From Quadrisphaera sp. DSM 44207 (lineage in GTDB: Bacteria; Actinomycetota; Actinomycetes; Actinomycetales; Quadrisphaeraceae), in NCBI RefSeq assembly GCF_900101335.1, contig NZ_FNKA01000001.1, positions 496,001-560,000 on the forward strand: a stretch of 64,000 nt of DNA. Direction: 5' to 3'. The notes under the pieces were generated by a model, which was given only the letters and a program-made list of their open reading frames with translations, was not told the DNA's origin and searched no databases. Both the position numbers and the translations under genes were made by a program. This document shows positions 1-64,000 of this stretch, piece after piece; the first letter of the stretch is position 1; every line of letters begins with the position of its first letter.

Positions 1-6
1 GCAGGT

Positions 7-642
7 GTGCAGCCCAGCGCCGAGCAGGCCCGGGAGTGGGCGCGCCAGGAGCTCGCCGAGGCCGCCTACCGCGAGGCGCAGCCGGGGCTGCTGACCCGCC
101 TCGTGGAGGCCGTCCTGGAGCGGCTGGGGCAGCTGCAGCTCCCGGCGGGCAGCGGGGTCGGCCAGCGCGTGGCCGTCGTCCTCCTGCTGCTCCTGCTCGC
201 GGTGCTCGTGCTCGTCGCGCTGCGCGCGACCGGGCGGGTCTCCCGGCGAGCTCCCCGCCGCCTCGAGGGGGTGCTCGGCGGGAGCGCCCTGAGCGCCGCC
301 GAGCACCGCGCCGCCGCCGACCGCGCCGCGCGCGCCGGGGACTGGCAGGAGGCGGTGCGGGCGCGCTTCCGGGCGGTGGTGACCGCGCTCGCCGAGCGGG
401 ACCTCGTCGACGCCGCGCCCGGCACCACGGCCGCCGAGGCGGCGGCGGCGGCCGGGCGGGCGCTGCCGGACCTCGCCGCCGCCCTGGCGCAGGGGGCGCG
501 GGCCTTCGAGGCGGTCAGCTACGGCGGCCGGCCCGCCAGCGCCGAGGACGACGCGCGCCTGCGCGCCCTGGACGACGCGGTCGCGGTCGCGCGCCCGGTG
601 CTCCCGGGCGCGACGCCGGCCGGGCGCTCGGAGCGGGCGTGA
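7..642 (+). CDS. DUF4129 membrane protein
   Basis: 211-residue protein with one strong hydrophobic segment at about residues 54-73 (VAVVLLLLLLAVLVLVAL), followed by a cytoplasmic, alanine/arginine-rich helical domain. The C-terminal part (about 95-200) has the DUF4129 look, including a YGG turn after a helix. DUF4129 genes usually stand at the head of DUF4350-MoxR-DUF58 operons, as here, and are linked by context to wall or membrane-stress functions; the biochemical role is unknown. The GTG start lies 7 bases from the window edge, so its ribosome site and any earlier start cannot be judged. The stop overlaps the next start by GTGA. Confidence 0.75.
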   Translation: MQPSAEQAREWARQELAEAAYREAQPGLLTRLVEAVLERLGQLQLPAGSGVGQRVAVVLLLLLLAVLVLVALRATGRVSRRAPRRLEGVLGGSALSAAEHRAAADRAARAGDWQEAVRARFRAVVTALAERDLVDAAPGTTAAEAAAAAGRALPDLAAALAQGARAFEAVSYGGRPASAEDDARLRALDDAVAVARPVLPGATPAGRSERA

Positions 643-1841
643 GCCGCTGGCGCCGGGCGCGCCTGCCCGTGCTGCTCGCCGTGCTGCTCCTCGCCCTGCC
701 CACCCTCGGCGTCGTCCTGGCCGGGCAGCGCCCCTCGCGGGGGCTGGACCCCGACAGCGCCGCGCCCGGCGGCGCCCGCGCGGTCGCCGAGGTGCTCCGG
801 GAGCAGGGCGTGCCGGTGCAGCGCGTCGAGCGGGTCGCCACCGCCGCGCAGGCCCTCTCCGCAGCCGACGACGAGGGCGGCGCGGGGGGCGGCGCGGAGG
901 GTGGCGCGACCCTCGTCGTCAGCGGCGTCGACGTGCTGTCCGCCGAGCGGTGGGAGGAGCTCGCCGCGCTCGGGGAGGACACCGGGGCCGACCTGGTGCT
1001 GCTCGCCCCGGGCGAGCCGGCGCTGGAGGTGCTCGCGCCCGACCTGGTGCTGGCCGGCGCGGACGACGACCCGCCCGCGGAGCCGCTGGCGGAGGAGGTC
1101 GTGGCCGCGGGCTGCTCCGACCCGGACGCCGCCGCCGCGGGCGAGGCGCTGGCCGGAGGGCTGCCGCTGCGCGCCGCCGTCGCGGGCGACCCGGCCGTCA
1201 CCACGTGCTTCGGCGGCTCCTACGCGGTGGTCGACGAGGGCGGGCGCGCGGTGCGGGTGCTCGGCCAGCCGGCGGTCGTGACCAACGAGCACCTGGACGA
1301 GGCCGGCCACGCGGCCCTGGCGCTGCGCGCGCTCGGGTCCTCCGCGCGCGTGGTGTGGCTGGTCGCCAACCCCCTCGACACCCGGCCCGGGGATCCGGCG
1401 GCCGGCCCGCTGGCGCTGCTGCCGCCGTGGGTGGACGCCGTGGCCGTGCAGCTGCTGCTCGCCGCCGTCGTGGCCGTGCTCTGGCGCGCCCGCCGGCTGG
1501 GCCGGCTCGTCGCCGAGCCGCTGCCCGTCGTCGTGCGCTCCGTGGAGGCCGTCGAGGGCCGGGCCGCCCTCTACCGCGCCGCGCGCGACCGCGCGGCGGC
1601 GAGCACCGCCCTGCGCGCGGCCGCCGCCGCCCGCCTCGGCGCGCGCCTGGGCCTGCCGGCGGGCACCCCCGCCGACCGGGTGGCGCACGCCGCGGCCGCG
1701 GCGTGCGGACGCGACCCGAGGGCCGTGGCGGCGCTGCTGGCCGGCCCGCCGCCGCGGGAGGACCGCGCCCTGGTCGCCCTCGCCGGCGACCTCGACGACC
1801 TCGAGAACGACGTCCGCTCCGCTGGGAGGCTGCTGCGATGA
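639..1841 (+). CDS. DUF4350 domain-containing membrane protein
   Basis: 400 residues. The GTG start overlaps the previous stop by four bases, which fixes it. An N-terminal transmembrane helix (about residues 8-28) precedes an extracytoplasmic domain beginning GLDPDSAAPGGARAVAEVLR, typical of DUF4350, with an acidic and glycine-rich loop (GGAGGGAEGGA). A second transmembrane helix (about 275-293, VAVQLLLAAVVAVLW) is followed by a basic cytoplasmic tail. Function unknown; the family always travels with MoxR and DUF58, and presumably works with them at the membrane. It overlaps the moxR start by ATGA. Confidence 0.8.
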   Translation: MSRWRRARLPVLLAVLLLALPTLGVVLAGQRPSRGLDPDSAAPGGARAVAEVLREQGVPVQRVERVATAAQALSAADDEGGAGGGAEGGATLVVSGVDVLSAERWEELAALGEDTGADLVLLAPGEPALEVLAPDLVLAGADDDPPAEPLAEEVVAAGCSDPDAAAAGEALAGGLPLRAAVAGDPAVTTCFGGSYAVVDEGGRAVRVLGQPAVVTNEHLDEAGHAALALRALGSSARVVWLVANPLDTRPGDPAAGPLALLPPWVDAVAVQLLLAAVVAVLWRARRLGRLVAEPLPVVVRSVEAVEGRAALYRAARDRAAASTALRAAAAARLGARLGLPAGTPADRVAHAAAAACGRDPRAVAALLAGPPPREDRALVALAGDLDDLENDVRSAGRLLR

Positions 1842-2845
1842 CCACTCCCCCGCCCACCGCCCTGGCCCCCGCGCCGGGGCCCCCGCCCACCGAGGCGGAG
1901 TCCGCGCGCGAGGCCCTGACAGCCGTGCGCGCCGAGGTGGCCAAGGCCGTCGTCGGTCAGGACGGCGTGGTCACCGGCCTCGTCGTGGCGCTGCTGTGCG
2001 GGGGGCACGTGCTGCTCGAGGGCGTGCCCGGCGTGGCGAAGACGCTGCTGGTGCGGGCGCTGTCGGCGGCGCTGGACCTGCGCACGACGCGCGTGCAGTT
2101 CACGCCCGACCTCATGCCCGGCGACGTGACCGGCTCGCTCGTCTACGACGCGCGCACGGCGCAGTTCTCCTTCCGCGAGGGCCCGGTGTTCACGAACCTC
2201 CTCCTCGCCGACGAGGTCAACCGCACGCCGCCGAAGACGCAGGCGTCGCTGCTGGAGGCCATGGAGGAGCGCCAGGTGACCGTGGACGGCACCCCGCGCC
2301 CGCTGCCCTCCCCGTTCCTCGTCGCCGCCACCCAGAACCCCGTCGAGCACGAGGGCACCTACCCGCTGCCCGAGGCGCAGCTGGACCGCTTCCTGCTCAA
2401 GCTGGCCCTGCCGCTGCCCGGGCGCGAGGACGAGGTGGAGGTGCTGCGCCGGCACGCGAGCGGCTTCGACCCGCGCGACCTGCGGGCGGCCGGGGTGCGG
2501 CCGGTGGCCGGCGCGCGCGAGCTGGCCACGGCCGCCGCGGCGGTCAGCGCGGTCGCTGTGGCGCCGGAGGTGCTCGGCTACGTCGTCGACGTCTGCCGGG
2601 CGACGCGGGCCGCGCCGTCCCTGCAGCTGGGGGCCTCCCCGCGCGGCGCCACCGCCCTGCTGGCGGCCGCCCGGGCGTGGGCGTGGCTGTCGGGGCGCGA
2701 CTACGCCACCCCGGACGACGTCAAGGCCTTCACCCGCCCCGTGCTGCGCCACCGGGTGGCGCTGCGCGCGGAGGCGGAGCTGGACGGCACGAGCGTGGAC
2801 GCCGTCCTGGACGGCGTGCTGGCCTCCGTGCCCGTGCCGCGCTGA
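1838..2845 (+). CDS. MoxR family AAA+ ATPase
   Basis: 335 residues. The Walker A motif GVPGVAKT is at residues 62-69, Walker B LLLADEVNR at 121-129, and a sensor-1 region includes AATQNPVEHEGTYPLPEAQ. The lid domain lies at about 230-330. MoxR ATPases are chaperone-like enzymes that use ATP to mature or insert partner proteins, often DUF58/vWA-type partners encoded next door. The ATG start overlaps the upstream stop (ATGA), and the DUF58 gene follows after 10 bases, so the four genes are surely one transcript. Confidence 0.93.
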   Translation: MTTPPPTALAPAPGPPPTEAESAREALTAVRAEVAKAVVGQDGVVTGLVVALLCGGHVLLEGVPGVAKTLLVRALSAALDLRTTRVQFTPDLMPGDVTGSLVYDARTAQFSFREGPVFTNLLLADEVNRTPPKTQASLLEAMEERQVTVDGTPRPLPSPFLVAATQNPVEHEGTYPLPEAQLDRFLLKLALPLPGREDEVEVLRRHASGFDPRDLRAAGVRPVAGARELATAAAAVSAVAVAPEVLGYVVDVCRATRAAPSLQLGASPRGATALLAAARAWAWLSGRDYATPDDVKAFTRPVLRHRVALRAEAELDGTSVDAVLDGVLASVPVPR

Positions 2846-2855
2846 GGGGGCCCTC

Positions 2856-4148
2856 GTGGCGCTGACGGGCCGGGCGGTGCTGCTCGTGCTGCTCGGGGTG
2901 CCGGTGGTAGCGCTGGCGCCCGGGTGGCGCAGCGCGGCGCTGTGGCTGCTCGGCGTCGTCGCGGTCGTGGCGCTGGACGTCGCCCTGGCCGCCTCCCCGC
3001 GCGCCCTGGAGGTCGAGCGCGACCTGCCGGCGTCCGTGCGCCTGGGCGAGCCCGTCGAGGGGGTCCTCGTCGTCACCAACACCGGCTCCCGGCGCCTGCG
3101 CGGGGTGCTGCGCGACGCCTGGCCGCCGTCGGCCGGGGCGGACGGCGCCCGCTCCGCCCTCGACGTGCCGCCCGGGGAGCGGCGCCGGCTGCGCACGGCG
3201 CTGCGCCCCACCCGCCGGGGGGACCGGCGCGTGGAGGTCGTGGTCGTGCGCTCACGAGGCCCGCTGGGCGTCGCCGCGCGCCAGGCGAGCCTGCCCGCGC
3301 CGGGGGCGCTGCGCGTGCTGCCGCCGTTCGCCTCCCGCCGCCACCTGCCCGGCCGGCTGGCGCGCCTGCGCACCCTCGACGGCTCGGCGAGCGCGTCGGT
3401 GCGCGGGCAGGGCACGGAGTTCGACTCCCTGCGCGAGTACGTGCCCGGCGACGACGTCCGCTCCATCGACTGGCGCGCCACCGCCCGCGCCTCCTCGGTG
3501 GTGGTGCGCACGTGGCGGCCCGAGCGCGACCGGCGGGTGCTCGTCGTCCTCGACACCTCGCGCACGTCCGCGGGCAGGGTCGGCGACGCGCCCCGCCTGG
3601 ACGCCGCGATGGACGCCGCGCTGCTGCTCGCGGCGCTGGCCTCGGCCGCCGGTGACCGCGTGGACCTGCTCGCCGCCGACCGCCGGGTGCGCGCGTCGGT
3701 GACCGGTGTGCGACCGCCGGGGCTGCTGGCCGCGCTGGTGCAGGCGATGGCGCCCCTGGAGGCCTCGCTCGTGGAGGCCGACTGGTCGGCGGTGGTCGCC
3801 GAGGTGCGCCGGCGCATGCCGCACCGCGGGCTGCTGGTGCTGCTGACCCCGCTGGAGGCGGCCGCGGTGGAGGAGAGCCTCCTGCCGGTGCTGCCGACCC
3901 TGCTCGCCGCGCACACCGTGCTCGTCAGCTCCGTCGCCGACCCGGCCGTGGACGCGATGGTGGCCTCGCGCGGGGACGCGCCGTCCGTGCTGACCGCCGC
4001 GGCCGCGGAGCGGGCGCGCCTGGAGCGGGCGGCGCTGGTGGCGCGGATGGAGCGCTCCGGCGCGGAGGTCGTCGACGCGCCGCCGGAGCTGCTGCCGCCG
4101 CGGCTGGCGGACGCCTACCTCGCCCTGAAGGCCGCCGGCCGGCTCTGA
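2856..4148 (+). CDS. DUF58 domain-containing protein
   Basis: 430 residues. Two hydrophobic N-terminal helices (about 7-23 and 28-46) are followed by a beta-rich stretch. The DUF58 signature GTEFDSLREYVPGDDVRSID, continuing into WRATAR, starts at about residue 187. A vWA-like fold follows (VLVVLDTS at about 229), so a metal-ion-dependent adhesion role is likely although the full MIDAS set was not verified. Partner of the upstream MoxR ATPase. GTG start 10 bases after the moxR stop. Last gene of this operon; the next gene faces it. Confidence 0.9.
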   Translation: MALTGRAVLLVLLGVPVVALAPGWRSAALWLLGVVAVVALDVALAASPRALEVERDLPASVRLGEPVEGVLVVTNTGSRRLRGVLRDAWPPSAGADGARSALDVPPGERRRLRTALRPTRRGDRRVEVVVVRSRGPLGVAARQASLPAPGALRVLPPFASRRHLPGRLARLRTLDGSASASVRGQGTEFDSLREYVPGDDVRSIDWRATARASSVVVRTWRPERDRRVLVVLDTSRTSAGRVGDAPRLDAAMDAALLLAALASAAGDRVDLLAADRRVRASVTGVRPPGLLAALVQAMAPLEASLVEADWSAVVAEVRRRMPHRGLLVLLTPLEAAAVEESLLPVLPTLLAAHTVLVSSVADPAVDAMVASRGDAPSVLTAAAAERARLERAALVARMERSGAEVVDAPPELLPPRLADAYLALKAAGRL

Positions 4149-4295
4149 GCGGGTCAGGGCCGGCTCAGGTGGGCAGCGCGGCGAGCAGCTGCGGCAGCGC
4201 CTGCTCCACCTGCGGGCGGAAGGCGGTGGTGCCCGGCGGGGCCGCGCCAGCCCGGTTCTGCCCCCGGCAGACGCCCGGCAGGGCCGGCGGGGTCG

Positions 4296-4697
4296 TCAGG
4301 CGGCGAGGGCGACGACGTCCCCGCGGGGCACCGCGGCGGTGCCGGCGCTGCGCCGCGACGCCAGCTGCCCGCCGGCGCCAGGAGCGACCGGGCGCAGGCC
4401 GCGCGAGCGCGCCAGCTCCCGGTGCGCCAAGCGCAGCAGGTCGAGCAGGTCCACGCCGAGGGCGCGGCAGATCGCCGCCAGCACCTCGGACGACGCCTCC
4501 TTGCGGCCGCGCTCGACCTCCGACAGGTGGGCGATGGACACCCCGGCCTGCTCGGCGACGTCCCGCAGCGACCTGCCCTGCTCGCGCCGGACCCGGCGCA
4601 GGCACTCCCCGATCACCCGGCGCAGCAGCACCCGCCCACCCTCGCCCCTGCGGCGGACGGCGTCCAGCCCGACCCGCCGCTCGATGCGGGGCGTCAC
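4296..4697 (-). CDS. clgR: ClgR-like XRE-family transcriptional regulator
   Basis: 133 residues. The core VLLRRVIGECLRRVRREQG and the helix-turn-helix at about 33-88 (AGVSIAHLSEVERGRKEASS) closely match actinobacterial ClgR, the activator of clp protease and related stress genes. A GAGGAG ribosome site sits 8-9 bases before the GTG start. The protein ends in ALAA; Streptomyces ClgR is, from memory, a ClpP substrate whose terminal alanines matter, so this tail suggests the same feedback. ClgR usually lies beside pgsA/cinA; neither is here, so this may be a paralogue in a different setting. The family call is firm, orthology less so. Confidence 0.8.
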   Translation of the reverse strand: MTPRIERRVGLDAVRRRGEGGRVLLRRVIGECLRRVRREQGRSLRDVAEQAGVSIAHLSEVERGRKEASSEVLAAICRALGVDLLDLLRLAHRELARSRGLRPVAPGAGGQLASRRSAGTAAVPRGDVVALAA

Positions 4698-4805
4698 GCA
4701 CCCGGCTCCTCGCCCGTGCTGCCGTCAACCTCCTCGCGCGGGACGTCGACGTGCCCGAGGGGCCGGGCGGGGCTGTCGGTGGCCGGTGCCGGGGTGGGTG
4801 GGTGG

Positions 4806-4976
4806 GTGGTGGTGGTGCAGTCCGTCGTCCTCGGCGTCGCCGACCTGGACCGCGCGGTGCGGTTCTGGAGCGCGCTGCTGCACCTGCGGCCCCGCGAGGA
4901 GGACCGCACCGCGCGGTGGTGCGCCCTCGACCCGGTCTCCGGCGAGGGCCCCCTCGTGGACCTCGACCACGCGTGA
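4806..4976 (+). pseudogene. Truncated VOC (glyoxalase/bleomycin-resistance) fragment
   Basis: A frame with four consecutive GTG codons (4806-4817) encodes about 53-56 residues that match only the first beta-alpha-beta module of a VOC domain: VVLGVADLDRAVRFWSALLH, then the strand-forming ARWCALDP and PLVDLDHA. A full VOC protein is about 115-130 residues with two or more modules, so at least half the domain is missing. The stop is followed at once by a strong hairpin. It is either a decayed gene or a very small single-module protein; the former seems likelier because the module that would complete the metal site is absent. Confidence 0.55.
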
Positions 4977-5018
4977 GCGCGCCCCGGCCGGCGGCGGGTG
5001 CCGCCGGCCGGGGCGCGC
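4977..5018. terminator. Strong bidirectional hairpin terminator
   Basis: A 19-base-pair perfect stem (4977-4995 with 5000-5018) closed by a four-base loop lies between the truncated VOC frame (+) and the end of the cheW-like gene (-), so it can serve both convergent units. No T-tract is present, which is usual in very GC-rich actinobacteria. Confidence 0.75.
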
Positions 5019-5034
5019 GTCGCTGCCGGAGGAC

Positions 5035-6654
5035 TCAGACGAGGGCGCCTGCCGGCACCGGCTCCTCGGGCGCCGTGCCCTCGGGCGCCGTGCCCTCGGG
5101 CGCCGGATGCGCACCGGGCACCGGCCCCTGGACGGCGCGGGCGAGGGCCCGCAGGTCCAGGTCGGGCAGCAGCCGGGTCTGCTCGCCGACCTGCACCAGG
5201 CGCGAGGTGTGCAGCACCCGGGTCAGATCCGCCGGCGTCGGGCCGGGCACCTGCTCGGGGTCGCACCACGTCAGCGGGTCGATGCCGCGCAGGCCGTCGA
5301 CGGCGAAGGCGACCGAGCCGCCGTCCACCGCGACCAGCAGCAGGCAGGACGCCGCCGTGACCGGCGCCGGGGTGCGCCCGAGGATCTGCGCCAGGCACAG
5401 CACCGGCACGGAGGCGCGCCGGTGCACGACCACGCCCCGCACGGCGCCGCCGACGCCCGTGTCGGTGATCGTCGTGGGCACCGGGAGGATCTCGGCGACG
5501 TGCTGCAGCGGCGTGGCGAGGTCCACCCCGGCGGCGTACGTCAGGTACGACTCGCCGCTGACGACGGCGCCCCCGCCCACCTCGGTCGCGGCGGTCGTGG
5601 CCACCACCGGCTCGGCGCCCACCGCGGTGTTCACCGACGCCAGCGCGACGAGCTCGGGAGCCGAGAGCAGCGCGTCCTCGTCGAGGACCAGGCACGGGCC
5701 GGTGCCCTCGAGGTCGGCCATGCCCACGAGCAGCTCGGCGCGCGGGACGGCGAACGCCGGCACGGGCAGGACGTCCTCGACCGGCAGCTCGACGAGCTGC
5801 AGCAGCTCCGACAGCGCGAGCACGACGTAGCCGTGCCCGAGGTCGAGCACGAGCCCGGCCCCGGTGTCCTCCGCCGCCAGGGGCTCGAAGCCCAGGAGGG
5901 CCAGCGGGTCGACGACCGGCACCTCCCGGTCGGCGAAGTCGAGCACCCCGCGGCACAGCGCGCCGTCCAGCACCGACGGGCGCGCCGCCGAGGAGGGCAG
6001 CGTGGTGTGCACGCGGGCGACGTCGAGGGCGAGCCGGTGGGGGCCGCACTGCACGAGCGTGACCGTGCGGCCCGCCCCCCGCCGCGAGACGCCGTCGGCG
6101 GCCCCGCTGATGGCGGTCGCTCCGCTGGTGACGTCCTCCACGGTCGGCACGCCGGGCAGGGAGAGCAGCACGGCCGCGTCCAGGACGCTGACCACGCCGC
6201 CGGCTCCCGGCTCGCGGAAGGTGTGGGAGAGCACCGTGCCCGCGCCCCTCGCGCTCGCCGTCGTCATGGCCAGCAGCGCGGAGGCCCGCAGCCGGGTCAC
6301 CTCGACCACCTCGTCGACGAGCAGACCGAGCAGCTGGCCGCCGGAGGCGACCACGACGACGACCTGGTCGGCGTCGCGCGCTGCGGGCAGGTCGATGAGG
6401 GAGCGCAGGTCGACCACGGGCAGCACCAGGTCGCGCAGCTCCATCGCCCCCAGCAGGCCCGGCGCGGCCACCGGCAGGCCGGCGAGGACGGCCGGGCACG
6501 GCACGACCTCGCGCAGCGCCGCCAGCGGCAGCGCGACGTCCATGCCGGCCAGCCTCAGCAGGCCGTAGACGGTCTCCTCACCGGCGTCGGGCAGCACCCC
6601 GGGCAGGGCCCCGGACAGGGCCCCGGGCAGGGCCTCGGGCAGGTCCTCGGACAC
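5035..6654 (-). CDS. Triple CheW-domain chemotaxis scaffold protein
   Basis: 539 residues, about three times a normal CheW. Three CheW-like domains can be traced: about 27-170 (ETVYGLLRLAGMDVALPLAA, GLLGAMELRDLVLPVVDLRS), about 190-340 (RTVTLVQCGPHRLALDVARV, GVLDFADREVPVVDPLALLG), and about 360-505 (YLTYAAGVDLATPLQHVAEI, GVVVHRRASVPVLCLAQILG). CheW couples methyl-accepting receptors to the CheA kinase; a triple version could bridge several partners in one array. The GTG start has a GAGGAG site seven bases upstream. The N-terminus has a short LPGAL/GALPG repeat. It follows the receptor gene by 25 bases, so they are co-transcribed. No cheA or cheY is in the window. Confidence 0.88.
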   Translation of the reverse strand: MSEDLPEALPGALSGALPGVLPDAGEETVYGLLRLAGMDVALPLAALREVVPCPAVLAGLPVAAPGLLGAMELRDLVLPVVDLRSLIDLPAARDADQVVVVVASGGQLLGLLVDEVVEVTRLRASALLAMTTASARGAGTVLSHTFREPGAGGVVSVLDAAVLLSLPGVPTVEDVTSGATAISGAADGVSRRGAGRTVTLVQCGPHRLALDVARVHTTLPSSAARPSVLDGALCRGVLDFADREVPVVDPLALLGFEPLAAEDTGAGLVLDLGHGYVVLALSELLQLVELPVEDVLPVPAFAVPRAELLVGMADLEGTGPCLVLDEDALLSAPELVALASVNTAVGAEPVVATTAATEVGGGAVVSGESYLTYAAGVDLATPLQHVAEILPVPTTITDTGVGGAVRGVVVHRRASVPVLCLAQILGRTPAPVTAASCLLLVAVDGGSVAFAVDGLRGIDPLTWCDPEQVPGPTPADLTRVLHTSRLVQVGEQTRLLPDLDLRALARAVQGPVPGAHPAPEGTAPEGTAPEEPVPAGALV

Positions 6655-6679
6655 GGCAGCAGCTCCTCGTCCGCGCCGC

Positions 6680-9136
6680 TCAGAGGGTCCCGACGTCCGA
6701 CAGCTGGGCGATCAGGCGGTCGACCTCGCGCGAGGCGTCCTGCTGCACCCGGGTGGACTCGGAGATGGTGCGGATCGCGTCGCTGGTGCGCTCGACGCTG
6801 GCCACGATGCGCTCGAAGGCACTCTCGGCGCGCTTGGAGACCTCGGAGCCCTGGTTGACGCGCTCGGCGGACTCCTCGATCAGCTTGCCGATCTGCTGGG
6901 CCGCCTCGAAGGAGCGCTCGGCGAGCTTGCGCACCTCGCCGGCGACGATGGAGAAGCCGACGCCGTGCTCGCCGGCGCGGGCGGCCTCGATGGAGGCGTT
7001 GAAGGCGAGCAGGTTCGTCTGGTTCGCGATCTCCCCCATCACGCGCACGATCTCGCTGATGGACACCGACGAGCGCTGGATCAGGGCGATGGCCTCGAGG
7101 GAGGCGCGCAGCGCCTCCACGCCCTGCTCGGCGTTGCCCTGGGTCTCCTCCGCCAGGCCGGTGGCCAGGGTGGAGTTGGCGGCGATGTCCTCGATGGAGC
7201 CGGCGAGGTTGCGCACCGAGGCGGTCATGTCGCGCGTGCCCTCGTTGATGCGGCGCTCGCGGTCCACCTGCGCGGTGACGTCGTAGGCGTACTTGACGAC
7301 CTTGAAGGGCCGCCCCGACAGGTCGAGGATCGGGTTGTAGGTGGCCTGGATGTGCACGTCGCGGTCGAACTTGCCCTTGCGGTGGAAGCGGCCGGAGATC
7401 AGCTCGCCCTTGGACAGGCGCAGCCAGAAGTCCCGGTACTCCTCGGAGCGGGTGTAGTCCTCGGTGCAGAACTGGCTGTGGTGCTGGCCGACGATCTCCC
7501 GCAGCGAGTAGCCCATGGTGCGCAGGAAGTTCTCGTTGGCGCTGAGGACGACGCCCTCGAGGTCGAACTCGATGACGGCCTGGGCGCGGCTGACCGCGGT
7601 CACGCGCGCCTCGATCTCGGCGTTGCGCAGCTTCTCGCCGGTGACGTCGGAGGCGAACTTGACGATCTTGAACGGCTTGCCCGAGTCGTCGAGGATCGGG
7701 TTGTAGGTGGCCTGGATCCAGACCTCCTTGCCGCCCTTGCCGAACCGCTTGAACTCGCCCGACTCGAACTCGCCGGCGCCGAGGCGCTCCCAGAAGTCGG
7801 TGTAGGCGTCGGTCTGGGTGTAGGCGGGGTCGCAGAACATGCGGTGGTGCTTGCCCTCGACCTCCGCCAGGGAGTAGCCCAGGACGGCGAGGAAGTTGGC
7901 GTTGGCGGTGAGGATCTTGCCGGTCAGGTCGAACTCGATGACGGCCTGCGCGCGGTCCATCGCGGCGACCTTGCCGAGGAACTCGGCGTTGGCCAGCTTC
8001 GCGGCGGTGACGTCGGAGGCGAACTTCACCACCTTCACCGGCCGCCCCTCGAGGTCGAGGATCGGGTTGTAGGTGGCCTGCAGCCACACCTCCCGACCGC
8101 CCTTGGCCAAGCGCTTGTACTCGCCCGACTCGAAGTTCCCCTCGGCGAGGCGCTCCCAGAAGTGCTTGTACTCGAAGCTGGCCACCAGCTCCGGGGTGCA
8201 GAACATGCGGTGGTGCTTGCCGACGACCTCGGCCAGGGAGTAGCCCATCGCGTCGCAGAAGTTCTTGTTCGCGGTCAGGATCTTGCCCGTCACGTCGAAC
8301 TCGATCACCGCCTGCGCCCGGTCGATCGCGGCGACCTTGCCCTCGAACTCGGCGTTGGCCAGCTTCGCGGCGGTGACGTCGGAGGCGAACTTCACCACCT
8401 TCACCGGCCGCCCGTCCACGTCCAGGATCGGGTTGTACGTGGCCTGCAGCCACACCTCCTTGCCGCCCTTGGCCAGGCGCTTGAACTCGCCGGTGACGAA
8501 CTCCCCCGCCGCCAGCTCCTCCCAGAACTGCCGGTACTCCGCCGAGGCGGCCAGCTCCGGGGTGCAGAACATGCGGTGGTGCTTGCCGACGACCTCGGCC
8601 AGGGAGTAGCCCATCGTGTCGCAGAAGTTCTTGTTCGCGGTCAGGATCTTGCCCGTCACGTCGAACTCGATCACCGCCTGCGCCCGGTCGATCGCGGCGA
8701 CCTTGCCCTCGAACTCGGCGTTGGCCAGCTTCGCGGCGGTGACGTCGGAGGCGAACTTCACCACCTTCACCGGCCGCCCGTCCACGTCCAGGATCGGGTT
8801 GTACGTGGCCTGCAGCCACACCTCCTTGCCGCCCTTGGCCAGGCGCTTGAACTCGCCGGTGACGAACTCCCCCGCCGCCAGCTCCTCCCAGAACTGCCGG
8901 TACTCCGCCGAGGCGGCCAGCTCCGGGGTGCAGAACATGCGGTGGTGCTTGCCGACGACCTCGGCCAGGGAGTAGCCCATCGTGTCGCAGAAGTTCTTGT
9001 TCGCGGTCAGGATCTTGCCCGTCACGTCGAACTCGATCACCGCCTGCGCCCGGTCGATCGCGGCGGCGATCCCCTGGTGCTCGCGCACGGTCGTGTCGTC
9101 CGCCGCGGTGGCGGCGCGGGCAGCGGTGGTCGACAT
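6680..9136 (-). CDS. Soluble methyl-accepting chemotaxis protein with five tandem PAS domains
   Basis: 818 residues from the ATG at 9136, which has a GAGGAG site nine bases upstream (an in-frame earlier start has none). Five PAS modules of about 122 residues run from residue 26 to about 635; each carries AQAVIEFD, a GYSL segment, an HHRMFC or HHSQFC motif and YNPILD. The C-terminal methyl-accepting domain (about 640-818) contains the signalling hairpin ([22 protein letters not shown]). No transmembrane helix is seen, so it is a cytoplasmic receptor. PAS 1 and 2 are almost identical and PAS 3 is close, showing recent expansion; PAS 4 and 5 diverge. The conserved His-His and Cys could bind a cofactor or metal, but that is inference. 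Confidence 0.92.
8330..9061 (-). repeat. Near-identical 366-bp tandem repeat encoding PAS 1 and PAS 2
   Basis: The blocks 8696-9061 and 8330-8695 are 366 bp each and nearly identical in base sequence, apart from the ends. A third, more diverged copy continues at 7964-8329. The unit is exactly 122 codons, so copy-number change keeps the frame. Confidence 0.9.
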
Positions 9137-9203
9137 GTCAGGCAACTCCTCGAGATGAGCGGTGCGTCCTGACGGGTCCTTCGTCACGGACGGCCGCGAC
9201 CTT

Positions 9204-9259
9204 GAGGGCCGGGACGTCGAGGGCCGGGAACTGGGGGCCGGGAACTGGGGGCCGGGCGC
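9204..9259. repeat. Short GGGCCGGGA direct repeats
   Basis: Four imperfect copies of about 14-15 bases with the core GGGCCGGGA or GGGCCGGG fill the gap between the SpoIIM-like gene and the receptor gene. Both flanking genes are on the minus strand; no hairpin stands out. Confidence 0.4.
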
Positions 9260-10255
9260 TCAGCCGGCCACGGGCCGGACGTCGCCCGCCTGCTCCGGGC
9301 GCAGGTCCCCGGTCTCCCCGGCCGCGACCGCGCGCCGCCCGAGCACGCCGCCGTAGGCGAGGAAGGCGCCCAGCGCCGCGGCGCCGATGCCGACCCGCGC
9401 CCAGGTGGGCAGGGGGCTGGGGGTGACGAACCCCTCCAGCACCCCCGAGACGGCGAGGACCACGACGAGCCCGAGGGCGACGGTGACCAGGGCCCGGCCC
9501 TCCTCGGCGATGGCCCGCGAGCGCGGCCGCGGGCCCGGCTCGACCCAGGCCCAGAACAGCTTCAGCCCCGCGGCCGCGGCCACGAACACGGCGGTCAGCT
9601 CCAGCAGGCCGTGCGGGAGGATGAGCCCGAAGAAGACGCCCCCGCGGTCGAAGGCGAGCATCAGCCCGGCCGCGGTGCCCACCGCGAGCGCGTTGTTGAC
9701 GAGGACGAGCACCACCCATCCGCCCGTGATGCCCAGGGCCACGCACTGGGCGGCGATCCAGGCGTTGTTGGTCCACACCCGGGCGGCGAAGGAGCCGGCG
9801 GGGTCCTCAGAGTAGTAGGCGGCGAAGTCCTCGTCGACGTACCGGCGCAGCTCCTCCGGGGCGCCCATGGCCGCCACGACCGCCGGGTCGCCCGCCACCC
9901 ACGCGGCCGTCGCCGAGGAGACCAGCAGGAAGGAGGCGGTGACGGCCGCCGTCCACCAGCGGAGGCGCCACAGCGCCGCCGGGAAGGAGACGACCGCGAA
10001 CCGGGCCAGGTCGCGCCACAGGGGCTCGCGGGCGCCGGTGAGCCGGTTGCGCGCGCCCGCGACCAGGGTGCTCAGGCGGCTGAGCAGCACCGGGTCGGGC
10101 GCGGCCGAGCGCACCTGCGACAGGTGCGTGGCGGCGCGCTGGTACAGCAGCACCAGGCGGTCGGCCTCGGTGCTGCTCAGCCGGCGCCGGCGCAGCAGCG
10201 CCGCCAGCTCGTCCCACTCGTCGCCGTGCACGGCGACGAAGGCCTCCACGTCCAC
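9260..10255 (-). CDS. Stage II sporulation protein M (SpoIIM/DUF95) family membrane protein
   Basis: 331 residues. The N-terminus MDVEAFVAVHGDEWDELAAL with LYQRAATHLSQVRS is typical of the actinobacterial family. Several transmembrane helices follow (about 103-122, 170-190, 205-235, 255-275, 285-300). In endospore formers SpoIIM belongs to the engulfment machinery; in actinobacteria the homologue's role is not established. A GGGAGGA ribosome site precedes the GTG start. It is transcribed divergently from the RDD gene, with only 46 bases between the two starts, a conserved pairing in actinobacteria. Confidence 0.85.
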   Translation of the reverse strand: MDVEAFVAVHGDEWDELAALLRRRRLSSTEADRLVLLYQRAATHLSQVRSAAPDPVLLSRLSTLVAGARNRLTGAREPLWRDLARFAVVSFPAALWRLRWWTAAVTASFLLVSSATAAWVAGDPAVVAAMGAPEELRRYVDEDFAAYYSEDPAGSFAARVWTNNAWIAAQCVALGITGGWVVLVLVNNALAVGTAAGLMLAFDRGGVFFGLILPHGLLELTAVFVAAAAGLKLFWAWVEPGPRPRSRAIAEEGRALVTVALGLVVVLAVSGVLEGFVTPSPLPTWARVGIGAAALGAFLAYGGVLGRRAVAAGETGDLRPEQAGDVRPVAG

Positions 10256-10289
10256 CGCGGTCCTCCCGGTCGCCGCCCTCGCCGGACAC

Positions 10290-10295
10290 TAGCCT
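10290..10295 (+). promoter_or_regulatory. -10 box TAGCCT of a leaderless RDD transcript
   Basis: TAGCCT lies six bases before the GTG start at 10302, so transcription would begin at or next to the start codon. This matches the TASNNT boxes before several other genes in this window. Confidence 0.6.
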
Positions 10296-10301
10296 GGCGC
10301 G

Positions 10302-11129
10302 GTGAGGAGCGGGGACGACGCGCTGGTGCTGCCGGGCGAGGTCGTCACCGGCGAGGCCGTGCTGCTCGACCTGCGCCCGGCGTCCTTCCTGCCGCGCGCG
10401 CTGGCGCTGGCGGTCGACGTGCTGGTGCTGGCGGCCGTCGGCGCCGCGCTCGCGCTCCTCGTCGGCCTCGCCGCGCCCGGGCTCGACGTGGCCGCGCTCT
10501 CGGCGCTGGCGCTCGCCGCGACCGTCGGCGTCCTCGTCGTGCTGCCCGCCGCGTGGGAGGCGCTCAGCCGCGGCCGCTCCCCCGGCAAGGCCGCGCTCGG
10601 GCTGCGCGTGGTGCGCGACGACGGCGGGCCGGTGCGGGCGCGCCACGCCGCCGTGCGCGCCCTCGTCGGCTTCGGGGAGATCTGGCTGGCCGGGGGCAGC
10701 GCCGCGGTGATCTGCTCGCTCGTGCACCCGCAGGGCAAGCGGATCGGGGACCTGCTCGCCGGCACCCGCGTCGTGCGCACGCGCGCGGCCCGGCAGGCGC
10801 AGGCGCCGCTGCTCGCGCCGCCGCAGCTGGCCGCCTGGGCGGCGTCCGCCGACATCGGGCGGCTGCCGGACGCGCTCGCGGTCTCCGCCCGCCAGCTGCT
10901 CGCGCGCGCCGACGGCCTGCACCCGGCGTCGCGCGCCCGGCTGCTGGAGCAGGCGGCCGCCGCGGTGCTCGCGCGCGTGGCGCCGCCGCCGCCCGCGGGC
11001 AGCGCGCCGGAGGCGGTGCTCGCCGCCGTCCTGGCCGAGCGCCGCGACCGCGAGCTGGTGCGCCTGCGCCGCCAGCGCGAGCAGCGCGACGCCGTCGCCG
11101 AAGACCTGCGGCGCCTGCAGGGCCTGTGA
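10302..11129 (+). CDS. RDD family membrane protein
   Basis: 275 residues. An RDD domain occupies about residues 22-160: transmembrane helices at about 28-52 and 58-82, the SRGRSPGKAALGLRVV segment, a third hydrophobic stretch, and KRIGDLLAGTRVV at the end. The C-terminal 110 residues are a charged helical tail (RRDRELVRLRRQREQRD) without membrane segments. RDD proteins are small membrane proteins, some of them ion transporters; substrate unknown here. The gene appears leaderless and faces sahH; the two stops are 22 bases apart. Confidence 0.88.
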   Translation: MRSGDDALVLPGEVVTGEAVLLDLRPASFLPRALALAVDVLVLAAVGAALALLVGLAAPGLDVAALSALALAATVGVLVVLPAAWEALSRGRSPGKAALGLRVVRDDGGPVRARHAAVRALVGFGEIWLAGGSAAVICSLVHPQGKRIGDLLAGTRVVRTRAARQAQAPLLAPPQLAAWAASADIGRLPDALAVSARQLLARADGLHPASRARLLEQAAAAVLARVAPPPPAGSAPEAVLAAVLAERRDRELVRLRRQREQRDAVAEDLRRLQGL

Positions 11130-11151
11130 CCCGCTCGGGGCCCGTCGGGGC

Positions 11152-12603
<1,452 letters not shown>

Positions 12604-12632
12604 AGCAGTGCCTTCCTCGGGGCTGACGGGGG

Positions 12633-12680
12633 CGCAGCGCCGCGCGCGCACCCGGCCCGGGTGCGCGGCTGAGCGCTGCG
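12633..12680 (-). promoter_or_regulatory. Nested hairpin in the sahH leader
   Basis: An outer perfect 8-bp stem (12633-12640 with 12673-12680) encloses an inner perfect 10-bp stem (12646-12655 with 12657-12666). The structure ends 30 bases before the sahH start and lies inside a leader of about 120 bases if the TACGCT box at 12734-12739 is used. It does not match the SAH or SAM riboswitch consensus I know. It could tune translation or attenuate transcription. Confidence 0.5.
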
Positions 12681-12733
12681 GCCCGGCGCGGCCCCTCTGG
12701 GCCAGTGGTCACCACCGGCGCCGAACACCTCCC

Positions 12734-12739
12734 AGCGTA
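12734..12739 (-). promoter_or_regulatory. Candidate -10 box TACGCT for sahH
   Basis: On the minus strand TACGCT (12739 to 12734) matches the TASNNT pattern seen before other genes here. It would start a leader of roughly 120 bases containing the nested hairpin. Confidence 0.4.
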
Positions 12740-12820
12740 GCCGCCGGACGGAGTCCGCACGCGGTCACCGGAGCGTCCCGCACGGCTGCACGCCACCTGT
12801 GTCGAGGGCGGGGCCGCGGG

Positions 12821-13867
12821 TCAGGGGACCTGGCGGTCCGCGCGGCCGGCGGGGTGGGCGCCCGAGCCCGGCCGCGCGCCCGCCCCCGCGGACCCGCCGG
12901 TTCCCGCGCCGCCGCGCAGGGAGGTGGTCCCGTCCGCGGTGCGGGAGGCGCGGCGGTGGACGGTGAGGGTCATCACCAGGACGACCACCGCGCCGACGAC
13001 GAGCCCGAGCAGGGCGCTCGCGGCGGTGTTCACCAGCCAGCCGACGACGCCGCCGAGCGCCCCGGTGGCCGCCGCCGCGGCCTCCTCCAGGTGGTGCACG
13101 CCGTCGTAGAGGGCGTCCAGGCCCAGGTCGTGGCTGCCCACGAGGAGGATGTGCCCGCCGACCCACAGCATCGCCGCGGTCCCGACCACGGTCAGCGCGG
13201 TCAGCAGCCGCGGCATCCCCTTGACCAGCCCGCGACCGACCCGGGCGACGCCCGGGCTCGGCTTCGCCGCCAGGTGCAGCCCGACGTCGTCCATCTTCAC
13301 GATCAGCCCGACCACCCCGTAGACCAGGACGGTGATGCCGACCGCCACGATCGCGAGGATCACCGCCCGGGAGGCGAACGGCTGGTCGACCACCTCGTTG
13401 AGGGCGATGACCATGATCTCCGCGGAGAGGATGAAGTCGGTGCGCACGGCGCCGCGCACGATGGTGTCCTCGTCCAGCAGGGTCGCCGCGTCGGCGTGGG
13501 AGGCGCCGTGGTGCCCGCTGAGGCGGGCCCAGACCTTGTGGGCGCCCTCGTAGCACAGGTACGTGCCGCCGATCATGAGGAGCGGGGTGAGCAGGACCGG
13601 GAGGAACTGGCTCAGCAGCAGCACCACGGGCAGGATGACCAGCAGCTTGTTGCGCAGCGACCCCCTGGCGATGCGCTTGATGATCGGCAGCTCGCGCTGG
13701 GCGGCCAGGCCGTGCACGTACTGCGGGGTCACCGCGGTGTCGTCGACGACGACGCCGGTGGCCTTCGCGCTCGCCCGTGCGGCAGCGGCCCCGATGTCGT
13801 CGACGGAGGCAGCGGCCGCGCGCGTCAGCGCCGCCACGTCGTCGAGGAGGGCGACGAGTCCGCTCAC
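12821..13867 (-). CDS. DUF808 family inner-membrane protein
   Basis: 348 residues. The GTG at 13867 is chosen because GGAAGG lies upstream and VSGLVALLDDVAALTRAAAASVDD is the family's usual start. Family hallmarks are VDDTAVTPQYVHGL, CYEGAHKVW, and FILSAEIMVIALNEV. Five or six transmembrane helices are visible (about 83-105, 155-175, 182-205, 230-262, 285-312). E. coli YedI is a homologue; function unknown. The C-terminal 45 residues are a Gly/Ala/Arg-rich cytoplasmic tail. Confidence 0.85.
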   Translation of the reverse strand: MSGLVALLDDVAALTRAAAASVDDIGAAAARASAKATGVVVDDTAVTPQYVHGLAAQRELPIIKRIARGSLRNKLLVILPVVLLLSQFLPVLLTPLLMIGGTYLCYEGAHKVWARLSGHHGASHADAATLLDEDTIVRGAVRTDFILSAEIMVIALNEVVDQPFASRAVILAIVAVGITVLVYGVVGLIVKMDDVGLHLAAKPSPGVARVGRGLVKGMPRLLTALTVVGTAAMLWVGGHILLVGSHDLGLDALYDGVHHLEEAAAAATGALGGVVGWLVNTAASALLGLVVGAVVVLVMTLTVHRRASRTADGTTSLRGGAGTGGSAGAGARPGSGAHPAGRADRQVP

Positions 13868-13895
13868 AGCAGTCCTTCCGGGGGGTCGGGGCACG

Positions 13896-13920
13896 ACGGC
13901 GGTCCGAGGAGGACCGCCGT
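13896..13920 (-). terminator. Hairpin between the sugar isomerase and DUF808 genes
   Basis: A perfect 10-bp stem (13896-13905 with 13911-13920) with a five-base loop lies after the stop of the upstream minus-strand gene and 29 bases before the DUF808 start. It most likely ends the manB-Trm112-isomerase transcript. Confidence 0.65.
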
Positions 13921-13984
13921 CCGACGAGGTTCCTCCTCCCGAGCGGACTCAGCACCTCCAGAGCCGCTCGGGTGGCGCAGCGGC

Positions 13985-15115
13985 TCAGGCCAGGGCGTCG
14001 CGCAGGTCGGCCACGTGGGGGCTGATCGCCGGGTCCATCCCGGAGCCCAGCGCCAGGTAGGTCGCGGCGAAGTCGGTGCGCGCCACCAGCAGGCCCAGCC
14101 GCTCCAGCTCCGACGCCTCCTCGGCGACGACCTCGCTGACGCGCACCCCGGAGCGCTCGGCCAGCGCCAGCACCGCGTGCGAGGCCGCCTCGGCGCGCTC
14201 GCGCAGCAGCAGCAGGCGCAGCCGCGGCCCCGCCGGGGCCTCGTCGAGGAAGGGGTCGGCGAAGACGTCGTCCGGGCTGGAGGCGAAGGGGCCCCCGAAG
14301 GTGGCCACGACGTCACCGGCGTCGTCCGGCAGCGTCCCCGCCATCGCGGGCACGCGGGCGGTGCGGGCCAGCACGGTGGCCGCGCGCGCGGCGGCGACCG
14401 CCGAGACGGGGCCGTCCCCGAGCACCACGGGCACCGAGCCGGCCAGCTCGACCGCGAGGGACTTGGCGGGGTTGACGAACGTCTCCGACGACGGGCGCGC
14501 CGTCGCGGCCTCGGCGTCGAGGGCGTCGGCGAGGCGCTCGAGGTCGGCCGGCTGCGCGGTGAGCAGCCCGAGGCGGTCGCACGCGACGAGCACCGGGGTC
14601 AGCAGGGACCACAGCGCGGTGCGCGTGGTGGGCACCGCCACGGCGTCCCGGCCCGGCGCGGGGGTCGGCACGTGCGCGCCGCGCACCTGGGCGCTGACCC
14701 GGCTGAGGGAGGAGTCGGCGCCGCCGACCGTGACCACCCGCGCCCCGCGGCGTCCCGCCTCGGCGACCAGCGTCGTCGCCGGTGAGGAGGAGCCCGACAG
14801 CGAGACGGCGACGACGAGGTCGAGGGGCCCGATCCAGCCGGGCAGGACGTCGCCGGTGCGCACGTGCACCGGCACCGGCGAGGCGGCGCCGGTCAGGGCG
14901 GCGACCGCGTCGCCGACCACCGAGGCGCCGCCGCGGGCGGCGACGAGCACCGCGCGCGGGCGGTCCCCGGCGTCCAGGCGGTGCAGCCCCGCCTCGGCGG
15001 CCAGGTCGGCGGCGCGGCGCACCTGCGCGCCCGCGCCGGCCAGGGCGCGCAGGACGCCGGAGGGGTCGGCCTCCGCCAGCGCGTCGGGGTCGTCGAGGAG
15101 CTGCTCGTCGATCAC
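13985..15115 (-). CDS. SIS-domain phosphoglucose/phosphomannose isomerase-like protein
   Basis: 376 residues. The GTG start overlaps the upstream Trm112-like stop by GTGA. The N-terminal SIS domain shows the glycine-rich GGASVVGDAVAALTG and the VAVSLSGSSSPATTL phosphate loop. The C-terminal bacterial PGI domain carries KSLAVELAGSVPVVLGDGP, then DFAATYLALG. In actinobacteria this gene follows manB and is annotated as a mannose-6-phosphate or bifunctional isomerase, which would feed fructose-6-phosphate into mannose-1-phosphate and GDP-mannose. The catalytic activity has rarely been shown, so I call it isomerase-like. Confidence 0.78.
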   Translation of the reverse strand: MIDEQLLDDPDALAEADPSGVLRALAGAGAQVRRAADLAAEAGLHRLDAGDRPRAVLVAARGGASVVGDAVAALTGAASPVPVHVRTGDVLPGWIGPLDLVVAVSLSGSSSPATTLVAEAGRRGARVVTVGGADSSLSRVSAQVRGAHVPTPAPGRDAVAVPTTRTALWSLLTPVLVACDRLGLLTAQPADLERLADALDAEAATARPSSETFVNPAKSLAVELAGSVPVVLGDGPVSAVAAARAATVLARTARVPAMAGTLPDDAGDVVATFGGPFASSPDDVFADPFLDEAPAGPRLRLLLLRERAEAASHAVLALAERSGVRVSEVVAEEASELERLGLLVARTDFAATYLALGSGMDPAISPHVADLRDALA

Positions 15116-15345
15116 CGGTCCTCCCCCGTCCCCGCCGCGGGCCGGGCCTCGTCGGCGAGCAGCACCGGCACGCCGTCCAGCACCGGGTAGGCGACGGCGT
15201 GGCCGGGGTCGGTGCACCGCAGCTCCAGGCCCCCCTCGGGCCCCGTCGCGTCCAGCAGCCGCGCGCGGTCGGCGGGGCAGCGCAGCAGCTCGCGCAGCCA
15301 CGGCTGCTGCCAGGGCAGCCCCGCGCCGGCCTCCTGCGCGCTCAC
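15112..15345 (-). CDS. Trm112-like (UPF0434) small protein
   Basis: 77 residues. The core WLRELLRCPADRARLL and LELRCTDPGHAVAYPVLDGV matches the Trm112/UPF0434 family, and VLLADEARP is the usual C-terminal signature. Family members activate methyltransferases in eukaryotes and bacteria; here only one cysteine of each zinc-knuckle pair remains (RCPAD, RCTDP), so zinc binding is doubtful. Both ends overlap their neighbours by GTGA (stop of manB, start of the isomerase), so it is translationally coupled inside the manB operon. Confidence 0.82.
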   Translation of the reverse strand: MSAQEAGAGLPWQQPWLRELLRCPADRARLLDATGPEGGLELRCTDPGHAVAYPVLDGVPVLLADEARPAAGTGEDR

Positions 15346-16772
15346 GCGGCGCCGCCGCGCACCTGGGCGAGCACGGCGTCGCGCACGGAGGCCATGGTGG
15401 CCTCGTCCGCGCCCTCGACGTTCAGGCGCAGCAGCGGCTCGGTGTTGCTCGGGCGCAGGTTGAACCACCACGACGGCTCCTCCCCCGGCGGGGAGGAGAC
15501 CGTGAGCCCGTCGAGGTCGTCCACCCGCCCGCCGCGCGCCGTCCACGCCTCCTCCACCGACCGCGTGATCGCGGCGACGTCGTCCACGCGGGAGTTGATC
15601 TCGCCGCTGGCGGCGTACGGGTCGTGCTCGGCCAGGAGCTGGGAGAGCGGGCGCTCCTGCTCGCCGAGCGCGGCGAGCACGTGCAGGGCCGCGAGCATGC
15701 CGGTGTCGGCGCCCCAGAAGTCGCGGAAGTAGTAGTGCGCGGAGTGCTCCCCGCCGAAGACGGCGCCCGTGCGGGCCATCTCGGCCTTGATGAAGGAGTG
15801 CCCGACCCGGGTGCGCACCGGGGTGCCGCCGGCGCGCTCGACGAGCTCGGGCACCGCGCGGGAGGTGATGAGGTTGTGCAGCACCGTGCCCCGCCCGCCC
15901 TCGCGGGCCAGCTCGCGCAGCGCGACGAGGGCGGTGACGGCGCTGGGGCTGACCGCCTGCCCGCGCTCGTCGACGACGAAGCAGCGGTCGGCGTCCCCGT
16001 CGAAGGCGAGGCCGAGGTCGGCGCCGTGCTCGCGCACGGCGGCCTGCAGGTCGCGCAGGTTCTCCGGCTCCAGCGGGTTGGCCTCGTGGTTGGGGAAGCT
16101 GCCGTCGAGCTCGAAGTACAGCGGGACGACGTCCAGCGGCAGCGCGGGCAGCCCCGCCGCGGTGCCGAGCACGGCCGGCGCGGTCAGGCCCGCCATGCCG
16201 TTGCCGGCGTCCACGACGACGCGCAGCGGCCGGATCCCGCCGAGGGGGACCAGGGAGCGCAGGTGGGCGGCGTACTCCCCGAGCAGGTCGCGCTCGGTGC
16301 GCGCGCCCGGCCGCGGGGCCGGCGGCACGCCGTCCCCGGCGGGGTCGAGGTAGGCCTGCGCGAGGTCGCGCACCTGCGCCAGGCCGGACTCCTGGCCCAC
16401 CGGCCTCGCGCCCTCGCGGCACAGCTTGATGCCGTTGTAGGCGGCCGGGTTGTGGCTGGCGGTGAACATCGCGCCCGGCGCGTCCAGGGAGCCGCTGGCG
16501 AAGTACAGCCCGTCGGTGGAGCACAGGCCGATGACGAGGACGTCGCCGCCGCGGTCGGTCACGCCCCGCGCGAAGGCGTCGACGAGGCCCGGGGAGGTCG
16601 GGCGCATGTCGTGGCCGACCACCATCGCGCCCCCGCCGCCGGCGACGCCGAGGACGTCCGCGGCGGCGGCGCCGAGGGCGCGGGCCACCACGGGGTCCAG
16701 CTGCTCCGGGGACAGGCCGCGCACGTCGTAGGCCTTGACGATCCTCGACAGGTCCAGCGGCGCCTCCGGCAT
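15342..16772 (-). CDS. manB: Phosphomannomutase/phosphoglucomutase
   Basis: 476 residues. It interconverts hexose-6-phosphate and hexose-1-phosphate to supply GDP-mannose and wall precursors. Seen: KAYDVRGL near the N-terminus, the catalytic phosphoserine loop TASHNPAAYNGIK, the magnesium loop DGDADRCF, the sugar loop GGEHSAHYYFRD and the phosphate-binding RPSNTEPLLRLN. The ATG at 16772 is supported by a TACGCT box seven bases upstream, implying a leaderless transcript. First gene of a three-gene operon with Trm112-like and isomerase-like genes. Confidence 0.95.
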   Translation of the reverse strand: MPEAPLDLSRIVKAYDVRGLSPEQLDPVVARALGAAAADVLGVAGGGGAMVVGHDMRPTSPGLVDAFARGVTDRGGDVLVIGLCSTDGLYFASGSLDAPGAMFTASHNPAAYNGIKLCREGARPVGQESGLAQVRDLAQAYLDPAGDGVPPAPRPGARTERDLLGEYAAHLRSLVPLGGIRPLRVVVDAGNGMAGLTAPAVLGTAAGLPALPLDVVPLYFELDGSFPNHEANPLEPENLRDLQAAVREHGADLGLAFDGDADRCFVVDERGQAVSPSAVTALVALRELAREGGRGTVLHNLITSRAVPELVERAGGTPVRTRVGHSFIKAEMARTGAVFGGEHSAHYYFRDFWGADTGMLAALHVLAALGEQERPLSQLLAEHDPYAASGEINSRVDDVAAITRSVEEAWTARGGRVDDLDGLTVSSPPGEEPSWWFNLRPSNTEPLLRLNVEGADEATMASVRDAVLAQVRGGAA

Positions 16773-16779
16773 GGCCGCG

Positions 16780-16785
16780 AGCGTA
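16780..16785 (-). promoter_or_regulatory. -10 box TACGCT of leaderless manB
   Basis: TACGCT (16785 to 16780 on the minus strand) ends seven bases before the manB ATG at 16772. No ribosome site exists in the gap, so initiation on a leaderless mRNA is expected. Confidence 0.65.
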
Positions 16786-16803
16786 GCCAGCCGCTCACCC
16801 GCC

Positions 16804-16849
16804 GGTGTCAGCACCGGCGCGCGCCCGGGCCCGTGCTGGTGCTGACACC
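16804..16849. promoter_or_regulatory. 12-bp inverted repeat GGTGTCAGCACC upstream of manB
   Basis: GGTGTCAGCACC at 16804-16815 is repeated as its exact complement at 16838-16849, 22 bases apart. It lies just upstream of the manB promoter and before the zinc-ribbon gene. The same 12-mer recurs at 60644-60655. It could be an operator or a cruciform/terminator element. Confidence 0.5.
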
Positions 16850-16984
16850 CGGTCGTGCCCGGTGCGTCCGGTGCGTCCGGTCGGTCCGGGATGTCGCGAC
16901 GCGCCGCATCCTCAACGCCGCGCGGGGCCCTGCCGATGGGACGGCGTCCGCGGCGCCCTCGCCGCCGCTCGCCTGGAGGCACGC

Positions 16985-17407
16985 ATGCCCCGCACCGCCG
17001 CTCCCCGTCCCGCTCCCCGCACCGCTCCTGGTCCCACCGCTCCTGCCACCACCGTCGTGCCCGACACCACCGTCGTGCCCGACACCGCCGTCGTGCCGGG
17101 CACCACCGTCGTGCCCGACACCGCCGTGGTGCCGGCCGCAGCCGCCGTCCCGGCGCAGCGATCGCGCCGCCCGCGCGCGGCCGACCCCGCGCAGCCGCTG
17201 GGCTCCCTCACGCAGCGCGAGCACCGCCGCGAGGACGCGTGCCCCGCGTGCGGCGGGCAGCGGCTGGTGCGGCTGTCGATGACCCTGACCGACGGGACGC
17301 CGGTGCGCTTCACCTCCTGCCGCCGGTGCGAGCACCGCCGCTGGGAGGCCGCGGGCGACGAGCTGAGCATCGACAGCGTGCTCGACCACTCCCGCAAGCA
17401 GGGCTGA
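16985..17407 (+). CDS. Zinc-ribbon protein with Thr-Val-Val-Pro repeats
   Basis: 140 residues from the ATG at 16985, which has GGAGG eight bases upstream. The N-terminal 45 residues are Pro/Ala-rich and hold about five T(T/A)VVP(D/G) hexapeptide repeats. The C-terminal domain has a CPAC pair and a CRRC pair about 29 residues later (DACPACGG, SCRRCEHRRWEA), a zinc-ribbon layout, then a WEA..ELSIDSVL tail. Homologues sit at this place beside DUF3499 in many actinobacteria; function unknown. DNA, RNA or protein binding is possible. It faces DUF3499, with a 15-bp tandem repeat between the stops. Confidence 0.7.
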   Translation: MPRTAAPRPAPRTAPGPTAPATTVVPDTTVVPDTAVVPGTTVVPDTAVVPAAAAVPAQRSRRPRAADPAQPLGSLTQREHRREDACPACGGQRLVRLSMTLTDGTPVRFTSCRRCEHRRWEAAGDELSIDSVLDHSRKQG

Positions 17408-17415
17408 GGCGCCCT

Positions 17416-17470
17416 CCGGGCCGGGTCAGTCCGGGCCGGGTCAGTCCGGGCCGGGTCAGTCCGGGCCGGG
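17416..17470. repeat. 15-bp tandem repeat between convergent genes
   Basis: The unit CCGGGCCGGGTCAGT occurs three times (17416-17430, 17431-17445, 17446-17460) plus 10 bases of a fourth. It overlaps the DUF3499 stop, and each unit carries a TGA on the minus strand, so the gene's last codons are within the repeat. Confidence 0.85.
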
Positions 17471-17821
17471 ATCGCGCAGCACCCGCAGGTGGCCGCGGCG
17501 GCCGACCTCGGCGCCCACGGCGGCGGCCGGCGCGACGACGGGCTCCGGCGCGGGCCGCGCCGCCTCGCGCACGGCGTCCGCCAGCGCGAGCAGGTCGTCG
17601 TGGCTGTGCCGGTGCTCGTAGGCGTCCTGCTGCAGCCGCACGACCTCCCAGCCGCGGGGCGCGGTCAGCCGCTCGGCGTGCGCGGGGCACAGGTCGTAGT
17701 TGTGCGGCTCCGCCACCGTCGCCAGCGGACCCAGGACCGCCGTGGAATCGGCGTAGACGTACGTCAGGGTCGCGATGGCCGGGGCCCCGCACCCGCTTCT
17801 GCTGCACCGCCTCGAAGCCAC
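17456..17821 (-). CDS. DUF3499 family protein
   Basis: 121 residues. The conserved core RRCSRSGCGAPAIATLTYVY, ADSTAVLGPLA, YDLCPAHAERLTAPRGWEVV is diagnostic. Three or four cysteines and one histidine (CSRSGC, CPAH) suggest a small treble-clef-like zinc site. Function unknown; always found beside the minimal zincin and manB. GTG start with TAGCGT six bases upstream, so leaderless. The C-terminal tail beyond about residue 90 is variable, and its end lies in the tandem repeat. Confidence 0.88.
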   Translation of the reverse strand: MASRRCSRSGCGAPAIATLTYVYADSTAVLGPLATVAEPHNYDLCPAHAERLTAPRGWEVVRLQQDAYEHRHSHDDLLALADAVREAARPAPEPVVAPAAAVGAEVGRRGHLRVLRDPGPD

Positions 17822-17827
17822 GGCCAG

Positions 17828-17833
17828 ACGCTA
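17828..17833 (-). promoter_or_regulatory. -10 box TAGCGT of leaderless DUF3499 gene
   Basis: TAGCGT (17833 to 17828, minus strand) lies six bases before the GTG at 17821. Together with the plus-strand box at 17908-17913 it makes a 99-base divergent promoter region. Confidence 0.6.
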
Positions 17834-17907
17834 CTCCTCCGCCGCGCGGTCCGTCCGCTGATCCGCGCATCCGCCGCGCGCGCCGCGGCCCGCGACCGGC
17901 CCGCCAC

Positions 17908-17913
17908 TAGCCT
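17908..17913 (+). promoter_or_regulatory. -10 box TAGCCT of leaderless zincin-like gene
   Basis: TAGCCT is seven bases before the ATG at 17921, within CACTAGCCTGG, the same 11 bases that precede the RDD gene at 10288-10298. Confidence 0.65.
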
Positions 17914-17920
17914 GGCCGCC

Positions 17921-18367
17921 ATGGCCGCACCCTCGGCGCCGCGCGCCTCCCGCACCCGCCGGCGCGACCGCCACGGCCGGGGCCTGCGGGGTCCGCTGCT
18001 GCCGGTCGGGGTGCCGGGCGCCCGCACGCGCGCCGAGCGCTTCGACGACGTCGTGCTCGGCTCCGTCGAGCGGCTGGAGCGGCGCTGGGCCGAGCAGCTG
18101 TCGCAGATCGAGTTCGCCGTCGAGGACGTGCCGCCGCCGGACGCCGTCCGCCCCGAGCGCGACGAGGTGCCCCTGGGCCGGTTCGAGCCGGCCGCGGACG
18201 GCGCGGGCCCGCGCGTGGTGGTCTACCGGCGGCCGCTGGAGACGCGCGGCGCCGACGAGCCGGACCTGGCCGCCCTCGTGCACGAGGTCGTCGTCGAGCA
18301 GGTCGCCTCCGCGCTCGGCGTGGAGCCGGAGCAGGTCGACCCCCGCTACCCCGGCGACGACCGCTGA
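17921..18367 (+). CDS. Minimal-zincin family protein with altered HExxH site
   Basis: 148 residues. A basic N-terminal tail precedes the family core FDDVVLGSVERLERRWAEQL, VEFAVEDVPP-like segment, VVVYRRPLETR and LVHEVVVEQVASALGVEPEQ. The family (Pfam 06262-like) normally has HExxHxxG; here the pattern is HEVVVEQV, so the second zinc histidine is a valine. From memory, actinobacterial homologues share this change, so a protease role is doubtful. The ATG is fixed by a TAGCCT box seven bases upstream. It faces the DUF5719 gene. Confidence 0.78.
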   Translation: MAAPSAPRASRTRRRDRHGRGLRGPLLPVGVPGARTRAERFDDVVLGSVERLERRWAEQLSQIEFAVEDVPPPDAVRPERDEVPLGRFEPAADGAGPRVVVYRRPLETRGADEPDLAALVHEVVVEQVASALGVEPEQVDPRYPGDDR

Positions 18368-18414
18368 GGCGCACCGCCGGGACGCCCCTGGAGCGCGCAC
18401 CGGGACCGGGCCCG

Positions 18415-20151
18415 TCAGGGCGTGCCGGAGACCCGCACCGCCACCTGGTCGGCGCCCGGCGCGGGCGCGGTGACCGGCAGCACCGAGAGCAGCCCGCCGC
18501 CGCCGGGGCCGGGCAGGTCCAGCCGCAGCGCGGCCACCACCGCGGGCGCCCCGTCGACCGGGGTGAGCAGCAGCCCCACGGGCAGCCGGTCACCGGCGCC
18601 CCGGAGGTCCACGACGTCCACGCGCACCGCCCGCCCGGCCGGCACCTGCAGGCGCTGGGGCGCCAGCGCCGTGCCGGCCGCGTCGAGCACCCGGACGTCC
18701 ACGGCGGCGCCGCCCTGCGACCCGTCCGCGGCGTCGTCCGCGGCGTCGTCCGATGCGGCGGCGAGGACGAGCGCGCCCGATGGCGGGTCGCCGTCCCCCG
18801 CGCCGGGCGGCGCGGCCAGGGCCGTGGGGGCGTCGACGGCGGTGGCGGAGGAGGCCCACGCCAGGTCGCTCGCGCCGTCCGCGCCCGGGGCCGAGCGCAG
18901 CAGCGCCGAGGCCACCACGGGCCCGTCGGCGTCGACGAGCAGCGCGTGGTCGCCGGGGGGCGCGCCGTCCAGGCGCACGTCGACGACCGAGCCGGGCGGG
19001 ACGGTGACGGCCGGGGTGGTGCCGGCGGGCGTGGAGGTGCCGTCCGGGCCGCGCAGGGACCACTCGGCGACCACGGGCCCGGTGCCGGGGTTGGCCAGGC
19101 GCAGCGCCGGCGGCGCGCCGCCGGCGACGACCGCGACGCCGGGCACCACGGCGCGCAGAGCGGCGGGCGCCGCGGGCAGGAGCACCTCGGTGCCGCCCGG
19201 GGTCAGGCCCCGCAGCACCTGCTGCACCGCCCACGCCGCCACGCCCGCGCCGCTGGAGCGCACCTGCACGGCCAGGCGGCCGGCGCCGGGCACGACGCCC
19301 TCGAGCAGCACCGAGCGCTGCTCCCCCGCGGCCAGCGCCAGCGCCTGCAGGCCCGCCGGCTGCTGCGCCCCGTCGGGCGTGAGCACCGTGACGTCGACGC
19401 TGGCGGCGGTGCGCCCGGGGTTGGCGAGCACCAGGCGCACGGAGGAGCCGACCTCGGTGCTGCCCCCGACCAGCCACTGCTCGGACGCGGGCGGGACGCA
19501 GGGCGCGGCGGCGAGGCCGCGCAGGTCCCCGGACGGCGCCACGGCGGCGGTGACCCCGGCGGCCAGGGCCGTGCCCTCCGCCACGGGTGCGGCGGTGGCC
19601 AGCAGCGTGCCGGCGCCGCGCACGTCCGCGCCGACCAGCTGACCGCGCACCTGCCCGAGCACGGGCGCCGCGGCCGGGGCCCGCCCGTCCTGCTGCCCGT
19701 CCTGCTGCCCGTCCTGCTGCTCGACGGCCGGCTCGAGCGCTAAGGCCGGGCCGTCGTCCGGCTGCTCGGCGCCGAGGCGCAGCACGCGCGCGACGGTCGC
19801 GGCGGGCACCGCCGGCTGCGCGCCGGGCAGGCCGGCCACGGCGCCGGGCGCCTGCGGGGACAGCGCGGTCGGCGGCCCCGGGCACACGAGGGAGCCCGCC
19901 GCCGCGGGCACGCGCACTCCCGCGCCGGCGGTGCCGGCGGCCACGGCCGGCGCGGGAGTGCCGGTGGCGCAGACGGCCACCACCACGGCCAGGACGGCGG
20001 CCGGCGGCGCGGCCGCGGCCAGCGCCGGGCGCAGCCCGGGCCAGCCGCCGGGCCACCCGCCGGGCCGGCGCAGCTGCCCGGCCCAGCGGGCACGGCGCCG
20101 GACGGCCTGCGGCCCGGGGTCGGGAGTCGGGTCGGTCACGGGGTCGGTCAT
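18415..20151 (-). CDS. DUF5719 family secreted/membrane-anchored protein
   Basis: 578 residues. The N-terminus MTDPVTDPTPDPGPQ is followed by a basic stretch and one transmembrane helix (about 43-65), then a long extracytoplasmic part of beta-strand repeats (LVLANPGRTAASVDVTVLTP, LRLANPGTGPVVAEW) typical of DUF5719. In-frame QQDG repeats occur near residue 145 (12-bp DNA units). Function unknown; it is always next to the large glycosyltransferase and probably acts with it outside the membrane. The ATG overlaps that gene's stop (ATGA). Confidence 0.82.
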   Translation of the reverse strand: MTDPVTDPTPDPGPQAVRRRARWAGQLRRPGGWPGGWPGLRPALAAAAPPAAVLAVVVAVCATGTPAPAVAAGTAGAGVRVPAAAGSLVCPGPPTALSPQAPGAVAGLPGAQPAVPAATVARVLRLGAEQPDDGPALALEPAVEQQDGQQDGQQDGRAPAAAPVLGQVRGQLVGADVRGAGTLLATAAPVAEGTALAAGVTAAVAPSGDLRGLAAAPCVPPASEQWLVGGSTEVGSSVRLVLANPGRTAASVDVTVLTPDGAQQPAGLQALALAAGEQRSVLLEGVVPGAGRLAVQVRSSGAGVAAWAVQQVLRGLTPGGTEVLLPAAPAALRAVVPGVAVVAGGAPPALRLANPGTGPVVAEWSLRGPDGTSTPAGTTPAVTVPPGSVVDVRLDGAPPGDHALLVDADGPVVASALLRSAPGADGASDLAWASSATAVDAPTALAAPPGAGDGDPPSGALVLAAASDDAADDAADGSQGGAAVDVRVLDAAGTALAPQRLQVPAGRAVRVDVVDLRGAGDRLPVGLLLTPVDGAPAVVAALRLDLPGPGGGGLLSVLPVTAPAPGADQVAVRVSGTP

Positions 20152-23100
20152 AGGGTCGGTCTCCGTCGGGCGCCGGGCACGGGCACGGCCAGCAGTCCGG
20201 TCAGCAGGAGCACGAGGCCCTGCAGGACGGTCCACGCCGACGCCTCGGGGTCGGAGCGCACGACCTCCAGGGAGCCGCCCTGCGCGGGGACCTCGAAGGC
20301 CGCCGCCCAGCCGGCGTGCTGCACCGAGCGCAGGGGGCGCCCGTCGAGGGTGGCGCGCCAGCCCGGGTCCGCGCGCTCGGCGAGCACGACCGTGCGCCCG
20401 CCGGCGCCCTCGGGGGCCGGCGGCAGCTGCGCGACGACGTCCGCGCCGGAGGACGGCAGGGCCGTGACGACGGTGCCGTCGGCGGCGAGCAGGCGCGCGC
20501 GGGCCGGCCGGTCGGGCGCGTCGGCGCCGCCGCCGCTGGCCGGGACGACGCGGTGCAGCACGCCCGCCGGAGCCGCGCCGGCCCGCGCGAGGCCGGGCAC
20601 GGCGTCCAGGGGGCTGGAGCCGTCGGCCGGGGCCCCGGACGAGGTGGATGCAGCGGTGGCGGAGGTGCGGGCGAGGACGAACCCGACGCCGAGGTCGGCC
20701 AGCAGGGGGCGCGGGTCGGTGCGCCCGGCCACGAGCACGGCGGCGGCCGAGCGCAGCGCCTGCTCGGCGGCGTCCGGGGCGCCGGTCGACGGCCGGGCCA
20801 GCGGCCCCTCGACGCGGGAGGCCGCCCGCACCGCCGAGGCGTCGGCCAGCGACGCGCCGCCGCGCTGCAGGGACGCCGCGGCGGAGCCGTCGTCGGCGAG
20901 GTCGAGCACGAGGGTGCGCACGGCGTCCGGGGAGGCCGCGGCGTCGCGGGCGACGGTCGGGGCGGCCGGCTGCACCCGGCGCAGGTCCTGCTCGCCCGCC
21001 AGCTGCGCGGCCGCGGCCGCGCCGAGCGCGAGGGCCGGGGCCAGCAGCGCCAGGGCCGTGCCGGTGGCCAGGGCGGTGCGCGGCCCGCGCGCGGCCCTGG
21101 CCCGCACGAGCGCGGGCGCCGGGCCGGCGAGCGCCGCGGCGAGGCGCGCGGCGCCGTCCAGCGCGACGACGCCGAGGCCGAGCAGCAGCAGGCTGGTGCC
21201 GGCGCCGGCCCAGCCGGTCACGGCGGGCACCTGGCCGGTGCCGGCGGGCAGGTCCAGGGTCGTCACCGCCGTGCGGCCGGCCACCAGCGCGACGGCCAGG
21301 CCCGCGGCGGCCAGCGCCCAGCCCAGCCGCGACGCCGGCGCCGGGGCCCGGCCGGCGCCGGCGCGCGCCGAGGGCCGCGAGCGGGCGCCGAGGGCCGCGA
21401 GCGCGGCGGCGGCGAGCAGCGCGCCGGGCAGCAGCACGAGGGGGGAGGCCACCGCCTGCGGGGCCCCGAGCAGCAGCTGCCAGGACGGCGCGGGCGCCGT
21501 CGGCACCGGCCAGGAGGGGTCGGCCAGCAGCACCCGCGGATCGGCCAGCGCCGGTGCGAGCAGCGGGCCGAGAACGGCCACGGGGGCCAGCAGGGCCCAG
21601 GCCAGCGGGCTGCTCCAGCGGCGCAGGAGCACGAGCGCGGGCGGCAGCGCGAGCAGGACCAGCAGCAGCGCGGGCGCCCCGGCGACGGCGGCGCAGGCGG
21701 CGAGCCCGGCGCCAGCGGCCGCCGGCAGGGCGCGGCGGCGGGAGCGGGACGTCGCCGCGCGCGCCAGGCCCAGGGCGGCCCAGGGCAGGGCCAGGTGCGC
21801 GACCAGGGCCGCGATCCGGCCGGTGGCGACGGCGGCGGTCAGCGGCGGCGCGGCCGCCCACGCCAGGCCCGCGGCCGCGCGCAGCGGCACCGAGCGGGTC
21901 AGGGCGCCGGCCGCGACCCAGCCGCCGAGCCCGGCCAGGGGCGGGGCCAGCAGCACGAGCGCGGTCACCGCGAGGCCGGGCGAGGCGCCGGCCGGCACCG
22001 ACAGCGCCCACAGCACCGACAGCCACGGGTCGGCGGCCGCGGAGGAGCCGAGCCCGGCCGGCTGCCACGGCGTGCGCGCCGCGCGCCACAGCTCGCCCAG
22101 GGACGGCGCGGGCGCGAGCGCGCCGCCGACGAGGTCCCCGCGGCCGACCAGGCGGTGCTGGCCGAGCGCGCTCGCGGCGGTCAGCACGGCGAGCAGCGCC
22201 GCCAGGGCCGTGCGCTGCCCGCGGCGGCGCTCGGCCGCGGCGGCCTCGGTCACCGGCGGCGGCTCGGCGTCCGGGGCCTCCCCCGCGCCGGGCAGCCACG
22301 TGCGGCGCGCGACGCGGTCGCGGTGCCACCCGAGCACCTCGCGCCGCCCGGCGAGCAGGGGGCGCAGGGCGCGGCGCGGCAGGCGGCGGGTGCGGGCGGC
22401 GGCGCGGCGCGCCGTCCACAGCCGCCCGGGGCGCAGCAGGGCGGCGAGCACCGCGGTCAGCTCCGCGGGTGCGCGGTCGGGCTGCTTGGTGGCCATGCGG
22501 CCCAGGGCGCGCAGGACGCCGCCGGCGAGGGCGGCCAGGGCGACGAGGGGCAGCAGCGGCAGGGCCGCGCCCGCGAGGAGGCCGTGGGTGCGGTGGCGCC
22601 GGTCGGTCCAGCGCGGGGCGCGGGAGGCGGGCGTGGGCCGCTGGCCTCGGCGGGTGGCGTCGGCGTGGCGCACCACGGCACCGGGCACGACGATCACGCG
22701 GGCCCCGGCGAGGCGGGCGCGCCGGCACAGGTCCAGGTCCTCCCCCAGCACCGGCAGGGCCGGGTCGCCGCCGAGGGCCTCGAGCAGGTCGGCGCGCACG
22801 AGCATGCCGGCGGTGGAGACGGCCAGGACGTCGTCGCGGTCGTCGCGCTGGCCCTGGTCGGCGTCCCCGGCCTCGACGCCGGTCAGGCGGCGCCCGAGGG
22901 GGCTGGTGCTGAAGCCCGCCTCCTGCAGCAGGGCCGGGTCGTCCCACTCGCGCAGCTTGCAGCCGGCGATCCCGACGGACGGCGCGACCTCGACCGCGGC
23001 GAGCAGGCGCTCCAGGGCGTCGGGGGCGGGAGCGCCGTCGTCGTGCAGCAGCCACACCCAGTCCGGGGCCGGGGTCGGGGTCGGGGCCGGGGCCGCCTCG

Positions 23101-23387
23101 GAGGGCTCGGCGGCTGCGGCGGCGGCCTCGGCGCGGGCGGCGTCGTGCGCGAGGCGGTCGGCGTCCGCGGCGGCCAGCGCGGCGCGCACGGCGTCGAGGA
23201 AGCCCGCCCGCCGCTGCACGGCCAGCGGCGCCGAGGGCAGCAGCTCCTGCAGCAGCAGCGCGGTGTCGTCGCGGGAGGCGGCGTCGACGGCCCGGACGTC
23301 GTCCGGGCGCCGGGTCTGCGCCGCCACGGCCGCCAGCACCTCGGGCAGCCACCGCTGGCCCTCGCAGGAGACCAGCACCGCCAGCAC
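20148..23387 (-). CDS. Large membrane glycosyltransferase (GT2 domain plus multi-spanning region)
   Basis: 1,079 residues. The N-terminal GT2 domain (about 1-270) has LVSCEGQRWLPEVLAAVAAQ, the metal-binding LLHDDGAPAPDALERLL, and LGEDLDLCRRARLAGARVIV. Roughly a dozen transmembrane helices follow to about residue 730, then an extracytoplasmic part and a final helix near 1055. The architecture fits an enzyme that adds sugar from the cytoplasm or a polyprenyl donor to a wall or surface glycan; substrate unknown. The GTG at 23387 is the only ATG/GTG start in the open frame after whiB, but has no ribosome site, so the start is uncertain. Coupled to DUF5719. Confidence 0.85.
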   Translation of the reverse strand: MLAVLVSCEGQRWLPEVLAAVAAQTRRPDDVRAVDAASRDDTALLLQELLPSAPLAVQRRAGFLDAVRAALAAADADRLAHDAARAEAAAAAAEPSEAAPAPTPTPAPDWVWLLHDDGAPAPDALERLLAAVEVAPSVGIAGCKLREWDDPALLQEAGFSTSPLGRRLTGVEAGDADQGQRDDRDDVLAVSTAGMLVRADLLEALGGDPALPVLGEDLDLCRRARLAGARVIVVPGAVVRHADATRRGQRPTPASRAPRWTDRRHRTHGLLAGAALPLLPLVALAALAGGVLRALGRMATKQPDRAPAELTAVLAALLRPGRLWTARRAAARTRRLPRRALRPLLAGRREVLGWHRDRVARRTWLPGAGEAPDAEPPPVTEAAAAERRRGQRTALAALLAVLTAASALGQHRLVGRGDLVGGALAPAPSLGELWRAARTPWQPAGLGSSAAADPWLSVLWALSVPAGASPGLAVTALVLLAPPLAGLGGWVAAGALTRSVPLRAAAGLAWAAAPPLTAAVATGRIAALVAHLALPWAALGLARAATSRSRRRALPAAAGAGLAACAAVAGAPALLLVLLALPPALVLLRRWSSPLAWALLAPVAVLGPLLAPALADPRVLLADPSWPVPTAPAPSWQLLLGAPQAVASPLVLLPGALLAAAALAALGARSRPSARAGAGRAPAPASRLGWALAAAGLAVALVAGRTAVTTLDLPAGTGQVPAVTGWAGAGTSLLLLGLGVVALDGAARLAAALAGPAPALVRARAARGPRTALATGTALALLAPALALGAAAAAQLAGEQDLRRVQPAAPTVARDAAASPDAVRTLVLDLADDGSAAASLQRGGASLADASAVRAASRVEGPLARPSTGAPDAAEQALRSAAAVLVAGRTDPRPLLADLGVGFVLARTSATAASTSSGAPADGSSPLDAVPGLARAGAAPAGVLHRVVPASGGGADAPDRPARARLLAADGTVVTALPSSGADVVAQLPPAPEGAGGRTVVLAERADPGWRATLDGRPLRSVQHAGWAAAFEVPAQGGSLEVVRSDPEASAWTVLQGLVLLLTGLLAVPVPGARRRPTL

Positions 23388-23541
23388 CCGGGAGGGGCGG
23401 CGGGCCGGTCCTGCGCCGCCCAGCGGCGGCCGGGGCCGCGGCAGCGGGGGGACCTGCTGGTGCCCGCCGCCGGGCGCCGGCGCCGGAGCGGTCGCGGGGG
23501 CGCCGGTGAGCGCCCGCCCCGCGACGTCCAGGGGCCCCAGC

Positions 23542-23844
23542 TCAGACCGCCCGGCGCTTGACGCGGCGGCGCTCGCGCTCGCTCAGACCGCCCCAGATGC
23601 CGAAGCGCTCGTCGTTCTCGAGGGCGAACTCCAGGCACTCCACGCGCACTTCGCAGGACAGGCACACGCGCTTGGCCTCGCGCGTGGAACCGCCCTTCTC
23701 GGGGAAGAACGCCTCGGGGTCCGTCTGGGCGCACAGCGCGCGCTCCTGCCAGCTGACCTGCTCGGTCCCGCGCTCGGCGGGCTCGGTGCGGGGGCGCGGG
23801 ATGCCCAGGGAGATGGCCGAGAGCTGACCGGTGTCCGTGCTCAT
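23542..23844 (-). CDS. WhiB-family iron-sulfur transcriptional regulator
   Basis: 100 residues. The four iron-sulfur cysteines are C38, C61, C64 and C70 (ALCAQTDPEAFFPEKGGS, RVCLSCEVRVECLEFA), the beta-turn GIWGG is at 82-86, and a basic C-terminus (SERERRRVKRRAV) binds DNA. The sequence and position next to the glycosyltransferase fit the WhiB/WhmD (WhiB2) group, which controls septation and sporulation genes. A GGAAGGGG ribosome site precedes the ATG. Divergent from fbiA. Confidence 0.95.
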   Translation of the reverse strand: MSTDTGQLSAISLGIPRPRTEPAERGTEQVSWQERALCAQTDPEAFFPEKGGSTREAKRVCLSCEVRVECLEFALENDERFGIWGGLSERERRRVKRRAV

Positions 23845-24088
23845 GTCGCGTACCCCTTCCGGTGGTTCGAACGCGCCTCGACGGGGTACTGATCACCCTC
23901 GGGCCGTCACCGAATTACAGGGGTGCGACTACCCACCGTCAACCGGAATGGAGACACTGCCCGGACTTCTTTCCGGGCCCCTTCCGCGACACGCGGAGCA
24001 GAATCGGACAGGCCGGGCGAGCCGCCCCCGCCGCCGGGTCCGCGCAGGTCCGGAGGGCATGGGCGAGGATGGTCGCCGTGATGCGCGC
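23845..24088. other. whiB-fbiA divergent intergenic region
   Basis: 244 bases without a gene. It is clearly less GC-rich than the rest and holds AT-containing stretches such as GAATTACAGGGG (around 23912) and GGTTCGAACG (around 23864). Both promoters are expected here. I could not assign -10 boxes with confidence. Confidence 0.4.
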
Positions 24089-25072
24089 GTGAGGGTCGTG
24101 GTGCTGGCCGGCGGGGTCGGCGGGGCCCGGTTCCTGCGGGGCCTGAGGGCTCACCTGGCGGCGGCGGAGGACCCCGCGCTGCGCTCCGCCGAGGTGGTGG
24201 CCGTCGTCAACACCGCGGACGACGTCACGATGCACGGGCTGCGGATCTGCCCCGACCTCGACACGGTGATGTACACCCTCGGCAGCGGCGTCGACGAGGA
24301 GCGGGGCTGGGGGCAGCGCGACGAGCGGTCCACGGTCGCGGAGGAGCTCGTGCGCTACGGCGAGGGCCCGGAGTGGTTCACCCTCGGCGACCGCGACCTC
24401 GCCACCCACCTGGTGCGCACGCGCCTGCTGCGCGAGGGGGTGCCGCTCAGCGCGGTCACGGCGCGCCTGTGCGAGCGGTGGCGCCCCGGCGTGCGGCTGC
24501 TGCCGATGAGCGACGACCCGGTGGAGACCCACGTCGTCCTCGCCGACGGGCGCACGGTGCACTTCCAGGAGTGGTGGGTGCGCCTGCGCGCGGGCGTGCC
24601 GGCCGTGCGCTTCGAGGCCGTCGGCTCGCAGGCCGCCGCGCCCGCGCCCGGCGTGCTCGAGGCGCTCGCCGGCGCGGACGCCGTGCTGCTGCCGCCGTCC
24701 AACCCCGTGGTCTCGATCGGCACCGTCCTCGGCGTGCCGGGGGTGCGCGAGGCGGTGCGCTCCTGCTCCGCGCCCGTGGTGGGCGTCTCGCCCGTGCTCG
24801 GCGGCGCGGTGGTGCGGGGCATGGCCGACGCGTGCCTGCGGGCGATCGGCGTGGAGACCTCCGCCGCGGCCGTCGGCGGCCTGTACGCGGACCTGCTCGA
24901 CGCCTGGCTCGTCGACGACGCCGCGGACGGCGCGCTGCACGGCACGACCGTGCCGGGCGGGCGCGCGCCGGTGCTGGCGCGCCCGCTGCTCATGCGCGAC
25001 GTCGCCGCCGCGGCCGACCTCGCCGGCGCGGCGCTCGCGACCGCCCTGGACGCCGGCCGGGTGCGCGCGTGA
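24089..25072 (+). CDS. fbiA: 2-phospho-L-lactate (or phosphoenolpyruvate) transferase of F420 biosynthesis
   Basis: 327 residues. It starts at GTG 24089, giving VRVVVLAGGVGGARFLRGL, the nucleotide-phosphate loop of CofD/FbiA. Other signatures: VVNTADDVTMHGLRICPDLD, TLGDRDLATHLVRTRLLREG, LPMSDDPVETHV and LPPSNPVVSIGTVL. It transfers the phospho-three-carbon unit to the deazaflavin Fo to give dehydro-F420-0 or F420-0. Operon partner of the HExxH gene and fbiB, all with GTGA overlaps. Confidence 0.96.
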   Translation: MRVVVLAGGVGGARFLRGLRAHLAAAEDPALRSAEVVAVVNTADDVTMHGLRICPDLDTVMYTLGSGVDEERGWGQRDERSTVAEELVRYGEGPEWFTLGDRDLATHLVRTRLLREGVPLSAVTARLCERWRPGVRLLPMSDDPVETHVVLADGRTVHFQEWWVRLRAGVPAVRFEAVGSQAAAPAPGVLEALAGADAVLLPPSNPVVSIGTVLGVPGVREAVRSCSAPVVGVSPVLGGAVVRGMADACLRAIGVETSAAAVGGLYADLLDAWLVDDAADGALHGTTVPGGRAPVLARPLLMRDVAAAADLAGAALATALDAGRVRA

Positions 25073-25446
25073 GGCCCCTGCTGGCCCTGGTGCTGCGGGC
25101 CAACCGCGCCACCAGCGCCCTCGTCGGCCTGCTCGCCGCGCGGGTGGCCCGCTGGGACGGCGCGACGTGCACCGACGTCGACGGGCTGCGGGTGTGCGCC
25201 GGGGCGCGCGGGCGCTCCTTCGCGCGCGGCGGCACCTGCTACGGCGACACCTACGTCACCGGCTCCTCCCCCGCTGCCGTCTCCCCCGAGCGCCTGCGCC
25301 ACGAGCGGGTGCACCAGGAGCAGTGGCGCCGGTTCGGGCTGCTCTTCCCCCTGCTGTACGCGCTCGCCGGCGCCGACCCGCTGCGCAACCGGTTCGAGAC
25401 GGCCGCGGGCCTGGAGGACGGCGGGTACCGGAGGGCGGGGCGGTGA
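25069..25446 (+). CDS. Small HExxH protein between fbiA and fbiB
   Basis: 125 residues. The GTG overlaps the fbiA stop, and the stop overlaps the fbiB start, so it is coupled to both. Seen: a helical N-terminus without a clear signal peptide, FARGGTCYGDTYVTG, then LRHERVHQEQWRRFG with an exact HExxH at H78-E79-H82, a short hydrophobic segment (LLFPLLYALAGADPLRN) and RFETAAGLEDGGY; E110 or E116 could be the third metal ligand. I recognise the shape from unnamed actinobacterial proteins but know no function. A small membrane-associated metallopeptidase is a guess. Confidence 0.7.
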   Translation: MRPLLALVLRANRATSALVGLLAARVARWDGATCTDVDGLRVCAGARGRSFARGGTCYGDTYVTGSSPAAVSPERLRHERVHQEQWRRFGLLFPLLYALAGADPLRNRFETAAGLEDGGYRRAGR

Positions 25447-26516
25447 CGGCGCCGCACGAGGTGACCGCGGTCGCCGTCCCCGGGCTGCCGGAGGTGCGCG
25501 CCGGCGACGACCTGGCGGGCCTGGTGGTGCGCGCCTGCGCCGCCGCCGGCCTGGCCCTGCGCGACGACGACGTCCTCGTCGTCGCCAGCAAGGTCGTCGC
25601 CAAGGCCGAGGGGCGCTCGGTCGCGGCGTCCGACCGCGGCGACGCCGTCCGGTCGCAGACCGTGCGCGTCGTCGCCGAGCGGCGCCTGCCCGACGGGCGC
25701 ACCACGCAGGTGGTGCAGTCGCGCTCCGGGCCCGTGATGGCGGCCGCGGGCGTCGACGCCTCGGACGTCGAGCCGGGCACGGTGCTCCTGCTGCCCGCCG
25801 ACCCCGACGCCTCGGCGCGGGCGCTGCGCGCGCGGGTGGCGCAGCTGGCCGGCGTCCGGCCCGCCGTGGTCGTCTCCGACACCGGCGGGCGGCCGTGGCG
25901 CGACGGCGTCACCGACTTCGCGCTCGGCGCCGCCGGGCTGGAGCTGCTGGACGACGTGCGCGGGCGCCTCGACCGCACCGGCCGGCCCCTGGAGGTGACC
26001 GTGCGCGCGGTCGGGGACGAGGTCGCGGCCCTGGCCGACCTCGTCAAGGGCAAGGCCGCGGGGCTGCCGGTGGCGCTCGTGCGCGGCCTGGGGGCCGCGG
26101 TGGCGCCCGAGGACGGGCCCGGGGCAGCGGCGCTGGTGCGGGTCGGGCCCGCGGACTGGTTCGCGCACGGGCACGTGGAGGCGGTGCGGGCGGCGCTGGG
26201 GGTGCCGGTCGGGGTGCCCGCGGCGTCCGGCGGGGTTGACCCGGCGCCGATCGCGCCCGGCGGGCCGGTGGCCGAGCGGGTGGCGCGCGCGCTGCTCGTC
26301 GCCCGCGCCGGCCGGGCGCCGTCCGGCGTCGTCGCCGAGGCGGACGGCGAGCGCGTGCTCGTGCGCGGGGAGCCGTTCGGCGTGGGCGTGCTCGTGGAGC
26401 GCGTGCGCGCCGCCCTGTGGGCCGAGGCCCTGGACGCCGACGTCGTCGTCGCGCCCAGCGCCGCGTCGGCCACCGTCACGGCGAGCGAGAGGCCCTCTCC
26501 CCCGCCCCCGCGGTGA
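25443..26516 (+). CDS. fbiB: Coenzyme F420-0:L-glutamate ligase (CofE/FbiB ligase domain)
   Basis: 357 residues. Residues about 1-255 are the ligase: DVLVVASKVVAKAEGR, VVAERRLPDGRTTQVVQSRS, SDTGGRPWRDGVTDFALGAA and VKGKAAGLPVALVRGLG. It adds gamma-linked glutamates to F420-0. Mycobacterial FbiB has about 440-450 residues with a C-terminal FMN nitroreductase-like domain; here only about 100 residues follow (PVAERVARALLVARAGR, RGEPFGVGVLVERVRAALW) and no such domain is recognisable. If dehydro-F420-0 is the intermediate, its reductase must be elsewhere. GTG overlaps the previous stop. Confidence 0.9.
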   Translation: MTAPHEVTAVAVPGLPEVRAGDDLAGLVVRACAAAGLALRDDDVLVVASKVVAKAEGRSVAASDRGDAVRSQTVRVVAERRLPDGRTTQVVQSRSGPVMAAAGVDASDVEPGTVLLLPADPDASARALRARVAQLAGVRPAVVVSDTGGRPWRDGVTDFALGAAGLELLDDVRGRLDRTGRPLEVTVRAVGDEVAALADLVKGKAAGLPVALVRGLGAAVAPEDGPGAAALVRVGPADWFAHGHVEAVRAALGVPVGVPAASGGVDPAPIAPGGPVAERVARALLVARAGRAPSGVVAEADGERVLVRGEPFGVGVLVERVRAALWAEALDADVVVAPSAASATVTASERPSPPPPR

Positions 26517-26559
26517 TCGTGCATGCCAGGACCACGGCGACCCAGAGGTGCAAGATCAC

Positions 26560-26610
26560 GAGGGGGATGGGGCGGACGGGTGGGGCCACGCACCTCGCCC
26601 CATCCCCCTC
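26560..26610. repeat. Inverted repeat 1 after fbiB (terminator-like)
   Basis: A perfect 15-bp inverted repeat (26560-26574 with 26596-26610), spacer 21 bases, begins 43 bases after the fbiB stop. It probably acts as terminator for the fbi operon. Confidence 0.65.
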
Positions 26611-26615
26611 CGGAG

Positions 26616-26678
26616 CGCTTTCGTGCGCCCAACTGCGGTGTGAGGGGCCCTCGGAGCGCAGGTGGGCGCACGAAAGCG
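26616..26678. repeat. Inverted repeat 2 before the glycosylase stop
   Basis: A perfect 16-bp inverted repeat (26616-26631 with 26663-26678). Its 31-base spacer has its own short CTGCG/CGCAG stem. It contains TTTCG, so it is less GC-rich than a typical local terminator. With repeat 1 it fills most of the 226-base gap between two convergent genes. Confidence 0.6.
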
Positions 26679-26742
26679 GCTGGGGGGTGCGGCTGCTGCG
26701 GGGGAGGGTGCAGGAGCGGGTGCGGGGGTGGCCGGCGGCTCG

Positions 26743-27732
26743 TCAGGTGCGCATGCCCGTCGCCCGCGGGGTGTGGCGGGGCAGCGGCGCCCGGGGGCCG
26801 CGGCGGGGCCGCGAGGTGCCGGCCAGCTCGAGCAGCCGCTGCACCCGGTAGCGGTGCCCGCGGTAGCACTCGATCACCTCGGCGCACCCAGCGTCGTCGA
26901 GCACCTCGCCCGTCAGCGCCCAGGAGACGTTCTTCGGGACGTGGAGGTCGGCGAAGCTGAACGCGTCCGGGTCCCCGTGCGCGCGGTGGCGCACCTCCGC
27001 GGCCGTCCACACCCCCACCCCCGGCAGGGTGCGCAGCGCGGGCTCGACGCACCCGGCCTCCATCGCCACCGTGCGCTCCAGCCCGGACGCCGACCGGGCG
27101 GCCAGCTGCACCACCGAGCGCCGCCGCTCCTCCACGCCGGCGCGCAGCCACTCCCAGCTCGGGATGGCGGCCCAGTCGCGCGGGGACGGCGGCACGCGCA
27201 TCCCGGCCGCGGGCCCGCCGGGGCGGGCGGGCAGGCCGGGAGCGGGCTCGCCGAAGCGCAGCAGCAGGTCGCGCCAGGCGCAGCGGGCCTCCCGCAGGGT
27301 GACGACCTGCTCGACCGCCGCCCCCGCGAGCGCCTCGAAGACCGCGCGCGTGCGCAGCACCCGCACCCCCGGCCGCGCCCGCCACGCCGCCACGAGGCGC
27401 GGGTGCTCGGGGCGGGGGCGGAACCCGTCGTCGTCCTGGTCCTCCCCCAGCAGCTCAGGGACGCCGTCCAGCAGCCACGCGGCCCCCTCGCCCCACGCCC
27501 GGGCGAGCACGGCGCCAGAGCAGGCGCGCAGCTGCAGCAGCGCCGTCCCGCACGGGGTGCGCGTGGCCCACCACCACGAGCCGTCCGGGCAGCGGCGCAC
27601 GGCCGGGTCGCCCGCGCCGCGGCGCAGGATCGAGAAGGTGGCGTCGAGGTCGAGGTCGCGCGAGGGGCGCCAGCGCCGCTCGAGACACGCCCCGGCACCG
27701 GCGCCGTCCCGGGGAAGGGGGACCGGCAGCAC
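26743..27732 (-). CDS. AlkA-like DNA-3-methyladenine glycosylase
   Basis: About 329 residues. The helix-hairpin-helix motif LRTLPGVGVWTAAEV with the downstream DAFSFADLHVPKNVSWALTG places it in the AlkA/HhH-GPD superfamily of base-excision glycosylases; the Asp in FADLH fits the catalytic position. The N-terminal 100 residues (RPSRDLDLDATFSILRRGAG, WWWATRTPCG) are the AlkA_N-like fold. Two GTG starts compete: 27747 and 27732. I prefer 27732 because GGAGG lies eight bases before it, while 27747 has no site. Acts on alkylated purines; monocistronic. Confidence 0.85.
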   Translation of the reverse strand: MLPVPLPRDGAGAGACLERRWRPSRDLDLDATFSILRRGAGDPAVRRCPDGSWWWATRTPCGTALLQLRACSGAVLARAWGEGAAWLLDGVPELLGEDQDDDGFRPRPEHPRLVAAWRARPGVRVLRTRAVFEALAGAAVEQVVTLREARCAWRDLLLRFGEPAPGLPARPGGPAAGMRVPPSPRDWAAIPSWEWLRAGVEERRRSVVQLAARSASGLERTVAMEAGCVEPALRTLPGVGVWTAAEVRHRAHGDPDAFSFADLHVPKNVSWALTGEVLDDAGCAEVIECYRGHRYRVQRLLELAGTSRPRRGPRAPLPRHTPRATGMRT

Positions 27733-27827
27733 GGGCCCATCCTCCACGCCCGGGCCGCGGCGGCACAGGACTCCCCGGGACAGGACGTCCCGGGACGGGA
27801 CTCCCAGGGTCCGCCCAGGTGCCTCCG

Positions 27828-27833
27828 TACAGT
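27828..27833 (+). promoter_or_regulatory. -10 box TACAGT of leaderless DUF3105 gene
   Basis: TACAGT ends six bases before the GTG at 27840, again the TASNNT pattern with the initiator at the start codon. Confidence 0.6.
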
Positions 27834-27839
27834 GGGAGC

Positions 27840-28622
27840 GTGGCGAAGGGCAGCACGACGAGGAACGCAGCGAAGGGCTCGGCGAAGGGCTCGGGCGGAG
27901 GCGGCGCGCGACCGGCCGGCGCGAGGCCGTCCGGGGACGACCGGTCCGCGCGGCTGGAGCAGGTGCGCCGCTCCCAGCGCGCCGGCGAGCGCCGCCGCAC
28001 CGCGCTGATCATCGGTGGCGCGGCCGCGCTGGTCGCCGTCCTCGTCGCCGTCGTCGCGGTCGTGATCGTCCGCGAGCAGCGGGCGGAGGACCCGGCGCTC
28101 GTCGGGCTCCCGGCGTCCGCGGCGGCGTGCGACCCGGTGCAGACCCAGCCGGCGACGGGCGTGAGCGAGCACGTGGGGCCGGGCACGTCGTCCCCCGACG
28201 TGACCACCGTCGACTACGGCACCGTGCCGGCCGTCTTCGGACAGCACTACGCCTCCCCGGCCTACCCGGCCTCGCCGTTCTACACGGCCGAGGACCGCCC
28301 GCCGGTCGAGCAGCTCGTGCACAACCTCGAGCACGGCTACACGATCGCCTGGTACACCGAGGACCTGCCGGAGGACCAGCGCGCCCAGCTGCAGGAGATC
28401 GCGCAGGAGGCGCGCGCGCTGGGGGAGACGAACGGCAAGTTCATCGCCGCCCCGTGGGACGCCTCGCGCGGCGAGCTGCCCGAGGGCAAGACGATCGGGC
28501 TCGCCCACTGGGGCGCCGAGGAGGGCTCGCTGCAGCTGTGCGGCGCGGTCTCCGGAGAGGCGATCACCGACTTCGTCACCGCCCACCCGTACTCCGACTC
28601 CCCCGAGCCGAACGCCGCGTGA
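27840..28622 (+). CDS. DUF3105 membrane-anchored protein
   Basis: 260 residues. A Lys/Ser/Gly-rich cytoplasmic N-terminus (about 1-50) precedes one transmembrane helix (about 57-77), then the extracytoplasmic DUF3105 domain with HYASPAYPASPFY, the signature VEQLVHNLEHGYTIAWY and a C-terminal LCGAVSGEAITDFVTAHPY. Function unknown; the conserved His/Glu in NLEHG and the paired cysteines hint at a metal or redox role. The GTG start is fixed by the leaderless promoter. The next gene overlaps by GTGA. Confidence 0.88.
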   Translation: MAKGSTTRNAAKGSAKGSGGGGARPAGARPSGDDRSARLEQVRRSQRAGERRRTALIIGGAAALVAVLVAVVAVVIVREQRAEDPALVGLPASAAACDPVQTQPATGVSEHVGPGTSSPDVTTVDYGTVPAVFGQHYASPAYPASPFYTAEDRPPVEQLVHNLEHGYTIAWYTEDLPEDQRAQLQEIAQEARALGETNGKFIAAPWDASRGELPEGKTIGLAHWGAEEGSLQLCGAVSGEAITDFVTAHPYSDSPEPNAA

Positions 28623-29356
28623 GCACCCCGCCGTCCGCGCCGCAGGCGCCGCGCACCGTTCCTCAGCTGCTGGCCGCCCTGAGGGCCAGCGACCTCGGGC
28701 GGCCCCGCCTGACGTGGTACGGCGCGGACGGCGAGCGCGTGGAGCTGTCGGCCCGCGTGCTGGAGAACTGGGTCGCCAAGACGGCGAACCTGCTCGTGGA
28801 GGAGCTGGACGCCGGCCCGGGCACCCGGGTGCACCTGGCCCTGCCGCCGCACTGGCGCACCGCGGTGTGGGTGCTCTCGGCGTGGGCGGTCGGCGCCGAG
28901 CCGGTACTGGCCGCCCCCGGCGCGAGCGGCGCCGGGCCCGTGCCCGCCGCGCCGGACGACGCCGACGTGCTCGTCAGCACGGGTGCTGCGGCGTCCGTGC
29001 ACGGGCCGGGCCCGCTGCAGGTGGCCGTCGCGCTGCCCGCGCTCGCGCGCTCGGTCGCCGCGCAGGGCCCCCTCGCCCCCGGCGTCCTGGACTACAACGC
29101 CGAGGTCGGGGCCTTCGCCGACTCCCTGCCGCCCCTGGCGCAGCCGGCGGACCTGCGCGAGCACCTCGCCGGCGCGCCCGGTGCCGCCGGGCCGTGGCCG
29201 CCGCGCGTGCGCCTGCTGGTGCCCGCCGAGCGCTTCGAGCCCGTGCGGGCCCTGCTCGCGCCGCTGGCGGTGGACGGCTCCGTCGTCGTGCTCGGGGCGG
29301 GCGCTCCGGACGCCGAGCGGGTGGCCGCCCAGGAGCAGGTCACCGCCCGCGGCTGA
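28619..29356 (+). CDS. TIGR03089 family protein
   Basis: 245 residues. It resembles a shortened N-terminal domain of AMP-forming acyl-CoA ligases: LTWYGADGERVELSARVLENW, VHLALPPHWRTAVWVLSAWA, VGAEPVLAAPG. The ATP-binding core and C-terminal lid of real ligases are absent, so activity is unlikely. Conserved in actinobacteria, function unknown. The GTG overlaps the DUF3105 stop. Confidence 0.85.
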   Translation: MSTPPSAPQAPRTVPQLLAALRASDLGRPRLTWYGADGERVELSARVLENWVAKTANLLVEELDAGPGTRVHLALPPHWRTAVWVLSAWAVGAEPVLAAPGASGAGPVPAAPDDADVLVSTGAAASVHGPGPLQVAVALPALARSVAAQGPLAPGVLDYNAEVGAFADSLPPLAQPADLREHLAGAPGAAGPWPPRVRLLVPAERFEPVRALLAPLAVDGSVVVLGAGAPDAERVAAQEQVTARG

Positions 29357-29419
29357 CGCTCTCGCGGCCGGCCCCGCGCACCGGGCGCGGCCGCCGCGCG
29401 ACACGCGAGGATCTCCCGA

Positions 29420-29453
29420 ACTGCGCTGATTCGCGCAGTCGGATGCCTACTCT
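29420..29453 (+). promoter_or_regulatory. Promoter and dyad before the lipoprotein gene
   Basis: TACTCT at 29448-29453 is seven bases before the ATG at 29461 (leaderless). A 7-bp dyad ACTGCGC/GCGCAGT (29420-29426 with 29433-29439) sits over the -35 region and could be an operator, or the terminator of the preceding gene. Confidence 0.5.
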
Positions 29454-29460
29454 CGGTGAC

Positions 29461-30189
29461 ATGCCCGCTCAGACCCCGGCCCGGGGCGCCGCTGCGCGCC
29501 GCGCCGCGTGGTGGGCCGCCGCGGCGGTGCTCGCCGGCGCCGGCGCGCTGGGCGGCTGCTCCGACGACGCCGCAGACGCCGCCTCGGACGCCGCCTCCCG
29601 GGCCACGGCGGGCGCGAGCGGCGCGCCGACCGCCGGCGAGGCCACCGGCACCGCCGGCGCGACCGCCGACACGGCGGACCCGGCCGGCAGCCCGACCACC
29701 AGCCCCAGCGCCACCAGCCCCAGCGCCACCAGCGCGAGCACCGCCAGCCCCAGCACCGCCGGCCCCAGCACCGCTCGCAGCACCCCTCGCGCTCCGAGGA
29801 GCACCGCGGCTCCCCCCGCACCAAGCGCGGCCTCGCGGGCACCGCGGGCCTCCGCCGACGCGCCGCCCCCGCCGGAGCCGTCCGCGCCCGCCGGCTCGGC
29901 CCCGGTGGTCACCTACTCCGGCTGGGACCCCGACCGGCGCGCGCTGGAGGTCTCGGCGTACGTCCCCGGCGTCGTGGAGAGCGGCGGCAGCTGCGCCCTG
30001 AGCGCCCTCCGCGGCTCCTCGCGGCTGTCCGCGTCGGCGGCGGCGGTGCCGGACGCCTCGACGACCGTCTGCGGCCAGCTGCTCCTCCCGGTGACCGGAC
30101 GGGCGAGCGGCACGTGGGCGCTGACGGTGACCTACTCCTCCCCCGGCAGCCCCGCGGTGTCGACGTCCACGAACCTCGAGGTGACCTGA
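29461..30189 (+). CDS. Hypothetical lipoprotein with Ser/Thr/Pro/Ala-rich linker
   Basis: 242 residues. A signal peptide with lipobox LGGC gives the lipidated C33 (VLAGAGALGGCSDD). Residues about 35-150 are low-complexity Ala/Thr/Ser/Pro (TSPSATSPSATSASTASPST), a likely wall-spanning stalk. The last 95 residues form a beta-rich domain starting VVTYSGWDPDRRALEVSAYV with two cysteines (GSCALS, TVCGQ) that may pair. No family recognised. Its stop overlaps the next ATG by one base (TGATG), so it is coupled to the LGFP enzyme. Confidence 0.72.
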   Translation: MPAQTPARGAAARRAAWWAAAAVLAGAGALGGCSDDAADAASDAASRATAGASGAPTAGEATGTAGATADTADPAGSPTTSPSATSPSATSASTASPSTAGPSTARSTPRAPRSTAAPPAPSAASRAPRASADAPPPPEPSAPAGSAPVVTYSGWDPDRRALEVSAYVPGVVESGGSCALSALRGSSRLSASAAAVPDASTTVCGQLLLPVTGRASGTWALTVTYSSPGSPAVSTSTNLEVT

Positions 30190-32639
30190 TGCCCCGTCCG
30201 CACCCCGCGCCCCGGACGCGACGGAGCCTGCCGGCCGTCGTGGTCGCCGTCGTCGTCGCCGTCGTCGCGGCCCTCGCCCCCGTGCTGGCCCCGGTCGTGG
30301 CGCCGGGCGCCGGCACGGCGCAGGCCGCCGTGTCGGGCGGGGCCTTCCGCGCCGGCGACATCGTCAGCGACGCCGTGTTCTTCGACGCCTCGACGATGGA
30401 CGAGCGCCAGGTGCAGGCGTTCCTCGACGCCCGCGGGTCCGCCTGCCGGGCCGGGGAGATGCCCTGCCTGAAGGACTACCGCGAGGACACCCCCTCCCGC
30501 GCCGCCGACGCCAACTGCGCCGGCTACACCGGCGCGGCGCAGCAGAGCGCCGCGCAGGTGGTCGTCGCGGTCGCGCGCAGCTGCGGCGTCAACCCCCGCG
30601 CGCTGCTGGTGCTCCTGCAGAAGGAGTCGGGGCTGGTGTCGAAGACGGCCCCCAGCGCCATCAGCTACCGCAGCGCCACCGGCTACGGCTGCCCGGACGG
30701 CAAGCCCTGCAACGCCGAGTACTACGGCTTCTCCAACCAGGTCTACCGCGCGGCCTGGGCGTTCAAGAACTACGCCGCCCACGCCGCCACCAGCCCCTAC
30801 CGGCCGGGGCGCAGCAACGAGATCCTCTTCCACCCCGACCGCGCCTGCGGCAGCGCGCCCGTGCACATCGAGAACCAGGCCACGGCCGGCCTGTACCGGT
30901 ACACCCCGTACCAGCCGAACGCGGCGGCGCTGGCGAACGTGTACGGCACCGGCGACGCGTGCTCGGCCTACGGCAACCGCAACTTCTGGCGCATCATGAC
31001 CGACTGGTTCGGCAGCACCCAGCACTCGGTGCTGGGCGAGATGTTCGCGGCGTGGATGGCCGACGGCGGCCCCGACGGGTTCGTCGGCGCGCCCACCGCG
31101 GCGGAGGAGTGCACGGCGGCCGGCTGCTCCCAGCGCTTCGCGCGCGGGTCGACCGCGTGGTCCCCGGCCACGGGCGCGCACCTGGTCAAGGGCGACATCG
31201 AGGCGGCCTGGCGGGCCCGCGGCGGCGCGACCGGCGCGCTCGGCGTCCCGACCGGCCCCGAGCAGTGCGGCCCGGCGGGCGGCGGGTGCCGCCAGGACTT
31301 CGCCGCGGGCGCCGTCCTGTGGTCCCCGGCCGCCGGGGCGCGCGTCGTCGAGGGCGCGGTCCACGCCGCGTGGCGGGCCGCCGGCGGCGCGACCGGCGAC
31401 CTCGGCGAGCCCCTGGCCGACCAGCGGTGCACCAGCGCGCAGCGCTGCGTGCAGGAGTTCACCGGCGGCACCGTCGCGTGGCTCGCCGGCGCGGACGCGC
31501 GGGTCGTCACCGGGCAGGTCCGCGCGGCCTGGACGGCGGACGGCGGCGCGGGCGGCTTCCTCGGCCTGCCCACCGGGGCCGAGCGCTGCGGCCTGGCGGG
31601 CGGCGGGTGCAGCCAGGCGTTCGAGCGCGGCACGGTCGTCTCCTCCCCCGCCACCGGCACGCGCGTGGTCAAGGGCGAGATCGACGCCGCCTGGCGCGCC
31701 GACGGCGCGCAGGACGGCTTCCTCGGACACCCGGTGGCGAACGAGCGGTGCGGCCTGGCCGCTGGGGGCTGCACGCAGCGCTTCACCCGCGGGACGATCG
31801 CGTGGTCGCCGGCCACCGGCGCGCGCCCCGTCAAGGGCGACATCGCCGCCACGTGGACCGGCGACGGCGCCGAGACCGGGTTCCTGGGGTACCCGACCGC
31901 GAACGAGCGGTGCGGCCTGGCCGGCGGGGGCTGCACGCAGCGCTTCACCCGCGGCACCATCGCCTGGACCCCGGGCACCGGGGCGCGGGCGGTCAAGGGC
32001 GAGATCGACGCCTCCTGGACCGCGGACGGCGCCGAGACCGGATACCTGGGCCACCCCACCGCGAACGAGCGGTGCGGCGCGGCGGGGAGCGGCTGCACGC
32101 AGGCCTTCTCGCGCGGCACGATCGCGTGGAGCCCGACCACCGGCGTCTCGCGGGTCAAGGGCGAGATCAGCGCCTCCTGGACCGGCGACGGCGCGCAGGC
32201 CGGCTACCTCGGCCACCCCACCGCGAACGAGCGGTGCGGCCTGGCCGGCGGAGGCTGCACCCAGGCGTTCTCCCGCGGCACGATCGCCTGGTCCCCCGCC
32301 ACCGGCGCCTCCCGGGTCAAGGGCGAGATCAACGCCTCCTGGACCGCCGACGGCGCGCAGGCCGGCTACCTCGGCCACCCCACCGCGAACGAGCGGTGCG
32401 GGCTGGCCGGCGGGGGCTGCACCCAGGCGTTCTCCCGCGGCACCATCGCCTGGTCCCCCGCCACCGGCGCCGCCCGCGTCAAGGGCCAGATCGACGCCGC
32501 CTGGCGCGGCGCAGGCGCCCAGGGCGGGACGCTGGGCTACCCCACCGCGAACGAGGCCCTCACCGCCGTCGGGTGGACCCAGGCCTTCCAGCGCGGGCGG
32601 ATCACCGTCACCCGCGACGGCCGCACCACCCTCCCCTAA
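30189..32639 (+). CDS. Secreted lysozyme-like hydrolase with ten LGFP repeats
   Basis: 816 residues. Signal peptide at about 1-48 (AALAPVLAPVVAPGAGTAQAA). The catalytic domain (about 55-275) contains NPRALLVLLQKESGL with a candidate catalytic Glu, FSNQVYRAAWAFKNY and FWRIMTDWFGST. Ten LGFP repeats of about 54 residues follow; typical copies read LGHPTANERCGLAGGGCTQ then FSRGTIAWSPATGA, each with one cysteine pair. LGFP modules are thought to hold proteins in mycolic or arabinogalactan-type walls. The last four full repeats are nearly identical, showing recent duplication. Probably a peptidoglycan glycosidase. Confidence 0.82.
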   Translation: MPRPHPAPRTRRSLPAVVVAVVVAVVAALAPVLAPVVAPGAGTAQAAVSGGAFRAGDIVSDAVFFDASTMDERQVQAFLDARGSACRAGEMPCLKDYREDTPSRAADANCAGYTGAAQQSAAQVVVAVARSCGVNPRALLVLLQKESGLVSKTAPSAISYRSATGYGCPDGKPCNAEYYGFSNQVYRAAWAFKNYAAHAATSPYRPGRSNEILFHPDRACGSAPVHIENQATAGLYRYTPYQPNAAALANVYGTGDACSAYGNRNFWRIMTDWFGSTQHSVLGEMFAAWMADGGPDGFVGAPTAAEECTAAGCSQRFARGSTAWSPATGAHLVKGDIEAAWRARGGATGALGVPTGPEQCGPAGGGCRQDFAAGAVLWSPAAGARVVEGAVHAAWRAAGGATGDLGEPLADQRCTSAQRCVQEFTGGTVAWLAGADARVVTGQVRAAWTADGGAGGFLGLPTGAERCGLAGGGCSQAFERGTVVSSPATGTRVVKGEIDAAWRADGAQDGFLGHPVANERCGLAAGGCTQRFTRGTIAWSPATGARPVKGDIAATWTGDGAETGFLGYPTANERCGLAGGGCTQRFTRGTIAWTPGTGARAVKGEIDASWTADGAETGYLGHPTANERCGAAGSGCTQAFSRGTIAWSPTTGVSRVKGEISASWTGDGAQAGYLGHPTANERCGLAGGGCTQAFSRGTIAWSPATGASRVKGEINASWTADGAQAGYLGHPTANERCGLAGGGCTQAFSRGTIAWSPATGAARVKGQIDAAWRGAGAQGGTLGYPTANEALTAVGWTQAFQRGRITVTRDGRTTLP

Positions 32640-32732
32640 CCCCCGCCCGACCCGCGAGCGGCGCCGCCGGTCAAGTCGCCCGCCGGCCGGGCCGATGCCC
32701 ACTGGTCCCCGGTGCCGAGCCCAGGAGGTCGC

Positions 32733-34859
32733 ATGTCCGTGCGCCGTCCCCTGACCGTCGCCAGCCTCGTGCTGGCCCTGACCGCGCTGCCGGTGGTGGA
32801 CCTGCCGGCGGTGGCCGTGCAGCCGCACCCGGTGCCCACCGGGGTGGACGTCGTCCCGCTGGCGGACGACCCGGGCCAGGAGGTCACCGAGGACCGCGAC
32901 GCCGCACGCGGCACGTCGACGTTCACCGTCGTGCCCGAGGAGGGGGCGGACCTGCTCGGCGTGACGTGGGAGGAGGGCGCCGCGGCGTCCACGGCGTGGG
33001 TGCGCGTGCACGAGGACGGCGCGTGGGGGGCGTGGACGGCGCTGCCCGTGGACGACGAGGGAGGCCCGGACGCGGGCACCCCGGAGGCCGCGCAGGCCCG
33101 GCCGGGCACCGAGCCGCTGTGGGTCGGCGGCGCCGACGAGGTGCAGGTGCGCCTGGCCGAGCGGGCCGCGGACGGCGCGGCGCTGGCCGTCGTCGACACC
33201 GCGACCTCCGCCGCGGACGGGGTCGGCACCACCGGCCCGCTGGCGCGGGCCGAGGCCGCCCCGGCCGGCGCGCCGGTGGTCCACTCGCGGGCGCAGTGGG
33301 GCGCCGACGAGTCCCTGCGCACCTGCACCCCCAGCTACTCCTCGCAGCTGCAGGCGGCGGTGGTGCACCACACCGCGGACGCGAACAACGCCTACAGCCG
33401 CGAGCAGGTGCCGGCGATGCTGCGCAGCATCTACGCCTACCACGTCTCCGCCCGCGGCTGGTGCGACGTGGGCTACAACGCCCTGGTCGACCGCTTCGGG
33501 CGGATCTGGGAGGGGCGCGCCGGCGGCATCGAGCGCGGCGTGGTCGGCGCGCACGCCGGCGGCTTCAACACCGGCACCTTCGGCGTGTCGATGATCGGGA
33601 ACTACTCCACCGAGGCGCCGCCGGCCGCGATGCTCGAGGCCGTCAGCCAGGTGGTCGCCTGGAAGGCCTACCTCAACGACTTCGACCCGCGCGGCACGGC
33701 GCGGCTGACCGCGGCGGCCAGCAGCGCCACCACGGCCCGCTACCCGGCGGGCCAGGTGGTCACGGTGCCCGCGGTCCTCGGCCACCGCGACGTCGGCCTC
33801 ACCGAGTGCCCGGGGAACGCCGGGTACGCCAAGCTCGGCCAGGTGCGGGACCGGGCCGCGGAGCTGGTGCGCACCAGCGGGTACGTCGAGGTCAGCGGCG
33901 AGGCCCGCGCGGTGTGGATGGCCTCGGGCGGCGCCGGGGGCTACCTGGGCCACCCCACCGGGTACGGGCGGGCCACCGCCGCGGGCGGCTGGGCGCAGGA
34001 CTTCGACCGCGGCACCATCGCCTGGTCCCCCGCCACGGGCGCGCACGCCGTCAAGGGCCAGATCGACGCGCTGTGGGCGCAGGAGGGCGAGTCCACGAGC
34101 TTCCTCGGCTACCCCGTCGCCGAGGAGCGGTGCGGCCTGGCCGGCGGCGGCTGCACCCAGGCCTTCCAGCGCGGCACCATCGCCTGGACGCCGGCCATCG
34201 GCGCCCGCTCCGTCAAGGGCGAGATGAACGCCTCCTGGACGGGCGACGGGGCGCAGGCCGGCTACCTGGGCTACCCGACCGCCGCTGAGCGGTGCGGCCT
34301 GCCCGGGGGCGGGTGCTCCCAGGCGTTCGAGCGCGGCGCCACCAGCTGGTCCCCGGCCACCGGCGCCGTCCGGGTCAAGGGCAGCATCGAGGACGTCTGG
34401 ACCGGTGAGGGCGCGCACGCCGGCTACCTCGGCCACCCCACCGCGAACGAGCGGTGCGGCCTGGCCGGCGGCGGGTGCACGCAGCGCTTCGAGCGCGGCA
34501 CCGTCGCGTGGTCCCCCGCCACCGGCGCCCGCTCCGTCAAGGGCAGCATCGACGCCTCCTGGAGGGCCGACGGGGCGCAGGCGGGCTACCTCGGGTACCC
34601 CACCGCGCCCGAGCGGTGCGGCCTGGCCGGCGGGGGCTGCACCCAGGCGTTCGAGCGCGGCACGATCGCCTGGTCCCCCGCCACGGGCGCCTCCCGCGTC
34701 AAGGGCCAGATCGACGCCGCGTGGCGCGCCGGCGGCGCCCAGGACGGCGCGCTCGGCTACCCCACCGGCGAGGAGCTCCTCACCGCGGTGGGGTGGACCC
34801 AGGCCTTCCAGACCGGGCGGATCACCGTCACCCGCGACGGGCGCACCCTCCTCACCTGA
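32733..34859 (+). CDS. N-acetylmuramoyl-L-alanine amidase (PGRP type) with LGFP repeats
   Basis: 708 residues from the ATG at 32733 (AGGAGG five bases upstream). Signal peptide at about 1-29. An amidase_2/PGRP domain at about 185-385 starts HSRAQWGADESLRTC and has zinc ligands in AAVVHHTADANN and GHRDVGLTECPG plus the YNALVDRFGRIWEGR core. Seven LGFP repeats fill about 390-708; they pair with those of the preceding gene in sequence (GLAGGGCTQAF). It cleaves the lactyl-amide bond between glycan and stem peptide. A 93-base gap separates it from the preceding LGFP gene, so it has its own translation start and perhaps its own promoter. Confidence 0.9.
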   Translation: MSVRRPLTVASLVLALTALPVVDLPAVAVQPHPVPTGVDVVPLADDPGQEVTEDRDAARGTSTFTVVPEEGADLLGVTWEEGAAASTAWVRVHEDGAWGAWTALPVDDEGGPDAGTPEAAQARPGTEPLWVGGADEVQVRLAERAADGAALAVVDTATSAADGVGTTGPLARAEAAPAGAPVVHSRAQWGADESLRTCTPSYSSQLQAAVVHHTADANNAYSREQVPAMLRSIYAYHVSARGWCDVGYNALVDRFGRIWEGRAGGIERGVVGAHAGGFNTGTFGVSMIGNYSTEAPPAAMLEAVSQVVAWKAYLNDFDPRGTARLTAAASSATTARYPAGQVVTVPAVLGHRDVGLTECPGNAGYAKLGQVRDRAAELVRTSGYVEVSGEARAVWMASGGAGGYLGHPTGYGRATAAGGWAQDFDRGTIAWSPATGAHAVKGQIDALWAQEGESTSFLGYPVAEERCGLAGGGCTQAFQRGTIAWTPAIGARSVKGEMNASWTGDGAQAGYLGYPTAAERCGLPGGGCSQAFERGATSWSPATGAVRVKGSIEDVWTGEGAHAGYLGHPTANERCGLAGGGCTQRFERGTVAWSPATGARSVKGSIDASWRADGAQAGYLGYPTAPERCGLAGGGCTQAFERGTIAWSPATGASRVKGQIDAAWRAGGAQDGALGYPTGEELLTAVGWTQAFQTGRITVTRDGRTLLT

Positions 34860-34882
34860 GCACCCGCCCGCCGCCGGACGCA

Positions 34883-34916
34883 GGAGGGCCGGTCCCCCGC
34901 GGGGAACCGGCCCTCC
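34883..34916. terminator. Hairpin terminator between convergent units
   Basis: An 11-bp perfect stem (34883-34893 with 34906-34916), extended inward by CCCC/GGGG, lies 24 bases after the amidase stop and 17 bases past the end of the minus-strand oxidoreductase, so it can serve both. Confidence 0.8.
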
Positions 34917-34933
34917 GTCCTGTGGGCCCGACC

Positions 34934-36373
34934 TCAGCGCTCGGCGGTGCGCCCCAGGACGACGTCCGCGATCCGCTGCCCGTCGCGCACGGCGTAGTTG
35001 GTGCCGCGGTCCTCGGGGTAGATCTGCGAGAAGTTGCACAGGTGCACGCCGGGCAGCGGCGTGCGGTGCTCCGGGCGCTTCTCCGCGTACTCGGTGTCGA
35101 CGATGTGCTGGGCGTTGGCGAAGGCGAAGGTGTGGCGCTCGCGCACCCGCTCCCGGTCGAAGGACGGCACCACCTGGCGCAGCGCCTCGAACCAGCGGTC
35201 CGCGAGCTCGTCCTCGGTGCAGGTGAACAGCTCGTGCTCGTGCGGCACGTACGTCGCCAGGTAGTACACGTGCCGGCCGCCGTAGGGCGCGGTGCCCACG
35301 AGCTTGGTGTGGTTGATGAACACCAGGAAGGGCAGGTCCACGTCGTTGACGTTGTGCCAGTAGTACGGGCTGAGGTCCTGGTCGGAGGAGAAGATCATCA
35401 GCCGCGCGCCGAGGTAGTCGATGGCCTCCAGCCGGCGGGCGTAGTCCGCGCCGCCGGGCAGCGCGCGCAGGTCCTCCCCGGCGAGGCGGGCGAAGACGGA
35501 CGACGGCACCGTGGCGACGACGGCGTCGGCCTGCTCGGCCGTGCCGTCGGCCATCCGCACGCTCGCCCCGCCGCCGGGGGCGGCGGTGATCGCGGCGATG
35601 TCGACCCCGGTGCGGATCTTCACGCCCGCCGCCTGCGCGGCGTCCACGAGCGCGTCGGTGAACGTCTGGAAGCCGCCGTCGAAGTACCCGAGCTTCTCCC
35701 CCGAGTCACCGGGCGCCTTGGAGTTGGCGCGGATGTGGATGCGCGCCCACAGCCACGCCATCGCCACCTCGTCGTAGTACTGGTCGAACTTCCCGCGCAG
35801 CAGCGGCTCCCAGATCACCTTCAGGACCTCCGCGCCGCCGGCGCGGCGCATCCACGCGTAGGCGGTCACCCGCTGGAACCGCGTCCACGCGCGGGTCTTC
35901 TGCAGATACAGCACCACCAGGCCCGCCCGCAGCCGGTTCCACGGCTTGAGCGGGGAGAAGCGCAGCAGGTCCAGCGGGGTGGCGAAGGGGTGCAGCCGCC
36001 CCTCGTAGTAGATCGCGACCGAGCTGTCGTGCCAGCGCAGCTGCTCGCCGACGCCCAGCTCGCCCGCCAGGGCGATGATGTCCTCGTCGGTCTTGAACAG
36101 GTGGTGGTACGCCCGCTCCAGGGACGCGCCCTCGACGGTGAAGTCGCTGGCGAGCCCGCCCACGACGTCGCCGCGCTCGAGCACCGTCACGGACGAGCCG
36201 GCCTGGGCCAGGCGCAGCGCGGCCACCAGCCCGGTGTAGCCGGCGCCGACCACGACGGCGCTGCGGGGCACCGCGGCCTGAGGGGTCTGTGCGCTCTGGG
36301 CGGTCTGGGCGGTCTCGGCGGTCTGCGGGGTCTGCGCGGACTCGGTCCGGGGGGGTGTCATCTCAGACGTCAT
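34934..36373 (-). CDS. FAD-dependent amine-oxidase-type oxidoreductase
   Basis: 479 residues. After a Gln/Thr/Ala-rich N-terminus (TPQTAETAQTAQSAQTPQ) comes the FAD fold VVVGAGYTGLVAALRLAQAG with ERGDVVGGLA. The middle and C-terminal parts (HLFKTDEDIIALAGELG, YFDGGFQTFTDALV, YPEDRGTNYAVRDGQRIA) match the protoporphyrinogen/phytoene-oxidase-like proteins found in wall glycan clusters. Substrate unknown; it may modify a nucleotide sugar or lipid-linked sugar. ATG 36373 has GAGGAA five bases upstream and overlaps the preceding gene by 11 bases. Last gene of the galactan operon. Confidence 0.82.
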   Translation of the reverse strand: MTSEMTPPRTESAQTPQTAETAQTAQSAQTPQAAVPRSAVVVGAGYTGLVAALRLAQAGSSVTVLERGDVVGGLASDFTVEGASLERAYHHLFKTDEDIIALAGELGVGEQLRWHDSSVAIYYEGRLHPFATPLDLLRFSPLKPWNRLRAGLVVLYLQKTRAWTRFQRVTAYAWMRRAGGAEVLKVIWEPLLRGKFDQYYDEVAMAWLWARIHIRANSKAPGDSGEKLGYFDGGFQTFTDALVDAAQAAGVKIRTGVDIAAITAAPGGGASVRMADGTAEQADAVVATVPSSVFARLAGEDLRALPGGADYARRLEAIDYLGARLMIFSSDQDLSPYYWHNVNDVDLPFLVFINHTKLVGTAPYGGRHVYYLATYVPHEHELFTCTEDELADRWFEALRQVVPSFDRERVRERHTFAFANAQHIVDTEYAEKRPEHRTPLPGVHLCNFSQIYPEDRGTNYAVRDGQRIADVVLGRTAER

Positions 36374-38408
36374 AGCCGTTCCTCTGCAGGAGCGCGTCGA
36401 TGCGCGCTCGATGGTCGGTCGAGAAGTAGATGTCGGCCAGGCGCGGGTCGCCCACCTGGTAGTAGCCCTGCGCGAGCACCTCGGAGACCGCGGGCGCGTA
36501 GTCGGTGGCGGAGAGGAACTCCCCGGTCCAGTGGACGACGACCGGGTCGGCGCGCTGCAGGTCCCGCTCCAGCTTCGCCGAGCAGGGGCCGCAGTCGGCC
36601 TGCCAGGGCAGGAAGAACGTGTAGTAGGAGGCCCGGCGCTCGGGCAGCTGCGCGGCGCTGTAGAAGCCGTAGGGCCCGTCCCAGAACGTGCCGCCGACCT
36701 CGTCGGTGACCTCCCGGAACAGCTCCACGCGCTCGTCCTCGGCCCCCAGCTGCGCCCGCACGTGCTCGCGGGGGGCGTTGGCGATGCTCGTCCACGACGG
36801 GAAGCCCACCCGCACCCCGAAGGCCGCGACGACCACGGTGACGAGCACTCCGACCACGGCGAGGGCCTGCACCAGCCCGCGCTGGACGTCCACCGCCGCC
36901 GGGTGCGCGCACAGCCACAGCAGCGCCACGAGGGCGATGACGAACGCGGTGCCGACCGCGGCCTCGTGGTAGTAGGTGAAGGCGCGGAAGCCGCTGCGGC
37001 TGGCCGCCGCGTAGGTCACGAGGGCCAGCGCGAGGGCGAACCAGCGGGTGCCGGCCGCGCGCGCCCGCCACGCCGCGAGCACGAGCAGCACGACGACCAG
37101 GACGGTGGCCAGGTCGACGAAGGAGCCGAGCCGGTCCTGCTGCGCGAAGCCGTACTCGAACGTCAGCAGGCCCCGCAGCGGCTGCAGCGCCGCGGCCACG
37201 AGCGTGCCGCGCAGGGTCGGCTGCAGGTCGGCGACGTGGTCGGCGTAGTACTCGGTGTTGAAGGTGAACGCCGAGGCGTAGAAGGCGCCCAGCCCGCCGG
37301 TCAGCGCGGTCGGCGCCATGGTCAGGACGGCGATCGGCAGGCAGGCCAGCCCGGTGCGCACGAGCGCCGTGACCGCGCGGCGCAGCCGCCCGCCGGAGGT
37401 GCCGCCCCACACCACGACCACGAGCACGGCGATCATCGCCGCGGACAGCGGCGCGGTCGGCAGGGTGCCGAGCACCGGGACCATCGTCAGGGACGCGCGC
37501 AGCAGCAGCTGCCCCCAGCCCAAGGGCGGCAGGGGGTCCTCCCGCTGCCACAGCAGGGCCGCGAGCCAGGCGAGGAAGTGCGCCACGGCGAACGCGGTCA
37601 GGGTGTCCGCCGTCATGTGCTGGGTCCAGAACACCGGCTGCAGCCCGGCCAGGAGGAGCACGGCCAGCAGGGACGGCCAGCGCCCGAACGCCTTCTTGAG
37701 GTTGCCGTGGACCGCCAGCAGCCATCCGAACAGCACGACCGCCAGGCCGGCCCGGAAGAGCACGAAGTCGGAGCCGGTGAAGAACGCGATCACCCCGGCC
37801 GCGTAGTACGCCAGCGGCATGTGGTGGGAGTGGTAGTCCTGGTAGGGCAGCTCGCCGCGGGTGAGCAGGACGCCGCCCATGAAGTTGTCGTGCTCGTCGG
37901 CGAAGGTCAGCCCGATGAGGCTGTTGGCGAGCATCCCGGCGCCCGCGACGGCGAGCACGGCCACCTCGGCCCCGGAGAAGCGGCCGGTGTGGCGCAGGAC
38001 GTCGCCGAAGGCGACCTTGCGGTTGACGAGGAACTGCGTGACGACGACGGCGGGGATGGAGATCACCTTGGCGCCCCAGGGCGCCATGCCGGCCTTGTCG
38101 TGCAGCAGGAAGAGGATGGCGGCGCTCATCACCACGCCGAGGAAGCCCACCGCGTAGAACGCGGCGAAGCGCTGCACCAGGTGCGAGCTCGTGCGGTAGT
38201 TGAAGCGCGCGTTCAGCGTGAAGCTCGTGACGATGCCGACGCTGACGGACAGGCACGTGGCCAGCACCTCGGAGATCGAGGTGGTGCCGACCAGCACCAG
38301 GAAGACGACCAGGTCGAGCAGGGCGCTGGTGCCCCCGATGAGGCCGTAGAGCACGAGCTCCCGGTGCTGGCGGAGCAGCCCTCCCAGCTGCGCGGGGACG
38401 GCGGTCAT
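36363..38408 (-). CDS. GtrA domain fused to a multi-spanning glycosyltransferase
   Basis: 681 residues. Residues about 14-140 are a GtrA-like flippase domain with four helices (LVLYGLIGGTSALLDLVVFL, FTLNARFNYRTSSHLVQRFA). From about 145 to 545 there are 10 or more helices of a GT-C type enzyme, with TFADEHDNFMGGVLLTRGEL and PYQDYHSHHMPLAYYAAG carrying acidic and histidine residues in an outer loop. A soluble C-terminal domain has DCGPCSAKL. GtrA flips polyprenyl-phosphate sugars; GT-C enzymes then use them outside, so the fusion couples both steps. The ATG overlaps the GtrB-like stop. Confidence 0.82.
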   Translation of the reverse strand: MTAVPAQLGGLLRQHRELVLYGLIGGTSALLDLVVFLVLVGTTSISEVLATCLSVSVGIVTSFTLNARFNYRTSSHLVQRFAAFYAVGFLGVVMSAAILFLLHDKAGMAPWGAKVISIPAVVVTQFLVNRKVAFGDVLRHTGRFSGAEVAVLAVAGAGMLANSLIGLTFADEHDNFMGGVLLTRGELPYQDYHSHHMPLAYYAAGVIAFFTGSDFVLFRAGLAVVLFGWLLAVHGNLKKAFGRWPSLLAVLLLAGLQPVFWTQHMTADTLTAFAVAHFLAWLAALLWQREDPLPPLGWGQLLLRASLTMVPVLGTLPTAPLSAAMIAVLVVVVWGGTSGGRLRRAVTALVRTGLACLPIAVLTMAPTALTGGLGAFYASAFTFNTEYYADHVADLQPTLRGTLVAAALQPLRGLLTFEYGFAQQDRLGSFVDLATVLVVVLLVLAAWRARAAGTRWFALALALVTYAAASRSGFRAFTYYHEAAVGTAFVIALVALLWLCAHPAAVDVQRGLVQALAVVGVLVTVVVAAFGVRVGFPSWTSIANAPREHVRAQLGAEDERVELFREVTDEVGGTFWDGPYGFYSAAQLPERRASYYTFFLPWQADCGPCSAKLERDLQRADPVVVHWTGEFLSATDYAPAVSEVLAQGYYQVGDPRLADIYFSTDHRARIDALLQRNGYDV

Positions 38409-39538
38409 CGGCGCAGGCCCGCCGGCTGCGCCCCCTGCTGCACTCCCTGCTGGATACCCGGCTGGACCCCTGGCTGGACCCCCGGCTGGACCGGGCGCTC
38501 GGCGCCGGCCTGCAGCCGGGCCGGCGCCGAGCCGGTGCGCGGCCACTGCCCCGCGCCGCGGCCGACGACCTCGCGCACGATGTACAGGGGCCGGCCCTGC
38601 ACGTCGGTGTAGATGCGGCCGATGTAGGACCCGAGGATCCCCAGCATGATCGTCTGCACCCCGCCGATGAGCAGGATGCTGATGACGATGAACGTCCACC
38701 CCGGGATCGTCACCTCGGGGAAGAAGAACTTCATGACGATCGCGTAGACGATGCCGAGGAACGCCAGCGCCGCGAACAGGTAGCCGATGCGGGCGATGAG
38801 CTGCAGCGGGGCCGCGGAGAAGCTCATGATGCCGTCCGCCGCGAACTTGATCATCTTCTTGAGCGGGTAGCCCGTGACGCCGGAGTGCCGCTCGTCGCGG
38901 TCGAAGGGCACGGCGACCTGGCGGAAGCCGGCGAAGCTGACCATGCCGCGCAGGAACCGGTTGTGCTCGCGCATGGAGACCAGCTGGTCCACGACCGCGC
39001 GGTCCATGAGCCGGAAGTCCCCGGTGTTGCGGGGGATGTCGATGTCGGCGACCGAGTGCAGCAGGCGGTAGTACACGTCGGCCGTCAGCCGCTTGAACAG
39101 GGTGTCCTTGCGGCTGCGCCGCTGCGCGTACACGACGTCGTTGCCGGCCTCCCAGGCGGCGAGCAGCTCGAAGCTGACGCTCGGCGGGTCCTGCAGGTCG
39201 CTGTCCATGATGATCACCGCGTCGCCGCGGGCGGCGTCCAGGCCCGCGGTGACCGCGAGCTGGTGCCCGAAGTTGCGGGAGAGGTCGAGGACGACCACGC
39301 GCTCGTCGGCGGCGGCCAGCTCGTGCAGCAGCTCCAGGGAGCGGTCGCGGCTGCCGTCGTTGACGAAGATCAGCTCGTAGTCGTACTCGGGGTGGGCGGC
39401 GAGCAGGTCGCTGAGCGTGCGGTGCAGCAGCGGGATGTTCCCGGCCTCGTTGTAGATGGGGAAGATGTAGCTGACGAGCTTGCGCTCCCGCTGGGTCTCC
39501 ACTGCTGCTCCCGGTGCGTGCGTGCTGGGGACGGTCAT
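38405..39538 (-). CDS. GtrB/DPM1-like polyprenyl-phosphate glycosyltransferase
   Basis: 377 residues. A GT2 domain (about 20-240) carries VSYIFPIYNEAGNIPLL, FVNDGSRDRSLE, RNFGHQLAVTAGLD and the metal motif IMDSDLQDPP. Two C-terminal helices (about 250-275 and 285-310) are typical of GtrB. It charges polyprenyl phosphate with a sugar for the next protein, the GtrA fusion. The last 40 residues hold QPGVQPGVQPGIQQGVQQG repeats. ATGA overlaps at both ends. Confidence 0.93.
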   Translation of the reverse strand: MTVPSTHAPGAAVETQRERKLVSYIFPIYNEAGNIPLLHRTLSDLLAAHPEYDYELIFVNDGSRDRSLELLHELAAADERVVVLDLSRNFGHQLAVTAGLDAARGDAVIIMDSDLQDPPSVSFELLAAWEAGNDVVYAQRRSRKDTLFKRLTADVYYRLLHSVADIDIPRNTGDFRLMDRAVVDQLVSMREHNRFLRGMVSFAGFRQVAVPFDRDERHSGVTGYPLKKMIKFAADGIMSFSAAPLQLIARIGYLFAALAFLGIVYAIVMKFFFPEVTIPGWTFIVISILLIGGVQTIMLGILGSYIGRIYTDVQGRPLYIVREVVGRGAGQWPRTGSAPARLQAGAERPVQPGVQPGVQPGIQQGVQQGAQPAGLRR

Positions 39539-40260
39539 GCCGACTGCCGCAGGTGGTCGACGGCGGCGTGCGCCGGGCCGTCGAAGACGGCCCGGCCGGA
39601 CTGCAGGACGACCCCGCGGTCCACGAGGGCCTGCACCATGTCGAGGTCGTGGCTGACGATGACGAGGGTGCGCCCCTCGTCGCGCAGCACCCGGATCCGC
39701 TCCAGGCACTTGCGCTGGAACGGCTCGTCGCCGACCGCGAGGATCTCGTCGATGAGGAAGATCTCGGGGTCGGTGTGGGCGGCGACGGCGAAGGCCAGGC
39801 GCAGGAACATGCCCGAGGAGTAGTGCTTGACCTCGGTGTCGATGAAGCGCTCGATCTCGCTGAAGGCGACGATGTCGTCGAAGCGGCGCCGGATCGTCGC
39901 CTCGTCCATGCCGAGGATCGCGCCGTTGAGGAAGACGTTCTCGCGCCCGGTCAGGTCGGGGTGGAATCCCGCGCCCACCTCGATCAGCCCGGCGATGCGC
40001 CCGCGCACGCGCACCTGGCCGCTCGTGGGGCGCATCACCCCGGAGATGAGCTTGAGCAGGGTCGACTTGCCCGACCCGTTGAACCCCAGCAGGGCGACGG
40101 TCTCGCCGGCGTCCACGCGCAGGGAGACGCCGTCCAGGGCCATGAAGCTGTTGGACAGGTCGCGCCCGCGCACGGCGTAGACGGCGAGCTCCTTGAGGGA
40201 GCGGGTGTGGCGCAGCAGGAAGCGCATGCGCACGTCGTCGACCTCGATGGCGACGCTCAC
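39535..40260 (-). CDS. Polysaccharide ABC exporter ATPase (Wzt/RfbE type)
   Basis: 241 residues. Walker A LLGFNGSGKST, signature YSSGMFLRLAFAVAAHTDP, Walker B IFLIDEILAVGD and the switch His in VSHDLDMVQ. The N-terminal VRMRFLLRHTRSLKELAV marks wall-polymer exporters (homologues of Rv3781-type galactan ATPases). There is no C-terminal glycan-recognition domain. GTG start 19 bases after the permease stop. Confidence 0.93.
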   Translation of the reverse strand: MSVAIEVDDVRMRFLLRHTRSLKELAVYAVRGRDLSNSFMALDGVSLRVDAGETVALLGFNGSGKSTLLKLISGVMRPTSGQVRVRGRIAGLIEVGAGFHPDLTGRENVFLNGAILGMDEATIRRRFDDIVAFSEIERFIDTEVKHYSSGMFLRLAFAVAAHTDPEIFLIDEILAVGDEPFQRKCLERIRVLRDEGRTLVIVSHDLDMVQALVDRGVVLQSGRAVFDGPAHAAVDHLRQSA

Positions 40261-40279
40261 GGCCGCTCCCCCGCGCCCA

Positions 40280-41151
40280 TCACAGCTCCTGGGCGAACCG
40301 GCCCTCGAGGCGCCGGAAGACGGCCTGACCGAGGGCGAGGACGAGCACCGCGACGCCCAGCGCCCAGGCGGTGTGCCACAGCAGGTGCGGCGGCAGCACC
40401 TCGGGGCCGAGCCCGGAGCCGGGCAGCCAGAACGCCCAGTGGAACAGCTCCACCGCCACGGTCACGGGGTTCAGCTGGTAGATGGTCAGCAGCACCGGGT
40501 TGTCGGCCACCAGGGGGGTCGCGGCGACCTGCTGCCAGGAGTAGAGCACCGGCGAGATCCACACGGCGACCATGAGCAGCAGGTCGACGAGGTTCTCCAG
40601 GTCGCGGAAGACGGTGTTGACCGCCCCGCACAGCAGCCCCAGGCCGGTGGCCAGCAGCAGCACGACGAGGAACCCGGCCACCGCGGCGAGCAGCGGCACC
40701 ACCTGCGGGCGCCAGCCGGCGACGACCGCCCCCACGAGCAGCACCACCAGCTGGGGCACGAAGTGCACGATCGCCACCCACACGCTGGCGACCGGGAACA
40801 GCTCGCGCGGCAGGTAGATCTTCTTGACGAGGTCGGCGTTGTTGAGCACCGAGCGGGTGGCGTTGCCCAGGGCCTCGGAGAAGAGGTTGACGACGATCAT
40901 CCCGGAGAACAGGTACACCGCGAAGTCGGGGATGACCTCCCGCAGCCGCAGGAACACGCCCAGGGCGAGGAAGTAGACGACGTACTGCACGCCCGGCTTG
41001 ACGTAGGACCACGCCAGGCCGAGGACGGAGCCGTGGTAGCGCACCCGCAGCTCCTTGCGCACCAGCAGCTGCAGCAGGTAGCGCCGGCGCACGACGTCGA
41101 GCAGCCCCGCGCCGTGGCCGGGGACCACCGCGGGGGCGCTGGCCACCGCGG

Positions 41152-41155
<4 letters not shown>
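40280..41155 (-). CDS. Polysaccharide ABC exporter permease (Wzm type)
   Basis: 291 residues with six membrane segments. The N-terminal LLVRKELRVRYHGSVLGLAW is the ABC-2 polysaccharide-exporter signature; NADLVKKIYLPRELFPVASV and LNPVTVAVELFHW also match. With the ATPase it would export lipid-linked galactan, by analogy to mycobacterial Rv3783/Rv3781. The ATG overlaps the GlfT2-like stop. Confidence 0.93.
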
Positions 41156-44450
<3,295 letters not shown>

Positions 44451-44464
44451 TCAGGACCGGGCGG

Positions 44465-44508
44465 GCAGCGGCGGCGGCCGCCCGGCGAGGGGCGGCCGCC
44501 GCCGCTGC
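44465..44508 (-). terminator. Strong hairpin terminator of the polyketide operon
   Basis: An 18-bp perfect stem (44465-44482 with 44491-44508) with an eight-base loop lies 18 bases after the stop of the last polyketide gene and before the glf promoter. Confidence 0.85.
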
Positions 44509-44525
44509 TGCAGCCGGCACCGGCG

Positions 44526-47369
44526 TCAGGCGAGCACGCCCGCGAGGTGGTCTCGCAGCGCCGCCGGGGACGGCGGGGAGCACCGGAAGCCCACGTGCCC
44601 GTCGGGGCGCACCACGTGCGCCGCGGCGCCGCGCACGCCGTAGGCGGCCCGGTACTCCTCCGCGGCGTCCCGGTGGGAGGGCAGGTCCAGCAGCGGCGGC
44701 ACCGCGGCGTCGGGGCTGAGGACCAGGTGCACGTCGACCAGGCCGGGGGCCTGCGAGCGGACCGCGTCGGCGATCTTCTCGAACCCCAGCAGCTCCTCCT
44801 CGCCGACGGTGGCGTCGGCGTAGAGCAGCACGGCCGTGCGCGGGCCGGCCAGCACCTCGAACAGCCGCACCGGGTGCGCCACCCCGAACCTGCGCAGGCC
44901 GAGGGCGTCCGGGGCGCGGTGGCCCGGCTCCGGGCCCCCCAGGGGCGCCTCGAGGCGCTCGCCGACGAGCGGGCTGCCGGCGTAGTTCATCGTCATCTGC
45001 ATCTCGAGGAGGAACTGCGCCTTCTCGTCCTCCATGTCCATCTCGTCCGTGAAGGCGAGGTTGACGGCGCGGTCGACGATCGCCCTGCCCGCGGGCCGGC
45101 GCTCGGCGTCGTAGCTGTCCAGCAGGCCCGGGGCGGCGCGCCCCCGCACGGCGAGGGCCAGCTTCCAGCCCAGGTTCCACGCGTCCTGGATGCCGGTGTT
45201 CATGCCCTGCCCGCCGGCCGGGGGGTGCAGGTGCGCGGCGTCCCCGGCGACGAAGGCGCGCCCGACGCGGTAGCGGTCGACGATGCCGTGCTTGATGCGG
45301 AACACCGAGGACCAGCGCAGGTTGCTCGCCGTGGTGCCGGGCGGCGCGAGCTCGGTGACGACCTCCTGGATGTCGGCCAGGCCCGGCGGCTCGTACTCCT
45401 TCCAGAACCCGGCGGAGACCACGCCCGCGCCGACGGTCCTCTGCAGCCGCTCGGGGGCGAGGGTCGCCACCCGGTAGCGGCCCCGGCCCTTGAGGGGGAC
45501 GCAGACGAGCATGCCCGTGAAGTCGTCGCCCTCGATGCGCACGAAGCGCAGCAGGTGCCCGGCCGGCATCTGCCAGTCCAGGTCGACGTCGCCGAGCATG
45601 AACAGCTGCGGGAACATCGACAGCCCGCCCTCGAACTGCAGGCCCAGGCCCGAGCGGACCGCGCTGTGCGCGCCGTCGCACCCGAGCAGGTACGGGGAGC
45701 GGACCGTCTCCTCCCCGTCGGCGGAGCGCAGGACGCTGGTGACGGCCTCGTCGTCCTGGGTGAAGCCGACGAGCTCGACGCCGCGCTCGACGCGCACGCC
45801 GAGGGACTCCAGCTTGGCGCCGAGGATCCGCTCGGTCTCGTACTGCGGCAGGCCGAGGTGGGCGTAGGGCAGCTCGTCCAGGCCCGCCCAGTCGACCTGG
45901 TGGGTCTGCTTCCCGTTGACGAACACGGTCTGCCCGTGCAGCCACACCCCGGCGTCCATGGCCTCGGCGACGATGCCCTGCTGCTCCCAGATCTCCATGG
46001 TGCGGCAGTGGATGCCGATCGCCTTGTCGGCCTGGGTGGAGGCCTCGGGGCGCTTGTCGACCACGCGCACGCGCACGCCGCGGCGGGCCAGCTCGATGGC
46101 GGCGGTCATGCCCGCCGGCCCGGCGCCGATGACGAGCACCTCCGGGTCGCCGGCTCCTCCCGGGCGCCGCGCGGGCGCGACCGGCTCTAGGGGCGCCGGG
46201 GCGAGCCCCGGCTCGATCGCCGCGGGATCGACGACGACCGGCTCGCCCGCCACCGCCTCCAGGTCCGGCTCGGGCGCCGCGACCAGCACCTCCGGGACGG
46301 CGTCGGCCGGCTCCTGCGAGGCGGACGCCGGATCGGGCGCCTGCTGCGGCGCCTGCTGCGGCGCCTGCTGCGACGCCGCCTGCGACGCCGCCTCGGGCGC
46401 CGGCTGCGCCGAGGGCGGCAGCGGGCGCGCGCGCAGCGCGAAGACCCGCCGCTCCTCCCCGCGCGCCAGCCACCGGCCCAGCGGCCCGGCGGCCCAGTTC
46501 GCCGGCTCGGCCGCCCAGTGGGTGAAGCGCTGCAGGGAGTCCCACTCCGCGACGACGTGGTAGCGCAGCCCGTCGGCCTCGCGCAGCAGCTCCTCGCACC
46601 CGTGGCCCGGGGCGCTGCGCGCCAGCGCCGCCGCGGCGAGGTAGGCGTGCTCGAAGGCGTCCTGCTCCTCCGGCTGCACGGTCACCGCGGTGTCGACGCG
46701 CACCCGGTCCACCTCGACGTCGCCGCCGGGCGAGGCCAGCGGCGGGAACTCCTCGTCGGCGTCCGGGCGCCGGCGGATCTCGAGCACCTCGCGGCGGAAC
46801 TCCACCGAGTGCCACCGCACCAGCGGCGCGCCCGCCGCCATGTGCGCGGGGTCCTCGACCCACTGCAGGAAGTCCTCCTCGGACTCCCACTCCGCGAAGA
46901 TGTGGTAGCGCAGGCCTGACTCGTCGCGCAGCAGCTCCTCGCGCACGTACCCGGCCGCGTCGCCGATCCGCTCGGCGACCGTGGTGTACGCGCGCTCGTA
47001 GGCCACCTGCTCGCCCGGCTTCACGCTCATGGAGAAGTCGATGCGCACCGGCGGGGGCCGCTCGGCGTCCACCGCGGCCAGCACGGTGAACGTCGAGCGG
47101 GCGGCGTCCTCGCGCAGGTCGCGCAGCGCCTCGGTCAGGGTCTCCCGGGCGGAGGACCTCCCGAACGCGTCGACGCTGGCCCGGTCGGTCCAGTCGCTGA
47201 CGATCGCGAACCACCGCGGGTCCGCCGCGTCGCGCATCAGCTCCTGGCGCACCTGGCCGCGCACGCGGCTGATCTGCGCGGCGGCACCGCGCCAGGCGTC
47301 CTCGAACGCCTGCTCGCAGCCCTCCTTCGCGCGCATCCTCAGGACGGTGCGCACCCCGGCACCGCTCAC
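44526..47369 (-). CDS. Three ABM domains fused to an FAD-dependent aromatic monooxygenase
   Basis: 947 residues. Three antibiotic-biosynthesis-monooxygenase-like ferredoxin folds occupy about 1-100 (VLRMRAKEGCEQAFEDAWRG), 103-205 (FSMSVKPGEQVAYERAYTTV) and 210-310 (TAVTVQPEEQDAFEHAYLAA), each with an LxxDE/LLREADGLRYHV-type strand. A linker with QQAPQQAPQQAP repeats follows (about 315-405). The FAD monooxygenase runs from about 405: GAGPAGMTAAIELARRG (414), DG motif LLGCDGAHSAVRSGLG, GD motif VAGDAAHLHPPAGGQGMN (700), and a thioredoxin-like tail. In spore-pigment clusters such oxygenases are separate genes. It should hydroxylate or quinone-oxidise the polyketide. GTGA overlap with KS-beta. 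Confidence 0.88.
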   Translation of the reverse strand: MSGAGVRTVLRMRAKEGCEQAFEDAWRGAAAQISRVRGQVRQELMRDAADPRWFAIVSDWTDRASVDAFGRSSARETLTEALRDLREDAARSTFTVLAAVDAERPPPVRIDFSMSVKPGEQVAYERAYTTVAERIGDAAGYVREELLRDESGLRYHIFAEWESEEDFLQWVEDPAHMAAGAPLVRWHSVEFRREVLEIRRRPDADEEFPPLASPGGDVEVDRVRVDTAVTVQPEEQDAFEHAYLAAAALARSAPGHGCEELLREADGLRYHVVAEWDSLQRFTHWAAEPANWAAGPLGRWLARGEERRVFALRARPLPPSAQPAPEAASQAASQQAPQQAPQQAPDPASASQEPADAVPEVLVAAPEPDLEAVAGEPVVVDPAAIEPGLAPAPLEPVAPARRPGGAGDPEVLVIGAGPAGMTAAIELARRGVRVRVVDKRPEASTQADKAIGIHCRTMEIWEQQGIVAEAMDAGVWLHGQTVFVNGKQTHQVDWAGLDELPYAHLGLPQYETERILGAKLESLGVRVERGVELVGFTQDDEAVTSVLRSADGEETVRSPYLLGCDGAHSAVRSGLGLQFEGGLSMFPQLFMLGDVDLDWQMPAGHLLRFVRIEGDDFTGMLVCVPLKGRGRYRVATLAPERLQRTVGAGVVSAGFWKEYEPPGLADIQEVVTELAPPGTTASNLRWSSVFRIKHGIVDRYRVGRAFVAGDAAHLHPPAGGQGMNTGIQDAWNLGWKLALAVRGRAAPGLLDSYDAERRPAGRAIVDRAVNLAFTDEMDMEDEKAQFLLEMQMTMNYAGSPLVGERLEAPLGGPEPGHRAPDALGLRRFGVAHPVRLFEVLAGPRTAVLLYADATVGEEELLGFEKIADAVRSQAPGLVDVHLVLSPDAAVPPLLDLPSHRDAAEEYRAAYGVRGAAAHVVRPDGHVGFRCSPPSPAALRDHLAGVLA

Positions 47370-48622
47370 GCGGTCCCCTCGGGCACCCAGCGGCGCAGCA
47401 CCATCGAGCTGTTGAAGCCGCCCAGGCCGCGGGCGTTGACGAGCACCACCTCGACGCGGCCCTCCCGGGCCTCGCGCACGAGCTCGAGCCCGGCGGCCGG
47501 GACCGGCTCGTGCAGGTTGCCGACGGCGGGCAGCACGCCGTCGCGGATGCTCAGCAGCGCGGTGGCCGCGGACAGCGCCGAGCCGCCGACGCTGAGCCGG
47601 CCGACCAGGCCCTGGGGCGCGGCCACGGGCACCGGGGTCGTGCGGGCGCCGAAGACCTCCTGCAGCGCCCGCACCTCCACGGCGTCGAGCGCGGGCACGC
47701 CCGCGGCGTCCGCGATCACCAGGTCGACGTCGTCGGGGGTGACCCCCGCGTCGGCCAGGGCCCGGCCCATCGCCCGCGCGAGCTGGCGCGAGTCCGTGGC
47801 CGGCGCGGTCACCGACTCCGCGTCGTGGGTGGCCGCGTAGCCGGCGACCTCCCCGTACACCTGCGGGGCGCCGCGCTCGAGCGCGGCGGCGGCGTCCTCG
47901 ACCACGAGCACCGCGCCGCCCTCGCCGGGCGCGTAGCCGTCGGCGCGCACGTCGAAGGGCCGGTAGCCCTCCGCCGCCGTGGTGCCGGGCGTCAGCCGGC
48001 CCCCGACCGCCTGGCAGGCGAGCGCGTACGGGGACAGGCCGGCCTCGGTGCCCCCGGCGAGCACGGTCGGCGTGCCGCGGCGCACCACCCGCCGGGCGTG
48101 GCCGATGCTGTCCAGGCCGCCGGCGCCCTCGCTGACCAGCACGCTGGCCGGGCCCTTGGTGCCGTGCCAGATCGACGCCTGGCCGGTGCTGGCGGCGTAG
48201 AACCACGCGATCGACTGGTAGGTGGTGACGGCCTTCGGGCCGCGCCCGTACAGGCCCGTCATCTCCCGCTGGCCGAACTCGTTGCCGCCCGAGCCCGCGG
48301 CCAGGGCCACGGACGTCGCGTACGGGTCGTGCTCGGCCGGGTCGTACGCCGCGTCGGCGAGCGCCATCCGGCTGGCGGCCAGCGACATCCACGTCCAGCG
48401 GTCGGTCTGCACGAGCAGGCGCTCGTCGACGTGGTCCTCGGGCTTGAAGCCGTCGACCTGCCCGCCGAGGGTGACGCCGCAGGTGGTGGTGTCCCACCCC
48501 TCCACGGGCCGCACGCGCACCTGCCCGGCGCGCACGGTGGCCCAGTGCTCCTGGGTGCCGATCCCGCTGGGGGCGATGACGCCGAGCCCGGTGACGACCG
48601 CGCGGCCGCCGGCCCGGCTCAC
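47366..48622 (-). CDS. Type II polyketide chain-length factor (KS-beta)
   Basis: 418 residues. A ketosynthase fold with [35 protein letters not shown] and [14 protein letters not shown]. Where KS-alpha has its active-site cysteine (VMSTGC), this protein has VLVSEG, so the residue is Gly166. Most chain-length factors carry Gln there. It pairs with KS-alpha to set chain length and, in many systems, to prime by decarboxylating malonyl-ACP; loss of Gln raises a question about priming. GTGA overlaps both sides. Confidence 0.93.
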
Positions 48623-49898
48623 CGGGAGCCCCGCTCGGGGTCGACGAGCAGGATCGCGGACTGGAAGCCCCCGAACCCGCTGCCGACGGACAGCGCGACG
48701 TCGGTGCGGTGGTCCCGCGCGGTCTTCGGCACGTAGTCCAGGTCGCACTCCGGGTCGCGGTTCTCCAGGTTCGCCGTCGGCGGGACGGCGTCGTGCTCGA
48801 CGGCGAGGGCGCAGGCGGCGACCTCGATGGAGCCGATGGCGCCGAGCGAGTGCCCGACCATCGACTTGATCGAGCTCATCGGTGTCTCGTACGCGTGCTG
48901 GCCGAGGCTGCGCTTGACCGCCGCGGTCTCGTGCCGGTCGTTCTGCTTGGTGCCCGAGCCGTGCGCGTTGACGTAGTCCACGGCGTCCGGGTCCAGCCGG
49001 CCCTGGCGCAGGACCTCGTCGATGGCGGCGCTCATCTCCACCCCGTCGGGGCGCAGGCCCGTCATGTGGAAGGCGTTGCAGCGGTTCGCGAAGCCGGCGA
49101 CCTCGGCGTAGACGTGCGCGCCCCGGGCGCGGGCGTGCTCGTACTCCTCGACCACCATCACGGCCCCGCCCTCGCCCATGACGAACCCGTCGCGGGTGGC
49201 GTCGAAGGGCCGGGAGGCGGACTCGGGGCTGTCGTTGCGCGCCGACGTGGCCCGGATGGCGTCGAAGCACGCCACCGAGATCGGCGAGATCGGGGCGTCG
49301 CTGGCGCCGGCGATGACGACGTCGGCGTCCCCGTCCTCGATCAGCTGCAGGGCGTACCCGATCGCGTCGATGCCCGAGGTGCAGCCCGTGGACATCACCG
49401 AGGCGGGGCCGTGGGCCCTGTAGCGGACGGCGAGCTCGGCGGCGCCGCTGCTGGGCACGAGCGCCTGGGAGAGGAACCGGCTGCCGTAGGCCGGGTCCAC
49501 GACCCAGTTGCGGCCGCCGTCGGTGACCCGCACGTACTCGTCCTCCAGGCGCATGGTGGCGCCGACCGCGCTGCCGAGGCTGATCGACAGCCGGTCGTGG
49601 TCCACGCCGGTGCCCGAGTCCAGGTCGAGGCCGCTGTCGGCCACGGCCTCGTCCGCGGCCACCATCGCGAACTGCACGAAGCGGTCGGTGCGCGCGACCT
49701 CCTGGGGGGTCAGCCCCCGGGCGCGGGGGTCGAAGTCGACCTCGGCCGCGATCTGCGAGCGGAAGCCCGAGGCGTCGAAGAAGGAGATCCGCCGGGTCGC
49801 GGTGCGCCCGTCGAGGAGCATCTGCCAGAACGCGTCGCGGGTGGGGCCCCCGGGGGCGACGACCCCGATGCCGGTGACGACGGCGCGGCGACCACCGA

Positions 49899-49902
<4 letters not shown>
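48619..49902 (-). CDS. Type II polyketide beta-ketoacyl synthase (KS-alpha)
   Basis: 427 residues. The catalytic triad is C174 ([14 protein letters not shown]), H314 ([11 protein letters not shown]) and H351 ([12 protein letters not shown]), with K346 nearby. Other marks: [19 protein letters not shown] and [13 protein letters not shown]. It catalyses the repeated decarboxylative condensation of malonyl units on the ACP. The overall type resembles whiE-like spore-pigment KS-alpha. GTG overlaps the cupin stop, and its stop overlaps KS-beta. Confidence 0.96.
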
Positions 49903-52598
<2,696 letters not shown>

Positions 52599-52602
52599 GT
52601 CC

Positions 52603-53175
52603 TCACCCCACCCCGACGGCCGGGGTCGCGGCGCCAGGCACCTGCGGCCCGGGACGCACCCGCACCAGCGGCTGCTCGAACTCCACCGCCTGGGCGTCGC
52701 CGACGAGCAGCTCGACGACCTCGCCCTCGACGTCGGAGAGGATCGGGTTCATCAGCTTCATGGCCTCGACGATCCCGAGCGCCTGGCCGACGGCGACGAC
52801 GTCGCCGACGGAGACGAACGGCTCGGCCCCCGGCGAGGGCGAGCGGTAGAAGGTGCCGACGAGCGGGGCGCGCACCACGTGCCCGTCCGCGTCCTCGTCG
52901 ACCGCCACGGCGTCCTCGGCCACCAGGGCGGGCGCGCTCGCCGCGCCGGGCGCGGCCGGCGCACCGGCCGGCGCGGTGCCCGCGGGCGGGCCGGCCGGCT
53001 CGTGCCAGTCGACCTCGACGGCCGCCTCGCCGCGGCGGACGGCGATGCGGCGCAGCGGGCCGCGCAGGCTGCGGGCGAGCGAGACGGCCTGCTCGCACAG
53101 CTCGGCGAGGTCGTCCGGCTGCGGGTCGGCCGTGCGGGCGGCCGGCAGGCGCGAGGGCTGGGGCGAGGCGCTCAC
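52603..53175 (-). CDS. accB: Biotin carboxyl carrier protein
   Basis: 190 residues. The biotin lysine is K140 in VEAMKLMNPILSDVEGEVVE. N-terminal helices (about 20-55, DLAELCEQAVSLARSLRGPL) are followed by a Pro/Ala-rich swinging linker (60-90) and the barrel-sandwich domain with the AccB thumb (LVGTFYRSPSPGAEPFVSVG). GTGA overlap with the carboxyltransferase gene. Confidence 0.94.
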   Translation of the reverse strand: MSASPQPSRLPAARTADPQPDDLAELCEQAVSLARSLRGPLRRIAVRRGEAAVEVDWHEPAGPPAGTAPAGAPAAPGAASAPALVAEDAVAVDEDADGHVVRAPLVGTFYRSPSPGAEPFVSVGDVVAVGQALGIVEAMKLMNPILSDVEGEVVELLVGDAQAVEFEQPLVRVRPGPQVPGAATPAVGVG

Positions 53176-54884
53176 GCGGACCACCTCGCCGGGCCGGCGC
53201 CGACGGCGCGCAGGCGGGCGCTGCGGCGGCGCACGAGCTCGTCCGGGTCCAGCTCCTCCAGGGCCGCGAGCTCCTCCAGGACGGCGGCGCGCACGATCGC
53301 GGCCGCCGTGACCGGGTCGGCGTGGGCACCGCCGGGGGGCTCGGCCAGGACGCCGTCCGCGACGCCGAGGCGCACGAGGTCGCCCGCCGTCAGGCGCAGC
53401 GCCCGCGCCGCCTCCGCGGCGGCGCCCGCGGTGCGCCACAGGATCGCCGCGCACCCCTCGGGGCTGATGACGGAGAAGAACGCGTTCTCCAGCAGCAGCA
53501 GGCGGTCGGCGGTGGCGAGGGCCAGGGCCCCGCCGCTGCCGCCCTCGCCCGTGACGACGCTGACGACCGGCACCCGCAGGCGCGCGGAGCGGGCGATGAG
53601 CTCCGCGATCGCGCCGGCCTGGCCGCGCTCCTCCGCCGCCACGCCCGGGTAGGCGCCGGGGGTGTCGACGAGCGTGACGACGGGCACGCCGAGCCGCTCG
53701 GCCAGGGCGAACAGTCGCAGCGCCTTGCGGTAGCCCTCCGGGTGCGGCATCCCGAAGTTGCGGGCGACCAGCTCGCGGGTGTCGTGGCCCTTCTGGTGGC
53801 CCACGACGACGACCGTGCGCCCCCCGATGGAGGCGAGGCCGCCCACGATCGCCGGGTCGTCGGCGAGGGCGCGGTCCCCGTGCAGCTCCACGACGTCGTC
53901 GAACGCCGTCGCGAGGTAGTCCGTCGCCGTCGGCCGGCCCGGGTGGCGGGCCTCGCGCACGACGTCCCACGGGTCGCGCCCGTCGGGGCCCGGCTCGCGG
54001 CGCGGCGCCGGCCCGGTCTCCGGCCCGGTCTCCGCCGCGGCGGCCTGGGCCTTGGCGCGGGCGGCGGGGTCCGCGGCGGCCGCGGACAGGGCCAGCAGGC
54101 GCACGAGCACGGGGCGCAGCTGGTCGCGCGTCTCCACCCGGTCGACCAGCCCGTGCGAGAGGAGGGACTCGGCGACCTGGAACCGCTCGGGCAGCGGCTG
54201 CGGCACGGTCTGGCGGATGACGCGGGGCCCGGCGAAGCCGACGAGGGCCCCGCTCTCGGCGACGAGGACGTCGCCGAGGGTGGCGAAGGACGCCGTCACG
54301 CCGCCGAACGTCGGGTCCGTCAGGACGCACACCGACAGCAGGCCGGCCTCGCGCAGCACCGCCATCGCCTGGCTGGTCTTGGCCATCTGCAGCAGGGAGA
54401 CCGCGCCCTCCTGCATGCGCGCGCCGCCGGAGGCGGTGACGACGACCAGGGGCAGGCGCCGCTCCAGCGCGTGGTCGACGGCGCTGGCCACCGCCTCGCC
54501 CACGGCGGCGCCCATGCTGCCGCCGAGGAAGTCGAAGTCCATGACGGCCAGGACGGCCGGGTGCCCGCCGAGCGTCGCGGCCCCGACGACCGCGCCCTCG
54601 ACCTCGCCGGTGGCGGCGCGCGCCGCGCGCAGCCGGTCGGGGTAGGCCTGGGAGTCGGTGAAGCCCAGCGGGTCGTCCGCGGGCGGCTCGACGGTCAGCT
54701 CCTCGAAGCTGCCCGGGTCGGCGAGCTGCGCGATCCGGGCGCGCGCGCCGAGGCGGCCGTGGTGGCCGCACTCGTGGCAGACGCCGAGCTCGCGCGAGAG
54801 GCGGCGGCCGTAGAGCAGCCGGCCGCAGGCCGTGCAGCGCACCCACTCGCTGTCGGTGGTCGTGCGCGTCGAGAGCGTGCTCAC
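53172..54884 (-). CDS. accDA: Fused acetyl-CoA carboxylase carboxyltransferase (AccD-AccA)
   Basis: 570 residues. The N-terminal half is AccD (beta): a zinc ribbon with C17, C20, C36 and C39 (RCTACGRLLYG, GVCHECGHHGR), then VMDFDFLGGSMGAAVGEAV and TASGGARMQEGAVSLLQMAK. The C-terminal half (about 315-570) is AccA (alpha): DYLATAFDDVVELHGDRALA, DTPGAYPGVAAEERGQAGAI and VTGEGGSGGALAL. The fusion is known in some actinobacteria. It moves the carboxyl group from biotin to acetyl-CoA. GTG overlaps the TcmI-like cyclase stop. Confidence 0.95.
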   Translation of the reverse strand: MSTLSTRTTTDSEWVRCTACGRLLYGRRLSRELGVCHECGHHGRLGARARIAQLADPGSFEELTVEPPADDPLGFTDSQAYPDRLRAARAATGEVEGAVVGAATLGGHPAVLAVMDFDFLGGSMGAAVGEAVASAVDHALERRLPLVVVTASGGARMQEGAVSLLQMAKTSQAMAVLREAGLLSVCVLTDPTFGGVTASFATLGDVLVAESGALVGFAGPRVIRQTVPQPLPERFQVAESLLSHGLVDRVETRDQLRPVLVRLLALSAAAADPAARAKAQAAAAETGPETGPAPRREPGPDGRDPWDVVREARHPGRPTATDYLATAFDDVVELHGDRALADDPAIVGGLASIGGRTVVVVGHQKGHDTRELVARNFGMPHPEGYRKALRLFALAERLGVPVVTLVDTPGAYPGVAAEERGQAGAIAELIARSARLRVPVVSVVTGEGGSGGALALATADRLLLLENAFFSVISPEGCAAILWRTAGAAAEAARALRLTAGDLVRLGVADGVLAEPPGGAHADPVTAAAIVRAAVLEELAALEELDPDELVRRRSARLRAVGAGPARWSA

Positions 54885-55291
54885 GCGAGCACCTCCGGCC
54901 CCGAGCCGGGACGGTAGGTGTAGAAGCAGCGCGCCTGCGCGTCGGCCGGCGAGCGCCACGTCGCCAGGTACGGCGAGATGTGCGGCTGGAGCTGGGCGCT
55001 GACGTCGCGGAAGCCGGGCAGGCCCACCGCCACCGCCATCGCCTCCTCGGCGCTGCGGTCGAACTCCACCAGGTGCACGTAGGCGTCGCCGAGGCTGTAC
55101 AGCGAGCGCTCGGTGACGCCGAGCTGCTGGGGCAGGTCGGTGCGGTCCGACTCGGCGAAGACCCGGGCGACGTCGGGCTCGGCGCCCGGGGCGATCCGGG
55201 CGACGATCACGGTGCGGGATCCGGTGCGGGATCCGGCACCGCTGGTGCCGGCGCTGGTGCCGGCGCTGCCGACGGCGCTGCCTCGACGCAT
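54881..55291 (-). CDS. TcmI-family polyketide cyclase
   Basis: 136 residues from the ATG at 55291 (GGAGG upstream). The core VIVARIAPGAEPDVARVFAE, LPQQLGVTERSLYSLGDAYV, HLVEFDRSAEEAMA and LQPHISPYLATWRSP is typical of the TcmI/WhiE-ORFVII cyclases (dimeric alpha-beta barrel), which close later rings. The first 25 residues are Gly/Ser/Thr-rich and may be unstructured. It is the first gene of the ten-gene polyketide operon. Confidence 0.92.
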   Translation of the reverse strand: MRRGSAVGSAGTSAGTSGAGSRTGSRTVIVARIAPGAEPDVARVFAESDRTDLPQQLGVTERSLYSLGDAYVHLVEFDRSAEEAMAVAVGLPGFRDVSAQLQPHISPYLATWRSPADAQARCFYTYRPGSGPEVLA

Positions 55292-55735
55292 GGGGGGTCC
55301 TCCTCGTAGCCGGGTGGTCGCCGGCCGCAGGCCCCGGGTTCGGGCCCCTGCCGGGTCCGGCACCCCGAGGCTCGCCAGCGCCGTGGGGGCCCGTCAACCG
55401 GGAGGAGGGCCCCTCGCACGGGTGCGTCACGGCCCTGCGGACGGGGCGTCACAGGACTGACACAGACACTGTCGCGGTGCTGCCGGGCCTGCGGCGGGGG
55501 CCTGACCGTGCGAACACGCGTCCTGGCAGGTCAGAGGCGGGTCAGCGGGTGTCGGCGAGGTGTCGGCGAGGTGGCTGGCAGGGGTGCGCGCAGGGGTGCT
55601 CGCAGAGGTGCGCGGGGTGCTCGGAGGTGCGCAGGAGGGCGCGCCGAGGACGTGGGGGCGCGTGGGGCGAGGACCCGCCGTGGAGCGAGGACCCGTCGCC
55701 GCACCCCGCGCGGCGGCCTGCCGCGCGCGCCGGGC
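55292..55735. other. 444-bp gap upstream of the polyketide operon
   Basis: No gene is supported here. Nearest the operon are stretches of GC repeats and, at 55459-55473, GACACAGACACTGTC, an imperfect dyad that may be an operator. Toward the rhodanese gene the DNA is full of short direct repeats (GGTGTCGGCGA twice near 55550; GAGCGAGGACCC-like units near 55665-55690). The operon promoter must lie here. Confidence 0.5.
55707..55727 (-). terminator. Hairpin after the rhodanese gene
   Basis: An 8-bp stem (55707-55714 with 55720-55727) with a five-base loop lies nine bases past the rhodanese stop on the minus strand. Confidence 0.6.
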
Positions 55736-56716
55736 TCAGTCGCGGGTGACGGGGACGTCGAGGAGGGCGCCGTACTCCGCCCAGCCGCCGACGTAGTGGC
55801 GCACGCGGGGGTGCTCCAGCAGCCCGGCCAGGGCGAACCACAGCGTCGCGCTGCGCTCGGGCGTGCGGCAGTACAGCGCGACGTCCGTCGTGGCGGAGAC
55901 GCCGCGGGAGGCGAAGAGCTGGTGCAGCTCCTCGCGGCTGCGGAAGCGGGTGTCGCGCAGCAGGAGCGCGGACGGCAGGCTGCGGGCGCCGGGGATCCGG
56001 CCGCTGACCCGGTGCCGCTCGACGGCGACGTCGAGGCGGTGGTGGGCGCGCCCGCGGTACTCCTCCGGGGTGCGGCAGTCGATGAGCAGGGTGCCGTCGC
56101 GGGAGCCGACGTAGCGGGCGAGCAGCTCGTCGCGGCCCACCGCCGCCCACGGGTCGCGGCCGGGGCTGGTGTAGCGGCCGACGCGGCGGGCGGTGGGCAC
56201 GCGCGTCTGCAGCGGGTGGCCGGCGCGCACCCACGCCAGCATGCCGCCGTCCAGGACGCTGACGCGCGGGTGGCGGTACAGGCGCATGAGCCAGTAGGCG
56301 AACGTGGAGTGGTCGCGGTCCTCGTGGGCCGTGGCCGAGTAGAGGACGACGTGGTCGTCCGTCGTGACGCCCCGGCTCTGCATGAGCTCCTCGAAGTGCT
56401 CGCGCGTGATGGGACCGCGCCGCACCTGCTCGTACAGGTCGTCGTAGGTGGCCACCGGCAGGGCGCCGGGCAGGTGCACGTCGTAGTAGGACGCCGAGTC
56501 GTCGTCGACCTGCAGCAGCACCACCTCGTCGTGGTGCTCGGCCAGCCACGCGGCGTCCACCAGCGGGGGCACCCCGTCGGGCCCGCAGCGCGGGCCGGAC
56601 GGCGCGCCCGAGGGCCCCGGCGGCTGCGGCGGGTCCAGCAGGTCCGACAGGTCCGGCAGGTCGGGCGGGTCCGGCAGGCGGGCCCCGGGCGCGCCGCCCG
56701 GGGGTTGCTCACTCAT
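55736..56716 (-). CDS. Two-domain rhodanese-type sulfurtransferase
   Basis: 326 residues. Two rhodanese domains: about 50-160 (no active cysteine; VVLYSATAHEDRDHSTFAYW sits at the loop) and about 195-320, with the active-site C283 in ALYCRTPERSATLWFALAG. A CRTPEEYRG motif begins the second domain. The first 45 residues are Pro/Leu/Asp repeats (PDPPDLPDLSDLLDPPQPP). Thiosulfate or 3-mercaptopyruvate sulfurtransferase activity is likely; its role next to the polyketide genes is unclear. ATG overlaps the LuxR-like stop by eight bases. Confidence 0.88.
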   Translation of the reverse strand: MSEQPPGGAPGARLPDPPDLPDLSDLLDPPQPPGPSGAPSGPRCGPDGVPPLVDAAWLAEHHDEVVLLQVDDDSASYYDVHLPGALPVATYDDLYEQVRRGPITREHFEELMQSRGVTTDDHVVLYSATAHEDRDHSTFAYWLMRLYRHPRVSVLDGGMLAWVRAGHPLQTRVPTARRVGRYTSPGRDPWAAVGRDELLARYVGSRDGTLLIDCRTPEEYRGRAHHRLDVAVERHRVSGRIPGARSLPSALLLRDTRFRSREELHQLFASRGVSATTDVALYCRTPERSATLWFALAGLLEHPRVRHYVGGWAEYGALLDVPVTRD

Positions 56717-57434
56717 CGAGCAGGCCCCACCGCTCCGCGCGCAGCAGGGCGTCGGTGCGGCTGGCGGCGCCGAGGCGGGCGTAGGTCTTGGACAGCAGGC
56801 GGTACATCTCGCGCTCGGAGTACGCCGCGTACTGCGCGAGGACCGCGACGGTGACGCCCCGGCCCAGCTGGCGCAGCCAGCCCAGCTCGCGCGGCTCGAG
56901 CTGGGGGGCCGCGGCCAGCGGCGACGGCTCGCACAGGGCGCGGGCCACGTGCTCGGGCAGGACGATGCGCCCCGCGGCGGCCGAGCGCACGGTCTCCACC
57001 GCGAGGTCGAGGTCGGCGCCGGTGTGCAGCACGCCCACGGCGCCGCGGCGCACCGCGGTGACGAACGTCTCCAGCGACTCCTCCTCGGTGACCTCCACGA
57101 CGGCGAGCGCGCCGCCGTCCCGGGAGGCGAGGGCCAGGACGGGCTCGGCGCGCTCGTCCGGGACGACGACGAGCGCGGCGCCGTCCACGGGCAGGGCGTC
57201 GGCGAGGGCGTCGGGCAGGGCGCCGGCCATGTCCTGGCCGTCCAGGAGGAGCACGGGGCCGACGCCGGCGGCGCTCAGGGCCTCCTGCAGGCCGTGGCCG
57301 TACAGCTCGGGCAGCCCGGCCAGCACGACGCGCCGCGACGGTGAGGAGGACCGCTCCTCGGGGACCTCCACCTGCACCGCCTCGGGCTGGACGACGTCTG
57401 ACGGCAGCCGCGGCCTCGCGAGCACCTGAACCAT
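56709..57434 (-). CDS. LuxR-like regulator with degenerate receiver domain (paralogue 1)
   Basis: 241 residues from the ATG at 57434 (earlier GTG lies inside the promoter). The N-terminal domain (about 35-165) has the shape of a response-regulator receiver (VVLAGLPELYGHGLQEALSA, VTAVRRGAVGVLHTGADLDL) but no clear phosphorylatable Asp triad, so it is probably ligand- or partner-controlled. The C-terminal LuxR helix-turn-helix (about 175-240) reads LAQYAAYSEREMYRLLSKTY. It overlaps the rhodanese gene, so both are co-transcribed. The second regulator is a paralogue. Confidence 0.85.
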   Translation of the reverse strand: MVQVLARPRLPSDVVQPEAVQVEVPEERSSSPSRRVVLAGLPELYGHGLQEALSAAGVGPVLLLDGQDMAGALPDALADALPVDGAALVVVPDERAEPVLALASRDGGALAVVEVTEEESLETFVTAVRRGAVGVLHTGADLDLAVETVRSAAAGRIVLPEHVARALCEPSPLAAAPQLEPRELGWLRQLGRGVTVAVLAQYAAYSEREMYRLLSKTYARLGAASRTDALLRAERWGLLDE

Positions 57435-57448
57435 GACCACCTCTCGAG

Positions 57449-57477
57449 ACAGTGACCGCAGGCACATGGGGTGTCAA
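57449..57477 (-). promoter_or_regulatory. TTGACA-17-CACTGT promoter of LuxR-like gene 1
   Basis: On the minus strand TTGACA (57477 to 57472), 17 bases, then CACTGT (57454 to 57449). TTGACACCCCATGTGCC forms a loose dyad over the -35 box that resembles the one at the second luxR gene. Confidence 0.6.
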
Positions 57478-57574
57478 GTCGAATCAACGCTGCGTGACAC
57501 CGCATCGTCGGCGTGCGAGAGCCCGGCGGCCGAGGCGCTCGCGCCGCGGCGGCGCGGGCCTCGGCCGGCGGTGC

Positions 57575-58504
57575 TCAGCGGGGGTCGGCGAGCAGGCCCG
57601 AGCGCTGGGCCGTGAACAGCGCCTCGGTGCGGTTCTTGGCGCCGAGGCGCCGGTAGACGCTGCCCAGGAGGCGGTACATCTCCCGCTCCGAGTAGGAGGA
57701 GCGCTGGGCGAGCTCGGCGACGGTCACGCCGGCGGCGATCTGGCGCAGCCAGGAGCGCTCGCGCTCGGACAGCTGCGGGGCCGGCTGGGTGTGCAGCGGC
57801 CGGCACAGGGAGCGCACCACGGCCGGCGGCAGCAGCGTCAGCCCGCGGGCGGCGCCGCGCAGGACGGCGACGACCTCGGGCAGGCGCGCCCTCGGGTGCA
57901 CGAAGCTGCGGGCCCCCGCCCGCAGGCCCGTCAGGTAGCTGCTCGGCCGGTCGTCGCGCAGCAGCAGCACCAGCTCGACGCGGCGCCGCCGGCCGTCGAG
58001 GGCCGCCAGCGCCCGGGTCCCGAGCTCCTGGGGGACGACGAGCAGGCACGTCGCGCCGTCGCCGGCGGCGGCCTCGAGCTCCTCCAGGTCGGGAACCAGG
58101 GCGCTGCGCATGCCGCTGTGCGCCAGCGCCGAGCACAGCCCGTGGCCGTAGACCGGGGCCACGCCCGTGATGAGGACGAGGGGCGCGGCGGCGTCCGGCG
58201 CTGGGAGCGACGGCTGCGGCGGTGCCGAGGGCAGCGGCTGAGCCGAGGGCTGCGGCGGTGCCGAGGGCAGCGGCTGAGCCGAGGGCTGCGGCCGCGCCGG
58301 GCGGGACGCCGGACGCGGCGGCGAGCGCAGCGGCGAGCGCTGCGACGGGCGCGGCGGCTGCGGCGGCGCCGAGCGCTGCGGCACCACCGAGGGCGGCGCG
58401 GTCCCTCGCGTCAGAGGGCGCGGTGGCGCGGGTGAGAGTGACGACTGGTCCACGAGCACGGTCCCCCCGGCGGCTGCGTCCTGAGTCGGAGAGCCCACCG
58501 TCAT
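57575..58504 (-). CDS. LuxR-like regulator with degenerate receiver domain (paralogue 2)
   Basis: 309 residues from the ATG at 58504, but GTG 58453 has GGGGGA eight bases before it and may be the real start. A Pro/Ser/Arg-rich N-terminal region with QPSAQPLPSAPP repeats (about 30-110) is followed by a receiver-like domain (ITGVAPVYGHGLCSALAHSG) without a visible phosphate-accepting Asp triad, and a LuxR helix-turn-helix (QRSSYSEREMYRLLGSVYRR, LGAKNRTEALFTAQRSGLL). It shares about the same plan with paralogue 1, which lies downstream in the same direction. Confidence 0.82.
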   Translation of the reverse strand: MTVGSPTQDAAAGGTVLVDQSSLSPAPPRPLTRGTAPPSVVPQRSAPPQPPRPSQRSPLRSPPRPASRPARPQPSAQPLPSAPPQPSAQPLPSAPPQPSLPAPDAAAPLVLITGVAPVYGHGLCSALAHSGMRSALVPDLEELEAAAGDGATCLLVVPQELGTRALAALDGRRRRVELVLLLRDDRPSSYLTGLRAGARSFVHPRARLPEVVAVLRGAARGLTLLPPAVVRSLCRPLHTQPAPQLSERERSWLRQIAAGVTVAELAQRSSYSEREMYRLLGSVYRRLGAKNRTEALFTAQRSGLLADPR

Positions 58505-58525
58505 CAAACGGACACTCGGTGTCAA
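58497..58525 (-). promoter_or_regulatory. TTGACA-like promoter and GACAC dyad of LuxR-like gene 2
   Basis: TTGACA (58525 to 58520, minus strand) with a weak -10 GACGGT 17 bases on. The perfect dyad GACAC-TCG-GTGTC (58511-58523) covers the -35 box. If this promoter is used, the ATG at 58504 lies upstream of the transcript start, which favours the later GTG start. Confidence 0.55.
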
Positions 58526-58680
58526 CCGGACAAAAGACCCGTGGAGCTGCCGCGGCGGGGACGCGGCACGAACCTGCCGAGGGCTGTCAGGCTCGACGCC
58601 GCCGCGGCAGCCGTCCCCGACGTCGGCGGCGTCCCCGCCGTCGTCGAGGGGGTCGCGGTCGTCGACGGGGTCGCCGTCGT

Positions 58681-58740
58681 CCGCGGGGTCGCGCCGGCAC
58701 CCGCGGGGTCGCGCCGGCACCCGCGGGGTCGCGCCGGCCG
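58681..58740. repeat. Three perfect 20-bp tandem repeats
   Basis: CCGCGGGGTCGCGCCGGCAC occurs at 58681-58700 and 58701-58720, with a third copy (last two bases differ) at 58721-58740, directly before the stop of the minus-strand glycosyltransferase. Degenerate GGGGTCG-containing units extend upstream to about 58640. It lies in the 238-base gap that also holds the luxR promoter. Confidence 0.85.
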
Positions 58741-58742
58741 CC

Positions 58743-59576
58743 CTACGGGCGGGGTCGCGGCCCGCGGGTGAACACCGCCCGGTAGGCCAGGCGGCGCAGG
58801 CCCACCGGCACCGCCCGGTAGCCGCCGCGCACCACGAGGTTGCGCACGAACTGCGCCCCGGTCGTGAAGCCCTCCTCGTGCAGGTGCCGCTGCAGCGCCA
58901 CCTCCGAGCGCAGCAGGCGCAGCCCGCCGCGGCGCGCGTACGAGCCGGCCCCGACGCGGTAGCGCACGAGCGGCTCGGCGACGTTCGCCGTGCGGGCCCC
59001 GCTGGCGATCATGCGGGCGAACAGCCAGTAGTCCTCGAGCAGCGGCAGCTCGCGGTAGCCGCCGGCGCGCGCGACCGCGGAGCGCCGGTAGACCACCGTC
59101 GGGTGGTTGAAGGGGCTGTGGAAGCGGGCGCGGGCCGCGATCGCCTCGTGGGTCAGCGGCGGGGTGCGCACGGCGAGCACCTCGGTCTCGTCGTGCGCGA
59201 ACTCCACCAGCGCCGACCCGACGACGTCCGCGCCGGCCTCGACCACCGGCAGCTGCACCGCGAAGCGGTGCGGGGCGCTGACGTCGTCGGCGTCCATGCG
59301 CGCCACGACGTCGTGCCGGCACGCCGCGAGGCCGGCCTCCAGCGCCAGCGCGAGGCCCCGGTTGCGCACCAGCGGCAGCACGGTCACCGGCACCGGGGAG
59401 GCGGCCACGAGGTCGGCGAGGCGGTCGGCGAGCTCCGCGGGCACCGGCCCGTCGCGCACGACGACGACCTCGGCGGGGCGCCGGGTCTGCTCCCGGACGG
59501 CGGAGGTGAAGGCCCGCTCCAGGAAGGCCGCGCGATCTCCCGCGTACACGGGCAGCAGCAGGGAGAACTCCGTCAC
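58743..59576 (-). CDS. GT2 glycosyltransferase (second of pair)
   Basis: 277 residues. FSLLLPVYAGDRAAFLERAF, the nucleotide-binding VVVRDGPVP, metal motif ARMDADDVSAPHRFAVQLPV, FNHPTVVYRRSAVARAGGYR and LLEDYWLFARM as the acceptor region. Typical inverting cytoplasmic GT2 of surface polysaccharide pathways; sugar unknown. GTG overlaps the stop of the preceding gene by GTGA. Confidence 0.92.
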   Translation of the reverse strand: MTEFSLLLPVYAGDRAAFLERAFTSAVREQTRRPAEVVVVRDGPVPAELADRLADLVAASPVPVTVLPLVRNRGLALALEAGLAACRHDVVARMDADDVSAPHRFAVQLPVVEAGADVVGSALVEFAHDETEVLAVRTPPLTHEAIAARARFHSPFNHPTVVYRRSAVARAGGYRELPLLEDYWLFARMIASGARTANVAEPLVRYRVGAGSYARRGGLRLLRSEVALQRHLHEEGFTTGAQFVRNLVVRGGYRAVPVGLRRLAYRAVFTRGPRPRP

Positions 59577-60544
59577 CGGCCGGCGCCCGCCTCGACCGCG
59601 ACCACGGCGGCGCTGACGGCGCCGAGCCCCTCGAGCACCTGCGACGTCGGGCGCGGGCGCCGGCGCAGGCCGTCCGCCAGCCCGCGGCGCAGGCCGGCGA
59701 GCAGCACCCGCGGCTGCGAGGAGCCGGCCAGGGTGCGGGCCCAGCGCAGCAGCGTCGACCCGCCGTACAGCGCCTTCTCCCACGGCGCCAGGCCCCCCGA
59801 GCGCGTGAAGAGCCAGACCTTGTTGCGCACCTCGAAGTAGAACCGGGGGCCGGGGTCGACGTCGGTGCCGCCGAACACCCGCGTCTCGTGGACGACGACG
59901 CTGGCCGGGCAGTGCAGGCCCGTGCGGGCGCGCAGCAGCCGGGTGGTGAACTCGAAGTCGTCGTTCCAGATGAAGTAGTCGGCCACCGGCAGGCCGTCGG
60001 CGCGCACGGCCTCGGCGTCGACGAGCAGGGAGACGAACGACGCCGAGCGCACGGGCACGGCACCGGCCGACGCGGCGCCCGCCCTCGCCGCCGCGCGGGC
60101 CAGCGGGCGCCGGCGCGGGGTGTTCATCGGGTGCTCGCGCCCGTCGTGCCAGACCACCCGGCTGGCCAGGACGGCGACCTCGCCGGGGTGGGCGTCGCGC
60201 GCGGCGAGCAGCTGCTCCAGCGCCGTCGGGGTGGGGACGGTGTCGTCGTCCATCAGCCACACCCAGTCGGCGGCGTGCTCAGTGATCGCGCGCGCCAGCC
60301 CGGCGGCGAACCCGCCGGCGCCGCCGGTGTTGCGCGGCAGCGCGACGACGTCGACCGGCACGGCGAGGTCGGCCGCGGCCCGGCGCGCGGCCTCGGCGGA
60401 GCCGTCGGAGGAGGCGTTGTCGAGGACGACGACGCAGTCGAGGGGGCGGGTCTGCGCGGCGAGGGCCTGCAGGACCCGCACGAGCAGCTCGCGCCGGTCG
60501 AAGGCGACGACCACGGCCACCACCCGCTCGCACGCCGCGCCCAT
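59573..60544 (-). CDS. GT2 glycosyltransferase, rhamnosyltransferase-like (first of pair)
   Basis: 323 residues from the ATG at 60544. I choose it over the GTG at 60553 because a TACGGT box ends seven bases before it, implying a leaderless mRNA that starts after the GTG. VAVVVAFDRRELLVRVLQAL, VVLDNASSDGSAEAARRA, NTGGAGGFAAGLARA, the metal motif VWLMDDDTVPTPTALEQLL and FIWNDDFEFTTRLLRAR place it with GlfT1/rhamnosyltransferase-like GT2 enzymes, which start galactan or surface glycans. This fits the galactan operon elsewhere in the window. Confidence 0.92.
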   Translation of the reverse strand: MGAACERVVAVVVAFDRRELLVRVLQALAAQTRPLDCVVVLDNASSDGSAEAARRAAADLAVPVDVVALPRNTGGAGGFAAGLARAITEHAADWVWLMDDDTVPTPTALEQLLAARDAHPGEVAVLASRVVWHDGREHPMNTPRRRPLARAAARAGAASAGAVPVRSASFVSLLVDAEAVRADGLPVADYFIWNDDFEFTTRLLRARTGLHCPASVVVHETRVFGGTDVDPGPRFYFEVRNKVWLFTRSGGLAPWEKALYGGSTLLRWARTLAGSSQPRVLLAGLRRGLADGLRRRPRPTSQVLEGLGAVSAAVVAVEAGAGR

Positions 60545-60551
60545 GGCGCCC

Positions 60552-60557
60552 ACCGTA
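60552..60557 (-). promoter_or_regulatory. -10 box TACGGT of leaderless glycosyltransferase
   Basis: TACGGT (60557 to 60552, minus strand), seven bases before the ATG at 60544. It decides that gene's start. Confidence 0.65.
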
Positions 60558-60639
60558 GAGGGACCGCCCGCGCCGCGGCGGGCGCTCCGCCGCGACCCCC
60601 GCCGCGACCCCGGCGCCGCTCGGCTCCCGGCCTGCTCGC

Positions 60640-60659
60640 CCGCGGTGTCAGCACCGCGG
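60640..60659. terminator. Hairpin carrying the GGTGTCAGCACC 12-mer
   Basis: CCGCGGTG-TCAG-CACCGCGG forms an 8-bp stem with a four-base loop, 47 bases past the stop of the wall-binding protein gene. The 12-mer at 60644-60655 is identical to that at 16804-16815. Confidence 0.6.
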
Positions 60660-60705
60660 CGCGCCCGCGGCCGCGCACGTGCCGGCGCGAGCGGCAGCGG
60701 CGGGC

Positions 60706-61797
60706 TCAGGCGCGCGCGGCGGCGTCCGCGGCCTCGAGGACGGCGTCCGGCACGGCGCCGGCGAGGCCGATGGCCGTCACCGAGGACGTCGCGGTGGCGG
60801 CCAGCGCCCCGGCGGTCTCACCGCTCAGCCCGCTCGGCGCGGTCAGGTACAGGGGGCGCTGCCGGCTGCCGGCGAGCGGCCCGCTGGCCAGGGCGTCGGG
60901 GAAGCGCACCCCGTTGACGAGGTAGCCCTGCGCCGCGTCGGCGAAGCCGAGCCCGAAGCCGGCGACGCCGCCCGGCCCGGTCGCGGCGCCGGCGCCGGCC
61001 TGCGGCGCGCTCGCCAGCGCCAGCAGCACGGCGGCGGTGTCGTAGCGGGTGGCGCCCGCGGCGACGACGACCTCGAGCCCGTCGGCGGCCAGGGCGTCGA
61101 GCACGCGGGAGGAGACCACCGCGCTGCCGCCGAGCACCACCACCTGGGCGATCCCGAGGTCGCGCAGCGCCGAGCGGGTGGCGTCGGGCAGGGCGTCGCG
61201 CGCGGTCAGCAGCAGCGGCACGCGCCCGGCGTAGGCCAGCGGCCCCGCGGACAGGCCGTCGGCGGGGTTGGTGCCGCTGGCCACGAGCGCGGTGCGGGCG
61301 GCGGGCGAGCCCGCGAGCAGCGCGCGGGGAGCGATGGAGGCCGCGCCGAGGCGGGCCGCGGCGGCCGCGGTGGCGTAGCGGTCACCGCCCTGCACGCGCA
61401 CCACCTGCGCGCCGGGCAGCAGCTCGCGCAGGTGGTCCAGGACGGCGTCCGCGACGACGGCGGGCCCGCCCATGACGTGCACCGTGCGCCCCGCGCCCGC
61501 CCCGGCGCCCGCACCGGCGCTCGAGCCGCCGCCCGAGCCGCCGCCGCTCCCGCCGAGCAGCGCCGCCGCGGCGTCGCGGGTCGGGGCGGGCAGGCGGTCG
61601 CGCGCCGTCAGCAGCACCGGGGCGCCGACGTGGCCGGCGAGGAACGTCGCGCTCAGGGCGTCGATGCCGCCGGCCGCGTCCTCGCCGCTGGCCACGACGA
61701 CGCCGGGCACGGCGCCGGCGGGCAGGTCCGCGGCGAACGCCTCCGCGACGAGGGCCGCCGTGGCGTAGCGGTCGCCGCCGCCGATCCGCCCGCTCAC
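60706..61797 (-). CDS. Cell-wall-binding repeat 2 (CWB2) protein lacking a visible signal peptide
   Basis: 363 residues. Three CWB2 modules are marked by RIGGGDRYATAA (about residue 4), VQGGDRYATAAAAARLG (about 135) and AGATRYDTAAVLLALA (about 245), each with a PVLLTARD/PLLLTARDALP-type strand and VHVMGGPAVV/VVVLGGSAVV segments. Such proteins bind wall glycans outside the cell, but this frame begins directly with the first module. The only start is a GTG inside an array of 11-bp repeats, and an in-frame stop lies 30 bases upstream. Either the signal peptide was lost by repeat slippage or the gene is truncated. Confidence 0.8.
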   Translation of the reverse strand: MSGRIGGGDRYATAALVAEAFAADLPAGAVPGVVVASGEDAAGGIDALSATFLAGHVGAPVLLTARDRLPAPTRDAAAALLGGSGGGSGGGSSAGAGAGAGAGRTVHVMGGPAVVADAVLDHLRELLPGAQVVRVQGGDRYATAAAAARLGAASIAPRALLAGSPAARTALVASGTNPADGLSAGPLAYAGRVPLLLTARDALPDATRSALRDLGIAQVVVLGGSAVVSSRVLDALAADGLEVVVAAGATRYDTAAVLLALASAPQAGAGAATGPGGVAGFGLGFADAAQGYLVNGVRFPDALASGPLAGSRQRPLYLTAPSGLSGETAGALAATATSSVTAIGLAGAVPDAVLEAADAAARA

Positions 61798-61846
61798 GAG
61801 GCGCTCACGAGGAGGCTCACGAGGAGCTCAGGAGGAGCTCACGAGG
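61791..61846. repeat. 11-bp minisatellite at the CWB2 gene start
   Basis: Five imperfect units around CGCTCACGAGG (61791-61801, 61802-61812, 61813-61824, 61825-61835, 61836-61846), 11 or 12 bases long. The GTG start of the wall-binding protein is in the first unit. Units of 11 bases shift the frame when gained or lost. Confidence 0.8.
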
Positions 61847-61901
61847 CGCTCGCGACGCGCCGTCCACCGCTGACATGCACAGATCGTCACATGTCATCAC
61901 C

Positions 61902-61907
61902 TAGCGT
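61902..61907 (+). promoter_or_regulatory. Candidate -10 box TAGCGT for the DUF1800 gene
   Basis: TAGCGT would start transcription near 61914. The GGGAGG ribosome site (61929-61934) then lies in the short leader before the GTG at 61942. Confidence 0.5.
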
Positions 61908-61941
61908 CGATGGCGCCACGCGGAGCGAGGGAGGACCGACC

Positions 61942-63426
61942 GTGAGCCCGACGCCGGCCCTGCTGGCCCTGCGCGACCGCGTGCGGCGGCACGTGCCCGG
62001 TGCGCTGCTGCCCGCACCGCTGTCGCAGGACGACGTCCAGCACCTCGTGCGGCGCCTGACCTGGGGCGCGACGCCGACCCTGGTCGAGGAGGTGCGCCGC
62101 GACCCGCAGGCATGGCTCGACGCCCAGCTCGAGCCCGCCGCGATCGACGACGCCGCGTGCGACGCCCTGGTGCGCCGCTTCGGCCGCCTGTCCTGGTCGA
62201 TCCCGCAGACGCGCGGCGGCGGCTCGTTCGGCAACTACGACTCGATGTGGGAGCTGGGGCAGGCGACCCTGGCGCGGGCCACCTGGAGCCGCCGGCAGCT
62301 GCTGGAGGTGGTGTGCGACTTCTGGTCCAACCACCTCAACGTCACCAACCCCGCCTCGGACGTGTGGGACAACCGCCACGACTACGACGCGACGGTGATC
62401 CGCCCGCACGCGCTCGGCTCCTTCGACGCCATGCTGCTCGCCTCCGCCCGCCACCCGGCGATGCTGCGCTACCTGGACAACGCCACGAACACCCGCGGCG
62501 CGCCCAACGAGAACTACGCCCGCGAGCTGCTGGAGCTGCACACCGTCGGCGTCGACGCCGGCTACGGCGAGGAGGGGGTGCGCGCGGCGGCCCGGGTGCT
62601 CACCGGCGCCGCGGTCGACGACGCCACGGGCCTGTACCGCTACGACGAGCGCCGCCACGACCCCGGCGCCGCCGCGGTGATGGGGTGGAGCACCGGGGCG
62701 CACAGCGCCGCGGACGGCCAGCGCGTGCAGGCCGACCTGGTGCGCCACCTCGCGCACCACCCGCGCACGGCCGCCACCATCGCGCGCAAGCTGTGCGTGC
62801 GGTTCGTCGCCGACGACCCGCCGGCGGCGCTGGTGGAGCGCCTGGCCGCCACCTACCTCGCGCAGGGCACGCGCGTCGTCCCGGTGCTGCGCCAGCTCTT
62901 CGCCAGCCCCGAGTTCTGGGCGGCCCGGCGCACCAAGACCCGCCGCCCGCTGGAGGGCTTCGTCGCCGCCGTGCGCGCGATCGGCTCCACCCCCGGCCCG
63001 AGCGGCCTCGGCGGCATGGACTACCTGTACTGGCAGGCCCGCGACATCGGGATGGCGCCGCTGGCGTGGGCCCCGCCCAACGGCTACCCCGACGTCGCCG
63101 TCGCCTGGCAGTCCGCCGGCGCCACGATGCGCCGCTGGAACAAGACCACCGAGGTCGTCAACGGCTGGTGGCCCGCGGACCTGCGCCGCGGTGACCTGGC
63201 CGTGCTGCTGCCCCGCCCGCTGCCCGACACGTTCGGCGAGGTCGTCGACGCCCTGCTCGCCCGCCTGCTGGGGCGCCCGGCCACGGCGCGCGAGCGCTCG
63301 GTGCTGCTGGCCTTCTGCGAGCGCTCGGCGGTCACCCCGCTGCGCGCGGACGACGAGTGGATCACCTGGCGCCTGCCCTCCGTCGTCCAGACGGTGCTGC
63401 ACGCCCCCGGACACATGGAGCGATGA
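61942..63426 (+). CDS. DUF1800 family protein
   Basis: 494 residues. The core LVRRLTWGATPTLVEEVRRD, FWSNHLNVTNPASDVWDNRH, NATNTRGAPNENYARELLEL, HTVGVDAGYGEEGVRAAARV and the FASPEFWA segment is the DUF1800 pattern. GTG start with GGGAGG seven bases upstream. No signal peptide is seen, while its partner has a twin-arginine signal, so this subunit may be exported with it. DUF1800 and DUF1501 occur as pairs in many bacteria; function unknown. The next gene overlaps by ATGA. Confidence 0.9.
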   Translation: MSPTPALLALRDRVRRHVPGALLPAPLSQDDVQHLVRRLTWGATPTLVEEVRRDPQAWLDAQLEPAAIDDAACDALVRRFGRLSWSIPQTRGGGSFGNYDSMWELGQATLARATWSRRQLLEVVCDFWSNHLNVTNPASDVWDNRHDYDATVIRPHALGSFDAMLLASARHPAMLRYLDNATNTRGAPNENYARELLELHTVGVDAGYGEEGVRAAARVLTGAAVDDATGLYRYDERRHDPGAAAVMGWSTGAHSAADGQRVQADLVRHLAHHPRTAATIARKLCVRFVADDPPAALVERLAATYLAQGTRVVPVLRQLFASPEFWAARRTKTRRPLEGFVAAVRAIGSTPGPSGLGGMDYLYWQARDIGMAPLAWAPPNGYPDVAVAWQSAGATMRRWNKTTEVVNGWWPADLRRGDLAVLLPRPLPDTFGEVVDALLARLLGRPATARERSVLLAFCERSAVTPLRADDEWITWRLPSVVQTVLHAPGHMER

Positions 63427-64000
63427 CCGTGCCTGCGACCACGCTGCCCTGCACCTGCCCGGACGGCGGCCCGGGCGGCGGCCCCGGCGGCGGCCTGACC
63501 CGGCGCACCCTCCTGAAGGCCCTCGGCGGCGCGGCCCTCACGCTCGCGGCCACCGAGGCGGTGCACACCCGCGTCGCCCTGGCCGCACCCGGCTACACCG
63601 GCGACGTGCTCGTGGTGCTCTCCCTGCGCGGGGGCTTCGACGGGCTCTCGGCGATCGTGCCCGGCGGCGACCCCGACTACCGCCGCCTGCGGCCCACCAT
63701 CGGGATCCCGGCGTCCGCGCTGCTGCCCCTGGACTCCACCTTCGGCCTGCACCCGGCGCTGGCGCCGCTGCTGCCGCTGTGGCGCGCCGGCACGCTCGGC
63801 GCCGTGCAGGGGGTGGGCCAGCCGGACCCCACCCGCTCCCACTTCAAGGCGATGGAGGAGATGGAGCGGGCCGCGCCCGGCAGCGGCCTGCGCACCGGCT
63901 GGCTCGACCGCACCCTGGGCACCCGGGCCCCGGAGACCCCCCTCGCCGCGGTCTCGCTCGGCAGCCCCACCACGCCGGCGTCCCTGGTCGGGCCGTCCCA
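63423..64000 (+). CDS. DUF1501 family protein with twin-arginine signal (partial)
   Basis: 192 full codons in the window; it runs off the right end. ATG overlaps the DUF1800 stop. A twin-arginine signal is visible: TRRTLLKALGGAALTLAATE with RR at 27-28, after a Cys/Gly-rich lead (PCTCPDGGPGGGPGGG). The domain then begins DVLVVLSLRGGFDGLSAIVP, PTIGIPASALLPLDSTFGLH and VGQPDPTRSHFKAMEEMERA, the DUF1501 (alkaline-phosphatase-like) hallmark. Translocated folded, hence likely holding a metal. The catalytic C-terminal part is beyond the window. Confidence 0.9.
   Translation, partial: MTVPATTLPCTCPDGGPGGGPGGGLTRRTLLKALGGAALTLAATEAVHTRVALAAPGYTGDVLVVLSLRGGFDGLSAIVPGGDPDYRRLRPTIGIPASALLPLDSTFGLHPALAPLLPLWRAGTLGAVQGVGQPDPTRSHFKAMEEMERAAPGSGLRTGWLDRTLGTRAPETPLAAVSLGSPTTPASLVGPS

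What the first reader, a model, noticed from the sequence alone, without database searches (positions are those of the whole stretch)
44526..55291. Ten-gene unreduced type II polyketide operon with built-in acetyl-CoA carboxylase
TcmI-like cyclase, AccDA, AccB, AccC, ACP, aromatase, cupin, KS-alpha, KS-beta and oxygenase are collinear on the minus strand, nearly all with 4-base overlaps. There is no ketoreductase, priming KS, acyltransferase or phosphopantetheinyl transferase. A full malonyl-CoA supply placed between the cyclase and ACP genes is unusual. The product is likely an unreduced, whiE-like aromatic pigment, not one I can name.
Basis: partly seen in the sequence, partly recalled or inferred. 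Interest (0 to 1): 0.75.

Follow-up and report, generated by a model that had tools for sequence, protein, structure and literature searches.

The report
Aromatic pigment-type operon with built-in malonyl supply
This is a real, intact set of ten genes that probably builds an unreduced aromatic polyketide of about 24 carbons and makes its own malonyl-CoA feedstock; the layout recurs in other actinobacteria, and no product of this gene set was found in the papers searched.

Summary
Confirmed: ten intact, collinear minus-strand genes; 7 of 9 junctions overlap by 4 bases. The last gene is more than an oxygenase: three ABM domains fused to an FAD aromatic hydroxylase. Two LuxR-type paralogues and a rhodanese upstream (55736-58720) are conserved in 4 of the 5 nearest relatives fetched. 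The ACC placement is not peculiar: the order cyclase-AccDA-AccB-AccC-ACP-aromatase-cupin-KSalpha-KSbeta recurs in 25 of 25 loci of the two nearest groups (Geodermatophilaceae add one gene before the cupin). The genome has other carboxyltransferase and biotin carboxylase loci. The KS pair groups apart from two whiE-type loci and nearest, among characterised kinds, to the Frankia clade that includes the frankiamicin (C24 pentangular) producers. Residues tied to products of 24 or more carbons are present; the ketoreductase reported as invariable in pentangular clusters is missing. Best reading: a KR-less, ACC-bearing variant of the frankiamicin kind that makes an unreduced, pentangular-like pigment. 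Chain-length class is supported; product and role are inferred. Side finding: none of 70 clade KSbeta has the Gln161 found in 17 of 18 other non-whiE rows.

The parts
54881..55291 (-). TcmI/FkmC3-like polyketide cyclase, first gene of the operon
   Evidence: Pfam PF04673 2.3e-37; ATG behind GAGGAGGA
53172..54884 (-). AccDA, fused acetyl-CoA carboxylase carboxyltransferase beta-alpha, zinc ribbon kept
   Evidence: PF03255 3.9e-111, PF01039, PF17848; TIGR00515 and NF004344 above cut-off
52603..53175 (-). AccB, biotin carboxyl carrier protein with EAMKLMN biotin motif
   Evidence: TIGR00531 above cut-off; sequence
51240..52598 (-). AccC, biotin carboxylase
   Evidence: NF006367 above cut-off
50902..51165 (-). 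acyl carrier protein (DLGLDSL)
   Evidence: PF00550 1.4e-8
50390..50905 (-). monodomain aromatase/cyclase, TcmN / WhiE-ORFVI type
   Evidence: PF03364; solved relatives 3tvr, 3tl1, 2kf2 'polyketide cyclase' at 4e-60 to 1e-59 and TcmN 2rer 2.8e-48; that the first three are WhiE-ORFVI is recalled
49899..50393 (-). cupin polyketide cyclase, TcmJ/FkmC2 type
   Evidence: PF07883 2.4e-16; same slot before KSalpha in relatives
48619..49902 (-). KSalpha, active-site Cys in TGCTSG
   Evidence: PF00109/PF02801; actinorhodin KSalpha 1tqy_A 8.9e-164
47366..48622 (-). KSbeta / chain length factor; N109 G112 M116 and Gly at position 161 (actinorhodin numbering)
   Evidence: 1tqy_B 1.9e-102; residue tables
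44526..47369 (-). fusion of three ABM domains with an FAD aromatic hydroxylase, last gene of the operon
   Evidence: PF03992 three stretches, PF01494 6.1e-82; ABM part: whiE-locus protein 9lmn 4.5e-6; hydroxylase part: rifampin monooxygenase best, then FlsO1, PgaE, GrhO5, RubL among others
55736..56716 (-). rhodanese-type sulfurtransferase, conserved neighbour upstream of the cyclase
   Evidence: PF00581 3.3e-22; 53-58% identical and in the same place in L033, L034, L035, L181
56709..57467 (-). paralogue of the LuxR-type regulator next to it (no Pfam hit of its own)
   Evidence: 96 of 239 positions identical to the 57575-58720 product; matches next to the rhodanese in L033, L034, L035, L181
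57575..58720 (-). LuxR-family regulator, possible pathway regulator
   Evidence: PF00196 2.5e-6; matches in L033, L034, L035, L181 and, weakly (30%), L066

Best explanation
The operon encodes a minimal type II PKS with three cyclases, a dedicated acetyl-CoA carboxylase and a fused ABM/FAD oxygenase. AccC, AccB and AccDA carboxylate acetyl-CoA to malonyl-CoA. The housekeeping PPTase and FabD-type transferase activate and load the ACP. [quoted passage not shown] The TcmN/WhiE-type aromatase closes the first rings, the cupin and TcmI-type cyclases the rest, and the ABM domains assist ring closure and quinone formation. The FAD domain adds hydroxyl groups. With no ketoreductase the C-6 carbonyl stays unreduced, giving a coloured, pentangular-like polyphenol, perhaps cell-bound. 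Shown: gene content, intactness, synteny, phylogeny, chain-length-class residues. Inferred: starter unit, exact length, ring pattern, colour, role. It is a KR-less, ACC-bearing variant of the frankiamicin kind.
For: KSalpha+KSbeta tree, IQ-TREE, 47 rows: window with Quadrisphaera, Kineococcus, L181 and Glaciihabitans 98/96; plus Geodermatophilaceae 99/98; plus Amycolatopsis and Micromonosporaceae 100/99; plus Frankia 100/99; the two whiE-type loci outside (99/98). Three Frankia rows come from contigs whose lengths equal the genome sizes of F. alni ACN14a, CcI3 and EuI1c (table), strains that PMC4383371 shows with the frankiamicin-type cluster. The fkm order TcmI-ACP-TcmN-TcmJ-KSa-KSb-KR-ABM-ABM equals the window's but for ACC added, KR missing and FAD hydroxylase fused on. 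KSbeta I133, A139, S140, tied by that paper to products of 24 or more carbons, are present. Same nine-gene order in 25 of 25 loci of the two nearest groups.
Against: No product of this gene set was found in the papers searched. The Frankia residues are only partly shared: N109, A195, KSalpha A110 and S204 yes; D110, R118, V129, T192 no. The I/A/S-T pattern is also in the whiE-type and TGM rows, so it marks a length class, not this kind alone. The KR called invariable in pentangular clusters (PMC4383371) is absent. Two Quadrisphaera loci lack the hydroxylase. KSbeta position 161 is Gly, so the residue used for decarboxylative priming in other synthases (recalled) is missing; Frankia rows lack it too (0 of 14 Gln), but EAN1pec itself was not identified among them.
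Confidence: 0.7

Rival explanations
1. It is an orthologue of the Streptomyces whiE spore-pigment cluster and makes the same spore pigment.
For: Same kinds of parts: cupin, KSa, KSb, ACP, aromatase, TcmI cyclase, ABM protein, FAD hydroxylase; ABM part matches a whiE-locus protein, weakly; I133/A139/S140 shared. PMC4255298 reports whiE-like pathways in several actinomycete genera (passage).
Against: KS genes group apart from the two whiE-type Streptomyces loci; gate residues NGM against GGL; other gene order and no ACC in L177/L178. A relative lies in Kineococcus indalonis, and another Kineococcus, K. rubinsiae, is described as non-spore-forming (PMC7472656, passage).
Confidence: 0.15
2. It makes a diffusible antibiotic of the formicamycin/benastatin/persiamycin sort rather than a pigment.
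For: ACC genes occur in the formicamycin and persiamycin clusters; antiSMASH labels of two Geodermatophilus strains include formicamycins (both) and xantholipin (one) (PMC12453565); frankiamicin A was isolated from extracts.
Against: No methyltransferase, halogenase, glycosyltransferase or resistance gene in the operon. The downstream glycosyltransferases and transporter are of a galactofuran/cell-wall kind and gave no match in the 13 relatives tested apart from a 35% ABC ATPase match in L034 (flanks there are short). KS pairs of the Streptomyces loci with ACC (L165, L167, L169) form a separate clade.
Confidence: 0.13
3. The ACC genes are simply the housekeeping carboxylase that happens to sit in the operon.
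For: The window AccDA is by far the best ACCA match of the genome (372.6 bits; next, C4:177649, 150.6 bits).
Against: Three other carboxyltransferase loci, one beside the fabF-type gene, and two other biotin carboxylases. The trio directly precedes ACP or aromatase in 43 of 69 loci of the clade.
Confidence: 0.02

Closest known systems
frankiamicin (fkm) cluster, Frankia sp. EAN1pec (PMC4383371)
   Same: Order TcmI cyclase, ACP, aromatase, cupin, KSa, KSb, ABM; no initiation genes; KS sister clade; LuxR regulator upstream; KSbeta N109, A195 and the I/A/S-T pattern
   Different: fkm has a ketoreductase and two separate ABM genes, and its table lists no ACC and no FAD hydroxylase; the window has an ACC trio, no KR, 3xABM fused to an FAD hydroxylase, a rhodanese
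Streptomyces whiE spore-pigment cluster
   Same: Set of parts, no ketoreductase, related aromatase
   Different: KS clade, gate residues, gene order, no ACC (two whiE-type loci compared here)
persiamycin (per) cluster, Streptomonospora (PMC7296137)
   Same: ACC (perHIJ) plus TcmI/TcmJ/TcmN-type cyclases and minimal PKS
   Different: Glycosylation genes and an oxoacyl-ACP reductase; PerI and PerJ listed together, PerH apart (table excerpt); sequences not compared
formicamycin (for) cluster, Streptomyces formicae (PMC5414599, PMC6689052)
   Same: ACC, TcmN-, TcmI- and cupin-type cyclases, ABM proteins
   Different: Two single-domain ABM proteins, halogenase, methyltransferases, separate flavin enzymes; sequences not compared

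Membership tests
bacterial type II PKS (minimal PKS) | KSalpha with Cys, KSbeta without it, ACP, encoded together | tested here: met
pentangular subclass (features as given in PMC4383371) | three cyclases of TcmN, TcmJ and TcmI type | tested here: met
   order
pentangular subclass (features as given in PMC4383371) | two ABM homologues encoded by adjacent genes | tested here: inconclusive
   three ABM domains in one fused protein instead of two genes
pentangular subclass (features as given in PMC4383371) | ketoreductase of the FkmD/PdmG/BenL kind, said to be invariably present in the clusters | tested here: not met
   no unassigned gene in 44526-55291; KSb and the ABM gene overlap by 4 bases where fkm has its KR. 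The rest of the genome was not searched for a KR
KSalpha/KSbeta for 24 or more carbons | KSbeta I/V133, A139, S/T140 (PMC4383371) | tested here: met
   window I, A, S; 70 of 70, 70 of 70 and 68 of 70 clade rows, window included
frankiamicin KS clade | KSbeta N109, D110, R118, V129, T192, A195; KSalpha A110, S204 | tested here: inconclusive
   window has N109, A195, A110, S204 but E110, G118, T129, S192; sister to, not inside, the Frankia clade
whiE spore-pigment clusters | KS genes grouping with whiE-type KS | tested here: not met
   with two whiE-type loci recognised by gene order as anchors
whiE spore-pigment clusters | product is a spore-bound pigment | not testable with these tools
   needs a mutant
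heteromeric acetyl-CoA carboxylase | AccA/AccD with zinc ribbon, AccB with biotin motif, AccC | tested here: met
   activity not tested

The most novel reading that the evidence does not exclude
The locus is one instance of an unrecognised, widespread pigment system of non-Streptomyces actinobacteria, working also in genera without spores: an ACC-coupled PKS complex that feeds its own malonyl-CoA, starts chains without the KSbeta glutamine of other type II PKSs, and ends in a multi-ABM/FAD oxygenase. It would underlie dark pigments of Geodermatophilaceae and relatives.
Probability: 0.25. Interest if true: 0.6.

Novelty: new variant of a known kind. Interest (0 to 1): 0.38.

Why it matters
It ties a large, mostly uncharacterised KS clade to a testable product prediction, shows frankiamicin/whiE-like operons in lineages beyond the complex sporulating genera listed in PMC4255298, and offers a compact natural cassette that couples malonyl-CoA supply to aromatic polyketide synthesis. 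The clade-wide absence of KSbeta Gln161 makes the question of how such synthases are primed testable.

Tried and rejected
Gene swap of the FAD hydroxylase with Geodermatophilaceae: suggested by the ABM identities (65-85% to the three-ABM proteins of Geodermatophilaceae, 57-67% to Kineococcus), but the hydroxylase tree (32 rows) puts the window with Kineococcus (98) and the AU test does not reject window, Kineococcus, L181 and Glaciihabitans as one group (p 0.173). The ABM domain tree has only 103 columns for 97 rows and is weakly resolved; the window's third ABM does fall among Geodermatophilaceae ABMs (set of 12 rows, 100), so exchange or repeat expansion of the ABM array stays open.

Strict co-inheritance of ACC and PKS: largely so. 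On the AccDA+AccC tree of 48 rows all six group labels together need 5 changes, the least possible, but the window's subclade and the Micromonosporaceae/Amycolatopsis group need 2 changes each: Glaciihabitans sits with Geodermatophilaceae (100), and five Micromonosporaceae lie with Pseudonocardiaceae-type and Streptomyces rows (99), unlike their KS genes. Some replacement is likely.

A consensus promoter and terminator scan found nothing. The tree of KSbeta alone had low support (0.49) for the clade of window, Geodermatophilaceae, Micromonosporaceae, Amycolatopsis and Frankia; the concatenated trees support it (1.00; 100/99). No structure prediction or fold search was run.

Paper searches showed no paper that assigns a product to this gene set; I saw listings and opened 12 papers, and the library is open-access only. 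Seen of each: PMC4383371 outline with abstract, section 12 part 1 of 2, section 15, and passages; PMC7296137, PMC5414599, PMC6689052, PMC3462128, PMC4255298, PMC12453565, PMC7472656, PMC7888443, PMC10132072, PMC12664062, PMC340942 passages only. Recalled, from no call: that 3tvr/3tl1/2kf2 are the WhiE-ORFVI aromatase; the gene order by which L177/L178 were called whiE-type; the role of KSbeta Gln161 in priming (the papers opened cite it by title only); that Quadrisphaera and Glaciihabitans do not sporulate.
Full report
OBSERVATION. The ten genes are real. All are open and collinear on the minus strand; third-position GC is 0.949-0.998 for nine of them, the ACP having been framed one base off in that script. 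Seven of nine junctions are 4-base overlaps; AccB-AccC has a 4-base gap and AccC-ACP a 74-base gap. Families are clear. The final gene is a 947-aa fusion of three ABM domains with an FAD aromatic hydroxylase; a C-terminal Rng_hyd_C match is below its cut-off. Solved relatives of the hydroxylase part are led by rifampin monooxygenase and include the polyketide oxygenases FlsO1, PgaE, GrhO5 and RubL.

BEYOND THE STATED LIMITS. Upstream lie a rhodanese (55736-56716) and two LuxR-type paralogues (56709-57467 and 57575-58720; 40% identical). Of 13 relatives tested, the rhodanese is found in four, L033, L034, L035 and L181, at 53-58% identity and just before the cyclase, with LuxR-type matches in front of it; it is not found in Glaciihabitans L036 or the other eight. 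Flanks in several of these are only 2-4 kb. A weak LuxR match (30%) also shows in L066. Downstream, UDP-galactopyranose mutase, a GlfT2-like transferase and an ABC-2 transporter gave no match in these loci except a 35% ABC ATPase match in L034.

GENOME CONTEXT. The genome (3.2 Mb, 97% complete) has three other carboxyltransferase loci; one, at C4, also matches ACCA at 150.6 bits against 372.6 for the window gene. It has two other biotin carboxylases; the one at C1:648504 is a 631-aa frame that by eye ends in a biotin motif. There is one fabF-type gene beside an accD-type gene, one Acyl_transf_1 match and one ACPS match. So the operon ACC is additional, and the PKS must, by inference, borrow the PPTase and the FabD-type transferase.

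RELATIVES. One scan of named genomes with KSbeta gave 80 loci; 29 of them (L083, L085-L112; 25-34% identity) I took for FabF-like and set aside, after a look at four. Of these, 69 belong to the KS clade around the window. In 43 of the 69 the ACC trio directly precedes ACP or aromatase. The order cyc-AccDA-AccB-AccC-ACP-ARO-cupin-KSa-KSb is seen in 33: 5 of 5 in the window's subclade, 20 of 20 Geodermatophilaceae (which have one more gene before the cupin), 1 of 7 Micromonosporaceae/Amycolatopsis, 0 of 14 Frankia, and 3 of 11 and 4 of 12 in two further groups. Five of the 69 have under 7 kb of upstream sequence, so the counts are lower bounds. In Asanoa, Rhizocola and Allorhizocola the cyclase match lies after the hydroxylase. 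ABM matches follow KSb in 5 of 5 and 20 of 20 of the first two groups, an FAD hydroxylase in 3 of 5 and 20 of 20; the two Quadrisphaera loci lack it. Loci were chosen by similarity to the window KSbeta, so these are not population frequencies. Among 149 genomes from the same order or nearer, besides the window genome only G003, G042 and G073 carry a KSbeta of 69% or more: the locus is patchy.

PHYLOGENY. In a 47-row KSalpha+KSbeta tree the window groups with Quadrisphaera, Kineococcus, an unnamed same-order genome (L181) and Glaciihabitans (98/96), then Geodermatophilaceae (99/98), Amycolatopsis (82/56, weak), Micromonosporaceae (100/99) and Frankia (100/99). Two whiE-type Streptomyces loci fall outside (99/98), Streptomyces loci with a TGM gate, some with ACC, further out, and actinorhodin-type rows furthest. 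PMC4383371 described the Frankia members as part of a large, diverged clade of uncharacterised clusters and found that Frankia sp. EAN1pec makes frankiamicin A, a C24 pentangular polyketide. PKMiner had listed a predicted pentangular type II PKS in Geodermatophilus obscurus (PMC3462128).

MECHANISM. KSbeta I133, A139 and S140 match the pattern that PMC4383371 gives for products of 24 or more carbons; whiE-type and TGM rows share it. N109 is found in 67 of 70 clade rows, window included, and in none of 20 others. No priming KS or adenylation gene is present, so acetate priming is expected, as that paper argues for Frankia. Unexpectedly, position 161 of KSbeta is Gln in 17 of 18 rows outside the clade (whiE-type set apart), Glu in both whiE-type rows, and Gln in none of the 70 clade rows. 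The 14 Frankia rows share this, and the pathway proposed for EAN1pec uses 12 malonyl units, so the Gln may be dispensable for acetate priming; EAN1pec itself was not identified among my rows. The words glutamine and Q161 do not occur in the main text of that paper. ABM proteins can be needed for ring closure (PdmH) or act as fidelity factors (ForS). With no KR the C-6 carbonyl should stay unreduced. Colour and a cell-wall role are inference; the only hint is that a black-pigmented Geodermatophilus carries T2PKS clusters (PMC12453565).

KNOWN OR NEW. ACC genes in type II PKS clusters are known (persiamycin, formicamycin), and so is the clade. The combination of ACC trio, no KR and 3xABM::FAD fusion was not found characterised in the searches listed under Tried and rejected. 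Because the KR called invariable in pentangular clusters is missing, I do not file it as a pentangular cluster but as a variant that probably works like one. PMC4255298 lists whiE-like pathways in complex sporulating genera; loci in Kineococcus, Quadrisphaera and Glaciihabitans lie outside that list, and one Kineococcus species is described as non-spore-forming (PMC7472656), though not the species that carries the locus.

Noticed in passing
L045:7244-8197 and the matching place in 19 other Geodermatophilaceae loci: Between aromatase and cupin the Geodermatophilaceae operons carry an acyltransferase-like gene (Acyl_transf_1; found in 20 of 20 loci) whose catalytic Ser is Gly in 19 of 20 (17 GHGxGE, 2 GYGxG); L041 keeps GHSLGE. 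The aligned Arg is kept in 20 of 20 and the His in 18 of 20. A conserved, apparently serine-less acyltransferase; absent from the window.
   Followed up: partly
KSbeta 47366-48622 and 69 relatives: Gln161 of KSbeta is absent from all 70 clade rows (G, A, S or T), against 17 of 18 other rows with Gln and 2 of 2 whiE-type rows with Glu.
   Followed up: partly
L034:11260-12270: In Kineococcus indalonis the second and third ABM domains are nearly identical, which looks like a recent tandem duplication; ABM and FAD parts lie in different frames there. ABM counts in the clade run from 2 to 4.
   Followed up: partly
L033 and L035: One Quadrisphaera MAG carries two different copies of the operon on two contigs, both without the FAD hydroxylase; could be two strains in one bin.
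   Followed up: no
window 36363-44369: Glycosyltransferase, GtrA-type, ABC-2 transporter, GlfT2-like galactofuranosyltransferase and UDP-galactopyranose mutase genes: a cell-wall galactan-type set directly downstream of the PKS operon.
   Followed up: partly
window 60706-61797 and 60679-63426: A frame with cell-wall-binding-repeat-like sequence and a long plus-strand ORF overlapping it; judged by eye from the translation only.
   Followed up: no
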